DNA of 48,278 nt from positions 1 to 48,278 of the forward strand of contig JAIPKD010000016.1 of assembly GCA_021733835.1 (NCBI GenBank), read 5' to 3'. Position 1 is the stretch's first letter. Each line of letters begins with the position of its first letter. Of the stretch, positions 1 through 48,278 are shown one piece after another. The notes beneath the pieces are model-generated. The model saw nothing but the letters and a program-made list of their open reading frames with translations. It was not told where the DNA came from and did not search any database. Position numbers and translations under genes: made by a program. This DNA comes from Verrucomicrobiota bacterium (GTDB lineage Bacteria > Verrucomicrobiota > Verrucomicrobiia > Limisphaerales > JAIPKD01).

Positions 1-633
1 CACATAGAAAAACACATCCCCCTCGCCGGCGGTCTCGCCGGCGGAAGCAGCAACGCCGCCGCCACGCTTACCGCCCTAAACAAAATACACAATAATCCAC
101 TCCCTCCATCGAACCTCGCCCAAATCGCGTCTACACTCGGCTCGGACGTACCGTTTTTCCTCCAGCCTCACCCCGCAGTCGCCAAGGGACGCGGCGAGAT
201 AATCGAGCCGATTCCCAAATTCACCGCGCTCCAGAACGCATCCATCCTCCTGATAAATCCCGGATTCGGCGTCCCCACACCATGGGCATACCGCCGATTC
301 TCCGATGGTTACTCACATACCACCAGAAATCCGTCCTGCTCGAAGGCATTCGTGGATGAATTCCAAAACTCGGACATCGCACAAGCCAAAAGCCTGCTAT
401 TCAACTCACTCGAACCTCCGGTGTTCCATAAGTACCCGCTACTCCAAATCATCAAGGAATTTTGTTTAGACAACGGCGCAGACGGCGCATTGCTCTCGGG
501 CAGCGGCGCGACCGTGCTTGCGCTGCTCCGTTCCTCCACCGGCGCAGATAAGCTTGCCGAAAAACTCAGGGCGGAATTCGGCCCATCCTTCCAAATCATC
601 CACACACACCCGCTCGGTGATATAACCGCTTGA
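1..633 (+). CDS. ispE: 4-diphosphocytidyl-2-C-methyl-D-erythritol kinase IspE, C-terminal part (5' end outside window)
   Basis: IspE phosphorylates CDP-methylerythritol in the non-mevalonate (MEP) isoprenoid pathway in the cytoplasm. The reading frame is open from base 1 to the TGA at 631-633, giving 210 residues. The GHMP-kinase ATP-binding signature PLAGGLAGGSSNAA lies near the left edge. The C-terminal glycine-rich motif GALLSGSGATV lies about 50 residues before the end. Full-length IspE is about 280-300 aa, so roughly the first quarter is missing because of the window edge, not because the gene is broken. It converges on the minus-strand defence island with only 66 bp between the two stop codons. 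I see no clear terminator hairpin in that gap. GHMP kinases resemble each other, but the GSDVPFF segment and the final GSGAT motif favour IspE. Confidence 0.9.
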   Translation, partial: HIEKHIPLAGGLAGGSSNAAATLTALNKIHNNPLPPSNLAQIASTLGSDVPFFLQPHPAVAKGRGEIIEPIPKFTALQNASILLINPGFGVPTPWAYRRFSDGYSHTTRNPSCSKAFVDEFQNSDIAQAKSLLFNSLEPPVFHKYPLLQIIKEFCLDNGADGALLSGSGATVLALLRSSTGADKLAEKLRAEFGPSFQIIHTHPLGDITA

Positions 634-699
634 GATAAACATCTGACAGAGGATGGTAAACAATAATATGGTTATCAAAGATTTCTTAGGTGGCTAAAC

Positions 700-3600
700 T
701 CACGGCGTAATTAGTAACTCAGTAGCCAATCGAATGAATTCTCGTTTTGAGCTTTCTGGGAGTTCCTTGAATTTTTCGAGAAGCCAATCCAAAGTTAATG
801 CATCAAGCCGTTGTTCTATTCTTTCTTTGACTTTTGCGACTACTTCGGCATCTTGTCCTGTTAACAGTGCAGGCGGTGAGTTTGTCTTGATGTGCAATTG
901 GTTTGCTTCGAAAACAGACATATTATCAATATCAGCCACTTTTTCTTTAAGAGAGTATGTCCACTTCTCTGACTCGTGGATACGCTGAGCTGTAATCTCT
1001 TTTTTTAGTATGCCAAATACTTCCGGTATTTCCCATGGTAATTCTTCCTCACCGAAGTTCACCTCGACTTTCTTTTGTATTTCTTCTGCCCGTTCGTGCC
1101 ATTCCTTCCAAGTCATGTTGTTATCTTGTAGGCACCGATAATATCCATCAAATTCTTGAAGCAAGCGGCGAATTATGCGGAAATCTTCGATGTCCTGATC
1201 ACTGCCTGCAAAAGCCGGAATCAATTCATCTACTTCATCCACCAAATCCTTCAGTTTATTACCAGAACCGATATCAGTCTGCCATAAACGTTCTGCCCGT
1301 TTTGTGATCTCCGTTTCCTTCATCTTGAGTTTCGATAGAAACTCTGAGAGCCGAGTCCGGGCCTCGCTCAGCTCTTGCAAATTAATACGCCGTGATATTC
1401 CTTGGAGTTTAGATGAATACTTTTTCCCTATATCCCTAAATTCCCGTAATTTTGAGACTCGTTCGATAGGAATCCTATCTGCGTGTTGGTCAAGCCAGGA
1501 ATCGACATCCCGCAGTAACTGCCTCGCTTCTGCTGCTGTATCAGCATTTCGAACTAATTCCATTGTACGCTTTTCCAACTCTTCATATTCCTTTTCCATG
1601 CCCAGCTTTTTCAGGTTTTTCCCCAACACATTCAACATGATATGTTTAAAATCACCGATTACATCTGGAGCGTCTCCGCTCGGCATTTGCCGGTTAAGCC
1701 ACCTAGGAAACATCTGAATTGCCATCTGACGGAATCGCTCAATATACGGTTCAAGTTCTTTGATCTGATACTGCGACCAATATGGCTGCTGGCTTCTCAT
1801 TGTATCAACAATCTTGGAAAGATCTGACGCTCCCCATGTGATCTTTTTTACATCCTCGTGCTTATAGCCACTTTCTATTCTTCCAAAGGCATCCTTTTGT
1901 TTTTTCTCTATTTCCTGCAAGGCATCACTGGCTTGATTTGCTTGGTCTTGAAGGTGTTCAAATCGATAGCTCAGCGTTGGTGGAATAGAAACGCGCTCCT
2001 TCAATTTTAAAGCTCTGTTCAAGCCATTTATACGATCAATATAGGTTTCTGCACTTTCCCACTCATCAAGCAATTCCTCCCACTCAGACGAACTCTCTCC
2101 AATAAGTACCAACTCCGATCCACCCAAAGCATTAAAATCGAGGAATTTTCCGCTGAAAACCCCGTTCTGAAGCCATTGGTCAATTGAGAATTGCTGCCCG
2201 TCCTGGATAATGGCAAGGTCTTTATGACGTGGGGCCACGAATACGCCAAGGAGCAAACCAGCAGACGCGATATTTGCACCGTGTGGAGGACGGCATGCCT
2301 CAGATAGAACGTCTCCCACAACGAAATGCTCCGTATCCCCTTTGAGTATCTTGTCCCAGCGTTGTATGATAGATCTGACTACGGGCTCCGCCGGTCTCCT
2401 TGAGACTCGTCCGTCTTTGCCAAATACGCCCCAGGTTTCTCTGAGCACCAGGAGACCGCGATTTTTAACTTTAGGCGGTTTCGCAATCAAACTACTGTAG
2501 TCCAGGGAAGCAGTTAAGAGTTCAGATGTCAGTGCCTGGCACGTGTCGGCAGCATTTCCGCGGGCAGTGGTGAAACCATCAAACGGGAAGGGCATCGGTT
2601 TGTCGAATACGCGCTCAAAAAGCTCTGTACCCACCCGTTTGAGACGGCGAGATTCAATCCCGCTCTTGAGCCCCGTCACATACAAGCGCTGCTTAATCCT
2701 TTCCTCAATTAGTCCGCTAAGCACTTGCATTGTTTTCTCGGTGTGAGCTCCAAGCAGGTTTCCGAATCGAAGTTTGTCTTGCTCCGTAATCGATGTCTCG
2801 AGTACTTCGAGTTCCGCCAATGCTTGTCCAATACGGCCATCTTCATCGCCTATTAGGACCACGAGCAAAGGAAGCTTTTTTGCCGCTACCTTTCCAGAAG
2901 CTTCGCGTAGTAGTCTCTTAACATCATCAGCAACGGATTGTGAATCGATGGATGGCTCGACATAGCAGTAGATGACGGTGCCGCGAGGTTCATCTACTGC
3001 GATAGCCTTGCTACAACGATCCGCGGCAAACGCGATTTGCGTTGGCAGAAGCTCGAGACATGTGGTAACCAGCTCATAGCGCCACTCACGCGTTGTGATT
3101 GAATTCTCCTCTGCGAAATCACATTCCAACTCTGAAAGCACATCGCACCATGCGTCTGCTTTGCTGGCGAACAACTGAGCTTTCCCTTTTTCGTCAAAGC
3201 TGCTAGCAACGCGCTGTCGTAAGAATGACAGAAACTGTGTCCTCGGCACAGCATCGCCCATGATGTCGAACTGCTTGAAGCGCTCGTCCCACTCCAATAC
3301 GTTTTGTTCTTCCTTAAGTTCGGTTACGCCCTCTTCAATCGTATTGAAAGGCTCGCCCGTCAGATGCGCAAGTGCTTCGATCGCCTGATCCTGGCTGGAC
3401 ACCTTCAGCCCCAATTTCGAGGCAAGGACCGTGCTGCGAAGAATTTTCTGCTGCATCACGCTGAGTTGTGCTTCATGCCGCGTTACTACTGATACATACG
3501 CATGCGTTATTGAGCCATGCTGGCCGCTCTCCTCTGAGGATATCAACTCCTCCTGAAGCTGAGGAGTCCAAAGGTCCGCGGGATGTAGAGAGCCTCCTTC

Positions 3601-4989
3601 ATCTTCCGACACCGCGTCTTCGGCATGGCGTCGAAACACATCCTCAAGAAGTGTGAGAACAGAACGCTCCTGGAGGTGCTTACCCGCTGCTGCTAGGTAA
3701 TAAAGGAACCAAGTGGAGAAGGGGGAAAGTGGCCAGCACCCTTTCCGAATGACCGTGTGAAATCGATGTGAGTCACGCCACAGACTGTGATTTGCGGCCT
3801 GCGGGTACCAAGTATTTATTAAGCCTGCTATGTTTTCGGACTCTTCCTTGGCCACTTCGGTCCCCAGCCAATTCTCGACAAGCTCAGGATCAGTCTTCTC
3901 CAGGAGGCTTGCCAACAGAGTTTCCATGTTGATTGACAGATAAACTCGATCTGCTGACTGGTAACGAGTGATGTATCGGAGGATTTCATTCTTATACTCT
4001 GGAGCTACTCGCTGTACGTAGGCGTTAAGCTCGAACTGAATAAAGCCAACAAGACAGGCAAGGTCGCTATTGCCCTGTATGCCTTCGAAAAGATCCTGGA
4101 GCGCCCCGCTGCCTGCAATCTGGCTCCGCATGGTCGCGAACTCGGTGTAGCGGCCAAACTCGTCGAAAAAGATCGCCAGCTTTGTGTAATGTTTGCCGCT
4201 TCCGCAATACTCACGACAAACTAGATCAATTACGTCACGAACAGATTCTCCCCCCAAAGCTCTAATCGGCATACCGCGCTTGGCAAAGAAATCGTGAACA
4301 GCCTTGTAAACCTTCTCGTCTTGTGCCTCCAAGGCCCCCAAGAGGTCGTCTGTATTCTCAACATTACACTCCCCAAGAAGCTCTTGAACGATATGGTTCC
4401 CCGACATTTCAATCAAGCGGGCCGCCTGTTTGAAGCGGGGTCGAAGTTCCTCCAGGGCCGTTGTATCAACTTCTTGCATCCGCAACTGGTGCAATACTTG
4501 ACGTGTAAGCTCAGCCGCAAGATCGAAACTGCGCATGCCATTGAGCGCTACAACCAGACAAGGCTTACCCGCCTCCTGCAAAATGGCGCCAATGTCTTTG
4601 CCGATTGTTGAATCTGCTGATTGGATTTTGGACAGAACACAATGCGCATCGTCTGTACCCGGATTGGAAAGCAGGAGAGAGAGCGAAAGCCCTAAGTGTG
4701 ATTTACCTGTGCCGTATCCAGCGATTGCCAGCGTGAAAGGCTGTTCCTCCTGTCCACAACACCGTCGAACGACAGCCTGAGAAAAGGTTACTGTATCCTG
4801 AAGCTGGTGACCATGGGCGCTGCCCACATCATTTTGATCTACACCATGATATGTTGGACCGTGGAAGACAAATGCTTTTGCGGCCGCACGACATTTATCT
4901 TCATCGGTTAGGAACCAGTCAATATTAACGGCCCCGTTAAAAAGCTTGTCGCTTCGATACCGGACAATATCATTGAGTTGAAGAACCAT
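700..4989 (-). CDS. Very large P-loop ATPase, last gene of the PT defence island
   Basis: This 1429-aa cytoplasmic protein has one clear NTPase core near its N-terminus. The Walker A motif GYGTGKS is at 91-97 and the Walker B motif IFFDEFG has its acidic pair at D276-E277. The remaining roughly 1100 residues are mostly predicted helix, with charged coiled-coil-like stretches around 1000-1050 and 1150-1300. That layout, and the opening segment around LFNGAVNIDWF, recall the large BREX ATPases (BrxC/PglY) and SspC. I cannot assign it to one family. A ribosome site (AGAGGAAT) precedes the ATG, and the gene starts 22 bp after the DUF4007-like gene. Position and pairing suggest a motor or scaffold working with that DUF4007-like partner, mirroring the SspB-SspC pair at the other end. 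Function is inferred; the ATPase fold is secure. Confidence 0.75.
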   Translation of the reverse strand: MVLQLNDIVRYRSDKLFNGAVNIDWFLTDEDKCRAAAKAFVFHGPTYHGVDQNDVGSAHGHQLQDTVTFSQAVVRRCCGQEEQPFTLAIAGYGTGKSHLGLSLSLLLSNPGTDDAHCVLSKIQSADSTIGKDIGAILQEAGKPCLVVALNGMRSFDLAAELTRQVLHQLRMQEVDTTALEELRPRFKQAARLIEMSGNHIVQELLGECNVENTDDLLGALEAQDEKVYKAVHDFFAKRGMPIRALGGESVRDVIDLVCREYCGSGKHYTKLAIFFDEFGRYTEFATMRSQIAGSGALQDLFEGIQGNSDLACLVGFIQFELNAYVQRVAPEYKNEILRYITRYQSADRVYLSINMETLLASLLEKTDPELVENWLGTEVAKEESENIAGLINTWYPQAANHSLWRDSHRFHTVIRKGCWPLSPFSTWFLYYLAAAGKHLQERSVLTLLEDVFRRHAEDAVSEDEGGSLHPADLWTPQLQEELISSEESGQHGSITHAYVSVVTRHEAQLSVMQQKILRSTVLASKLGLKVSSQDQAIEALAHLTGEPFNTIEEGVTELKEEQNVLEWDERFKQFDIMGDAVPRTQFLSFLRQRVASSFDEKGKAQLFASKADAWCDVLSELECDFAEENSITTREWRYELVTTCLELLPTQIAFAADRCSKAIAVDEPRGTVIYCYVEPSIDSQSVADDVKRLLREASGKVAAKKLPLLVVLIGDEDGRIGQALAELEVLETSITEQDKLRFGNLLGAHTEKTMQVLSGLIEERIKQRLYVTGLKSGIESRRLKRVGTELFERVFDKPMPFPFDGFTTARGNAADTCQALTSELLTASLDYSSLIAKPPKVKNRGLLVLRETWGVFGKDGRVSRRPAEPVVRSIIQRWDKILKGDTEHFVVGDVLSEACRPPHGANIASAGLLLGVFVAPRHKDLAIIQDGQQFSIDQWLQNGVFSGKFLDFNALGGSELVLIGESSSEWEELLDEWESAETYIDRINGLNRALKLKERVSIPPTLSYRFEHLQDQANQASDALQEIEKKQKDAFGRIESGYKHEDVKKITWGASDLSKIVDTMRSQQPYWSQYQIKELEPYIERFRQMAIQMFPRWLNRQMPSGDAPDVIGDFKHIMLNVLGKNLKKLGMEKEYEELEKRTMELVRNADTAAEARQLLRDVDSWLDQHADRIPIERVSKLREFRDIGKKYSSKLQGISRRINLQELSEARTRLSEFLSKLKMKETEITKRAERLWQTDIGSGNKLKDLVDEVDELIPAFAGSDQDIEDFRIIRRLLQEFDGYYRCLQDNNMTWKEWHERAEEIQKKVEVNFGEEELPWEIPEVFGILKKEITAQRIHESEKWTYSLKEKVADIDNMSVFEANQLHIKTNSPPALLTGQDAEVVAKVKERIEQRLDALTLDWLLEKFKELPESSKREFIRLATELLITP

Positions 4990-5011
4990 TATTCCTCTTT
5001 CTAGTCAATGT

Positions 5012-5863
5012 TCAAATTAGTCCATCATAGATATGCATCCAACTGTCCGACTCTCTCGCAGCGGGACGGAGTATCCATGGGTCCATTTGCCGATCAACAG
5101 CAACCAGCCCTTTGCGTTCGATTAACTGAAGTGTCCGCTGCAATTCTACAATATTCCAACCAGGTATAGTGCGCCATCCCGCTTCCGTGTCAAGCTCCGT
5201 AACCGTCACTTGTCGAGCATTAGGAAAGTGGTTTGACATCAGTTGCAAAATCCAGGCGCCATAAGCATATCCAAATTCATCAGGAATCGGCGCAGATTTA
5301 CGTGTTATAAAACCATTTAATTCAGCCAATGCACCACAGGTTCGAAAGGATGCATCGTCTTCGTACATTCGAATCAGCGGACCGACAATGCCACTCTTCT
5401 GAGTTTTGTAGGCAAATGCTAGGTGCTGCTCCAACTTGCTGCGTTGAAACCGCATGCCTAATGTTTGCATTCCGGCAAAAAAGGTCTCATACCAGACATC
5501 TGCCCCGGTGAGAGGGTTACAAAGGTTCAAATGTGCGATCCATTGAGTCACCTCTTCTTTGAGATGAGGGTCTTCCAGCAAGACAACGCGTCCAAATGGT
5601 GTCAGCTGAGGCTCTTTGACTGCTGATCTGGTTTCACCTCCCAGTACGACCATCCCCATTCCACGGCAATAATCTAAGATCGCCGGTACTTTGCCGCTGG
5701 AAGTACCGGTAGGTATACCTGTTTCTGCGCAAATTTTCTGATAGTCCCCAGATTTTCCCGAAGCTGCAAACCGGAGCATTGCATTGATGTATTGTCGCTC
5801 AGGAATAAATGTCCGATGAAAATTTCTGGGCAGCCTTTCTGGTTTTTGCTTTTTCTTAGCCAT
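5012..5863 (-). CDS. Divergent DUF4007-like protein (second SspB-like protein)
   Basis: This 283-aa protein begins MAKKKQKPERLPRNFHRTF. The N-terminal block FHRTFIPERQYINAMLRF, followed by TGIPTGTSSGKVPAILDY, reads as a winged-helix-like module. A later segment has a DUF4007-like pattern (LTPFGRVVLLEDPHLKEE, then WYETFF). I assign DUF4007-like membership from this pattern and from its pairing with a giant ATPase; similarity to the clear DUF4007 protein at 22855-23778 is weak by eye. I chose the ATG at 5863 because its A is shared with the TGA of the upstream gene and a strong GGAGG lies 12 bp before it. A longer reading frame starting at 5962 lies inside the upstream gene and is less likely. 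SspB in known systems is a DNA nickase; whether this relative nicks, recognises or only binds DNA cannot be told. Confidence 0.65.
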   Translation of the reverse strand: MAKKKQKPERLPRNFHRTFIPERQYINAMLRFAASGKSGDYQKICAETGIPTGTSSGKVPAILDYCRGMGMVVLGGETRSAVKEPQLTPFGRVVLLEDPHLKEEVTQWIAHLNLCNPLTGADVWYETFFAGMQTLGMRFQRSKLEQHLAFAYKTQKSGIVGPLIRMYEDDASFRTCGALAELNGFITRKSAPIPDEFGYAYGAWILQLMSNHFPNARQVTVTELDTEAGWRTIPGWNIVELQRTLQLIERKGLVAVDRQMDPWILRPAARESDSWMHIYDGLI

Positions 5864-8800
5864 CACAACCCCCGACCTCCAAGGGACGCAATACGTATCC
5901 GGAAAGGCTTCACTTCCAGCTTTCCTGTCGCTTCGTTGAGACTTGGACCGATGGAGTAACATTCCCCTTTCGACAGACTGGCAAACTTGTCCATCCAGTC
6001 GGCCGCTTTGTCTCCCGTAAGCATCGCCGCTATTTCAGCATAAGTGCGTATCTCAGTATCAGCCGGCCTAAAAAAGAGTTTGTGTGTAGCATTGAACAAG
6101 CGGTCCCTTTCGTCGCGTTTTAAATTACTCATGATCTGGGTAGCGAGAATCAACGAGAAGCCGAATTTCCGCCCCTCCCGAAGCAATTGTGAAAGCGGAC
6201 TTTCCTCGCGGTGATCGAGGTTTTGCACCTCATCAAGCACAACTACGCGTGGGGACGCCGGGGTCCCTCGGCTGCGATAGAACCAATAAAGATCAATAAG
6301 CGAAAATTCCGTAATCAAGCGGGCCGCGTCCCGGGCAAAATTGGCTAATTGTATGATGTGACATCGGGACTTCGTATTAGTGAAAAGCCGTTCCCAGCTT
6401 TCCAGCTCTTCCTTCCCGAAAGGGTCCTGGTCAAGAAATGGTCTGATTTTGCTGATTACGCTTCCCGCCGAGGTTGCAATAGCAACACCTTGTTCCGCAA
6501 CTCCTTCCAGGCAGGGGATCAGATCCTGCAAGGTCATCCCCCACTCACCACCGGATTCTATGCCAGCTTTGATCGCTTGGTAAAGAGCCGACCTCTGCTG
6601 GTCTCCAAAGCTGTATACTTCAGAAAATACCCCCGCGACCCGCTGCGCCGTAGCCGAGGACTTTTCCAAAAATGACTCCTCATCTATTTCCTGAATTTGC
6701 TGACGAAATGGGTTTATTGGCAGCGGTTCACGCTGAACGTAATGTTGGCGGGGATTCAGTTGCCCTGCCAGCTCAGGTTCGAGCTGATTCTTCATGAAGC
6801 CGTTGGTGTAGTCGACAATCAGAGAATTCTGCCCGAGTTGTCCGAGTTCGCTTAACAGGCATTGCACCGTGTATGTCTTTCCCATACCGGACGTGCCAAA
6901 TATCAACATATGGCGGTTAGACAAATCCGGATGGCCAAACTCCCAGTAAACAGGCCTCCCGCCCCGCACACTGTTGCCCAGCAACACTCTGTCCGGGATT
7001 GTGGTTTCGTTGACTTCCGCATTTTGCTGATCGTCAGCCAATTCACCTCTGGCGGTAGACAATGACGGTTCGGGCCCTGGACTGGGGCCTCCCCCACCAC
7101 CTCGCGGTGGACGGAGCGTTCCTCTCTTATCTTCCTCGCCACCTGATTCGTCTTCTTCGTCTTCGTCTTCCACACGAGGAGGCTTGGATACCGACGCCTC
7201 ATTCCGAGGTCTGCTTTCAGGCCAAGGCATTTCCTGCCCCTCGGAACCTGAGCATATTCCCCGTACAAAGTCACTTCCTGCGGCGACCACACCTGCATCT
7301 ATCTCCTTGCCATTAACAGGGAAAGACCAAGTGCTTTCCAACTCAATACAAGGTTTCACCTGGTCAGTCCAGAGCATCAGCACTGATGCGCGCCATTCAA
7401 CGGAATAATCACCGTCAACCAACCGCTCCAGGGCCCTTAGTGTATCTCCCTGAGAGCGTCGGGTTATCTCTGCTTTGCTGGCGATCAACCGGTGAAGCTG
7501 CAGCCACCAGTATCTCTGGTCTGGTCTTAGGTCTTCCCGCTTTGCATTATCGTAACGGGGCAAAAAGACTGCGGCCAGATGCTGCAGACCGCTTTCAATT
7601 TGAAGTCTGGCTTTTTCAAGATGTGCGTCCGAAGTTTTTGCCAACTTGCACTCGATGAGGCGAAGATCCAGGTGAATTCGGCCGTCCCCTCCCACATGAG
7701 TCACCATCCACAAAAGGTCCGGGCGTGAATCTGTCTTCGCTGAGTCAAACCAGTGATGGTACGCGTCAAGAGAAACAAGATTGTCGCATAGCGCATTTCT
7801 GTTGTTAACAAGAACCTTCCTGCTAATGCAATAAGCCATGAAGTCGCGGATGTATTGGCCGATGCCGGTTGCGCGGACAAGGGACAAACCCGAGAGGCGT
7901 CGAGCTTCTTTAATGACACTCTCCGCCACGGTTTTGTAATCATTGGGGTCCCACCCTGGATAGATTTCATTAACCGACGCAGAAAGGCGGTGATTCACGT
8001 CTGAAAGGTGAAATTGTTCTGTAGAAATTGTGTAGTTACATTCGCCATGGGATCCCACCCCCGAACCAAAACCAATGATTTCCCTAGCCTTCTGTCCAGG
8101 GGACGGTCCTACGTAGATGAGTCTTTCATCGATATTGGGGTCAATGCAGACCACCCATTCTGCGCGTTTGTGGAGTGCATTTACGACGTCCTGCCACGGT
8201 GCATAGTCGCCAAAGCCAAGTACGACATGGTGAGCATTTTGTGGTGTCCCTCGGTTCTTCAGCCTCGCCATGAGTTCCGTATGCATTGCGCAAATCCGGA
8301 ACTGCCGATTGCTCAGTACTCTTGACCTTTGAAGCTCTTGGCCGGGATTTTTCAATGCACAAAACGGCTTCTCCAGGACAGGGAATTTCAGCGTCCTTGT
8401 AGTCACGTCATAATCGTCCACCTGTTCAAACGCATTTCCATCTATACCGGCACCAATGAATCCATTAAGAAACGCCACATCTACTTGAAGCCCGTCGTCT
8501 ATGATCTGCACAAACTGTTTATAGTATTCCTTTGATTCGACAATGCGGTGAGCAACGGAAAGATGAACACGCCGATACCGGGCCAGTGATTCCTGTGTCT
8601 CCGCGGACTCCCATCGTTCCTGCCACTGTGCCATCCAGCGGGCAACGCCTGCATCATCGGTGGATTCGGTGAATACCGTAACCGACATGGCATATTTCCT
8701 TGCATTATCGGTTTGCGCGTCACAAACGAACTGAAGAAATTCGTCAATGGCCGCAATGACAGGTTGGATATCTTCATTCTGATACACGGCGATGCTCAAA

Positions 8801-11199
8801 CCGTCTTCGGCGTGCGGATGGAGTTTATAGTAATCCTTCAGCACCTGGAACATTAAAGCCGACTCTCGGCTCTCACGGAACATGTCCGCATCACTTATGC
8901 TTTCGTCCTCGGTATCTTCATACCTGAGGAGTAAACGCGTTGTAAGTGACGCCTCCATATCTTTGGGGCTCCCGATTCTGTGAATGAGCGATTCCCCTCG
9001 AATGGTAGTATCCAGCTGCAGGTCACGCGGATGGCCTTTCAACAGCCCTGTCAAAGGCATCTGCATCTGTGCAAGGTCAAGATAATTCTGCCACGTCTTG
9101 GCTCGGAACGCCCTCCAGTCTGGCGAGCGCAATTCGGCCACCGCAACCGAACTGAACGCCTTCAACAGGTAAAGTATATGCCCTTCCAGCATTTCAATCA
9201 ATGCAGGGTGTAGAACAGTTACCACACCGGATGGCTCAAGCCCCTCCCATACCCATCTGGCTCCTTCAGCCGAACTACGCGTCTGAATAATAAGAAACGC
9301 TCGGAATAGCGGTGCCGCAAGGCAACTATCCCCACACTCGTCTTCACTAATAAAAAAGCGGCAAACCTCCTCGTAAGCGCTTCTGAGTTTTTGCCAGCTA
9401 TCACGTAGTGCAGCGTGCAGCCCTTTTGCCGCAGCTTCCTGCACGAATTTATCATACCTGAACGCCAGGGCTTCCGCAGGCTTCAGCAACGGATCTTGAG
9501 AATCCAGCCCGTCTGCATCCAGCATGTTCAGTAAAAAACTTTCTTCTTCCTGTATGGAACTCTCTTCTTCCTGTATGCAATGACGCAAAACGCGGGTTGC
9601 CTCCTCAGAGTCATTTGCCAGCATAAGTTCCTGATAATATGGAACATTGACGACCGGAAGGCAGTATCCATCCGATTCGTTGATTGCCTTGACGGCCCAT
9701 TGAAAGAGCTCATCTGCGACCCTGTACGGGTGGGTTTCCGGCATGCGCCAGGCAAACTTGCGGATCACGGGTGCGTCCAGGCTTTCGCCCGCAATACTTA
9801 TGATGAACTCCAGGCGTGGTTCCGCAATGCTGGAATACTGGCAGTTGATCTCGCGCGTCTCCAGTGCCGCTTGCACTGGAAGGGATGTCTCTCGGTCCTC
9901 TGATAAAGGTATCTGGATATATTCTTTAAGAAAAAAATCAACTCCTCCCAAAAGGCGGATCAGATAGTCTCGTGCCCGCTCTGTACAATCTGCGGGTGAC
10001 TCGCCGTCACAGTCGTGCTTGAACACGCAATCCTTGGAATAACCAATTTCAATACGTGAAATGGCTTCATGAGCAAAGCACCCCTGATCGGCCGCCTTCG
10101 TTTTAAAATCGCCCAACGTGGTCCAAAGCCCGGTCAGTATTGCCTCAATTGGACTGCCAGATAACTTTCGAGTGGGATTTGGCTTTTTCTCCTTTGGCTT
10201 CTTGTACCCAAGTATGCGATCACGCACAGTCACAAAATCGCACTGCATCAGCGCATCGCGAGACGCAGCATCCGCCGAAGACAAATACCGTTCAACTGCA
10301 TCGACAAATTCGCGATCGGAGGCGAATGGCAAACGCTCAGCCTGGCCAAACAAGTCTTGTTCCGGATCTTTCTCGTTTGAGAAATAGTTCTCCTTAAATG
10401 CGTTAATTGACTTGAGTGCCTTCTTGCGGGCTTGGTCTTCGATGTAGTCGTTGTAGGAAAAGAACCCTATTGCACTGTCAAGATACGGACCAAATGATTT
10501 TCTGCCTCGCAGATTGTACCCAGTGAATAGAGGCAAATTAAAGCGGCCAAAGCTGTCGAGAAGCAATCTTTCCGCATCTCGTCCGTCTTGCACTGACGCA
10601 AAATTAATGTCTTCGAGTAAGTTGCTGATTTGCAGAAAATCTGCAAGCCCTTTGTCAACCAAGGGACATAAAATTTGATCGAAATGTTCCGGAGTGTCCT
10701 TTTCCGAGGCCACATGCGCCTTATCAAGCGCCGCCTTCGACCAAGACGCAAAGCTTTTTTTCAGCATTTGATGCCAAACGGTCTGATGGTCACAGTGGTG
10801 AAAGTCCGCTAATCCTGCCGCATCCGTGATCCGGTCCGTGCCTATCAGCAATACAATAATCGGCTTGCTGACGCCGGCGCCGGCATTCCTGTGGCTTGTA
10901 AGATTCCCGGAATAATCACGCCACTCGTCGCGTATTTCCGCAAGCGTTGCTTGAACGGTTTCGTCAAACGACTTTTCCCATTCTTCTTCCCATAGCTGTC
11001 GGGCAATCTTGATTACTGGCCTGGCAAGCGACTCCTGCTCAAGACAGTAATCTTCTAATCGCCCGCACAATTCGGCAGTCGCGCGAATCGGGATCGAAGG
11101 CATCATAAATAACAACCGACCTCCGGTGCCTTCTTCAAGAAAGTAACTGCTTGATTGCCGGATTATGTGATCTACGATTGTTTGAACATAAAATCTCAT
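5863..11199 (-). CDS. DptH-like protein: PD-(D/E)XK nuclease motif plus HerA/FtsK-type ATPase
   Basis: This 1778-aa protein fits the DndH/DptH type of phosphorothioate-dependent restriction factor. Residues 1 to about 1000 carry no motif I recognise. Around 1010-1030 is the segment WVVCIDPNIDERL. A nuclease-like core follows, with D1161 in PDLLW and E1183-C-K1185 in LIECKLA, the D...(D/E)XK spacing of restriction-type nucleases. An acidic and glycine/proline-rich linker (about 1340-1380) leads to the HerA/FtsK motor: Walker A GTSGMGKT at 1435-1442 and Walker B VVVLDEVQNL with D1656-E1657. The likely role is DNA translocation coupled to cleavage. I chose the ATG at 11199, which overlaps the previous gene's TGA and has AAGGAG upstream; a GTG one codon earlier is possible. 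DptH proteins are of similar size. Confidence is high for the motor and moderate for the nuclease. Confidence 0.8.
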   Translation of the reverse strand: MRFYVQTIVDHIIRQSSSYFLEEGTGGRLLFMMPSIPIRATAELCGRLEDYCLEQESLARPVIKIARQLWEEEWEKSFDETVQATLAEIRDEWRDYSGNLTSHRNAGAGVSKPIIVLLIGTDRITDAAGLADFHHCDHQTVWHQMLKKSFASWSKAALDKAHVASEKDTPEHFDQILCPLVDKGLADFLQISNLLEDINFASVQDGRDAERLLLDSFGRFNLPLFTGYNLRGRKSFGPYLDSAIGFFSYNDYIEDQARKKALKSINAFKENYFSNEKDPEQDLFGQAERLPFASDREFVDAVERYLSSADAASRDALMQCDFVTVRDRILGYKKPKEKKPNPTRKLSGSPIEAILTGLWTTLGDFKTKAADQGCFAHEAISRIEIGYSKDCVFKHDCDGESPADCTERARDYLIRLLGGVDFFLKEYIQIPLSEDRETSLPVQAALETREINCQYSSIAEPRLEFIISIAGESLDAPVIRKFAWRMPETHPYRVADELFQWAVKAINESDGYCLPVVNVPYYQELMLANDSEEATRVLRHCIQEEESSIQEEESFLLNMLDADGLDSQDPLLKPAEALAFRYDKFVQEAAAKGLHAALRDSWQKLRSAYEEVCRFFISEDECGDSCLAAPLFRAFLIIQTRSSAEGARWVWEGLEPSGVVTVLHPALIEMLEGHILYLLKAFSSVAVAELRSPDWRAFRAKTWQNYLDLAQMQMPLTGLLKGHPRDLQLDTTIRGESLIHRIGSPKDMEASLTTRLLLRYEDTEDESISDADMFRESRESALMFQVLKDYYKLHPHAEDGLSIAVYQNEDIQPVIAAIDEFLQFVCDAQTDNARKYAMSVTVFTESTDDAGVARWMAQWQERWESAETQESLARYRRVHLSVAHRIVESKEYYKQFVQIIDDGLQVDVAFLNGFIGAGIDGNAFEQVDDYDVTTRTLKFPVLEKPFCALKNPGQELQRSRVLSNRQFRICAMHTELMARLKNRGTPQNAHHVVLGFGDYAPWQDVVNALHKRAEWVVCIDPNIDERLIYVGPSPGQKAREIIGFGSGVGSHGECNYTISTEQFHLSDVNHRLSASVNEIYPGWDPNDYKTVAESVIKEARRLSGLSLVRATGIGQYIRDFMAYCISRKVLVNNRNALCDNLVSLDAYHHWFDSAKTDSRPDLLWMVTHVGGDGRIHLDLRLIECKLAKTSDAHLEKARLQIESGLQHLAAVFLPRYDNAKREDLRPDQRYWWLQLHRLIASKAEITRRSQGDTLRALERLVDGDYSVEWRASVLMLWTDQVKPCIELESTWSFPVNGKEIDAGVVAAGSDFVRGICSGSEGQEMPWPESRPRNEASVSKPPRVEDEDEEDESGGEEDKRGTLRPPRGGGGGPSPGPEPSLSTARGELADDQQNAEVNETTIPDRVLLGNSVRGGRPVYWEFGHPDLSNRHMLIFGTSGMGKTYTVQCLLSELGQLGQNSLIVDYTNGFMKNQLEPELAGQLNPRQHYVQREPLPINPFRQQIQEIDEESFLEKSSATAQRVAGVFSEVYSFGDQQRSALYQAIKAGIESGGEWGMTLQDLIPCLEGVAEQGVAIATSAGSVISKIRPFLDQDPFGKEELESWERLFTNTKSRCHIIQLANFARDAARLITEFSLIDLYWFYRSRGTPASPRVVVLDEVQNLDHREESPLSQLLREGRKFGFSLILATQIMSNLKRDERDRLFNATHKLFFRPADTEIRTYAEIAAMLTGDKAADWMDKFASLSKGECYSIGPSLNEATGKLEVKPFRIRIASLGGRGL

Positions 11200-12878
11200 C
11201 ACGTTTCTCCTTCACCCTCGAACGGATTCTTAACCAGAGAACAGGAATCTGAAAGGCGAATCAACATCCCAGAGGTCTCAAGCATATTCACCAGCCACGC
11301 ATCTGATTCAGTCCCAATGGTCGAGAGACGTCTAGTACCGTACCATTCGCAGGCCGCGCCAATCCTGTTGCTGTCCACCGCGAACGCGTGTCTCACATAC
11401 AGCAAATGCTTGAAGGTCTCGTACGTGATCCGTTTGCCTGGCGGCACAAGTGAGAGAACCAAACACCTGAGCAGTTTATCAGAAAGTACGAAACGCGCGC
11501 CCTGGCCTTTCCTGGGAACGATCATGCCAATACGCTTGGCAAGTGTCAAAAACAGCTTATGGCCATAACGCCGATCCGCTTCTCTGTATGCTTTCTCTTC
11601 TGTCCATGTGGGATCGTCAGACTGTTGAAGCGGGAAATTCTCCAGGACAGCGGGATTTCGGATTGCGTCATGAATCATCCTCTGGATCGTATCAACACCT
11701 CTGCGGGATATTTGTTTTACAGTGTCGTTGGCTCCCTCGGGATCTGAAAGCGTAATCACATAGCCCAGGGGTGCGGCTGATGCACTGCGGTCTTTAACCC
11801 AACTGACATGACGGGCGCTCTGTGCTCCTAGGCTTCGCAGAACCTGGAGGGCACACGCTGTCTCCAAAAGCTCCAACCGCTCGACGGGATCAATCTTCGC
11901 TTGACAAAGCCACCGAACCTCCATGGCAAACAAATAACCCTCTCGCCAACTTTCGGTTGGACACCAGCCGCAAACAGTAAAGCGCCTATCCTCGGCCTGG
12001 CCATCAGAATGTTTTGCCGTTTCCTTCTCTATCCCGGAATCAATAAACTCAGCCAGTTTGCCAACGGCTGAAGGACACTCATCAAAAACAGCGTTGATCC
12101 TCTCAGAAAGATCGGCGTGGAGCATGGCAGGATCACATTCAGCCTTCGGAATTTGCATGTTGGCGCAGCTATTCCATTGCAGGACATGTTCTTTCTGCTG
12201 ACGAAGAGCATTGCATATCTGCAAGTACAAGAGTTCGCCACCCCTGGCAAGGAATCGGTGGCGCCCAAGAGAGAAAAAACGAAGTAACCGATCCGTTACT
12301 TCTGCCCATGTCTCTACTTCATCTCTCTTTGCTTGGGTTTCATTCCATAAGGTTTCTGCTGCAAGCATCTCGCGACAGAGCGGAATGAATGACTGCGCGC
12401 ACCATGTCCGAGATCCCCCGACACCTTGAAAGCCAAGAAACAGGTTTTCTATGGCTTTGAGCATCTCATACCGGTCACCTCCCTGGGAAGTGATCATTTT
12501 CTGAGGCGTAGACATATCTTGAATCAATTTTCTATAATGCTGCCGGTGAGATTCGTGCCTTGTTTCAAGCTTCGATGCACCCAGAAATGAGAATAACTTC
12601 AAGTTAAGCCGTGCTTTGGCAGAGTATTCGAAGCGGCTGCCTTCAGGCCAATCTCGAAGAATGGCCAACGGGGGAAACGGCAGTGATTCATCGAATTCTT
12701 GAACCTGTTCGCCCGCAACGCGTTTAATGGAAGAAGCCACCAGCAGCAGTTCAATCAACAATTCCGTCACGGTCTGATCCACAAAGAAACGCCGGCCGAA
12801 AGTCTGAACGGCAGGATTGCGGTCTTCTCCATCTTTTTGAATCAAATTCCTTTGTATTGGTGGGAAATGATCAGGCAT
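11199..12878 (-). CDS. Unrecognised 559-aa protein in the DptG/SspG position of the defence island
   Basis: I do not recognise this family. The protein is soluble with no signal peptide or membrane segment. It is largely helical, with several short Trp/Arg-rich stretches such as VCGWCPTESWREGYLFAMEV. Residues about 430-520 (YGHKLFLTLAKRIGMIVP, then LLRCLVLSLVPPGKRITY) look like a winged-helix DNA-binding region. A strong ribosome site (GGAGGTGA) sits just before the ATG at 12878, which overlaps the upstream gene by 8 bp; the downstream gene overlaps it in turn. The F-G-H gene order makes a DptG-like or SspG-like accessory role the natural guess. That rests on position only; I see no sequence motif to prove it. 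Confidence 0.6.
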   Translation of the reverse strand: MPDHFPPIQRNLIQKDGEDRNPAVQTFGRRFFVDQTVTELLIELLLVASSIKRVAGEQVQEFDESLPFPPLAILRDWPEGSRFEYSAKARLNLKLFSFLGASKLETRHESHRQHYRKLIQDMSTPQKMITSQGGDRYEMLKAIENLFLGFQGVGGSRTWCAQSFIPLCREMLAAETLWNETQAKRDEVETWAEVTDRLLRFFSLGRHRFLARGGELLYLQICNALRQQKEHVLQWNSCANMQIPKAECDPAMLHADLSERINAVFDECPSAVGKLAEFIDSGIEKETAKHSDGQAEDRRFTVCGWCPTESWREGYLFAMEVRWLCQAKIDPVERLELLETACALQVLRSLGAQSARHVSWVKDRSASAAPLGYVITLSDPEGANDTVKQISRRGVDTIQRMIHDAIRNPAVLENFPLQQSDDPTWTEEKAYREADRRYGHKLFLTLAKRIGMIVPRKGQGARFVLSDKLLRCLVLSLVPPGKRITYETFKHLLYVRHAFAVDSNRIGAACEWYGTRRLSTIGTESDAWLVNMLETSGMLIRLSDSCSLVKNPFEGEGET

Positions 12879-15800
12879 CAGTCACCTCCAAACGGTCTCC
12901 GCCGACAGCTATCATTTGTCGCTTGAACTCGTGACTCGTCTTCAGTCGTACGAGCATGAGGTTGTGGTCAGTACCGGTTCCGCATCTTGCCAGAATCTGT
13001 CCTTTGAAGCGTTCGAGACGATCCGTAAAACAGGCATCCAGACACTCTCCGATCTCACCTTGATTCCGCGACATTACATAGTCAAGAAACGGTAGTTCTA
13101 GTTGTAGATTCAGACCTTCCAGCTTGTTTCTTCCCTGCAAAACAAGCTGGCGTCGCAGGCGTCCTGTTCCATCGGGACGCGGGACCAGCCGCAGCGAGAG
13201 ATCGTCCTCCGCGACTCGCGCCAGCACAACCTGGGCGCTCTGGCGAATTTCATGCGAGTGCCGACACAGGGTAATGAAAAGCTCATCCACCCGTTGACCT
13301 TCGGGCAGCCGTACGCCGGTGAAATGCTCTTGAATGACATGCAGGATTCGCCTGCGGAGTAGGTTCGACTCATTCAATGAAAGACGGAATTCAGGCGCCT
13401 GCCATTTGCTGAAGTCCACCGCCATGTTCGAATTCAGAAATGTACGGACAAAAACAGTATCCCCTTCGTCAAAACGATTTAGGAAGAACATCATCCGCCG
13501 CACCTGTCGCCGGGCGTCAGATGGTGACAAGTCGAAGGAGTTTGCCACTTTTACACCGCAATGCCGCAAGGTCCCGTATTCGTCGAGACAACCGATTGCG
13601 TTGATTTCAAAATCGTCGCCTTGGCGACTGCTTAACCAAAGGTGCCGTTCCCAAACGGGTGCAGTTCGCACTCCAAAGTCTTGCGAACGGGCCGCGTTGA
13701 TTCCCCGCAATTGCAGCGCGGCCCCGTCATCGACCCGTCCGTTATCTCCGAAAAAGCGATTAAAGAACATAAACTCCGTAATCAACGGACGTGAGGCTTT
13801 CTTCGCCATCTTACTAATGTCCTTGTAGTTAAGTCCGGAAGTTATCATATATGCCAGGTGTGCGGAGAACTGCCGTAGAGTCAGGCGAGTTCCGTATTCG
13901 TACATTCTGCGATATGCCATGAAAAGTCGTTCGATCACTGTCTCAAAGTTATCGCGGATCAGGCAGACATTTCTGTAGATTGGACAGCTTTGCTGACAAT
14001 CGCGGTCCACACAGGCATCCCAAAGCTCATTTTTGACCATGCGCGTGAAAATCTCACGTGCGAGGCAAAGGTTGTCCATCAATGAAAGGTTTATAACCGT
14101 GAAATGAGTATCTCTGTACTCCCATTCCTTGGGAGTCGCCGAGTCCATTCGTTCCAATAGCTCACTCTCCAGCGTGAGTTCATCGCCTCCAAGGTTGCGT
14201 TCATTGAATTTGAACGCATCCAGCAGAGTGCCTGTGTTCGTTATGAAGAGAAAGCGGCGATCATTATCTTCAATTGCTTCCTCTATCAATGATTGCCTTT
14301 CATCGCGGTGCCATTCGCTGAAATCCTTTATTATGGACAACAATTTTTTCTCAGGTCCCGAGACATCCGTGCGTGGTTCAATCTCATGGTCAATCGGCGA
14401 CTCCGGCGGCAGGCCGAGCAACTGCTTGTAAAGCTCCAATCCAATTGTCGATTTCCCATCCCCTGCGTGCCCCGTGAGTATTACATGGCGCCTTTTCTTG
14501 CCGCACAGGATCTCGCTGATGGTCTTGGTTAGAGGATGAGGAACATGAATGCGCCCGAAGTAGGAACTGCGAGCCTGCGCCTCGGCAAGCGCATTCTCGC
14601 TGGCTGCTGAACGCGAATGCAGAGAGTTCAGGTAGGCAACAAATGGATTGGGATGGACGCCTTCAGGAGGCAAAGGTTCAACTTGAGGGATGGGGGCTGG
14701 GGCTTCCTCCTCAACAGCAGGTTCTATATCCGCCGCTTCCTTGGTTTTGGCCCCACCCTCTTCAACCGTCAGCTCGTTTAATGCATTCAACATTTCATTA
14801 GCGGCGCCGAATCGGTTCTCCGATTTAGGCGCTGTTGCCTTGTTGAACCAGCCAGGAAGCCCTTCTGGGAAATCTGCAGAGAGTTGGACATCTATCTCCG
14901 CACTCGGACGCACGCCGTAAAGCCATTCGTAAAGGGTTACTCCCAACGCATAGAGATCTCCATCCTCACAGTATTGACGGTCTTCTCCCAAGTGAAGATC
15001 AGGCGCCACGTAGCCGGTTGTTCCCTCGTAAATCTGAATCTTTGGTATGCCGGGGCCCTCAAGGCGGAGGGCAGACCCGAAATCGATTAGAACGGGGCGG
15101 TCCCGATCTGTCAGAAGCACGTTTTCTGGTTTGATGTCGTTATGCACCAATGGCCGCTGCACATCATCATCCATTGCGGTATGCAGAGCCTGCACTGCGT
15201 CAAGAAGGTACTCCGCCATCCTCTTGAAACGCTCAAAGTCCGGACGTTCTGCATTATCGATCTCGTCGCGCAGGCTTTTATCGGATGACCAGTCAAATGA
15301 GATAAAGAGGCGATCGTCGGACCACGATCCATAGTTCTCAACGGTGACGAGCGAGGGGTGGTTGACAACGCCTGCGGCACGATACTCGTTCAGCACTCTC
15401 GGTAATTCGACATCAAGGTTAAAAAGCTTCAAAACCACATGCTTTGCCTGCGGTCCGAGCGCATGGTAAATCTGAGACTGTGCCCCTTTTTCCAGGAACC
15501 CCCAAATCTCGTATAAGGCGTGTCTGTCACCGGGTTCCAGCTTTGCGTTTGGGGATACCGAAGACGTAACGGCAGGCTCTTCATGCATGGCTGCAAGGAC
15601 CTCGCCAACGCTTGCGGGCCGTTTGCTAGGTTCAGCCTGCACCATTTGAACAATGAGATCCTGGACCTCCTCAGTGACATTCTTCTCTTTCAGGCGTGCG
15701 AGATGCCTGTCTGCAAGCTCCCCCCCTATCCCCTCAAGTTCAGTCGAGCAACCGAAAGGCTTCTCCCCGGTCAACATTTCGTACATTAGGACGCCGACAC

Positions 15801-17433
15801 TGAAAATATCTGCGGACGCTTCGGGAGTGACCCCTCCCTTATATATTTCAGGTGCCATGTAAGGAGTACGCTTGAGCTGTGAAGCATCGGGTATAACGGT
15901 TGTACGGTCATCCTCCAACTGGAATGATAAGTCAAAATTCATCAGCTTCGGGATACTGCCTACAAGCAGGACATTTTCAGGGGACAATGCCCGGTGTATG
16001 ACAAGTCCTCTGTGCAGGGCACTGAGTCCCGCCAATATTCCAGCGGTCAAATCCCTGGTTTTTTCCCAGCGCAAGGGTGATTCCTGTTGCAGCACGTCCC
16101 GCAGGGAGCCGGTTTCCGACCAGTCGCTTCCTTCGACAATGAAGTTGTTCTCATTGGGGACCGACCATACTTTGATTATATTCGGATGGTCTCCGATTTT
16201 GGCAACCGCATTCAGCGTTGCCGTGGCTTTCTCATGGAACTGACGTTTTTCATCGCGGTCGTCGGTGGCGGGAGGGAAGAATATACGGAGCCGGCTCAGC
16301 CGCTTATATCGGACATCTGTGCGCCTGGCAATAACTTCGGCCCGGTCAGTATGCTGGTAAAGTCGTTTGACAATTTCATAACCCGGAAACTCAAAGTCCC
16401 GCGGCCTTGAAGGAGCCTGCAATTTACGCAGGAAAATCACAAACTGGTCGCAATGATGGTCTGACAGAGTGCTGCCATTCTGCTTGCGCTGATGCTTGAG
16501 GTAATCAATAAAATGATCGACACGGGCAAAGGTGGGATTATGCGCTTTCGTCTGCGGGGTCGTAGCACCTTCAACATCGGCATTCGGATTTGTCAACACA
16601 ACAGCGGATTCAAACCATACAGACGGGAAATGGGGAAACTTCCTCTCGAATAACCCTTTTAACAATTTCGCCTTACGATTGTTGACTTTGTGTGGGTCGG
16701 GTTTGTAAAATGAGTGGTTTTGAATCCAGGAATTTGGTTTGACCTCGATGAGTCCGCTCCAGTGTTTCAACTCAAGGACATAAATCCCAAATTCTGACAC
16801 AACAACGGCATCCGTTTCGAAATATCGGTTGGATTGCGGATCATGAATCTCAAAGTTGGTAAGAACTATACCAAGGCGGTTGTCTTTGATCCTTGTCCCC
16901 AATTCTTTGAGAGCTCTCTCCTCGTGTTGATATAGCGAATATTTTGCGTACTCTTCTTGAACCTGCGATTGGCTGTCATGTTTTGCTTTCTTGCATAGCA
17001 GGATCAGCCGTACCAATTCGTCCTCGATCGCCGCTGCCTCCGCTGGATTCTTCATCATGTGGAAGACACTTTCGTCGAGCAGAGCATGGGAAACGAGTTG
17101 GTTTAAATCCCCGGGAGAACCAACCGTCTTTGTCTTTGCTAGTTCTTGTTCTTTCCCTTCGGTTGCCACTAGCCGCCAGAAGCTCGAATTGCCAAGATGG
17201 AAAAAGGGAGCGTGGGGGCGATTACGGTCACCTTTACCTCCATATTCATCTAAGATTTTCCTAAAGGCTCTTTTGAAATCCTCATTAAAGCTAATCGAAG
17301 CTTTGGTTATCTTCCCATCGCGAACCAGTTGCAGTACGGCCAAAAGCGCGACATACTTATGAGGCTTTATGCCTCTTCCCCTCTGTGCAACACCGATATC
17401 TGCAAGTTCTTCTAGGAATTCTCTAAGGTTCAT
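12871..17433 (-). CDS. Fusion protein: sulfur-binding-like domain, NERD nuclease, pseudokinase, Ser/Thr kinase and DptF-like ATPase
   Basis: The 1520-aa product carries five modules. Residues 1-140 follow the pattern of HNH-endonuclease N-terminal and ScoMcrA-type DNA-sulfur-binding domains: GIKPHKYVALLAVLQL at 21-36 and PHAPFFHLGNSSFWRL at 73-88. Residues about 166-330 are a NERD domain with D208 and E221-L-K223. Residues 351-617 are a protein-kinase fold without key residues: HRALSPEN at 480-487 and NFD at 499-501. Residues 638-860 are a second kinase with K669, catalytic D766 (HNDIKPEN) and DFG 784-786 intact. A proline/acidic linker (about 890-930) leads to a P-loop ATPase with GHAGDGKST at 988-996 and a four-cysteine cluster near 1140-1156, reminiscent of DptF. 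BREX PglW also joins NERD and kinase. I chose the ATG at 17433; a TTG at 17445 would add four residues. Confidence 0.8.
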   Translation of the reverse strand: MNLREFLEELADIGVAQRGRGIKPHKYVALLAVLQLVRDGKITKASISFNEDFKRAFRKILDEYGGKGDRNRPHAPFFHLGNSSFWRLVATEGKEQELAKTKTVGSPGDLNQLVSHALLDESVFHMMKNPAEAAAIEDELVRLILLCKKAKHDSQSQVQEEYAKYSLYQHEERALKELGTRIKDNRLGIVLTNFEIHDPQSNRYFETDAVVVSEFGIYVLELKHWSGLIEVKPNSWIQNHSFYKPDPHKVNNRKAKLLKGLFERKFPHFPSVWFESAVVLTNPNADVEGATTPQTKAHNPTFARVDHFIDYLKHQRKQNGSTLSDHHCDQFVIFLRKLQAPSRPRDFEFPGYEIVKRLYQHTDRAEVIARRTDVRYKRLSRLRIFFPPATDDRDEKRQFHEKATATLNAVAKIGDHPNIIKVWSVPNENNFIVEGSDWSETGSLRDVLQQESPLRWEKTRDLTAGILAGLSALHRGLVIHRALSPENVLLVGSIPKLMNFDLSFQLEDDRTTVIPDASQLKRTPYMAPEIYKGGVTPEASADIFSVGVLMYEMLTGEKPFGCSTELEGIGGELADRHLARLKEKNVTEEVQDLIVQMVQAEPSKRPASVGEVLAAMHEEPAVTSSVSPNAKLEPGDRHALYEIWGFLEKGAQSQIYHALGPQAKHVVLKLFNLDVELPRVLNEYRAAGVVNHPSLVTVENYGSWSDDRLFISFDWSSDKSLRDEIDNAERPDFERFKRMAEYLLDAVQALHTAMDDDVQRPLVHNDIKPENVLLTDRDRPVLIDFGSALRLEGPGIPKIQIYEGTTGYVAPDLHLGEDRQYCEDGDLYALGVTLYEWLYGVRPSAEIDVQLSADFPEGLPGWFNKATAPKSENRFGAANEMLNALNELTVEEGGAKTKEAADIEPAVEEEAPAPIPQVEPLPPEGVHPNPFVAYLNSLHSRSAASENALAEAQARSSYFGRIHVPHPLTKTISEILCGKKRRHVILTGHAGDGKSTIGLELYKQLLGLPPESPIDHEIEPRTDVSGPEKKLLSIIKDFSEWHRDERQSLIEEAIEDNDRRFLFITNTGTLLDAFKFNERNLGGDELTLESELLERMDSATPKEWEYRDTHFTVINLSLMDNLCLAREIFTRMVKNELWDACVDRDCQQSCPIYRNVCLIRDNFETVIERLFMAYRRMYEYGTRLTLRQFSAHLAYMITSGLNYKDISKMAKKASRPLITEFMFFNRFFGDNGRVDDGAALQLRGINAARSQDFGVRTAPVWERHLWLSSRQGDDFEINAIGCLDEYGTLRHCGVKVANSFDLSPSDARRQVRRMMFFLNRFDEGDTVFVRTFLNSNMAVDFSKWQAPEFRLSLNESNLLRRRILHVIQEHFTGVRLPEGQRVDELFITLCRHSHEIRQSAQVVLARVAEDDLSLRLVPRPDGTGRLRRQLVLQGRNKLEGLNLQLELPFLDYVMSRNQGEIGECLDACFTDRLERFKGQILARCGTGTDHNLMLVRLKTSHEFKRQMIAVGGDRLEVTDA

Positions 17434-17449
17434 ATGTAGATCCAAAGTT

Positions 17450-18607
17450 TCAGGTGATTGAAAGTTTCTTCGTGAGCTTCTGGATTGTTTCGACTAGCTT
17501 CTCTGCCGCTATTTCAACTTCATCTATCGTGTTATACCGTCCCAACGATAAGCGCACCGTATTTCTTGCCATCTCTCGTGAGAGTTCCAACGCAAGCAGG
17601 ACATGAGAGGGTGATACGGCTCCAGATGTGCATGCAGATCCGTCACTGAAGCATACACCTCGTACTTGTGAAATTAGAACGCCAGCTGAAACCCCCGGCA
17701 CTGAGATGTTTGTCGTTCCTGGTAAACGGGATACTTCTTTACCATTAAGTGAAACACCGCTGAGCTTTTCAGTTAAGATAGACTCGAGTAGATCACGCAT
17801 CTCTGCCAGTCGCTTTGCATCGGAACCAACCTTCTGTTTCACTAGGTCACATGCAACTCCGAAGCCCACTATAGCCGGGACATTGACAGTACCTGGTCGC
17901 AGACCGCTTTCCTGACTTCCACCGTGAATTAATGGCGAGATTGTGCGTCTCGCGTGTCTATTCAAAAACAGGCAACCAATTCCTTTCGGACCATACGCCT
18001 TATGTGCACTAAAGGAAGCAAGATCGGCATGGAGATCACCGACAGAAACAGGAACCTTTCCCAACAACTGGACCGCGTCACAATGAACTAGCGCCCCTTT
18101 CTTATGAGCAATCCGCGCAATCTCGGTAACAGGTTGAAGTGTACCTATTTCATTATTGGCCCCCTGAACGGTAACGACAGCAGTATCTTCGTTGATAATT
18201 TTTTCAGCATCAGTCGGATTGACGACCCCATGCCGATTCACAGGGAGATAGTACACTTCTATTCCCAAATCGAGTAGTCGTGCCAGAGGTTCGAGCACTG
18301 ATTTGTGCTCTATCGAAGTGGAGACTATCCCTTTCCGCTTTGAATTGCCCCTTGTAAGGCCCAGAAGAGCCAGGTTATTTGCCTCGGTGGCACCACTTGT
18401 GAAGATGATCTCAGATGCGTCTGCCCCAATTGCACTGGCCACCTGATCACGCGCTTTCTCTACAGCCGCAGACGCATCTGTCCCAAATTCATGGGGACTT
18501 GCAGCATTCCCAAATGAATCGCTGAAAAATGGCAGCATAGCTTCTACGACTTCCTTGGCGCAAGGAGTCGTAGCATTGTAGTCGAGATATATGCTGCGGT
18601 TATTCAT
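17450..18607 (-). CDS. sspA: Cysteine desulfurase of the PT modification module (SspA/DndA type)
   Basis: This 385-aa PLP enzyme removes sulfur from cysteine as a protein-bound persulfide and would supply it to the PAPS-reductase-like partner SspD. The class-V aminotransferase core is complete: LDYNATTP at 8-15, H101 in EHKSV, D177, the PLP lysine K203 in SAHKAYGPKG, and the catalytic cysteine C326 in SDGSACTSG. It could equally be called IscS/NifS; the placement next to sspD and the absence of iscU or other Fe-S assembly genes indicate the PT role. I chose the third possible start, ATG at 18607, because it makes a 4-bp ATGA overlap with the sspD stop codon; starts six and three codons upstream are possible. 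The gene order B-C-D-A puts the sulfur donor after the other three. Confidence 0.88.
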   Translation of the reverse strand: MNNRSIYLDYNATTPCAKEVVEAMLPFFSDSFGNAASPHEFGTDASAAVEKARDQVASAIGADASEIIFTSGATEANNLALLGLTRGNSKRKGIVSTSIEHKSVLEPLARLLDLGIEVYYLPVNRHGVVNPTDAEKIINEDTAVVTVQGANNEIGTLQPVTEIARIAHKKGALVHCDAVQLLGKVPVSVGDLHADLASFSAHKAYGPKGIGCLFLNRHARRTISPLIHGGSQESGLRPGTVNVPAIVGFGVACDLVKQKVGSDAKRLAEMRDLLESILTEKLSGVSLNGKEVSRLPGTTNISVPGVSAGVLISQVRGVCFSDGSACTSGAVSPSHVLLALELSREMARNTVRLSLGRYNTIDEVEIAAEKLVETIQKLTKKLSIT

Positions 18608-19428
18608 AAGTGACATACGGTGCAACCCATTTCCTCATCTTCGCATCCGGTGCCAAAAACCTCTCCGAGAGACGCATTACCGGCGAGCTCTGCCTCGCGT
18701 GCTCGTCTTTTCTTATATTCAGCCTTGATCTCAGCTACTCTCTCGGGTTTTGCGAGTTCGGTGAGGCTTTCATTTTGGATCCAAGTGTACCTCTTACCGG
18801 AGACCGGGTCCGGTTTTTCATATTTCATTGCTTCGCGGAACAGGTCCGGATGCGTCTCCAATAACCCCACCCATTCGCGACGTTGCTGGTAAAAGCAGAA
18901 ATAGCAGCCGGATCGGGAACGCCATTCGTAGTAAGATGGCACCCCCAACCCGCTATCCTCCAGGATCCGAATTACATCGTCCCGCATCAGTCCGTCCTCC
19001 ACAAAGGGGAAGCGAGGTTTGATGTTCGGTTTAGTGGATATATATCCTTTTCTCTCAGGTTCGTCTGCACGAATCCCGACATAGCTTGTCACCCAATCTT
19101 CGCCGATATATCGCTCGTAGGGTACTATCTTTAAATACTCCGTACACCAACGTTGCTGAGGAGATGGAAGAAAGCCATTCCGTATTCTGAGCAAGTCATC
19201 AAATCCCATGCTACCGTTCTGAATCCGGGCAATTGGCTTGCCCAAAAAAACCTCAAGTTTGTCCAGATAGTCGTATGTCTCTTTCAATTCCTTGCCAGTG
19301 TCACAAAACACATACTCCATATCAGGAACACGGTCTCTCATATAGACTGCAAGAGCACTGCTGTCCTTGCCTCCCGAAAGAGCAAGTACATGACGGCGGT
19401 TCTTGGATTCTATTTCAGTACTACTCAT
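18604..19428 (-). CDS. sspD: PAPS-reductase-like ATP pyrophosphatase SspD (DndC-like)
   Basis: SspD/DndC proteins activate the DNA backbone or the sulfur carrier with ATP and pass sulfur on during phosphorothioation. The PP-loop SGGKDSS is at residues 18-24 of 274. Cysteines at C95 (RWCTEY), C175 and C178 (GCYFCFY), and C262, C269 and C272 at the C-terminus could hold an Fe-S cluster, as is known for DndC. The protein is about half the length of DndC and matches the shorter SspD type. I chose the ATG at 19428, which is preceded by GGTGAG and overlaps the end of sspC by 8 bp; a GTG three codons earlier is the alternative. A plain sulfate-assimilation PAPS reductase is less likely because the gene sits between sspC and sspA. 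Confidence 0.85.
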   Translation of the reverse strand: MSSTEIESKNRRHVLALSGGKDSSALAVYMRDRVPDMEYVFCDTGKELKETYDYLDKLEVFLGKPIARIQNGSMGFDDLLRIRNGFLPSPQQRWCTEYLKIVPYERYIGEDWVTSYVGIRADEPERKGYISTKPNIKPRFPFVEDGLMRDDVIRILEDSGLGVPSYYEWRSRSGCYFCFYQQRREWVGLLETHPDLFREAMKYEKPDPVSGKRYTWIQNESLTELAKPERVAEIKAEYKKRRAREAELAGNASLGEVFGTGCEDEEMGCTVCHL

Positions 19429-22400
19429 CTGTCTCACCGTTTTTCAGTTCACTAGCCAGAATACTAACTGCTGCGTTTACCACTCCAGAAGAAGAATCAT
19501 TCGAGATTCGACTAATTGAAGAACGCATCTGGTCAAGAAGTTGTTCTACTTTTTCCCGTTCCTGCGGATTTAGCGCTTCTAGGCGTGCAATTGCCGACTT
19601 CGACCCTTGGACATTTCTGCACGTCCTAGTAAATGTCACTCCAACTCTTTTCGCTGCTTTAGGGAAACGTGCAACGTCAGAATCAGACCAGCTGCGCGGA
19701 GGACGGTTTGCCACCAAGGCCAGCACCGCTTCGATGCCCTGCCTGTCGGGGTTCGTCTGAATCACTCTCCGCACAAATGCCAGCAGTTCAGGATCGGTAA
19801 TGGAAGGCTCAACGTCCACCGCGTCGGCCCGAAGTCTCTGCCAACCGGCCTCGCCACCTTGATATCCGCATGCGTCCAGCAGAGAGTCCCTTGCGTCATC
19901 CAATGTACTCACCGCTATATTAGCCCATGCCTGGAGATTCTCGTTCAGTTCATCGAAAAATGATTCTACGTGCTTCGAATTCGGAGCATCGTCCGAAAAA
20001 GGTTCAATGCCCAGAGCCTGAGGAGCTTCAACGAAAAGAAAACGTTCCGGGGATTTGGCCTTGTCGAACGCATCGCGCAGTTGCAGAACCGAGACGGGTA
20101 ATTGCTGGGTGCGCCAGGCAAATTCCGGCAATCCTTTCACCATTCGAAATAGTGCTTTGACCACCGGGACCGTTGCAGGCTTCACGTGAAAGCCCTTGGC
20201 CAACCGCTGTACCACTTTGGCCCGGCCACCCGATATCCTACTTCCCGCAAGAGCAAACAGCTCCGGTCTTCTCATCAGAACTTCAAACTCAGGGATTGCA
20301 GGCTCAGGAATGAACGAACCATCGCGATACAGAGTTGTCTCGTCAGGATAGGCCTTCATGAATGCACAAAGTATGAGTGGGTGGAGGCCGTCGATCAGGC
20401 CGAAAGGCGGTGCAACCAGTTCCGAGAAAAGTTCGTCCAGTGGGATCGGTTCCGGCTGACGGTCGAAAACCATTTCGCACAGATAATCCCAGCACGGCAG
20501 CAAATTATGGGTACGATCCTTGTTTGGCGGTTGTAGTTGCCACGTCCCGCCCTTGCCCTTCGAATGGATTTTCGTTTTCACGAGAAAGGATTCGTACATG
20601 CTGCGCTCTGGCGGAAAACCCTCGATGCCAAGCACAGCTTTCTCTGAGTTAGTCCACATCGCTTCTATCAGGTTACGCCTTGCGGCAGTAGCAGCAGATG
20701 AAAGAGAGCGCCTGCAAACGAGTTCGTTCCGAATTTTGGCTGCTTGGTTGTAGATTTCATCACACACAGTTGACAACAAATGAGAAACGGCGGCGCGGTT
20801 CTGCAGATTTCTCGCCTTTCCCATGTAGAACCACAGGCAGTTGCTACCGACAGGCTGCGGACGCGGGTCCAACAAGCCGTTCAAGGTTCTGTGCAGGAGT
20901 CGCTCAGCCTCGGTTATCCTGAGCGCAATTTCCCTTCTAGCAACCCTGTCATCTCGCAATTCCGGAGTATTGTCCCAAACCCAGCGCAGGGCGGCCAGCT
21001 CAGTAGCGGCCGAGCGGAGTTCGCCGATATCTTGCGGCAGCGCAAAGACGGTGGTTTTCTGATTCTTCGCATCTAGCGCTCTTTTCTTAAATTCCTGGGC
21101 GTCCGTAGATGATTCAGCTAGGCACACCACAATTTGTCCATCCGAACGTCGCCTGTCCTCAAAAGGAAAAGCAACATCACCAGGATCGTCGACATAAACC
21201 AAATCGAAGTACCGAAGTGCCCCAGTTTCAAAACTATGTCGCCGAGCAACCATGGGTCTTTTAACCAGATAACGCTGTACAATCGTCGCCAGTCGCGTCT
21301 GACGTATCTTCCTTTCGCCATCTGCAATACGTTCTTCAACGTCAATATCGCTTCCTTCCCAAACCCTATACGTCTTGTTGAAACGTCTATATACAATGAG
21401 AGAGGATTCTTGTAAATCCTTAATTCCTGATCGCGTTACCTCATCCAGTTTCTGCATATCATTAAGGCAATTAGATAGCACTGATTCGGTCGCGCGCAGA
21501 TGCGATACCTCGCCTAGAACACTCAAAACACCGATAGTTTTCACCAGTTGTCGGTGCATGTCGGTCAGACCTTCCTGCCGGTCAAGTGCATCTGAGGCTT
21601 CCAACCAACGACGTGCATGGGGTTGCCGGTAGAGTCCCGCACCGAAGTTCGTAGTGAAATAATCAAACAGATGCGACAGTCTGATTAGTTGTGGACGCTC
21701 AGTATCAAGAACGTTGGTTTTGAGAAAATACCGAAATCCTCCGTGTTCCAGACTGCTAAGATATGAAAACAGCGATCTCTCGTTTTGTGCAAAACGGCTG
21801 AATAAAATAGGCAGAGCAACTAGTGTAGTTGGATGAAGAGGAAAACAGCTACAGGCAATGTCTTCAAATTCAGCATCGGCCATTGTCGGCGGTTTTACGC
21901 CTGATTTAATTGCCGCTTTTGCCAGTTGTCTCAGCTTCTTTCTAAATTCAGAAAAAGAAGGGATAAGGTCATCTTTCAAGGTGATTGCTGAAGCAATCAA
22001 TCGCACTACCTGCTCCGTGGGTTCTTGGAATGCAATATCCGTGAATCTTCCCTGTATCTTAGTCCACTCCTGACGTGTCACAATATCCAGGTGCCGGGCG
22101 TACTCGTCAAAGCCTTGATGTAATAAGCCGATAAATACCAATGTATTGTCATCGCTGCGTGAAGCTAACTCAGCAATCTCCTGGATAATGTATACATCAC
22201 CTTTCTTCGAATCACGAGCAGCGTACTCGAACAGCTTTCCCAGCTCGTCAATAATGAGTACTGTCCCGGAGTATCCCGCTTCTCTTGCAGCCTCGCAAAC
22301 AGCAATAAGTTCTTCTACGATCTTACGACTATCCATCCCGAATTCTCTTTCGTCCGCTTCAAGATACTTTTTGAGTCTTGTCCCTATTACCCTGAGCTTT

Positions 22401-22855
22401 CTGCTACCGGATGAGCTGACAGAATCGGCGATACCCTGCAAAATACACTGAGTAGCGGGAACGCGTCTGGCCGTTATTAGGATAGAAAGGAAACTTTTCT
22501 TAGAGTCTTCAAAGGCTGAACATTCTGCCAGCGCTTGGGCTAAACCGGGCTCTTGTTTTTTGATTTGTCGAAGATATAAGTCACGCGTCTTATGGTCCGC
22601 ACAGAGTAAGCGACTCAGAAAAAGAGCGAAAGCTGATTTACCAACTCCGTACGGGCCGGTGAGCGTTAAAGAACGACATACCCCTTCTCCCTCCAAGCCA
22701 TCGAGTATATTACGAAGCGCTTTGCGTGCCATCGGCGTAACAATATAGCCGTTTGTCTCGGGATTAGGACTGTAATCCTTCTCCAGATTCACCGATCGTT
22801 GAAACCGCGTGGATACGTCAACGACTTCCGAAAGCATGTTTTTTTTCTCAGCCAT
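19421..22855 (-). CDS. sspC: Large P-loop ATPase SspC of the PT modification module
   Basis: This 1144-aa cytoplasmic protein has an ORC/CDC6-like AAA+ core at its N-terminus: Walker A GPYGVGKS at 67-74 and Walker B TVLIIDELGK with D203-E204. A helical C-terminal region of about 700 residues lacks recognisable motifs. SspC is the ATPase of SspABCD systems and is thought to help open or scan DNA for the nickase SspB. The gene follows sspB with a TGATG junction, so the ATG at 22855 shares a base with the sspB stop. A GTG one codon upstream is a weaker alternative. Genomic context (DUF4007 before, PAPS-reductase-like after) is what turns a generic P-loop ATPase into SspC. It does not resemble DndD, which is an SMC-like protein. 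Confidence 0.82.
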   Translation of the reverse strand: MAEKKNMLSEVVDVSTRFQRSVNLEKDYSPNPETNGYIVTPMARKALRNILDGLEGEGVCRSLTLTGPYGVGKSAFALFLSRLLCADHKTRDLYLRQIKKQEPGLAQALAECSAFEDSKKSFLSILITARRVPATQCILQGIADSVSSSGSRKLRVIGTRLKKYLEADEREFGMDSRKIVEELIAVCEAAREAGYSGTVLIIDELGKLFEYAARDSKKGDVYIIQEIAELASRSDDNTLVFIGLLHQGFDEYARHLDIVTRQEWTKIQGRFTDIAFQEPTEQVVRLIASAITLKDDLIPSFSEFRKKLRQLAKAAIKSGVKPPTMADAEFEDIACSCFPLHPTTLVALPILFSRFAQNERSLFSYLSSLEHGGFRYFLKTNVLDTERPQLIRLSHLFDYFTTNFGAGLYRQPHARRWLEASDALDRQEGLTDMHRQLVKTIGVLSVLGEVSHLRATESVLSNCLNDMQKLDEVTRSGIKDLQESSLIVYRRFNKTYRVWEGSDIDVEERIADGERKIRQTRLATIVQRYLVKRPMVARRHSFETGALRYFDLVYVDDPGDVAFPFEDRRRSDGQIVVCLAESSTDAQEFKKRALDAKNQKTTVFALPQDIGELRSAATELAALRWVWDNTPELRDDRVARREIALRITEAERLLHRTLNGLLDPRPQPVGSNCLWFYMGKARNLQNRAAVSHLLSTVCDEIYNQAAKIRNELVCRRSLSSAATAARRNLIEAMWTNSEKAVLGIEGFPPERSMYESFLVKTKIHSKGKGGTWQLQPPNKDRTHNLLPCWDYLCEMVFDRQPEPIPLDELFSELVAPPFGLIDGLHPLILCAFMKAYPDETTLYRDGSFIPEPAIPEFEVLMRRPELFALAGSRISGGRAKVVQRLAKGFHVKPATVPVVKALFRMVKGLPEFAWRTQQLPVSVLQLRDAFDKAKSPERFLFVEAPQALGIEPFSDDAPNSKHVESFFDELNENLQAWANIAVSTLDDARDSLLDACGYQGGEAGWQRLRADAVDVEPSITDPELLAFVRRVIQTNPDRQGIEAVLALVANRPPRSWSDSDVARFPKAAKRVGVTFTRTCRNVQGSKSAIARLEALNPQEREKVEQLLDQMRSSISRISNDSSSGVVNAAVSILASELKNGETDE

Positions 22856-23778
22856 CACATGCTATTTCCTATATAATGCTTTTCTAAAAGTTCCATGGGA
22901 GCACATTCTTGTCGGCGATAGATCTGTTTAAGGCCGGCCGTTTCGTCAATACCAATCGCTCCATTTGTCATATCTTCTATAACTTCCACATATTCAATCA
23001 TGCTGTTTTCATCAAGTTTAAACGCCTGTCCCGGGCTCATAAAACCATAAAGACAGTCTTGAATACTCATTGTCTGCCGCCTTTGTCTTGAGCGGTCGAA
23101 ATATTGATATAAAGCATATGCAAATATCGCAGGAGGCAAAGAAGGTTTAGGCCCAATGGCAAAGCTATACATATCCCCATCCAACGTCTGTTGGATAAGG
23201 CCAAGTTCCAACAGAGGGCAAGAAAACTCTTCCTCGGGTGTTGCATTTTTTTTATTCATCATTCCTGTTACATACGTGTTCAAGAAACAATCAACATCAC
23301 GTGAAAGAACCGACTCCTTAGCTCTAAGTGAATTCTTCTCAACAATTGAAACAAGAAAACTTATGAGTTCCTTTTTAGAAAAGTCAGGACGGTGAAAACC
23401 GGAAAAAACTAGTTGCCATGTAGTCGCTATTTCTGGATTAGATACTAACAACCAATGAATCAACCATAAACTTCCATCATCCTCTAGAAAAGGATCCCAC
23501 CCACTATCAAGCAATAGCTTTTGAGCTATCCCAGTTGGACGAAGATTTCTTTCGGTTTTTCGCTCCTTGTGTTTGTCGATCTCAACCAACTGGGTTACGA
23601 GACACCAATGTTTTATGCTGTTAACCATGTTTTTTCCGACACCTAGTCTTACCAGCGCGTCTTCTTCAGAAAAGATATCCCCCCTCTCCGTCACTGCGCG
23701 GACGCCTTTTTCAAGCCAGCCATAGCGGAATGCGAAGGTCTGGTGTCCTGAGAATTTGTATTTTCTGTTGCCCGACAT
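22855..23778 (-). CDS. sspB: DUF4007 protein SspB, putative DNA nickase of the PT module
   Basis: This 307-aa protein opens with the DUF4007 hallmark KYKFSGHQTFAFRYGWLEKG, followed by LVRLGVGKNMVNSIKHW, a winged-helix-like segment. In the SspABCD system of Vibrio, the DUF4007 protein SspB is reported to nick DNA, which allows sulfur to enter one strand. It is the first gene of the island. Its ATG lies only 41 bp after the eda stop codon, and AGGAG lies about 10 bp before it. No convincing promoter is visible in that short gap, so transcription may come from within or upstream of eda. The gene is visibly AT-rich compared with eda. Confidence 0.85.
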   Translation of the reverse strand: MSGNRKYKFSGHQTFAFRYGWLEKGVRAVTERGDIFSEEDALVRLGVGKNMVNSIKHWCLVTQLVEIDKHKERKTERNLRPTGIAQKLLLDSGWDPFLEDDGSLWLIHWLLVSNPEIATTWQLVFSGFHRPDFSKKELISFLVSIVEKNSLRAKESVLSRDVDCFLNTYVTGMMNKKNATPEEEFSCPLLELGLIQQTLDGDMYSFAIGPKPSLPPAIFAYALYQYFDRSRQRRQTMSIQDCLYGFMSPGQAFKLDENSMIEYVEVIEDMTNGAIGIDETAGLKQIYRRQECAPMELLEKHYIGNSM

Positions 23779-23819
23779 CTTCTATAACTCCTGTTTTTCA
23801 GAATGCGTATGCAGCAGAG

Positions 23820-24497
23820 TTACTCGCTACAACGTTTTAGGACGGCTTCCTCTACTCTCGCCGCTCCCACTGCGCGTGTATATGCTCTGGCCAGGTCCGT
23901 CAGGTCACTCCATCTTTTTTCTTCGACCAGGATCGGCGGCACGAGCGCGGAACCGATTCCCAACGCCGCTGCGCCGGCCTTTATGAATTCGGCCGTGTTC
24001 TCCAGGTTCACACCGCCGGTGGGTACCATCTTCAAGTGCGGCAAGGGCGCGCGTAGCGCCTTGATATACCCGGGCCCTAGTTTATCCGCGGGAAAAATTT
24101 TAACGAAATCAGCGCCGGCCTCCCAGGCATTCTGCGCCTCTGTAGGCGTATAAGCTCCAAGCATAACCGGTCGATCCGCGGAGCGCGCCATGGCCGCAAT
24201 CTCGGGCTTCATCACCGGTGTGACGACGAAATCCGCCCCCGCTTCGAGTGCGGCGGCGCATGTCTGCGTGTCCAGCACCGTCCCTACGCCGATGGCAGCC
24301 CTTGATTTGAGCTGCGCAGATAATCTCCCGACCACTTCTATTGCGCCCGGTACGGTGGTGGTTATTTCGAGCACCGTCACCCCGCCTGCCAATAAGGCCT
24401 CGGCCATAGGCTCGACCGACGATTCATCCTTCAGCCGGATCACGGCTATTATACATTCGTCGGTTATACGCTTTGATATTCTTTCGCATTCATTCAT
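23820..24497 (-). CDS. eda: 2-keto-3-deoxy-6-phosphogluconate (KDPG/KHG) aldolase
   Basis: This 225-aa cytoplasmic class I aldolase splits KDPG into pyruvate and glyceraldehyde 3-phosphate in the Entner-Doudoroff and hexuronate pathways. The proton-transfer glutamate is E44 in VLEITTTVP and the Schiff-base lysine is K133 in DFVKIFPAD, with GAYTPTEA just before it. Length and motif spacing fit bacterial Eda. It begins 36 bp after the end of the glcF-like gene on the same strand and ends 41 bp before sspB, so the three could share a transcript. No edd or kdgK is in the window. The substrate could also be 2-keto-4-hydroxyglutarate or KDPGal; sequence alone does not separate these. Confidence 0.9.
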   Translation of the reverse strand: MNECERISKRITDECIIAVIRLKDESSVEPMAEALLAGGVTVLEITTTVPGAIEVVGRLSAQLKSRAAIGVGTVLDTQTCAAALEAGADFVVTPVMKPEIAAMARSADRPVMLGAYTPTEAQNAWEAGADFVKIFPADKLGPGYIKALRAPLPHLKMVPTGGVNLENTAEFIKAGAAALGIGSALVPPILVEEKRWSDLTDLARAYTRAVGAARVEEAVLKRCSE

Positions 24498-24533
24498 ATC
24501 ATCTACGTGCTGATAAAGTTCACATCAACGAAA

Positions 24534-25871
24534 TCAATCGGTTTTGTCCGTTTTTCCGGACATGCCGTTCCTGCGATACGCCTCGGCCAGTAATGTCACC
24601 GGATGCACGACTCGCACTGGGACGTCCCTCGATTTCGCGCCGTTGACGAGTTGAAGCAGGCATCCGGAATTGGCGTTGGCGACGACCTCCGCGCCGGTCT
24701 CCCGGATTTTCCGCATCTTCCTGTCCAACAGCGTGTTAGCCATCTCCGGCTGGATGATATTGTAGATACCGGCGCTGCCGCAGCACCAATCGCTCTCAGG
24801 CAGTTCGCGTAATTCCAGGTTGGGAATGGAGTTCAGTATCAGCCGCGGTTGACTCGCCACCTTCTGTCCATGACAAAGGTGGCATGACTCGTGATAAGTG
24901 ACCGATTGTTTGGGGGTTTCGCGGCTTTCAACCGGCTTCATACCGATCTCGACGAGCCATTCGTGAACATCCTTTACTTTTGAGTCCCATAATTGCGCGC
25001 GCGACTTTAATTCCGGGTCGTCATCGAAAAACTTCGCGTAATGCTTCATGTGCGCGCCGCAGCCGCCCGCATTACTGATAATCGCGTCGAACTCTTCAGG
25101 CGGGAACTGTTCGAGCTGTCGTTTCGCGAGTATTTTCGCCAGCTCCCATTCGCCGTTATGCGCGTGCAACGAGCCGCAGCAGGATTGCTCACGCGGTGTG
25201 TAAACCTCACAGCCGTTCCATGCCAGAACCTCCGCCGTATCCAGGTTTACGTCGCTGAAGATTATATCCTGGGCGCAACCGGTCAATAACGCCACGCGAT
25301 AACGTTTCTCACCTTTGGCCGGGGTCACTTCGGGTATCAGTTCATGTGAAAACTTCGGCTGAATATCCGGCGTCATCGCCTCGAGCTCGCGCAGTCTGGC
25401 CGGCATCAGTTTCAGCACCCCGCTTCGGCGCACCAGCGACTGGATACCCAGTTTCTGATACAAGCGGATCATCCGCCCGGCGAAGCGCAACCGCCGTAAA
25501 TCCATGAACAACCATTTCACCGCCAACCATCTGATGAAATTACGCCTGGGCGCCCTCAACACCCCGCTGTCCTCGGCCTCGGCGCGCGCCCGCTCGAAAA
25601 TCTCGGCGTAATTCACTCCGGCCGGACACGCACTCGTGCAGGCGAGACAGCCCAGGCAGTAATACATCTCCTCGGCGAATTCACGCGTCATTTCCAGGCG
25701 TCCATCGGCTATCGCCCTGGCCAGGGCGACGCGTCCCCTGGGACTATGCCGCTCCAGAAGCGTGGCATCGTATGTCGGACACGTCGGCAGACACAGTCCG
25801 CAATGCATACATTGTTGAACCACGGAATAATCCAGGGTCTTGAGGCGCGACGTCTTTTCTTTCGTTTTCAT
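24534..25871 (-). CDS. glcF: GlcF-like iron-sulfur subunit (glycolate/lactate oxidase type)
   Basis: This 445-aa protein has two ferredoxin-type 4Fe-4S motifs: C21, C24, C27 and C31 (CMHCGLCLPTCPTY), and C72, C75, C78 and C82 (CLGCLACTSACPAG). Two CCG domains follow: SCCGSLHAHNG with GGCGAHMKHY, and CHLCHGQKV with WCCGSAGIYN. This is the GlcF layout, the subunit that passes electrons from a GlcD/GlcE-type flavoprotein to the quinone pool. No glcD or glcE partner is present on either side, so the partner must lie elsewhere. It could instead serve a lactate dehydrogenase (LutA/LldE type), but those are shorter and lack the N-terminal ferredoxin domain. The lactate/glycolate permease at 40769-42451 fits the same metabolism. 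Confidence 0.82.
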   Translation of the reverse strand: MKTKEKTSRLKTLDYSVVQQCMHCGLCLPTCPTYDATLLERHSPRGRVALARAIADGRLEMTREFAEEMYYCLGCLACTSACPAGVNYAEIFERARAEAEDSGVLRAPRRNFIRWLAVKWLFMDLRRLRFAGRMIRLYQKLGIQSLVRRSGVLKLMPARLRELEAMTPDIQPKFSHELIPEVTPAKGEKRYRVALLTGCAQDIIFSDVNLDTAEVLAWNGCEVYTPREQSCCGSLHAHNGEWELAKILAKRQLEQFPPEEFDAIISNAGGCGAHMKHYAKFFDDDPELKSRAQLWDSKVKDVHEWLVEIGMKPVESRETPKQSVTYHESCHLCHGQKVASQPRLILNSIPNLELRELPESDWCCGSAGIYNIIQPEMANTLLDRKMRKIRETGAEVVANANSGCLLQLVNGAKSRDVPVRVVHPVTLLAEAYRRNGMSGKTDKTD

Positions 25872-25889
25872 ATCTCGTTTTTAAGAACT

Positions 25890-25910
25890 CCAAGCGCGTA
25901 CCCCGCTTGG
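25890..25910. other. Short hairpin upstream of the glcF start
   Basis: CCAAGCG at 25890-25896 and CGCTTGG at 25904-25910 form a perfect 7-bp inverted repeat with a 7-nt loop, 18 bp upstream of the glcF start. The whole divergent gap to uvrB (25872-26154) is otherwise AT-rich and holds no gene. The hairpin could be an operator or a leader structure; no regulator is known. Confidence 0.35.
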
Positions 25911-26154
25911 CCGCCCGTCCAAACCACCAATCGAATTCTCATTTCAATAAGGACATTCAACCAAATGCCGGCGTAAAATCAAAGCCGAACAATTAGAATT
26001 ATTTATAGAAGACGAATCACCTGAATCCAAGGAATACCGCAGGGACGAAATATCTATACTATATGTGAGAAAAATAAATGAATGCCCTCCTATATAAACT
26101 TCACGGCGAACGCGGTTATTGACACCCGCGAACGCCGCTCTTAGCTTGCCGTGT

Positions 26155-28218
26155 ATGTTCGAGCTTGTCTCATCATTCAAACCGGCCGGCGATCAACCGG
26201 AGGCGATAGAGAATCTTGCGAATTCTATCTTCGCCGGAAACCGGCATCAAACGCTCGTCGGCGTAACAGGCTCCGGCAAAACATTCACAATCGCGAATGT
26301 GATCAGCCGCCTGAACCGGCCGGTGCTCGTTATTTCTCATAACAAGACACTCGCCGCCCAGCTCTATGCCGAGTTCAAGAGCTTTTTCCCGAACAACGCC
26401 GTCGAGTATTTTGTAAGCTACTTCGATTACTATCAGCCGGAGGCATATATACCTCAAACGGATACGTACATCGAGAAGGACTCGAGCATAAACGATGAAA
26501 TCGAACGTCTGCGGCTCTCGACCATGAGCTCGCTGTTCGCTCGACGCGATGTAATCGTCGTGGCAAGCGTCTCGTGCATCTACGGCATAGGCAGTAAGGA
26601 CGATTACGAGGCGATGCTGATCCACTTGGAAGTAGGACAGGAAATAGCGCGCAACGAGTTCCTTTCGAAGCTGGTCGATCTCCAATACGAGAGAAACGAC
26701 GTCGAATTCGACCGAAGCCAATTCAGGGTTCGCGGCGATACGGTCGAGGTACGCCCCGCTTACCGGGAAGACGGTCTACGCATCGAATTCTTCGGTGACG
26801 AAATCGATCGCATTACCAGATTCGATCCGCTGACCGGCCGGACATTTGAACATCTCGAGTTCATCACCATTTACCCGAGCAAACAGTTCGTCACCCCCGC
26901 CGGCAAAATCAAGGACGCCATATCCTCCATCCGCGAGGAACTCGATGAGCGCGTGGCATGGTTCGAAAAACACAATAAACTCCTCGAAGCGCAACGGCTC
27001 AAGATGCGCACCGAGTACGACATCGAGATCATGCTCGAGATGGGCTACTGCTCCGGTATAGAAAATTACTCAAGGCACATAAGCGGACGCCCCCCGGGCT
27101 CGCGTCCCTGTACCCTGATTGATTTCTTTCCGGAAGACTTCATTACGGTATTGGACGAATCACATGTCACCGTCCCACAAATCGGCGCCATGTACGAGGG
27201 CGATCGCTCGCGGAAACAGGTGCTCGTCGATCACGGGTTTAGACTGCCGAGCGCATTGGACAACCGCCCGCTCAAGTTCGGCGAGTTCCGGGAACTTCAA
27301 GGACAAACCATCTACATGAGCGCCACACCCTCTGCCACCGAACTCAGTTGGTCGAGACCGAACGTGTTCGAACAAATCGTGCGCCCTACCGGTCTTGTAG
27401 ACCCAAAGACAACAATCAAACCGTTGAAGAATCAAATCGACGACCTGATCGAAGAAGCGCGCCGGCGCGCCGGCAACGGCGAACGCATCCTCGTCACCAC
27501 CCTCACCAAACGCACTGCCGAAGAGCTCACCGACTACCTCCGCGAAATCGGCGTCAATGTCAGATACCTCCACAGCGAAATCAACGCCATCGACCGTGTC
27601 GAAATACTAAGGGCGCTGCGCCGGGGCGATTTCGATGTACTGGTCGGCATAAACCTCCTCAGGGAGGGCCTCGATCTGCCGGAGGTATCGCTGGTGGCCA
27701 TACTCGACGCCGACAAGGAAGGCTTCCTGAGATCGACAACCAGCCTTATCCAAACCGCCGGCCGCGCCGCCAGGCACCTAAACGGCGAAGTCATTCTCTA
27801 TGCCGACGTAATCACCTCGAGCATCAAGAGTTTCCTTGATACATCAGACTACAGGCGAGGGAAGCAGCTGGAGTTCAACCGCGAACATAACATAACACCG
27901 CAGGCGGTCATACGCGCCATGGAAGATAGATTGAGTTATCAAAAAGACCAGACCGCCACCGCCGAGTCCGTCGTCCGCGAAACAGAGGGTGATTTCGATA
28001 TCACACAAACCCTGCGTGAGCTGCAAGACGAGATGTTCGAGGCATCCAATAACCTCGAATTCGAAAAAGCCGCCCTCCTCAGAGATCAAATCCAGGAACT
28101 CAAATCACGCGCGGGTATCGACACCGCCGCGGCGGAAGCCGAACCGGTGAAATATACAAGCCCACGTAAACAAACAAAAAAACGTAAACGCGCCAAAAAG
28201 AAGATTCGCACGAATTAA
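26155..28218 (+). CDS. uvrB: Excinuclease ABC subunit B
   Basis: UvrB is the damage-verification helicase of nucleotide excision repair. The 687-aa product has Walker A GVTGSGKT at 36-43, the beta-hairpin region FVSYFDYYQPEAY near 90, helicase motifs including SATPSATE and the QTAGRAARH block, and a C-terminal UVR domain (LEFEKAALLRDQIQELK) that contacts UvrC and UvrA. A lysine/arginine-rich tail follows. I chose the ATG at 26155 because family members begin close to the FKPAGDQPEAI block; a TTG at 26119 in the same frame would add 12 residues of unlikely sequence. No good ribosome site precedes either start. The gene stands alone, divergent from glcF. Confidence 0.95.
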   Translation: MFELVSSFKPAGDQPEAIENLANSIFAGNRHQTLVGVTGSGKTFTIANVISRLNRPVLVISHNKTLAAQLYAEFKSFFPNNAVEYFVSYFDYYQPEAYIPQTDTYIEKDSSINDEIERLRLSTMSSLFARRDVIVVASVSCIYGIGSKDDYEAMLIHLEVGQEIARNEFLSKLVDLQYERNDVEFDRSQFRVRGDTVEVRPAYREDGLRIEFFGDEIDRITRFDPLTGRTFEHLEFITIYPSKQFVTPAGKIKDAISSIREELDERVAWFEKHNKLLEAQRLKMRTEYDIEIMLEMGYCSGIENYSRHISGRPPGSRPCTLIDFFPEDFITVLDESHVTVPQIGAMYEGDRSRKQVLVDHGFRLPSALDNRPLKFGEFRELQGQTIYMSATPSATELSWSRPNVFEQIVRPTGLVDPKTTIKPLKNQIDDLIEEARRRAGNGERILVTTLTKRTAEELTDYLREIGVNVRYLHSEINAIDRVEILRALRRGDFDVLVGINLLREGLDLPEVSLVAILDADKEGFLRSTTSLIQTAGRAARHLNGEVILYADVITSSIKSFLDTSDYRRGKQLEFNREHNITPQAVIRAMEDRLSYQKDQTATAESVVRETEGDFDITQTLRELQDEMFEASNNLEFEKAALLRDQIQELKSRAGIDTAAAEAEPVKYTSPRKQTKKRKRAKKKIRTN

Positions 28219-28225
28219 TCGGTGT

Positions 28226-28336
28226 CGGAGCGCGGCTGTGTCCGCAAGGATCAGCCGCTGCGGTTTCGAATACTACGCCTTCACCCAATTACCAGCCGTC
28301 TGCGCCTTTCAGAATTCCGTTAGGGATTAAATATTA
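28226..28336 (+). repeat. Composite dispersed palindromic repeat, copy 1
   Basis: The first half has the core GGAGCGCGGCTGTGTCCGC followed by GGATCAGCCGC, which can fold as an imperfect hairpin. The second half runs through GCCGTCTGCGCCTTTCAG into a short palindrome, TCCGTTAGGGA, and ends AAATATTA. The same two halves, in the same order, occur in copy 4 on the opposite strand at 45293-45395, which shows that they move or spread as one unit. Related copies lie at 28761-28830 and 45001-45095. Confidence 0.75.
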
Positions 28337-28337
28337 C

Positions 28338-28563
28338 GTCCCTAAAGGGACTCAATGGATTTGTGTGGCGGGTGTGGCTATAAATACTTTGCCCCTGACG
28401 GGGCAAATCTCCTCCCGGGTTTTAAGTTATTAAGTTATTAAGTTGTTAAGTTGTTAAGTTGTTGAGCTGAGTCTATAATCCTAAAAGAATCCCGTTAGGG
28501 ATGAAATATTTATAGCAAAAAAGCCTAACAAAAAGCGTAAGTCCCGTAGGGACGAAATATTAT
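28338..28563. repeat. Cluster of short palindromes, two of them followed by a GAAATATT flank
   Basis: Four palindromes lie within 226 bp: GTCCCTAAAGGGAC (28338-28351), GCCCCTGACGGGGC (28391-28404), TCCCGTTAGGGA (28490-28501) and GTCCCGTAGGGAC (28541-28553). The last two are followed by GAAATATT, and the palindrome ending copy 1 is followed by TAAATATT. The shared flank marks them as copies of one element rather than chance hairpins. Confidence 0.65.
28424..28463 (+). repeat. Tandem octamer repeat, AAGTTATT/AAGTTGTT x5
   Basis: Two units of AAGTTATT are followed by three units of AAGTTGTT, then a decayed unit beginning GAGCTG. A related, more degenerate run is at 28640-28671 (AAGCTGTT, GAGTTGTC, GAGCTGTT, GAGCGGTT). 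A two-unit version on the other strand lies at 44985-45000. Confidence 0.7.
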
Positions 28564-28639
28564 GTCATCATTTTTCGTGCTCGTTGCGGATTTTGCGAGG
28601 GTAATGCGCCTCTCGCCAAGAACTCGAAGGACGTAGGTT

Positions 28640-28671
28640 AAGCTGTTGAGTTGTCGAGCTGTTGAGCGGTT
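28640..28671 (+). repeat. Degenerate octamer repeat, four units
   Basis: The units AAGCTGTT, GAGTTGTC, GAGCTGTT and GAGCGGTT repeat with period 8. They share phase and consensus with the cleaner array at 28424-28463, about 180 bp upstream, and look like an older array of the same repeat. Confidence 0.55.
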
Positions 28672-28760
28672 TGAGATCGGATGTCGTACTCGTTCACGAT
28701 TCCGATTATTCACAGTCGATGACCCTATACAAAAAACGTGTACGGGAACGAGAGGGGATG

Positions 28761-28830
28761 CGGAGCGCGGCTGTGTCCGAAGGATCAGCTGCAACGGTTC
28801 CGAACGCTAGGCCATCACCGGATTGCCGGG
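28761..28830 (+). repeat. Dispersed palindromic repeat, copy 2
   Basis: It starts CGGAGCGCGGCTGTGTCCGA and continues with AGGATCAGCTGCAACGGTT, closely matching copy 1. It is preceded by CGTGTACGGGAACG, a flank also found beside copy 3 on the other strand. The TTAGGGA half of the composite element is absent here. This gap (28219-28929) holds no convincing gene. Confidence 0.65.
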
Positions 28831-28833
28831 GGG

Positions 28834-28886
28834 CAACGGCTTTTCGAGAGTGCAGCGACTGGCTTTCAGCTCAGTCGCGCTCCGAA
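28834..28886 (-). repeat. Decayed inverted copy of the dispersed repeat
   Basis: Read on the minus strand, this begins CGGAGCGCGACTGAGC and continues to AGTCGCTGC and CTCGAAAAGCCG, following the pattern of copy 1 with several substitutions. With copy 2 it forms a head-to-head inverted pair that could fold into one long hairpin. Confidence 0.45.
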
Positions 28887-28929
28887 GGTTGATCATGCCC
28901 AATATTATACGGATTATCGCAATTTACCA

Positions 28930-30141
28930 CTAGTCCTGCTCCTGGTCAGCTCCGGACAGTGGCCCGTAAACATGCACCGCATACGGTGCGAACTCGTCCG
29001 ACAACCAGCCGTTCACCGTTATTATCCAGCGATCCTCTCCAAGCACACGCAACAGTCCGTCATTCTCACGAGGTAAGAGCACTTTATATTCTATCCGCCT
29101 ATCCGAATTATTCACCAGCAGGATATATTCACCTTCGGGTAAATCGGCATTGCCCGAGTCAACGCGTAATAGCGCAGGCGTTATACAACTGGCAAGCGCT
29201 TCATTGAACCCCTTCTCGCCACCTTCAAACTTGTGTATATACGGCCACCAAAGATGCTCGGCCTTGAATAACGGCATCCGCTTATTCATCTCGGCGACCA
29301 CATTCTTCAACGCAGACCAGGTTTTCGGATGCTCGTACACACGCCAGCCCCCGGCATCATACGCGTAGAAGAATATACCATCGGCGCCTTGCGCCAACGC
29401 GCCGTAAACCATGCACCGCAGCTCGGATTCCGTAGGCGGCCGGAAGCCTTCGTAACCAGGAAGAAGATCGGAATAATAAGACCAATCAAAGCTTTGAACC
29501 ACCGCGATAAGCGGCTCGTCTTTGTCTAACGCCAAACGCGTCATTCGCACATGCTGCTCGAAATTCGCCAGCGGCAGCCAGGGGACCGGATACCGGTCGA
29601 TCATTGTTATATCCGCAATGTTCCCGTAATTCTCCGCTTCGGCGCCCTGGAATAATACCAGCGCTGTCGGCTTCCGCGCCGGGATGTTCTTGAGGAATCT
29701 CTGAGCCTGCACCACCTGCTCCGGCGGAACCCGCCGAAGGTCCGGCTCGTCAACGAGATACCACCCCCACAACGCCTCGTGCGAATCTAACACCGTCACC
29801 ACACTCCGCGCCCTGTCAGCGTTAAAACCAGGCCCCGCCGAGGTCCCGGGACTCGCCAGAACGCCTAGTCCATTCTCCCGCGCGGCGTCCAGGAACTCCT
29901 CGCTCGCCGGCCCGCGCACTACGTTAAATCCGTTAGTCTTCAATATCGGCAGGTTCTCTTTCGATCCCACACCATATATGCCGATCGGATACGGACGCGA
30001 CTTATTAACGGCGCACCCGGCACAGACGAGGATGAGCAAACTAACCGCCGCAAACGCAGCAAGCCGTTCCAGCCTTCTATAAATCACAAATATTATCCTC
30101 AAAACGCGGCCTTTCTTATCATTGTAAGGAAAACTTATCAA
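28930..30141 (-). CDS. Putative lipoprotein with glycoside-hydrolase-like barrel
   Basis: The N-terminus has arginines, a hydrophobic run (AAFAAVSLLILVCAGC) and a lipobox-like end at the cysteine, so the protein is probably a lipid-anchored exported protein, a substrate of the Lgt encoded at 47014-47793. The rest, about 350 residues, reads like a TIM-barrel glycosidase-type fold: repeated strand ends such as GWYLVDEPD, DITMIDRYPVPW and GADGIFFYAYDAGGW, then a C-terminal beta-sandwich. No specific glycosidase family is recognised and the catalytic residues cannot be named with confidence, though the glutamate and aspartate in VDEPD are candidates. No ATG fits; starts may be TTG 30141, TTG 30102 or GTG 30087. 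Confidence 0.6.
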   Translation of the reverse strand: MISFPYNDKKGRVLRIIFVIYRRLERLAAFAAVSLLILVCAGCAVNKSRPYPIGIYGVGSKENLPILKTNGFNVVRGPASEEFLDAARENGLGVLASPGTSAGPGFNADRARSVVTVLDSHEALWGWYLVDEPDLRRVPPEQVVQAQRFLKNIPARKPTALVLFQGAEAENYGNIADITMIDRYPVPWLPLANFEQHVRMTRLALDKDEPLIAVVQSFDWSYYSDLLPGYEGFRPPTESELRCMVYGALAQGADGIFFYAYDAGGWRVYEHPKTWSALKNVVAEMNKRMPLFKAEHLWWPYIHKFEGGEKGFNEALASCITPALLRVDSGNADLPEGEYILLVNNSDRRIEYKVLLPRENDGLLRVLGEDRWIITVNGWLSDEFAPYAVHVYGPLSGADQEQD

Positions 30142-30505
30142 CCTCGTTCAACCTATCAAACAATGGGAGGCATATCGAATTCATTACCACCATTTATCAA
30201 CCATAGGATACTTAATCCTACATAAACTGCCATTACAAGGCCTCTAATTTCAAGCACCAAAACACCTCTTCAAAGTTCGATAAAACGTATATAATTGTTC
30301 ATCAATGTTTATGAAGCTTTTATTTTGATTATTGAACTACAATATTTGAATGTTTTTGAACAATTAACGTGTAGCAGGATCGGCGTCGTGTTGTGTTAGT
30401 CTTGATCCGTAATCTGGAATAAAGGACACATAAAGGTAAACGAGGGAGACTAACGACTAAATACTCGACTAAATCAGTTGACTTTAAAAAAACAGGTTTA
30501 ACGCC
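30142..30505. other. AT-rich gap upstream of the cytochrome locus
   Basis: This 364-bp divergent region holds no gene. It contains an inverted repeat, ATTGTTCA (30294-30301) and TGAACAAT (30357-30364), with further TTGAAC copies at 30332-30337 and 30356-30361. These could be regulator sites for the cytochrome genes. A small hairpin, TAGGAT/ATCCTA, is at 30204-30220. I cannot name a promoter with confidence. Confidence 0.35.
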
Positions 30506-31999
30506 ATGAAAAAGACAAATCATTACACCGGACGTCATTCACGCAAAAAGTTCGCGCTACCGGCCGTAGCGGGGCTGGCCTGCGTGATTTTCGCCGCACA
30601 AGCATTGGGCGAAGCAGTACCGCAATCCACTATCACCCATCGCTCCGCCGGCGGGATTGATCCGAAACCGTATATTGAATCGATCGAACTGACCACAAAC
30701 GGTTTGCAGTTTGAGTGGTCCGGTTTCGGGGGGCCGTACACAGTTTTTACCTCCGATAACATCGCCGCTCAGGAATGGCAATCATTCGAGACAAACGGTA
30801 CCGCGGCACTGCTTGCGGCGGAATATCAAAAACAATTTGTCAAGATATCCGGGCCTTCTCCGGTCTTTGCGGGCGCGGCGACATGTATGCAATGCCACTC
30901 GGACACACACACTGAATGGTCGGAGACGTCCCACGCCGGCGCACTCGAGACACTCAAGGCAATCGGCCAGGGCGAAAACGGCCAATGCCTACCTTGTCAT
31001 ACAGTCGGATACGGCCTGCCTACAGGATATAAGAATGAAACCGAGACACCATACTTTGCAGGCGTACAATGCGAAAACTGTCACGGCCCCGGCGGCGAAC
31101 ACGCCATGAACCCCGGCGACGAATCGAATAAGCCGCTTATAGAGATGTCGTCCATGATGTGCGGCGGCTGTCATACGGACACGCATCATCCGACTTACGA
31201 TGAGTGGGAACTTTCCAGCCACTCCGACGCCCTTTCGACCATTCAGAATCATCCCTTCGGCGGGGATAGCTGCTTGGAATGTCACTCCCAGGATTATCGC
31301 TACGCTGAAGAGGCCGGCTACGATATGCCCTCCGTCGAAAACGCGCAACTCTCCTTAGAATGCTCGACATGCCACGCCCCGCACGGCGGCGTAGAGCACG
31401 AGGGTCTGTTGAGGGCTGAGGTCGGCAATCTCTGCGGCCAATGCCATACACAGGAAGAGGCCACGCTCGGTGATTCACCGCATCATCCGCAGTTCGAAAT
31501 GCTCAAAGGCATAGGCGCCTTTAACAGCGACGGAACACCGCTGGAACAGACAAGCGCGCATTCGCAACTTGCCGCCGCGGGCGGACAAGCATGCGCGCAA
31601 TGCCACGTAGTCAGCTTCGAAGTCGAGAATCCGAACCAAGGCAATCCCAACGTAACGGGACACACCTTCAATCCGTTCGATGAATCCATTACCACACATC
31701 AAGCGCCGCAGTACGCCGGGTGTTCCGACTGTCATACATCCGAATGGGCGGATCAACACCGTCACGAATTACAATCGGAAGTCGAAAACCGTCTCGCAGC
31801 ACTCGCACCGTATTTCAACGAAGACAGCGAACAATACATCGATCCCGCTCAACTCTCCGCTGCGGATCAGGAAAAACTCCAGATAGCCGAGTTCAATTAC
31901 CACTACGTCGAGGCGGACGGCAGTCTGGGCGTGCACAACAAGAACAACGCGTCAGAAGCGCTTGACGTCGCCGATACAATCGTCGGCGAGCTACAGTAG
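30506..31999 (+). CDS. Exported nine-haem c-type cytochrome
   Basis: The 497-aa product has a Sec-type signal peptide (residues 1 to about 37, ending near AQALGEA). Residues about 55-118 match a small beta-sandwich of the kind common in Verrucomicrobiota exported proteins (GLQFEWSGFGGPYTVFTSDN). Then come nine CXXCH haem sites: CMQCH (C127), CLPCH, CENCH, CGGCH, CLECH, CSTCH, CGQCH, CAQCH and CSDCH. Many additional histidines can serve as distal ligands. The haem pattern resembles cytochrome c554-like electron carriers. It is first in the locus with the eight-haem cytochrome and the barrel protein, so an electron-transfer role across or outside the outer membrane is likely. It may be the extracellular partner, but could also be periplasmic. 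Confidence 0.85.
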   Translation: MKKTNHYTGRHSRKKFALPAVAGLACVIFAAQALGEAVPQSTITHRSAGGIDPKPYIESIELTTNGLQFEWSGFGGPYTVFTSDNIAAQEWQSFETNGTAALLAAEYQKQFVKISGPSPVFAGAATCMQCHSDTHTEWSETSHAGALETLKAIGQGENGQCLPCHTVGYGLPTGYKNETETPYFAGVQCENCHGPGGEHAMNPGDESNKPLIEMSSMMCGGCHTDTHHPTYDEWELSSHSDALSTIQNHPFGGDSCLECHSQDYRYAEEAGYDMPSVENAQLSLECSTCHAPHGGVEHEGLLRAEVGNLCGQCHTQEEATLGDSPHHPQFEMLKGIGAFNSDGTPLEQTSAHSQLAAAGGQACAQCHVVSFEVENPNQGNPNVTGHTFNPFDESITTHQAPQYAGCSDCHTSEWADQHRHELQSEVENRLAALAPYFNEDSEQYIDPAQLSAADQEKLQIAEFNYHYVEADGSLGVHNKNNASEALDVADTIVGELQ

Positions 32000-32030
32000 C
32001 AACACCACTCCTGCTATTGGAATGCAAGCC

Positions 32031-32075
32031 ATGGGGTGCCGGCATAACGGAGATCGCGTAAAACCGGCGCCCCAT
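32031..32075 (+). other. Hairpin between the two cytochrome genes
   Basis: ATGGGGTGCCGG (32031-32042) pairs with CCGGCGCCCCAT (32064-32075), with one G-U pair in RNA and a 21-nt loop. No T-tract follows, so it is more likely a processing or stability element, or an attenuator, than a classical terminator. It lies in the 191-bp gap between two genes that appear to be co-transcribed. Confidence 0.45.
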
Positions 32076-32190
32076 ACAGCGATATCACCGCCTCCCCGTT
32101 CAATCGCGATTAATGGATATTTGTCCTTGGCTTCTCACTACAAAGCAGTACAATCATCTCCCAAAATCACAGTTCACGATAAGATAAGCA

Positions 32191-33078
32191 ATGGCAACCA
32201 GCGAAAACAATCATGAATTACCGCCTGTCCGCAAGGTTATTTCCTTTCTCAGGCGCAAGAAGCTTTTCCTAACCGTCACACTTTCCGCGGTCGCCGCCGG
32301 CACCATGATTGTCTCGTGCGGCACGGTCAACCGCGTAGCCTTCATACCGCCGCAAATACCCGGCGCGACGTATGTAGGTTCATCGGCGTGCAGCCAATGC
32401 CATGGAGATTTATACGACACATTTATCCAAACAGCCACGCACGCGCGGCTTCAAGCCGAAGGCGAAAATGCCATCAACATGGGCTGCGAATCCTGCCACG
32501 GCCCCGGAAGCCTGCATATCGAGGCGTTCGGCGAAAAGAAACCGCCGACTAATTACCGTCCCGGCGATCCGAAGGTATCATCGGGAAGCCAGCGGCAGAC
32601 AATTGTCAATCCACGCCGGACACCCGAGAATTGCTTTAGTTGCCACCTGGACAAGCGCGCCGAATTCGAATTACCCACACATCACCAGGTGCGCGAGGGC
32701 AAGATGAGCTGCGGCGATTGTCATCATCCACATGAAGGCCCGGCGGTTGAAGGACGCGGCACCACACTGGCAAGCGAAAACGAGACCTGCTTCGAATGCC
32801 ATATCTCACAACGCGGCCCGTTCGTCTTCGAACACGAAGCCGTGCGCGAAGGCTGCACCACGTGTCATAACACCCACGGATCGGTTAACCCCAAAATGCT
32901 GAGAACCAGGAATCAAAACTTATGCCTCAAATGCCATTTCCAGAGACAAACCGCACCGGGCAGGATTTATATAGGCGGCCGCGACCACTCGGCATTCGTC
33001 AGCCGCGGCACCTGCTGGACGGCCGGCTGCCACGAGGCAGTTCACGGTTCACACGTAAGTCCTTCACTCCGTTATTAA
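32191..33078 (+). CDS. MtrA/DmsE-like multihaem cytochrome with lipobox (eight haem sites)
   Basis: This 295-aa protein has an RRKK-containing N-terminus, a hydrophobic segment and a lipobox ending at C43 (MIVSCG), so it is probably a lipoprotein. There are seven CXXCH sites (CSQCH, CESCH, CFSCH, CGDCH, CFECH, CTTCH, CLKCH) and one unusual CX4CH site, CWTAGCH, near the C-terminus. The ending CWTAGCHEAVHGS is characteristic of the DmsE/MtrA family, whose members pair with MtrB/PioB barrels to carry electrons through the outer membrane. Usual family members are decahaem proteins, so this is a shorter version. It stands 11 bp before the barrel gene. A lipid anchor is less usual for MtrA, which is soluble in the periplasm. 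Confidence 0.85.
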   Translation: MATSENNHELPPVRKVISFLRRKKLFLTVTLSAVAAGTMIVSCGTVNRVAFIPPQIPGATYVGSSACSQCHGDLYDTFIQTATHARLQAEGENAINMGCESCHGPGSLHIEAFGEKKPPTNYRPGDPKVSSGSQRQTIVNPRRTPENCFSCHLDKRAEFELPTHHQVREGKMSCGDCHHPHEGPAVEGRGTTLASENETCFECHISQRGPFVFEHEAVREGCTTCHNTHGSVNPKMLRTRNQNLCLKCHFQRQTAPGRIYIGGRDHSAFVSRGTCWTAGCHEAVHGSHVSPSLRY

Positions 33079-33089
33079 GATTAGCGCCA

Positions 33090-35192
33090 ATGAAAATTAC
33101 ATCGATAACCAAACATTTCCATACCGGCGTTTTAATAATCGCAATAAGCGCGTCGCACACGTTAACCGGGATTCAATCCGCATCGGGCGCCGACGCCGGA
33201 GACGCGGCGTCCTCCGAACCCGTAGTCGAGTACGATAACTGGGCCAATTTCTCGGTCGGCAGTATATTCATCGAAGGCGATGAACACCGCTTCCAGGAAC
33301 GCGAGAAATTCAAGTCCTCACCATACGGCGGGCTCGAAGATTTCCATTGGGAAACGCAGTTCGACGGGAATTACCTGGAAATGGACGGGCACGCCATATT
33401 CGATAACGACGATTACCATTTCAGGTTCGAACTCGTTCGTCCGGAAACCGGATACTTCCGTTTCGGCTACCATGAATACAGAACCTGGTACGACGGCAGC
33501 GGCGGATTCTTCCCCGCCTCCGGCAGATGGTTTTCGCTCTTCGACGAGAATCTGCACATGGACAGAGGCCGCGCCTGGGTCGAGACGGGGCTCCTGCTCC
33601 CGGACTGGCCCGAGATATCCCTTAAGTACTCGCACGAGTTCCGCGACGGCCGGAAAAGCTCGACCGTCTGGGGCGATTCGACACTGACAAGCGGCCTTGG
33701 CAGCCGCGGCTTTACTCCCACCTTCCTCGGGGTCGATGAGAAACGCGATATCATCGAAGCAAAGGTCACACACACAATCGATAAAACCGACCTCGGACTC
33801 GGCCTGCGCTATGAGTTCTCCGAGAACGATGATACCAGGAATATCCGGCGCAACCCCAGTGAAGCTACCGACAGACACGTAACCTCGCGTGACGAAATCG
33901 AGACGGACTTATTCAATATCCATGCCTACTCCACCACGCGCTTCAACGAGAGGGTCTTCCTTTCCAGCGGTTACGCGTTTACTACCATGGACACCGACCT
34001 CTCGGGCAGCCGTATCTACGGATCGAGCTACGATCCCGTGTACGACCCGTTATTCGCCAGGCGCCAGTTCAACGACAGCGGTTTTCTGGAGCTGACCGGC
34101 GGATCACGACTCGATCAGCACACCATGAACCTCAACCTTATGCTCACGCCTAAAGAGACATTTTCGATAACTCCATCCATTCGCGTCGAAAAGGAAGACC
34201 GGAACGGCATGTCCGGATTCACGAGGTCAACAGCCACATTCCCGTTTCTCCCCACCGGCGAGACTGATATAGGGCTCAGGAGCGAACGCGAGATGATCGA
34301 TGTATCAGAGCGCCTGGAGGCGCGTTACACCGGCTTCACAAACTGGGTGCTGTACGCAAGAGGTGACTGGACACAAGGTCAGGGCGATTTGTCCGAACGC
34401 GAATTCAACTTCAGCAACGGCACAACGGATATCTTCAGGGAAACCGACGACGAACGGTTCACTTACAAGTATACCGCCGGCGCTAATTGGTATCCGCTCA
34501 GACAACTGAATATCGACCTCCAATACTATCATAAAATCCACGACACCAGCTTCGATCATGAACTCGATTCCACCGGAAATGCCGGCGCCGACCGGTATCC
34601 CGCGTACATCGACGTCCTCGGTTTCGATACCGATGACGCAAATATCCGGTTCACATACCGGATTCTCCGGAACCTCACTTCCGTCAGCCGCTATGACTTC
34701 CAGATTTCCACTGTGGATCAAACTTCGGCGGGTCTGTCCCAGGTTCAATCCTCGGAAATCACCACCCATATCATCGGTCAAACCCTGACCTACATCCCGT
34801 GGTCGCGCATGTACCTTCAAGCAGGCGTCAACTACGTAATAGATGAAACCGAATCGCCGGCCGATGAAATCACAGGCGCCGTCCCGGAACTGAAGAATAA
34901 CTACTGGAACGGCAGCCTTACAACCGGCTATATCCTCACCGACGCGACGGATATCCAAGCGCACTACTTCTATTACCGCGCGGATAATTACTACGACAAC
35001 GCCGGCGCCGGTATGCCTTACGGCGCAACCTCCGAGGAACACGGAATAACCACTACGCTGACCCACAAGTTTTCAGACCAACTCTCGTGGACGCTGAAAT
35101 ACGGGTTCTTCACCAACAACGACGAAACCTCCGGCGGGCATAACGATTACGACGCGCACCTCGTCTACTCGGGTATCCAATACATGTTTTGA
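33090..35192 (+). CDS. MtrB/PioB-like outer-membrane beta-barrel
   Basis: The 700-aa product has a signal peptide (ends near SASGAD) and then long alternating amphipathic strands rich in Tyr, Asp, Arg and Thr, ending in YMF, as expected of a BAM-inserted barrel. Repeated pairs such as GYFRFGYHEYRTWYD and WTLKYGFFTNNDE mark strands and turns. In MtrAB/PioAB conduits the barrel sheathes the multihaem protein and crosses the outer membrane. Its neighbour ending in CWTAGCH supports this pairing. I placed the start at ATG 33090, which gives the signal peptide; upstream in-frame codons lie inside the cytochrome gene. Sequence identity between MtrB family members is low, so family placement relies on length, character and context. 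Confidence 0.78.
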   Translation: MKITSITKHFHTGVLIIAISASHTLTGIQSASGADAGDAASSEPVVEYDNWANFSVGSIFIEGDEHRFQEREKFKSSPYGGLEDFHWETQFDGNYLEMDGHAIFDNDDYHFRFELVRPETGYFRFGYHEYRTWYDGSGGFFPASGRWFSLFDENLHMDRGRAWVETGLLLPDWPEISLKYSHEFRDGRKSSTVWGDSTLTSGLGSRGFTPTFLGVDEKRDIIEAKVTHTIDKTDLGLGLRYEFSENDDTRNIRRNPSEATDRHVTSRDEIETDLFNIHAYSTTRFNERVFLSSGYAFTTMDTDLSGSRIYGSSYDPVYDPLFARRQFNDSGFLELTGGSRLDQHTMNLNLMLTPKETFSITPSIRVEKEDRNGMSGFTRSTATFPFLPTGETDIGLRSEREMIDVSERLEARYTGFTNWVLYARGDWTQGQGDLSEREFNFSNGTTDIFRETDDERFTYKYTAGANWYPLRQLNIDLQYYHKIHDTSFDHELDSTGNAGADRYPAYIDVLGFDTDDANIRFTYRILRNLTSVSRYDFQISTVDQTSAGLSQVQSSEITTHIIGQTLTYIPWSRMYLQAGVNYVIDETESPADEITGAVPELKNNYWNGSLTTGYILTDATDIQAHYFYYRADNYYDNAGAGMPYGATSEEHGITTTLTHKFSDQLSWTLKYGFFTNNDETSGGHNDYDAHLVYSGIQYMF

Positions 35193-35240
35193 CTTAGCGC
35201 ACCAACCATCGGGGCGTAACCACGCCCATATCCGGACTCC

Positions 35241-36047
35241 CTATTTGCGTCCCGTACGCCGTAGCCAGTTCAATACCTTATACCCGCCGACAGTCATCGA
35301 GCGCTCGATGACACCGGTAATGTACTCCTTCGCCTTCTGAACGGACGCCGGCATTTCCAGTCCCTGCGCCAAGTACGCCGTAATCGCCGACGAATAAGTA
35401 CAACCGGTACCGTGCGGCGAATCCTTACCGTAAAACGGCGCCTTCAACAGCAACTCCACCTCGCCGTCATTAAAAAAATCCACCGCCTCCCGGCACCCGG
35501 ACAAGTGTCCGCCCTTAACGAGCGCAGCGCAACCGTACAACCGTTTAATCTCTCGAGCCGCACGCCGCATATCCTCCAGACCGCTGATTCGTTCATTAAC
35601 GAGAATCTCCGCCTCGTAAAGGTTAGGCGTGACCAATGCGGCCGGCGGTAATAACTCACGCTTAATCGCGCGTACTGCGTCCGGCCTCAACAGCAACGCG
35701 CCGCTCGACGCCGCCATAACCGGATCGACGACCAGACGCGTCTTATACTCGTCCCTGAACAATTCTGCAACCAGCTTCACAATACGCGCGGAGTACAGCA
35801 TCCCGGTCTTAACCGCCGCCGGCGAAAATGCGTCAAACACCGCCTTGATCTGTTCGCGCACCATGGCCGTTTTCACGGAATTAATATCGAACACGCCGTC
35901 GGGATTCTGCGCGGTCAGGCATGTGATCGCGCTTGTACCGTGGACACCAAGCGCGTTGAATGTATGCAAGTCCGCCTGAATACCGGCGCCGCCGCCGCTG
36001 TCGGAGCCGGCTATTGTAAGCGCGGTTACCATTTCCTCCTTGATCAT
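35241..36047 (-). CDS. thiD: Hydroxymethylpyrimidine/phosphomethylpyrimidine kinase
   Basis: ThiD phosphorylates HMP and HMP-P in the pyrimidine branch of thiamine synthesis. The 268-aa product has the family opening LTIAGSDSGGGAGIQADL and the phosphate-binding end motif KDSPHGTGCTYSSAI. I chose the ATG at 36047, which has GGGAGG five bases before it; a GTG two codons earlier and an ATG five codons later also exist. It follows the ETF:quinone oxidoreductase gene by 33 bp on the same strand, an unusual partner, so they may share transcription without sharing a pathway. Confidence 0.93.
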   Translation of the reverse strand: MIKEEMVTALTIAGSDSGGGAGIQADLHTFNALGVHGTSAITCLTAQNPDGVFDINSVKTAMVREQIKAVFDAFSPAAVKTGMLYSARIVKLVAELFRDEYKTRLVVDPVMAASSGALLLRPDAVRAIKRELLPPAALVTPNLYEAEILVNERISGLEDMRRAAREIKRLYGCAALVKGGHLSGCREAVDFFNDGEVELLLKAPFYGKDSPHGTGCTYSSAITAYLAQGLEMPASVQKAKEYITGVIERSMTVGGYKVLNWLRRTGRK

Positions 36048-36080
36048 AAACACCTCCCGCGATTTATCTGTTCCGTTAAC

Positions 36081-37955
36081 TCAATTCTCCGATGAATGCA
36101 AACCGCCTGTGCCGGCGCGAAATGATACATTCGTCTTCTCCGGAGCATCCGGATTTGAAACCGAGCAGTTCCATAAACAAGCGCCGCAATGGATACACTT
36201 TTCCCGGTCGAACACAGGGATTCCTTCGTCGCCGGGCATTATCGCCTGGCCCGAACATAATTCGACGCAAACCCGAGCGCGACATGATTTGCACAATTCC
36301 GGATTACGAAAGACAACGTGGTCGGCATAGCCGCCGGGCGCCTGAACCTTGCCGCCGAGCAAGAGCGCGTCCTGGTGAGAAACAAAAAGCCGTCCGTCAT
36401 TCGGAATCTCCGGCCAGCCGCAACTTTTCATCACGGCGTCGAATAAGGGTGTACCGTTCTTCTCGCATTCTTGACGTAACCGCCGTAATTCAGACGGCGC
36501 GATCCGTCCACAAAAATAATCCTCCAATGTCCGCACCTGATCCTGCGGCCGCGCCGGATGATGATGAATACTCATCTTGCCTTTGGAGAATCCGGCAAGG
36601 CCCATCCCAATAAGGCCACTCACAAAGCCGCGCTGGAATCCGTCCCTCGACTTCTCCGCTATCTTCGATTCAATCTCCAGTCTGCTGTTACGTCGTCTCT
36701 CGACATACGCCGCGTCAAGGTTTTCTTTTGTAAACGGCTTACCCGCTTTAGCCAGCTCGATAACGCCCTCGGCAAGCTGCACACCCGATTCCCATGCCTC
36801 GTCCACACCGGAGCCGGTGAGCGCGTTTGTCGTACCCGAGCCTTCGCCGATCCTGGCGAAACCGTCGCCCACCAGGTACGGCTCTCCGCGTTTTCCGGAT
36901 TCCTGAAGCGTCTTTGCGCCCCACGACCGCATCCTGGCGCCTTCGAAAAACCGCCATAAATAGGGGTGCCGCATCCAGTGCTGCAAATACCTGTACGCCG
37001 TTCTGACCGGACTGCCGAACGACGAAGGCACAAATATCCCCGCCGACGCAATCCGATCCGGATGCACATAGAAGAAGCCGAATATCTCCGGCTCGGGATA
37101 ACCGAATGTATGAAACACCATACCCGGTTCGAGACCGGTGGATTCAGGTAAGTCCACCACAACCTTCATCCCCACGGCCCATTCGCGCTGGGAATGTCCA
37201 TCGGGAAAACCGAACCTCGAGTTTAATTCCCGGCCGACGGCGCCGACCGGGCCGTCGCCGACCACGGTCAATCCCGCCTTGATATCCATTCCCGGCATGA
37301 ACCCGGAGACCGGATTGCCCAGCTTATCGGCGCCCTGGTCGATAAGCCGAATCCCCGCGACCTTATCGCCTTCGAACAGCGGCTTAACCGCGGGAGTGCC
37401 GGGCCACACCTGCACAGTCCCCGACGCCATTACCTGCGATGCAACCCATTGCGTGAATTGTCCTATCGAAAGCACATAGCCACCCTCCTTGTTCATAAAA
37501 CCCGGAATGTACGGCAACGCAAATCCATGATCCTTAAAAGGCAACATGAATCCCGCGCCTTTAATAACAGAATCCGCCGCGCGTAACGTCCGCGAACGCC
37601 TGCTCGCGCCATGCGGATCGAGCAGGTACACGAGCTTTTCACCGGTCACCGCCGCGGCCATGGGTATCTCGCTCAAGTCGACTCCAGGGAAGCTCGCCTT
37701 GATTGAATCCGCCTTGGTAACCAGACCGGAGACGCCGAAGCCCGTGTCGTCGCCCCTCTCATAACACATCACCTGCAACGGCATGCCCGGCATCACACGG
37801 CTCTCGAGCGCGGGCGTGCCGTCATCATTCAATAAACGCTTTGACAACGTGGTGAGGAATCCGCCCGTTGCCGGGCCGAATCCGACACACGCTATATCCA
37901 CATCCATTGATTGCCGTTCTTCATGGGCCGTGGAATCTGATTGTAATGAAGCCAT
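36081..37955 (-). CDS. ETF:quinone oxidoreductase-like flavoprotein with Fe-S domain
   Basis: This 624-aa protein has a FAD-binding dinucleotide fold, GFGPATGG at 25-32, a central flavoprotein region (GDGPVGAVGREL, then YLVGDGFARIGEGSGTTNALTGSG), and a C-terminal ferredoxin region with two cysteine groups: C555, C558, C563, C567 (CKSCRARVCVELC) and C587, C590, C593, C597 (CIHCGACLWNC). This is the ETF-QO/FixC arrangement, which passes electrons from electron-transfer flavoprotein to membrane quinone. Standard ETF-QO binds one 4Fe-4S cluster, so eight cysteines could hold a second. It follows the acyl-CoA dehydrogenase gene by 56 bp, giving a fatty-acid oxidation context. AGGTG six bases before the ATG supports the start. 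Confidence 0.85.
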   Translation of the reverse strand: MASLQSDSTAHEERQSMDVDIACVGFGPATGGFLTTLSKRLLNDDGTPALESRVMPGMPLQVMCYERGDDTGFGVSGLVTKADSIKASFPGVDLSEIPMAAAVTGEKLVYLLDPHGASRRSRTLRAADSVIKGAGFMLPFKDHGFALPYIPGFMNKEGGYVLSIGQFTQWVASQVMASGTVQVWPGTPAVKPLFEGDKVAGIRLIDQGADKLGNPVSGFMPGMDIKAGLTVVGDGPVGAVGRELNSRFGFPDGHSQREWAVGMKVVVDLPESTGLEPGMVFHTFGYPEPEIFGFFYVHPDRIASAGIFVPSSFGSPVRTAYRYLQHWMRHPYLWRFFEGARMRSWGAKTLQESGKRGEPYLVGDGFARIGEGSGTTNALTGSGVDEAWESGVQLAEGVIELAKAGKPFTKENLDAAYVERRRNSRLEIESKIAEKSRDGFQRGFVSGLIGMGLAGFSKGKMSIHHHPARPQDQVRTLEDYFCGRIAPSELRRLRQECEKNGTPLFDAVMKSCGWPEIPNDGRLFVSHQDALLLGGKVQAPGGYADHVVFRNPELCKSCRARVCVELCSGQAIMPGDEGIPVFDREKCIHCGACLWNCSVSNPDAPEKTNVSFRAGTGGLHSSEN

Positions 37956-38011
37956 TAATGCACCTACTCAAGTTTCACTTTTAATCAAGCGTTACTACAC
38001 GCTAAACAATA

Positions 38012-40234
38012 TCAGACGGGATAATCCAGCGCTTCCGGGATCATGACGTGAGTCAAGGCCGTTGCGGCGCGTTCCTTGGCCAACCTGGAACCCGCAAGAC
38101 AACAATCAAGACGTACCCGCAGCCGGGCAAACTCCGTCGTCGACGGATCGCCGGCACAAGGCCCGGCCTTTTCCGGGGAAGACCCGTCGGCATTCAATAC
38201 ATCATCGGCGGCCGCAGCCGACCCGGGAATGACACCCTCCATCGCATCCGCCTCGCCGGCGCTCAGACAACCATGCTCGTCGTCCCATGCGGGATGCCTC
38301 GAATATCCGTATACCAATTCGGCGCAAACTCGCCCTACCTCACCGGCGGCCTTTGCTGTCTGCACATGACAAAGATCACACAAGAAATCCAGCAAGCCGT
38401 CAAGGCCCTCGGCGACCACCGGGTTTTCATTGCCTTTCTCTTCCAGCCGCAGCACATCGAGTATCTGACTGCGCGACGCCAGCAGCCAACACAGCGCATC
38501 GGCCAAAGGAAACGTCACACCCTGCCTGGTACCGTGGTAGAGCTTCTTGCCTTCGGGGTCTTTGGCGTTCTGAAGATGCCGCAGCGTCCAATGCCATGTC
38601 TCCATTGCCTTTGCAAGCGTGCATGCGCCCGTATCCGGGCGCCGCGAAGCGATCTTCTTTAAGTCCCTTATCCATTGCTCGAACTGCGCAAGGAACAGTT
38701 CATTGATCATGGTAACCGAAAGCTGCCGCCGCTGCACCGCCTCAGGGCCCTCGTACGTCGCCTCGAGCTGGGCGTCCATCCACTTCTGCGCGAGGAATCC
38801 AGGGCAATCCTCCGTAATCCCGTACCCGCCCATAAGGCTTAACGCCTCGCGCATCATGTTGGCGCCGTATCCGGTATTCCAGAGCTTCGTAGCAGGGCAC
38901 AGGACATTGGCCTGTGTATCAAGCAGAATGTATTGCACCAACTGGTTCTCCTTCAGTTCCGAATGCCGCGCATTGTCGCGCTCGTCCGAAGGCCGGGCGT
39001 CTAGCTCGATGAATTCGGCGGCTTCCTTCTGCAGCTTGGCCAGGGCGCGCAGCTTAGCGCGCATGCCCTGTATATTTTGTTCGGCGAATATCCGATCCTT
39101 CACCTTCTCCATCGGGTCCAACTCGTCGAATAACCGCGCCGTTTCGAATCCAAGCGAAGCGCTCGCCTCACCCGCGGCCCATATATCGATCAGCCTCTGA
39201 ACCACGTCCTCGCGCTGTTGGAGTCCAACCTCGTAACGCGGCGATCCGGGCTGCGTCGATTCTCCGCCGCGGAAGCGCGAACGATGATAACGAATAAGCG
39301 GTTCGATAGACGATAAAAGTTTTGCGGCGGTCATCAGTCCAACCGTTACCCGCGTCCTTTTGAACACGGCTTCGATCACTTCGCCATGGTTATAATTAGG
39401 CGCTATTACACCGTCCTTGACCGTATACCCTCCGATTATCCTCGATGCGGGCACCTTCAACCTGAAGACCGGGTCGCTCGTTGCGGATAATTGATGCACG
39501 AGTTTTTTCGTGGGCGCGCCGGTATTGAATTCACCCGGATCGTCCTTCTCGAGGATGATCATGCAACTGCCCTTCACTCGCTCGTCATCCGAGTCCACAG
39601 CCGCAGTGACGAAGTCCGCAAAGGCCATGTTCGTAATAAAGCGTCCGCGTTTATCCACCTCGAGCAGCGGCTCGCCGCCGTCATCCCATTCCGCCACCTT
39701 GACCTTTCCGCTCAGAATACCCGTCTCAACACCCACGAACGGCAGCGGCTCGGTCAACGCAAACGCGCCGCGTAAGACCTCGCAATCCTCACCCGGCTGC
39801 GGCGGAACGGCCGCGCGCATGTACTTGCTCCTCTGCTCCTCCGTCCCTCGCTCGTGTATCGGCGAAAGTCCCAGGTTCCCCGCCAGACTGCAAGTAGCGG
39901 CGCCGGCGTCGACCCACGACAACTCGAACGCAACAAGCGCAAGCGCCAGATTCTTCGGACCTTCGAGGTATCCGCCGTACTCGGGCTCCATGAAGACCGA
40001 TGTAATACCGGCTTCATCAAAGGCCGTTAGCAAGGACGCCTTCTCGCTGTTCCATTCGTGCGAATTCCTCGCGCCGGCGGCTACCAGCCTTGCCACCGGT
40101 CCACGCGCCACTGATCTGGCTGATTGCACTACCATCTGCAAATCAAACCTGTCGGCGACGTCCCACATAATAAAACGGACATCATCTCCGGGAAGCGTCC
40201 TTAACTCGTCCTGCGCTCTTCTGTTCAACGTCAT
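38012..40234 (-). CDS. Long acyl-CoA dehydrogenase family protein
   Basis: The 740-aa product belongs to the FAD-dependent acyl-CoA dehydrogenases, which catalyse the first beta-oxidation step. Visible landmarks are AFALTEPLP (N-terminal flavin contact), the C-terminal helical bundle segment ALSLMGGYGITEDCPG, and the catalytic-base region LEATYEGPEAVQ with E495. At 740 aa it is much longer than short-chain enzymes (about 380 aa), resembling very-long-chain or FadE-type enzymes with an added helical domain of about 200 residues at the C-terminus. Substrate cannot be deduced. Its electrons would go to ETF and then to the ETF-QO encoded downstream. ETF subunits themselves are not in the window. 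Confidence 0.85.
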   Translation of the reverse strand: MTLNRRAQDELRTLPGDDVRFIMWDVADRFDLQMVVQSARSVARGPVARLVAAGARNSHEWNSEKASLLTAFDEAGITSVFMEPEYGGYLEGPKNLALALVAFELSWVDAGAATCSLAGNLGLSPIHERGTEEQRSKYMRAAVPPQPGEDCEVLRGAFALTEPLPFVGVETGILSGKVKVAEWDDGGEPLLEVDKRGRFITNMAFADFVTAAVDSDDERVKGSCMIILEKDDPGEFNTGAPTKKLVHQLSATSDPVFRLKVPASRIIGGYTVKDGVIAPNYNHGEVIEAVFKRTRVTVGLMTAAKLLSSIEPLIRYHRSRFRGGESTQPGSPRYEVGLQQREDVVQRLIDIWAAGEASASLGFETARLFDELDPMEKVKDRIFAEQNIQGMRAKLRALAKLQKEAAEFIELDARPSDERDNARHSELKENQLVQYILLDTQANVLCPATKLWNTGYGANMMREALSLMGGYGITEDCPGFLAQKWMDAQLEATYEGPEAVQRRQLSVTMINELFLAQFEQWIRDLKKIASRRPDTGACTLAKAMETWHWTLRHLQNAKDPEGKKLYHGTRQGVTFPLADALCWLLASRSQILDVLRLEEKGNENPVVAEGLDGLLDFLCDLCHVQTAKAAGEVGRVCAELVYGYSRHPAWDDEHGCLSAGEADAMEGVIPGSAAAADDVLNADGSSPEKAGPCAGDPSTTEFARLRVRLDCCLAGSRLAKERAATALTHVMIPEALDYPV

Positions 40235-40567
40235 TATCGATATCCTTCTTTTTCCTTAACACTTTCCTTAACACACAATTAATCGGCGGCACCATACCGT
40301 CCGGCCGTGTCCTGGACCGCCTTCAACCACAAGGCCGCTTAAATCCATACTCCGCGTTTAATTCCTACCGCAATCGGGGTGTTCGGTCAATGTCGGGTAA
40401 CGAAATCCTACTCCCAACCTGTGCCAATGATAGCGACACAGTTAGAATTGGTTAAGAATCAATTTGTCCCCTTGCAATTACCGAAGTAATCATTCATAAT
40501 AATCAGTGATTCGTGATAGGCGGATTGGATATTATCAACCGCCGCGGCACGGAGAGAGCTACGAAAT
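40235..40567. other. Gap between the acyl-CoA dehydrogenase gene and tRNA-Val
   Basis: This 333-bp region separates a minus-strand operon from the plus-strand tRNA and must hold both promoters. I see no gene, no strong -35/-10 pair and no repeat family member. Confidence 0.3.
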
Positions 40568-40644
40568 GGGCGATTGGCGCAGCTGGTTAGCGCGTCTGCT
40601 TTACACGCAGTAGGTCGGGGGTTCGAATCCCTCATCGCCCACCA
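40568..40644 (+). tRNA. tRNA-Val, anticodon TAC
   Basis: GGGCGAT (40568-40574) pairs with ATCGCCC (40634-40640), followed by discriminator A and an encoded CCA. The anticodon loop TTTACAC has TAC at 40602-40604, decoding GTA. The T arm GGGGGTTCGAATCCCTC is standard. The outermost anticodon-stem pair is T-T (40595/40611), a mild irregularity. TAC recognises valine codons. Confidence 0.96.
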
Positions 40645-40701
40645 TCCATAACAACCCTTATACAATTCCCCGCACTCTTTAGCAGCAACCATAGGGTCTT
40701 A

Positions 40702-40718
40702 TTTGTCTTGTTGACAAA
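40702..40718. promoter_or_regulatory. Candidate operator upstream of the lactate permease gene
   Basis: TTTGTC (40702-40707) and GACAAA (40713-40718) form an inverted repeat around TTGTT, 50 bp before the permease start. The GTC...GAC symmetry resembles sites of GntR/FadR-family regulators such as LldR, which control lactate genes. No regulator gene is in the window. Confidence 0.3.
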
Positions 40719-40768
40719 ATTATCCCTTCCTGAGACCGTCGCTCAAACTCATAACAGGAGATAAAACT

Positions 40769-42451
40769 ATGGACCTTCATTTCTTAGCTCTGATGGCATC
40801 GGTGCCCATCTTAGCTCTGTTAATATTGATGGTTGGATTCCGGTGGCCCGCCACTAAGACCATGCCGGTTGCCTGGCTTGTCGCCGCGTTATTGGCGTTT
40901 TTCGTATGGGAGATGCCCGCCGTTTGGATCGCCGCAGCCAGTATAAATGGAGTTATCATTACGTTAAAAATCCTCATCATCATTTTTGGCGCCCTGTTAG
41001 TGCTCTTCACACTGCGGGAAAGCGGTGCGCTCGATGCGATTAACCGGGGATTTACCAATATCTCGGAGGATCGCCGAATCCAGGCAATATTAATCGCATG
41101 GATGTTCGGCAGTTTTATCGAAGGCGCCGCCGGCTTCGGCACGCCCGCCGCCTTAGGTGCGCCACTGTTGCTGGCGCTTGGATTCCCGGCGCTGGCGGCC
41201 GTCATGGTCGCTCTGGTCGGCAACAGCACGGCGGTCACCTTCGGCGCCGTAGGCATTCCGATCTGGGGCGGCATGGGTTGGACGTTGAATGTCCCGTCCG
41301 TTATCAACGCCGCCGAACAGCAGGGCATGAGCTTCGACGCCTTGATCCATAAAATCGGTATATGGGCGGCCGTACCACACGCCCTCGTAGGCACGCTCGT
41401 TCCGCTGATGATGGTTTGTATGCTGACGCGATTTTTCGGCGAGAACAAAAGCTTTAGAGAAGGACTGAAGGTATGGCCGTATGCGTTGTATGCGGGAGCC
41501 TGTTTTACAATACCCTACCTCTTGACGGCCGTGCTTATCGGCCCTGAATTTCCGAGTTTACTAGGCGGATTATTCGGTCTTGGTATATTGGCATTAACCA
41601 CTCGCGCCGGTTTCCTGGTGCCCAAAGAAAAATGGGACTTCCCGCCGCAGGAAACTTGGCTACCCGAATGGATGGGGACGATCCCTGCCTCCCCAAAAAA
41701 TATAAATTCGCATATTGGTTTGGTCAGAGCCTGGATACCGTATATCCTCATAGCCTTCTTACTCGCGTTATCGCGTCTCAAATTTTTACCCTTCGGAACC
41801 TGGCTGAACGCTTGGTCGATAAAATTAACTAATATCCTCGGAGTCGGCTTGGATAGCAGCATCGAACCGTTATACCTACCCGGCCTGTTTCCATTTGTCA
41901 TCGTTGCCTTATTATGTATTCCATTATTTAAAATGGAATCCTCGATGGTTTCGAGGGCATGGAAGGAAACGTTCGTCCGTTTGGTCAATCCGGCCATTGC
42001 TTTGGTTTTTGCGGTGCCTATGGTGCGGATTATGATACAATCCGGTCATAATCCCAATGATGTATTAAGCATGCCGCTGGTGATGGCCAAATTCGTGGCG
42101 GACACCGCTCAGGGCGTTTGGCCGTTGTTTGCGCCGTTCATCGGCGCATTAGGCGCATTCATGGCCGGTTCGAACACGGTATCCGATATGCTGTTCGCTT
42201 TATTTCAATACGGTGTGGCCGATGAATTGGGACTATCGCGTTTGATCATCCTCGGACTACAGGCGGTCGGCGGCGCCATGGGAAACATGATCTGCGTTCA
42301 CAACGTCGTTGCCGCCTGCGCGACGGTGGGCCTTGTGGGAGCGGAAGGACTTTTAATAAGGCGTAATATAATTCCAATGACCATTTACGGTTTGTTGGCG
42401 GGCACCCTCGGCTTGCTGTTTGTGTATATCCTGTTTTTAGGCCTGTTTTAG
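40769..42451 (+). CDS. lldP: LctP-family L-lactate/glycolate permease
   Basis: This 560-aa inner-membrane protein has about 12-14 hydrophobic segments and the LctP signature SFIEGAAGFGTPAALGAP (about residues 114-131), with a second conserved block GAFMAGSNTVSDMLFALFQ near the C-terminus. Such proteins take up lactate and glycolate with protons. The ribosome site AGGAG is about 9 bp before the ATG. The gene stands alone after tRNA-Val and converges on hisC with a 37-bp gap. The GlcF-like protein at 24534-25871 could act on the same substrates. LldP and GlcA cannot be separated by sequence alone. Confidence 0.93.
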   Translation: MDLHFLALMASVPILALLILMVGFRWPATKTMPVAWLVAALLAFFVWEMPAVWIAAASINGVIITLKILIIIFGALLVLFTLRESGALDAINRGFTNISEDRRIQAILIAWMFGSFIEGAAGFGTPAALGAPLLLALGFPALAAVMVALVGNSTAVTFGAVGIPIWGGMGWTLNVPSVINAAEQQGMSFDALIHKIGIWAAVPHALVGTLVPLMMVCMLTRFFGENKSFREGLKVWPYALYAGACFTIPYLLTAVLIGPEFPSLLGGLFGLGILALTTRAGFLVPKEKWDFPPQETWLPEWMGTIPASPKNINSHIGLVRAWIPYILIAFLLALSRLKFLPFGTWLNAWSIKLTNILGVGLDSSIEPLYLPGLFPFVIVALLCIPLFKMESSMVSRAWKETFVRLVNPAIALVFAVPMVRIMIQSGHNPNDVLSMPLVMAKFVADTAQGVWPLFAPFIGALGAFMAGSNTVSDMLFALFQYGVADELGLSRLIILGLQAVGGAMGNMICVHNVVAACATVGLVGAEGLLIRRNIIPMTIYGLLAGTLGLLFVYILFLGLF

Positions 42452-42488
42452 ATACAGCCCGACGTCCTTCCGCATTCACGATCGTATA

Positions 42489-43589
42489 TTAATTATCAAG
42501 CACCCGATCGAGTGCTTCCAGGAACCGTCTGTTTTCCGGCGGTGTACCAACGGTAACCCTGATCCACTCCGGCAGACCGTACCCCGCCATGGGCCGCACG
42601 ATAACGCCCTCTTTCTGAAGCCCGCGAAACACGGTCGCGCCGTGGCCTACACGCACAAGCGAGAAATTCCCCGCCGACGGCACATACTCGAGCCCCCTTG
42701 ATTCGAGGGCCGACTCCAGTTTTCGGAGTTCTTCGCGGTTGTTGCTCTTAGTTTTATCGACATGCTCGTCGTCATCGAGCGCCGCCAGTGCGGCGGTCTG
42801 CGCCGCGGCGTTTAGGTTGAACGGCTCACGCGTCTTTTCCAACGCAGCGATCAGTTCGGAATGCCCCACGCCGTAACCGATCCTTAATCCCGCCAAGCCG
42901 AATATCTTGGAAAACGTCCTTGTAACAACCAGGTTCGGCACACGCTGCTCGCGAATCAGCGGGAGCAAGTCCGGCGGTTCCTCGAGAAACTCTGTGTACG
43001 CCTCGTCCACAACGACGAGGATATTCGAAGGCATATCCTCGATAAACGCGATTAAATCCGCGTTTGGAATAAGGGTGCCCGTCGGATTATTCGGATTCGC
43101 CACAAACACTACGCGCGTTCGGCCGGTTACCGCATTGCGCATTGCCTTTAGATCGTGTCCCAGCTCATCGGCGGGTACTGTGACAAGTTGCGCGCCGAAT
43201 AAATGTGTCACAATAGGATAAACGGCGAAGCAATACTGGGAAACAACGGCCTCCACGCCCGGCTCGAGTAACGCGTGCCCGATCAATTCCAACACCTCGT
43301 TCGAGCCGTTGCCTAAGACGATATTCCCGGGCTTCATCCGCAGCCTCTCGGCCAATGCGCCCTTCAAGTAGAAGCTGTTGCCGTCGGGGTACAGATGCAA
43401 TTTTTCGAGCGAACGCCTCAACGCCTCCATCGCCCTCGGTGACGGACCAAAGGGATTTTCGTTCGACGCGAGCTTGATTATCTCCTCTGCGGGCATGCCC
43501 AGCTCACGCGCGACTTCTTCGATCGGCCTCCCCGGCTGATAAACCGGCAGTGAATCAAGGAGGTCTTTAAACGGGATATCCAATGGCAT
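42489..43589 (-). CDS. hisC: Histidinol-phosphate aminotransferase
   Basis: This 366-aa PLP enzyme of fold type I transfers the amino group in histidine synthesis and often acts on aromatic amino acids too. The substrate and cofactor motifs are NENPFGPSP at 43-51, ANPNNPTG at 164-171, D195 and Y198 in VVDEAYTEF, and the PLP lysine K228 in TRTFSKIFGLAGLRIG. Length and motif spacing are those of bacterial HisC. It is 67 bp after pta on the same strand, without other his genes. Confidence 0.92.
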   Translation of the reverse strand: MPLDIPFKDLLDSLPVYQPGRPIEEVARELGMPAEEIIKLASNENPFGPSPRAMEALRRSLEKLHLYPDGNSFYLKGALAERLRMKPGNIVLGNGSNEVLELIGHALLEPGVEAVVSQYCFAVYPIVTHLFGAQLVTVPADELGHDLKAMRNAVTGRTRVVFVANPNNPTGTLIPNADLIAFIEDMPSNILVVVDEAYTEFLEEPPDLLPLIREQRVPNLVVTRTFSKIFGLAGLRIGYGVGHSELIAALEKTREPFNLNAAAQTAALAALDDDEHVDKTKSNNREELRKLESALESRGLEYVPSAGNFSLVRVGHGATVFRGLQKEGVIVRPMAGYGLPEWIRVTVGTPPENRRFLEALDRVLDN

Positions 43590-43656
43590 ATTTCAATATT
43601 TGCTCTTTATCAGTTAAATACTAATTCGCGTCTGTCCGGCGTAGGATCAGCCGGCA

Positions 43657-44709
43657 TTATTCTCCTGGTAAAAGCTCGCCTGCGCCCGGATAAAGCAGTT
43701 TGTAATCGATCGCTTGAAGCGCGACAACGGCGGCAACACCGAGTATGTCATGGGCGTTTGCGCCGCGGGAAACATCAGCCGCAGGCCGATCCAATCCCAG
43801 AAGGATATGCCCGTACGCGTTGGCGTGGGCGAGATGCTGGACGAGGCGACTCCCGATATTACCCGAGTTCAGATCAGGAAAAATCAGGACGTTCGCCTTG
43901 CCGGCCACCTTGCTGTCGCGATATTTTTCGGCGGCAATTTCCGGCACCAATGCGGTATCAGCCTGCAATTCACCATCAAAATCGGCCTCAAGCCCTTTCT
44001 CCCGGGCCTTCTTTTCCGCCAAGGCCACGGCGGCGCGGATTCGGCCTATCAACGGGTTCTCGGCCTGGTTCTTCGTGGAAAACGATAGGAACGCCACCCG
44101 CGGACGTACACCCAAAAGATGCCGCGCCAGGCGCGCCGTCCCCACTGCGATGTCGGCAAGCTGCTCCAAGTTCGGTTCCGGCACTACACCGCAGTCGGCC
44201 ATGAAAATAACCCCCCTCTCGCCTATCCGTTCGTTCTCAAGCTCCAAAATCATGCAACTGGATACGGTCGTCGTCAGCGGCGCCACCCGCACTATCTGAA
44301 ATAACGGCCTCAAAACGCTGGTGGTGATCTCGTTCGTGCCCGAGACCATCCCATCCACCTGATGCATGGCAAGCATCATCGCACCGAAGAAATTCGGCTT
44401 GGTGACCACTTCCATTGCGTCGGTCCCGACCACGCCCTTGACCCGCTTCAACAATTCGTATCGTTTTATAAACGTATCCAATTCCTCGCTTTCAACGGGA
44501 TTGATTATACGCACACCTTGGAGCGGCACATTCAGCTGCGCCGCCGATTCCTTTATCCTTGTACGATCCCCTAAAAGAATTGGTACGCCCAATCGAAGCG
44601 AATAAAATTGGCGCGCCGCTTGTATCACTCGAGGCTCGAAGCCCTCGGGGAAAACGATCCTCTTCGGGTGCCGCTGCAGTTTTTCATAGATACCGGCAAT
44701 AAAACGCAT
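43657..44709 (-). CDS. pta: Phosphate acetyltransferase, short form
   Basis: Pta interconverts acetyl-CoA and acetyl phosphate. The 350-aa product is the short catalytic form, without the N-terminal DRTGG/regulatory part of enterobacterial Pta. Visible motifs are VFPEGFEPRVIQAARQF near the N-terminus, GTDAMEVV, DGMVSGTN and FPDLNSGNIGSRLVQHL near the C-terminus. No acetate kinase gene is adjacent. A phosphate butyryltransferase is less likely because of the NxGNI and AMxV motifs. GGAG lies only one base before the ATG, an unusually short spacing. Confidence 0.9.
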   Translation of the reverse strand: MRFIAGIYEKLQRHPKRIVFPEGFEPRVIQAARQFYSLRLGVPILLGDRTRIKESAAQLNVPLQGVRIINPVESEELDTFIKRYELLKRVKGVVGTDAMEVVTKPNFFGAMMLAMHQVDGMVSGTNEITTSVLRPLFQIVRVAPLTTTVSSCMILELENERIGERGVIFMADCGVVPEPNLEQLADIAVGTARLARHLLGVRPRVAFLSFSTKNQAENPLIGRIRAAVALAEKKAREKGLEADFDGELQADTALVPEIAAEKYRDSKVAGKANVLIFPDLNSGNIGSRLVQHLAHANAYGHILLGLDRPAADVSRGANAHDILGVAAVVALQAIDYKLLYPGAGELLPGE

Positions 44710-44789
44710 GCTCCTTTGTTAATCCAGAAGTGATAAAACCGCAATACGGAATTTGCAGCAGTTCTCATTTTAGAGCGGAATCGAAACTT

Positions 44790-44854
44790 CTTTGCGTCCT
44801 TCGTGTGCTTGGCGAGGGGTATTTTCTCTCGCAAAGGCCGCAACGAGCGCAAAG
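44790..44854. repeat. Imperfect inverted repeat of the CTTTGCG/CGCAAAG type
   Basis: CTTTGCGTCCTTCGTGTGCT with GGCGAG (44790-44816) is mirrored by CTCGCAAAGGCCGC with AACGAGCGCAAAG (44828-44854). I recall such TTTGCG-rich palindromes scattered between genes in many bacteria. It lies about 80 bp upstream of pta and is not within a gene. Confidence 0.5.
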
Positions 44855-44890
44855 TATATCCACGAATAATTGCGTGAGCTGTGAACGGTG

Positions 44891-44963
44891 ACCCACCCCT
44901 TTCATCCCCTCCGGTGGAGGGGATCATTGTATAGTTCCCCTCCTTGGAGGGGTAGGGGTGGGT
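44891..44963. repeat. Nested inverted repeat: two hairpins inside an outer stem
   Basis: An outer perfect 10-bp pair, ACCCACCCCT (44891-44900) and AGGGGTGGGT (44954-44963), encloses two hairpins, CCCCTCC-GGT-GGAGGGG (44906-44922) and CCCCTCC-TT-GGAGGGG (44937-44952). A run of five T follows. The design looks like a mobile or processed repeat unit rather than a simple terminator; no gene ends just before it on the plus strand. Confidence 0.6.
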
Positions 44964-44984
44964 TTTTCCTCCGCGCAAGAGAAA

Positions 44985-45000
44985 CCTTAACACCTTAACA
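44985..45000 (-). repeat. Two-unit octamer repeat beside dispersed repeat copy 3
   Basis: ACCTTAAC is repeated twice (44985-45000); read on the minus strand it is GTTAAGGT, one base from the TTAAGTTG-type octamers at 28424-28463. It abuts copy 3 of the dispersed repeat. Confidence 0.45.
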
Positions 45001-45095
45001 CGTTCCGTCTGAATGGCGGAGACGGTTGGTAATCGAATAATGCAGTGGCATTCGAAGCCGCTGCGGCTGATCCTTGCGGACACAGCCGCGCTCCG
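45001..45095 (-). repeat. Dispersed palindromic repeat, copy 3 (minus orientation)
   Basis: Read on the minus strand it begins CGGAGCGCGGCTGTGTCCGC, then AAGGATCAGCCGCAGCGG, and continues to CCGTCTCCGCCATTCAG, matching copy 1 nearly base for base over its first 40 bases. Its outer flank (45096-45131) contains the tandem-like GTACGGGAACGTGTACGCG, also seen in part beside copy 2. Confidence 0.7.
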
Positions 45096-45292
45096 GCATC
45101 CCCCGTTCGCGTACACGTTCCCGTACGCGTTCATATCCGGATTAATAAATTCTAAGCGCGAAATCCGAAACAAATTCGAATTACTAAAAATTCTAAAGAC
45201 CAAAACCGATTACGGAAATCGAGAACGAGAACGCTAACGTGTACGTGAACAGGGACTTCTGATCTCAGGCCGCTGACCTCCGGCAATATACC

Positions 45293-45395
45293 GTCCCTAA
45301 CGGGATTCTGAAAGGCGCAGACGGCTTGCAATCGGGTGAAAGCCTTGGCATCCGGAGCCGCTGCGGCTGTTCTTTGCGGACACAGCAGCTGGACC
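45293..45395 (-). repeat. Composite dispersed palindromic repeat, copy 4 (minus orientation)
   Basis: Read on the minus strand it carries CTGTGTCCGCAAAGAACAGC and CGCAGCGG, then GCCGTCTGCGCCTTTCAG, and ends in the palindrome TCCCGTTAGGGA. This is the same composite order as copy 1, 17 kb away. The rest of the 865-bp gap 44710-45574 holds the other repeats listed and no gene that I can support. Confidence 0.7.
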
Positions 45396-45441
45396 ACCGC
45401 AATTTGTTAGAAAAATTTGATGATCCGCCGTTTCAGATTTC

Positions 45442-45468
45442 TTGACACTCTTGCCTACACTATTTAAT
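45442..45468 (+). promoter_or_regulatory. Candidate promoter of the Gfo/Idh/MocA gene
   Basis: TTGACA (45442-45447) and TTTAAT (45463-45468) resemble a sigma-70 -35/-10 pair with a short 15-bp spacing. GTTCAAA follows twice (45473-45479 and 45492-45498), which may be a regulator site. Confidence 0.4.
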
Positions 45469-45507
45469 CTATGTTCAAATTTTATGAATTCGTTCAAACG
45501 AGGAAAA

Positions 45508-45544
45508 GCGCCTAGAACTTTGCGTCAATAAGACGAATAGGCGC
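45508..45544 (+). other. Hairpin in the leader of the Gfo/Idh/MocA gene
   Basis: GCGCCTA (45508-45514) pairs perfectly with TAGGCGC (45538-45544), and an inner CGTC/GACG pair (45523-45526, 45532-45535) extends the fold. It ends 30 bp before the ATG, so it would lie in the mRNA leader. No known riboswitch class is recognised. Confidence 0.4.
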
Positions 45545-45574
45545 ATCCATAAGTAACATTAATATCAACCGATC

Positions 45575-46855
45575 ATGAAATACGAAACATCACTATCTAG
45601 GAGGAATTTCATTAAGAGTTCCGCGGCAGCCTCTCTGGCCGCAGCAGCAACATCGACGGGTGTATTCGCTGCGGGATCGGACACGATACGCATTGCGCTG
45701 ATTGGGTGCGGCGGCCGCGGAACGGGCGCGGCCATCAACTGCCTTGATTCGAGTGACGGGCTCGAACTGGTCGCCATGGCAGATCTGTTCGAGGACAGAC
45801 TGGACGGCTCATTATCCCAATTGAAGGGCAAGCACGGCGATAAGGTTAAGGTAAAATCCGGCTCGAGGTTTCTCGGATTCGACGCCTATAAGAAAGTGTT
45901 GGCCATGCAGGAGGTGGACGTTGTTCTACTATGCACACCGCCGGGGTTCCGGCCGGAAATGGTCAGGGCCGCAGTAGAAGCGGGAAAGCACATCTTCATG
46001 GAAAAACCGGGGGCCGTAGACCCGGTCGGCGTGCGCTCCCTTATCAAGTCCGCCGAGATCGCCGATAAGAAAGGTCTTTGCATAGCCGTCGGCACACAAC
46101 AACGTTGCCAGCCGCAATACCAGGAAATCATAAAGCGCATCCACGACGGACAGCTCGGTAAAATCACGGGCGGCCAGGCATATTGGAACTGGGGCTTCAC
46201 CGACTGGCATTTCCACAATCGCCAATCCACGTGGTCTGACATGGAATGGCAAATCCGCTGCTGGCCGTACTTCGTCTGGCTCTCGGGCGATCATATCGTG
46301 GAACAGCATCTACACAACATGGACATCATCAATTGGGCGATAGGCGCGCATCCGATTTCATGTGTAGGATTCGGCGGACGCCAGGCGCGCACAAGCCCCG
46401 CGTATGGGAATATTTACGATCACTTCGTCATCGAATATGTCTATCCCGAAGATGTACGGGTAATGAGCATGTGTTCGCAAATAAAAGGCTCGAACGTACG
46501 CGTGGGCGAACGTGTTGTAGGCGCCAAAGGCACCTCATGGACGACCCGGCAGGGCGGCTATATCAAGGGTGATAGTCCTTACGAATACCAAGGCAACGTA
46601 CCGTCGGGGTTCGTGATCGAGCATGCCGACCTGATAAAAAGCATCCGCAACGGGAAACAGTTGAACCAGTGCAAGCGCCTGGCCGAAAGTACGCTCACGC
46701 TGATAATGGGGCGTTTGGCGGCGTACACCGGGCGAATGATCAGTTGGGACTTCGCCATGAATAAATCGCAACTCGACCTCGGCCCATCCGAATACAAGCT
46801 GGGCGAGCTGCCGGTCGCGCCCGTGGCCGTACCCGGCGAAACCGAGCTTATTTAA
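45575..46855 (+). CDS. Tat-exported Gfo/Idh/MocA family oxidoreductase
   Basis: This 426-aa protein starts with a twin-arginine signal (SRRNFIK at 8-14, then an alanine-rich run to about residue 33). A Rossmann fold for NAD(P) follows (IALIGCGGRGTGAA) with EKP at 143-145, the family's catalytic-site lysine motif, and a C-terminal alpha/beta domain. Such exported versions are abundant in Planctomycetota, Verrucomicrobiota and Lentisphaerota and usually act on sugars or inositols; the substrate here is unknown. Export by Tat implies folding with cofactor in the cytoplasm and action in the periplasm. No ribosome site is visible. A possible promoter and leader hairpin lie upstream. Confidence 0.9.
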   Translation: MKYETSLSRRNFIKSSAAASLAAAATSTGVFAAGSDTIRIALIGCGGRGTGAAINCLDSSDGLELVAMADLFEDRLDGSLSQLKGKHGDKVKVKSGSRFLGFDAYKKVLAMQEVDVVLLCTPPGFRPEMVRAAVEAGKHIFMEKPGAVDPVGVRSLIKSAEIADKKGLCIAVGTQQRCQPQYQEIIKRIHDGQLGKITGGQAYWNWGFTDWHFHNRQSTWSDMEWQIRCWPYFVWLSGDHIVEQHLHNMDIINWAIGAHPISCVGFGGRQARTSPAYGNIYDHFVIEYVYPEDVRVMSMCSQIKGSNVRVGERVVGAKGTSWTTRQGGYIKGDSPYEYQGNVPSGFVIEHADLIKSIRNGKQLNQCKRLAESTLTLIMGRLAAYTGRMISWDFAMNKSQLDLGPSEYKLGELPVAPVAVPGETELI

Positions 46856-47013
46856 CGACTTACCCCCATATAACGCCGGGAGAGGGTTTTTCCTCCTTTT
46901 TCAACCTTATCCCGGCACCTCTTTTCTTTTTCGGAATCCCCGCCACGCCACGCCGCGCATATCAACATGAAAAACATTGATAAAGTAGCGTACCGGCATT
47001 TAACTCTCCTGTA

Positions 47014-47793
47014 GTGTATAGAGTCGCAATTGATCTGGGCGGTTTCATAATCTACTGGTACGGCGTGATGCTGGCGCTGGGTGTTCTGGCCGGTATATGG
47101 ACGGCGAGCCGTCGCGCGCCGCTGACCGGAATCGCGTCGAACACCGTAGTAGACCTCGGCCCCTGGCTTGTCGTGGGCATACTTGTGGGCGCGCGGATAA
47201 TGTTCGCGATTACCTTTTGGGATGAATTCTTCGTGGACGCGCCATGGTACGAGATATTCATGGTACGTCACGGCGGCCTGGTATTCAACGGCGGCCTGGT
47301 CGGCGCATCGTTGGCGTGCATTATTTTTGCGCGGGTCAAACATGTACCGCTCTGGAAACTGGCGGACATCCTAGCGCCGAGCATTTCACTCGGACACGCC
47401 TTCGGCAGGATAGGATGTTTCCTGAACGGATGCTGCTACGGTCGGGCCACCGACTCGGCGTTTGCCGTTCATTTCCCCGACTCACACGCAACCGCCGGCA
47501 TAGGCGTGCATCCGGTACAACTTTATTCGGTTATCCTGAACTTCGCGTTATACTTTAGCCTGGCGTTTGTTTACCGGAGGAAAAAGTTCGACGGTCAAGT
47601 CTTCGGTCTATACCTGGTTATTTACGCCTGCCTCCGGTTTTTCGTCGAGTTCTTTAGAGGCGATTATCATCCTGATGAATATATAGGCATATTCACGCCG
47701 GCGCAGGCGTTCAGTTTCATCCTGCTCCCTGCCGGCATTATCCTGATAGCCGTTCAGCTGAGACGGGGCAAGGCAAAGGCCCGCGATTATTGA
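47014..47793 (+). CDS. lgt: Prolipoprotein diacylglyceryl transferase
   Basis: Lgt attaches diacylglycerol to the lipobox cysteine of exported lipoproteins in the inner membrane. The 259-aa product has about seven hydrophobic segments and the Lgt signature HAFGRIGCFLNGCCYG at 128-143, plus FVEFFRGDYHPDE near the C-terminus. The start is a GTG at 47014, without a strong ribosome site. It would modify the putative lipoproteins encoded at 28930-30141 and 32191-33078. The gene ends 2 bp before the end of the convergent cupin gene. Confidence 0.93.
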   Translation: MYRVAIDLGGFIIYWYGVMLALGVLAGIWTASRRAPLTGIASNTVVDLGPWLVVGILVGARIMFAITFWDEFFVDAPWYEIFMVRHGGLVFNGGLVGASLACIIFARVKHVPLWKLADILAPSISLGHAFGRIGCFLNGCCYGRATDSAFAVHFPDSHATAGIGVHPVQLYSVILNFALYFSLAFVYRRKKFDGQVFGLYLVIYACLRFFVEFFRGDYHPDEYIGIFTPAQAFSFILLPAGIILIAVQLRRGKAKARDY

Positions 47794-47795
47794 TA

Positions 47796-48278
47796 TCAAA
47801 CCGCCAAGTCCGGATTGTCCGGCCCGAAGTGCTTTAGCATAACTATCGGATCGGTTTTGGATGGATTAGTAATGGTAACACCGTCCTTTGCTGCGGATTC
47901 ACTCACGAAGTACTCGTCATGGGTCAACTGTCCGAACCGAATCATTGTCGGTGTTTCAATATCCCAGACGCCCATAGTGCCGTGGCCCTGCATCATGATC
48001 ATGCCGTAGGCGGCGCCGTCACGGATGGTCACGGTCTTACCGGGCTGCACCGTCAATTCCTTGGCGCTGAAGGCTGTTGACTTGTAGCATATCCAGTTTT
48101 CAATATAGCCCTCGGCCTGCATCTGTTCGAGTGGCGCAACCGGTTTCGGGCGCATGAACCTATTCTGCTCGAAATTCGGGTCTAGGTTCAGTTCCCAGTC
48201 CAGAACATCGAGCAGGTGATCGTAATTACCCAGGCGGTCTTGGGGTGTGTCCTTCCACAGGAGTTCCTTGGGCACGAC
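47796..48278 (-). CDS. Cupin-fold protein, partial (5' end outside window)
   Basis: The frame is open to the right edge, and an in-frame GTG at 48275 is probably internal. About 160 residues are visible. The segment KELTVQPGKTVTIRDGAAYG, then MIMMQGHGTMGVWDIE, reads as a double-stranded beta-helix (cupin) with a short strand-turn pattern, and the C-terminus is KHFGPDNPDLAV. I recall similar C-termini in PVC cupins related to sugar-phosphate isomerases, but the metal-binding histidines are not all evident here. No function is assigned. It is convergent with lgt. Confidence 0.6.
   Translation of the reverse strand, partial: VVPKELLWKDTPQDRLGNYDHLLDVLDWELNLDPNFEQNRFMRPKPVAPLEQMQAEGYIENWICYKSTAFSAKELTVQPGKTVTIRDGAAYGMIMMQGHGTMGVWDIETPTMIRFGQLTHDEYFVSESAAKDGVTITNPSKTDPIVMLKHFGPDNPDLAV

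Follow-up and report, generated by a model that had tools for sequence, protein, structure and literature searches.

The window, by which we mean the whole 48,278-nucleotide stretch of contig JAIPKD010000016.1 analysed here, contains seven adjacent same-strand PADLOC matches in the order sspB-C-D-A-F-G-H, a gene content that places the locus among the SspABCD-SspFGH phosphorothioate (PT) defence systems; the matches for SspG and SspH span part of each model only. Together with two genes beyond sspH, named X1 and X2 here, the features are:

22855..23778, minus strand: SspB (DUF4007; PADLOC and Pfam)
19421..22858, minus strand: SspC ATPase (PADLOC E 0, 1071 bits)
18604..19437, minus strand: SspD, PAPS-reductase-like (PADLOC E 5.8e-113)
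17450..18625, minus strand: SspA cysteine desulfurase (PADLOC E 4.5e-141)
12871..17445, minus strand: five-module SspF (sulfur-binding domain (SBD), NERD, pseudokinase, kinase, SspF core), starting at TTG 17445 or ATG 17433
11199..12878, minus strand: SspG (PADLOC SspG E 1.3e-19)
5863..11202, minus strand: SspH, with a PD-(D/E)XK-like motif (D1162, E1184, K1186) and a HerA-type DUF87 domain
5012..5962, minus strand: X1, a second SspB-like protein (Pfam DUF4007 E 2.3e-5, under the cut-off)
700..4989, minus strand: X2, a second, divergent SspC-like protein (PADLOC SspC E 1.5e-7 over 125 residues)

A nuclease-motor had been proposed two genes downstream of the five-module gene, and SspH, which lies there, indeed joins a nuclease-like motif to a HerA-type domain. 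The PD-(D/E)XK-like assignment of this motif is our own; its three residues are kept in 69 of 69 aligned homologues. X1 is conserved after sspH (54 of 66 loci), and the top PDB match of its AF2 model is SspB (6lb9, E 6.9e-8); X2 was found in 55 of the 66 loci. The SspABCD-SspFGH system of Wang et al. 2021 (PMC8092258) likewise has sspBCD and a cysteine desulfurase adjoining homologues of sspFGH, with a Walker A motif in SspF and an FtsK-like end of SspH, as in the window. However, the restriction cassette described there comprises three genes, without X1 and X2 in the text consulted, and the main text of that paper uses none of the words kinase, NERD and sulfur-binding.

The sspF reading frame (12871-17445, minus strand) is open throughout and encodes 1524 amino acids from the TTG or 1520 from ATG 17433, which is preceded by GGAT. 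Residues are numbered here from the TTG, four above the ATG numbering of the first-pass annotation, whose E221, K223 and D766 thus become E225, K227 and D770. The five modules seen in that annotation were all recovered, as were the motifs it quoted, PHKYVALLAVL, PFFHLGNSSFWRL and GDGKST (residue 995). They are arranged as follows:

16948..17427, minus strand: SBD, residues 7-166 (sequence, fold and pocket)
17356..17361, minus strand: sulfur-pocket residues H29-K30, equivalent to ScoMcrA H116-R117 (alignment; pocket roles from PMC6224610)
17206..17208, minus strand: sulfur-pocket residue P80, equivalent to ScoMcrA P165 (alignment; pocket roles from PMC6224610)
16591..16929, minus strand: NERD nuclease domain, residues 173-285 (Pfam E 3.5e-17)
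15556..16398, minus strand: pseudokinase, residues 350-630 (HRD changed to HRA, DFG to NFD)
14806..15540, minus strand: kinase, residues 636-880, catalytic residues intact (Pfam and alignment)
12874..14661, minus strand: SspF core, residues 929-1524, with the Walker A motif GDGKST at residue 995 (PADLOC and alignment)

The block running from NERD through pseudokinase and kinase to the SspF core was found again in 11 of 80 loci. It is preceded by a complete SBD in six of these (L010, L024, L027, L030, L031, L032), whereas a contig end truncates the N-terminal side of four others (L009, L022, L026, L086); the remaining one, L087, is truncated at the opposite end and has the NERD-kinase block without an SBD. 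Finding the NERD-to-core order in 11 further loci, in six of them behind a complete SBD, led us to reject an assembly error as the origin of the fusion. The full five-module protein is also present in the complete genome of Desulfopila sp. IMCC35008.

Searching for the identity of the N terminus, we found that residues 11-132 match NCBIfam NF045808 (PT-DNA_restrict) with E 5.8e-9, and that 30 of 32 SspF N-termini match this model individually. A profile built from the 32 N-termini retrieved 8h0l (1.5e-38) and 5zmo (2.7e-9) from the PDB; its matches comprised seven distinct sequences, all of them SBD proteins, plus one at chance level (E 0.54). The AlphaFold (AF2) model of the N terminus, with a mean pLDDT of 94.6, had SBD-PT-DNA complexes at Foldseek ranks 1-9 (E from 2.3e-10 to 2.7e-2, and below 1e-3 in four cases). 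These three lines of matches rule out a chance resemblance, and the N terminus is, by sequence and modelled fold, an SBD of the ScoMcrA type. SBDHga (8h0l) and the ScoMcrA SBD (5zmo) share both the fold and the H/K(R)/P pocket, and the SprMcrA SBD (7ccd/7cc9/7ccj) shares the fold. Few positions of the SspF SBDs are as conserved as the pocket residues (H in 33 of 34, K in 34 of 34, P in 36 of 36), and judging from this sequence the SBD would bind PT-DNA. Thus, the assignment of residues 1-140 to an SBD, which a deviating fold or a missing sulfur pocket would have overturned, is borne out on both counts. The alignment with 8h0l has no gap at the base-reading loop. SBDHga itself is reportedly promiscuous for sequence.

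ScoMcrA and SprMcrA are HNH enzymes, whereas the SBD of the window is joined to SspF beside a PT writer. With 35.5 and 40.3 bits, confined to the SBD part, SspF falls below the whole-protein cut-off of NF045808 (180 bits), and we rejected its classification as a PT-dependent HNH enzyme. No other SBD was found in the genome from which the window derives, which is 92% complete. A rough HNH-like pattern was clear in 15 of 24 non-SspF loci and, in loose form, also appeared in 4 of 6 SspF loci.

SBD-bearing SspF without NERD and kinase is commoner than the form with them: 28 of the 38 SBD-positive rows of the SspF tree have no kinase, so that PT reading is generally not kinase-dependent and a domain serving primarily the kinase could be rejected. 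Named strains with the short form are Thiothrix lacustris DSM 21227 and Allochromatium palmeri DSM 15591. Some Gammaproteobacteria of the set have no SBD (L034, L035, L040, L045 and five Psychrobacter), and the same may hold for SspF of Vibrio anguillarum, the system in which SspFGH was tested. A local SspBCD was present in 27 of 27 judgeable SBD-positive rows vs 24 of 38 judgeable SBD-negative rows (Fisher p 1.7e-4); PT-positive calls were allowed with a short flank and PT-negative calls needed 5 kb upstream, a bias toward PT-positive that affects a single SBD-positive row (L069), without which the count is 26 of 26. L047 and L083 were scored PT-positive from partial SspB/SspC matches, and L050 PT-negative despite SspA and SspC matches. 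SBD-positive scores include L018 (split SBD), L038 (SBD on a separate ORF) and L026 (a remnant judged by eye); the SBDs of L008, L009, L017 and L022 are partial at contig ends, and L086 was not judgeable. The locus table leaves out L001, L002, L003, L004, L005 and L007 (from the genome of the window itself, or repeating the contigs of L016, L015, L025 and L033), and the tree L046 and L087 (incomplete core).

This association is confounded by kinship: on the quick SspF tree SBD presence switches only four times, and a test on independent pairs, of which there are too few, was not significant, hence inheritance may account for it. Among 387 genomes of the same phylum, SspD (E 1e-30) occurs in all six genomes with SBD-SspF, which represent six families, compared with two of the 29 that have SBD proteins of other kinds. 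A PT writer of either kind is present in three of these 29 (SspD in G140 and G260, DndC in G086). Since 24 of the 38 judgeable SBD-negative rows also have SspBCD, discrimination of PT by SspFGH cannot need an SBD everywhere.

For the core, the PADLOC SspF match covers residues 933-1235 (E 4.3e-30), and both PADLOC SspF models shown cover the core only. Its PDB profile matches were all weak (E at least 0.04) and mixed, including APS, shikimate and HPr kinases, PhnL, an AAA+ ATPase and TnsC; Pfam gave nSTAND3 under the cut-off, and a search of the core against plasmids gave no match. The supposed ATPase module is the P-loop module of SspF/DndF type. Rakesh et al. 2024 (PMC10853773) regard the core of their class as a (derived) P-loop kinase. 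The DndF they describe carries a wHTH, a NERD domain, and an inactive followed by an active S/T/Y kinase in the same order as SspF of the window, which fits this class by its module order; the architecture is therefore not undescribed, as the first-pass annotation had believed of an SBD-NERD-kinase-DptF fusion. The same work treats the SBD as a wHTH, yet as far as its text was available it does not name the wHTH of DndF an SBD; in its view the extra N-terminal domains act as co-effectors, and DndG is put forward as the PT discriminator. The literature searched contained neither a statement that the wHTH of SspF/DndF is an SBD nor a report of a widespread, mostly kinase-less SBD-SspF.

The catalytic residues of the NERD module and of the second kinase fold are intact, as anticipated. 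NERD residues D212, E225 and K227 are invariant in 12 of 12 fusions. Pfam Pkinase matches SspF in two stretches (E 5.1e-55); judged by eye from the alignment, nine of the 12 fusions lack the HRD Asp and ten the DFG Asp in the first fold. The second retains K673, E687, D770, N775 and D788 in all 12. The same NERD-kinase-kinase block is found in MAD6 of MADS, the best match (NF047741, 360 bits over residues 174-756, cut-off 460), and in PglW of BREX type 2 (NF033442, 174.9 bits, cut-off 990), in both cases starting past the SBD and stopping short of the SspF core; with scores under the curated cut-offs, we rejected filing SspF under either name. The NERD invariance and the proposal in PMC10853773 would suit suicide effectors acting once the main restriction is blocked, NERD cutting DNA and the kinase hitting proteins, with the wHTH/SBD as a DNA anchor only. 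We consider this rather doubtful: it leaves the top-level conservation of the pocket residues unexplained and has no account of the commoner SBD-SspF without NERD and kinase, which comes with a PT writer wherever this could be judged.

Alternatively, SBD occupancy could switch the kinase, and phosphorylated SspF, SspG or SspH would then license or block the nuclease-motor. An active kinase and a pseudokinase partner in 12 of 12 fusions, as well as SBD and cassette on one chain in the seven fusions with a complete SBD, point in this direction. Moreover, a phage kinase disrupts DndFGH defence by phosphorylating it (cited in PMC11662687), and such complexes are therefore controllable by phosphorylation. 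Nevertheless, the prevalence of kinase-less SBD-SspF, the cassette without SBD in L087 and the sharing of the block with the MAD6 and PglW models make this reading unlikely.

What PT would signal to the complex can be approached from related systems. The SBD enzymes treated in PMC6224610 and PMC7461809 are mostly PT-dependent nucleases and SspE requires PT for activity (PMC8092258), which would be consistent with an SBD that turns the complex on when bound to PT, other signals picking the target. Activation of this kind seems quite improbable here, as the PT writer adjoins SspF and the PT-free state of SspFGH is the toxic one in the sole system tested. Instead, three sources suggest that PT means spare: SspFGH of Vibrio anguillarum is reported to target and damage non-PT DNA and to be toxic without SspBCD (PMC8092258), SBD-HNH genes are reasoned to avoid PT writers (PMC7461809), and DndI reportedly leaves PT-marked DNA (PMC11662687).

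We therefore favor, with modest confidence, a reading in which the five-module protein serves as SspF in an SspABCD-SspFGH system and its SBD as a built-in self-reader. The SBD would recognise the PT that SspABCD, encoded next to it, puts onto host DNA, PT most likely signalling self to be spared, the reverse of its meaning for SBD-HNH enzymes. Bound to PT, it would keep the SspF-G-H(-X1-X2) complex idle or let it go; where the DNA is unmarked, the SBD would stay empty and SspH, as translocase and nuclease, would damage the DNA. The MAD6/PglW-like cassette is probably a second tier, a checkpoint or backup effector switched on by the SspF core or the DNA state. That SBD-SspF is the missing PT reader of the FGH arm with reversed polarity, and that its long form in addition gates a Ser/Thr kinase in cis and the NERD nuclease, we hold to be a long shot.

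The way in which FGH-type complexes distinguish foreign DNA from self DNA with its sparse PT marks has been treated as open (PMC7461809, PMC8092258). A sulfur-pocket domain on SspF offers a direct handle on this question, namely three pocket residues. If our reading is true, one reader domain would have opposite meanings beside a PT writer and apart from one. If, in addition, the long form gates its kinase, it would be a protein kinase controlled by a modification of the DNA backbone, of which, to our knowledge, there is no earlier example.

PADLOC, Pfam and NCBIfam scans placed the modules of the SspF subunit in the order NF045808, NERD, kinases and SspF, which agrees with the first-pass annotation of a possible sulfur-binding domain (SBD), NERD, pseudokinase, kinase and a GDGKST ATPase. 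Residues are counted from the TTG as 1, four higher than in that annotation.

12871–17445, minus strand: SspF ORF, five modules, 1524 aa from TTG
ATG at 17433, minus strand: alternative SspF start, 1520 aa, GGAT just upstream
Residues 11–132: PT-DNA_restrict NF045808 (E 5.8e-9)
Residues 173–285: NERD (E 3.5e-17)
Two stretches: kinase (Pkinase, E 5.1e-55)
Residues 174–756: MAD6, NCBIfam (E 2.3e-107; 360 bits vs cut-off 460)
Residues 933–1235: SspF family (E 4.3e-30)
5012–5962, minus strand: X1, second SspB-like protein; AF2 model best matches SspB 6lb9/6juf
700–4989, minus strand: X2, second, divergent SspC-like protein

According to PADLOC, SspB, SspC, SspD and SspA lie upstream and SspG and SspH downstream, all on the minus strand. 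SspH combines a HerA-type DUF87 domain with D1162, E1184 and K1186, kept in 69/69 aligned homologues and assigned by us to a putative PD-(D/E)XK-like set; this would be the nuclease-motor that had been proposed two genes downstream. X1 and X2 are the two genes after sspH. Of 66 loci that carry SspH and extend 9 kb or more beyond it downstream, 54 have X1 and 55 have X2; the restriction arm may comprise five genes, not three. Six Bacillus-type records (L055, L057, L073, L079, L081, L082) hold SspFGH-X1-X2 without the SBD. Neither SspD (E 1e-5) nor DndC was found in their genomes, and these FGH modules seemingly lack a phosphorothioate (PT) writer. Two multihaem cytochrome c genes lie outside the Ssp island (30506–33078, plus strand).

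In a single-sequence PDB search, the SspF N-terminus alone matched 8h0l (SBDHga) at E 1.1e-20. A profile built from 32 SspF N-termini matched 8h0l (E 1.5e-38), ScoMcrA (5zmo/5zmn/5zmm, E 2.7e-9 to 4.1e-8) and 7cc9/7ccj/7ccd (E about 1e-5), and just one further chain, at a chance-level E of 0.54. The sulfur cavity of ScoMcrA is lined by H116, R117 and P165 (excerpts of PMC6224610); these residues align with SspF H29, K30 and P80. Among rows with letters at these positions, His is kept in 33/34 and Lys in 34/34, and Pro in 36/36; some core Leu and Phe columns are conserved as strongly as the pocket. For the AlphaFold2 model (pLDDT 94.6), the top nine Foldseek hits against the PDB were SBD–PT-DNA complexes, four under E 1e-3. 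Judged by sequence, pocket and predicted fold, the N-terminus is a sulfur-binding domain, as suggested earlier for residues 1–140. NF045808 matched 30 of the 32 N-termini scanned singly; the domain may easily be overlooked because each Pfam family matched at most one of the 32. The base-reading loop has at least two forms in 37 rows, short in 16 (window included) and longer in 21, with R-F-T-K-K-R in five of the latter and similar motifs in others. The short loop of the window aligns without gaps to 8h0l, which we take to be sequence-promiscuous.

The SBD goes with SspF, not with the kinase. At least 80 loci were matched by the SspF core in a contig scan. The window, L006 and 78 of the core-matched loci supplied the 80 sequences of a quick core tree, which comprised, among the matches listed, 38 rows with SBD, 41 without and one not judgeable; the first count takes in one split fusion (L018), one separate ORF (L038) and partial SBDs at contig ends. 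The NERD-kinase cassette was present in 10 and absent from 28 of these 38 rows among the matches listed. A search of 387 same-phylum genomes, the window's included, gave five further SspF relatives at E 1e-60, all of 751–801 aa with the SBD joined straight to the core. SBD-SspF records, mostly metagenome bins whose single labels may err, are labelled Thermodesulfobacteriota, Verrucomicrobiota, Kiritimatiellota, Lentisphaerota, Cloacimonadota, Elusimicrobiota, Acidobacteriota, Chloroflexota, Pseudomonadota, Bacillota and others. In Chromatium weissei (L038:9424-9990) the SBD is its own ORF directly 5′ of sspF; in L018 an SBD-start remnant stands as a separate piece upstream of the SspF ORF at 7396, the fusion being split or broken. 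The L085 SspF (751 aa) begins with the core, followed by about 200 extra C-terminal residues that are not an SBD by profile.

Among the matches listed, 12 cassette fusions (window plus 11) were aligned. NERD D212, E225 and K227 and second-kinase K673, E687, D770, N775 and D788 occur in 12/12, and the first kinase has lost the HRD Asp in 9/12 and the DFG Asp in 10/12 (alignment read by eye). By NCBIfam, the cassette is nearer MAD6 than PglW and under the curated cut-offs of both. SBD-bearing fusions with a complete N-terminus are those of the window, L010, L024, L027, L030, L031 and L032. The L087 fusion (Rhodopirellula MAG) starts with NERD and has no SBD; SspBCD was not found in 7.7 kb upstream, and SspD lies elsewhere in that genome.

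Rows were scored PT-positive with at least two of SspB/C/D nearby, and otherwise PT-negative only if at least 5 kb of upstream sequence was present. Among the matches listed, SBD-bearing tree rows comprised 27 PT-positive and no PT-negative, and SBD-less rows 24 and 14 (a further 15 rows of either kind not judgeable; Fisher p 1.7e-4, kinship ignored); with at least 5 kb demanded of all rows, SBD-bearing ones were 26/26 PT-positive. Kinship among rows weakens this association: the SBD state changes four times on the quick tree, and an independent-pairs test cannot reach significance. Since 24 of 38 judgeable SBD-less rows among the matches listed also stand beside SspBCD, another PT sensor must exist there; excerpts of PMC10853773 propose DndG as the PT discriminator, with N-terminal domains as co-effectors.

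The same-phylum genomes offer a further comparison: SBD profile matches occurred in 35/387 and SspD (E 1e-30) in 14/387. SspD was present in 6/6 SBD-SspF genomes (six families) vs 2/29 with other SBD proteins (G140, G260), and in six of the remaining 352. The SBD not joined to SspF is mostly away from the writer, whereas joined to SspF it adjoins it. A clear HNH-like motif follows the SBD in 15/24 loci of other SBD proteins, by a rough pattern that also loosely matches 4/6 SspF loci. DndC exceeded the cut-off in 1/35 SBD-bearing genomes (G086, one of the 29), where a full DndC has an SBD-HNH type gene and another SBD-bearing ORF no more than a few kb away (L107, contig C153). The avoidance of PT writers by SBD enzymes does not hold in this case, and excerpts of PMC7461809 name one SBD-HNH gene adjoining a dnd cluster. 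No second SBD was found in the window's own genome.

The first-pass annotation knew of no described fusion of this kind, which does not stand as a claim of novelty: excerpts of PMC10853773 describe DndF with successive wHTH, NERD, inactive kinase and active kinase, and those of PMC12839542 repeat the comparison of NERD-kinase-kinase-DndF with PglW. The architecture is already known. Excerpts of PMC10853773 equate SBD with wHTH in HNH enzymes and hold no sentence identifying the wHTH of DndF as an SBD; no report of SBD-SspF was found in the portions of open-licence PMC literature covered. Identification of the putative reader domain as an SBD is apparently new, and the extent of SBD-SspF is new.

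V. anguillarum SspFGH without PT is toxic and DNA-damaging, relieved by SspBCD and not by DndBCDE, the discrimination mechanism being left open (excerpts of PMC8092258). PT-cutting SBD enzymes are expected to shun PT writers, and protection by incompletely penetrant PT is not understood (excerpts of PMC7461809); PT-marked DNA drives DndI off (excerpts of PMC11662687). From this toxicity, the avoidance reasoning and DndI release, the SBD inside SspF, beside its writer, is best read as a self-reader; the opposite sign, PT as trigger as in SspE, could also apply. The SBD-less rows beside SspBCD, and the proposal of DndG as discriminator with co-effector N-terminal domains, likewise speak against the self-reader view. 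A phage kinase disrupting DndFGH, cited in excerpts of PMC11662687, indicates that such complexes are controllable by a kinase and nothing further; any relay between the SBD and the kinase is speculative. As a self-reader, the SBD would leave its complex idle or released where PT is present, and SspH would cut DNA where PT is absent.
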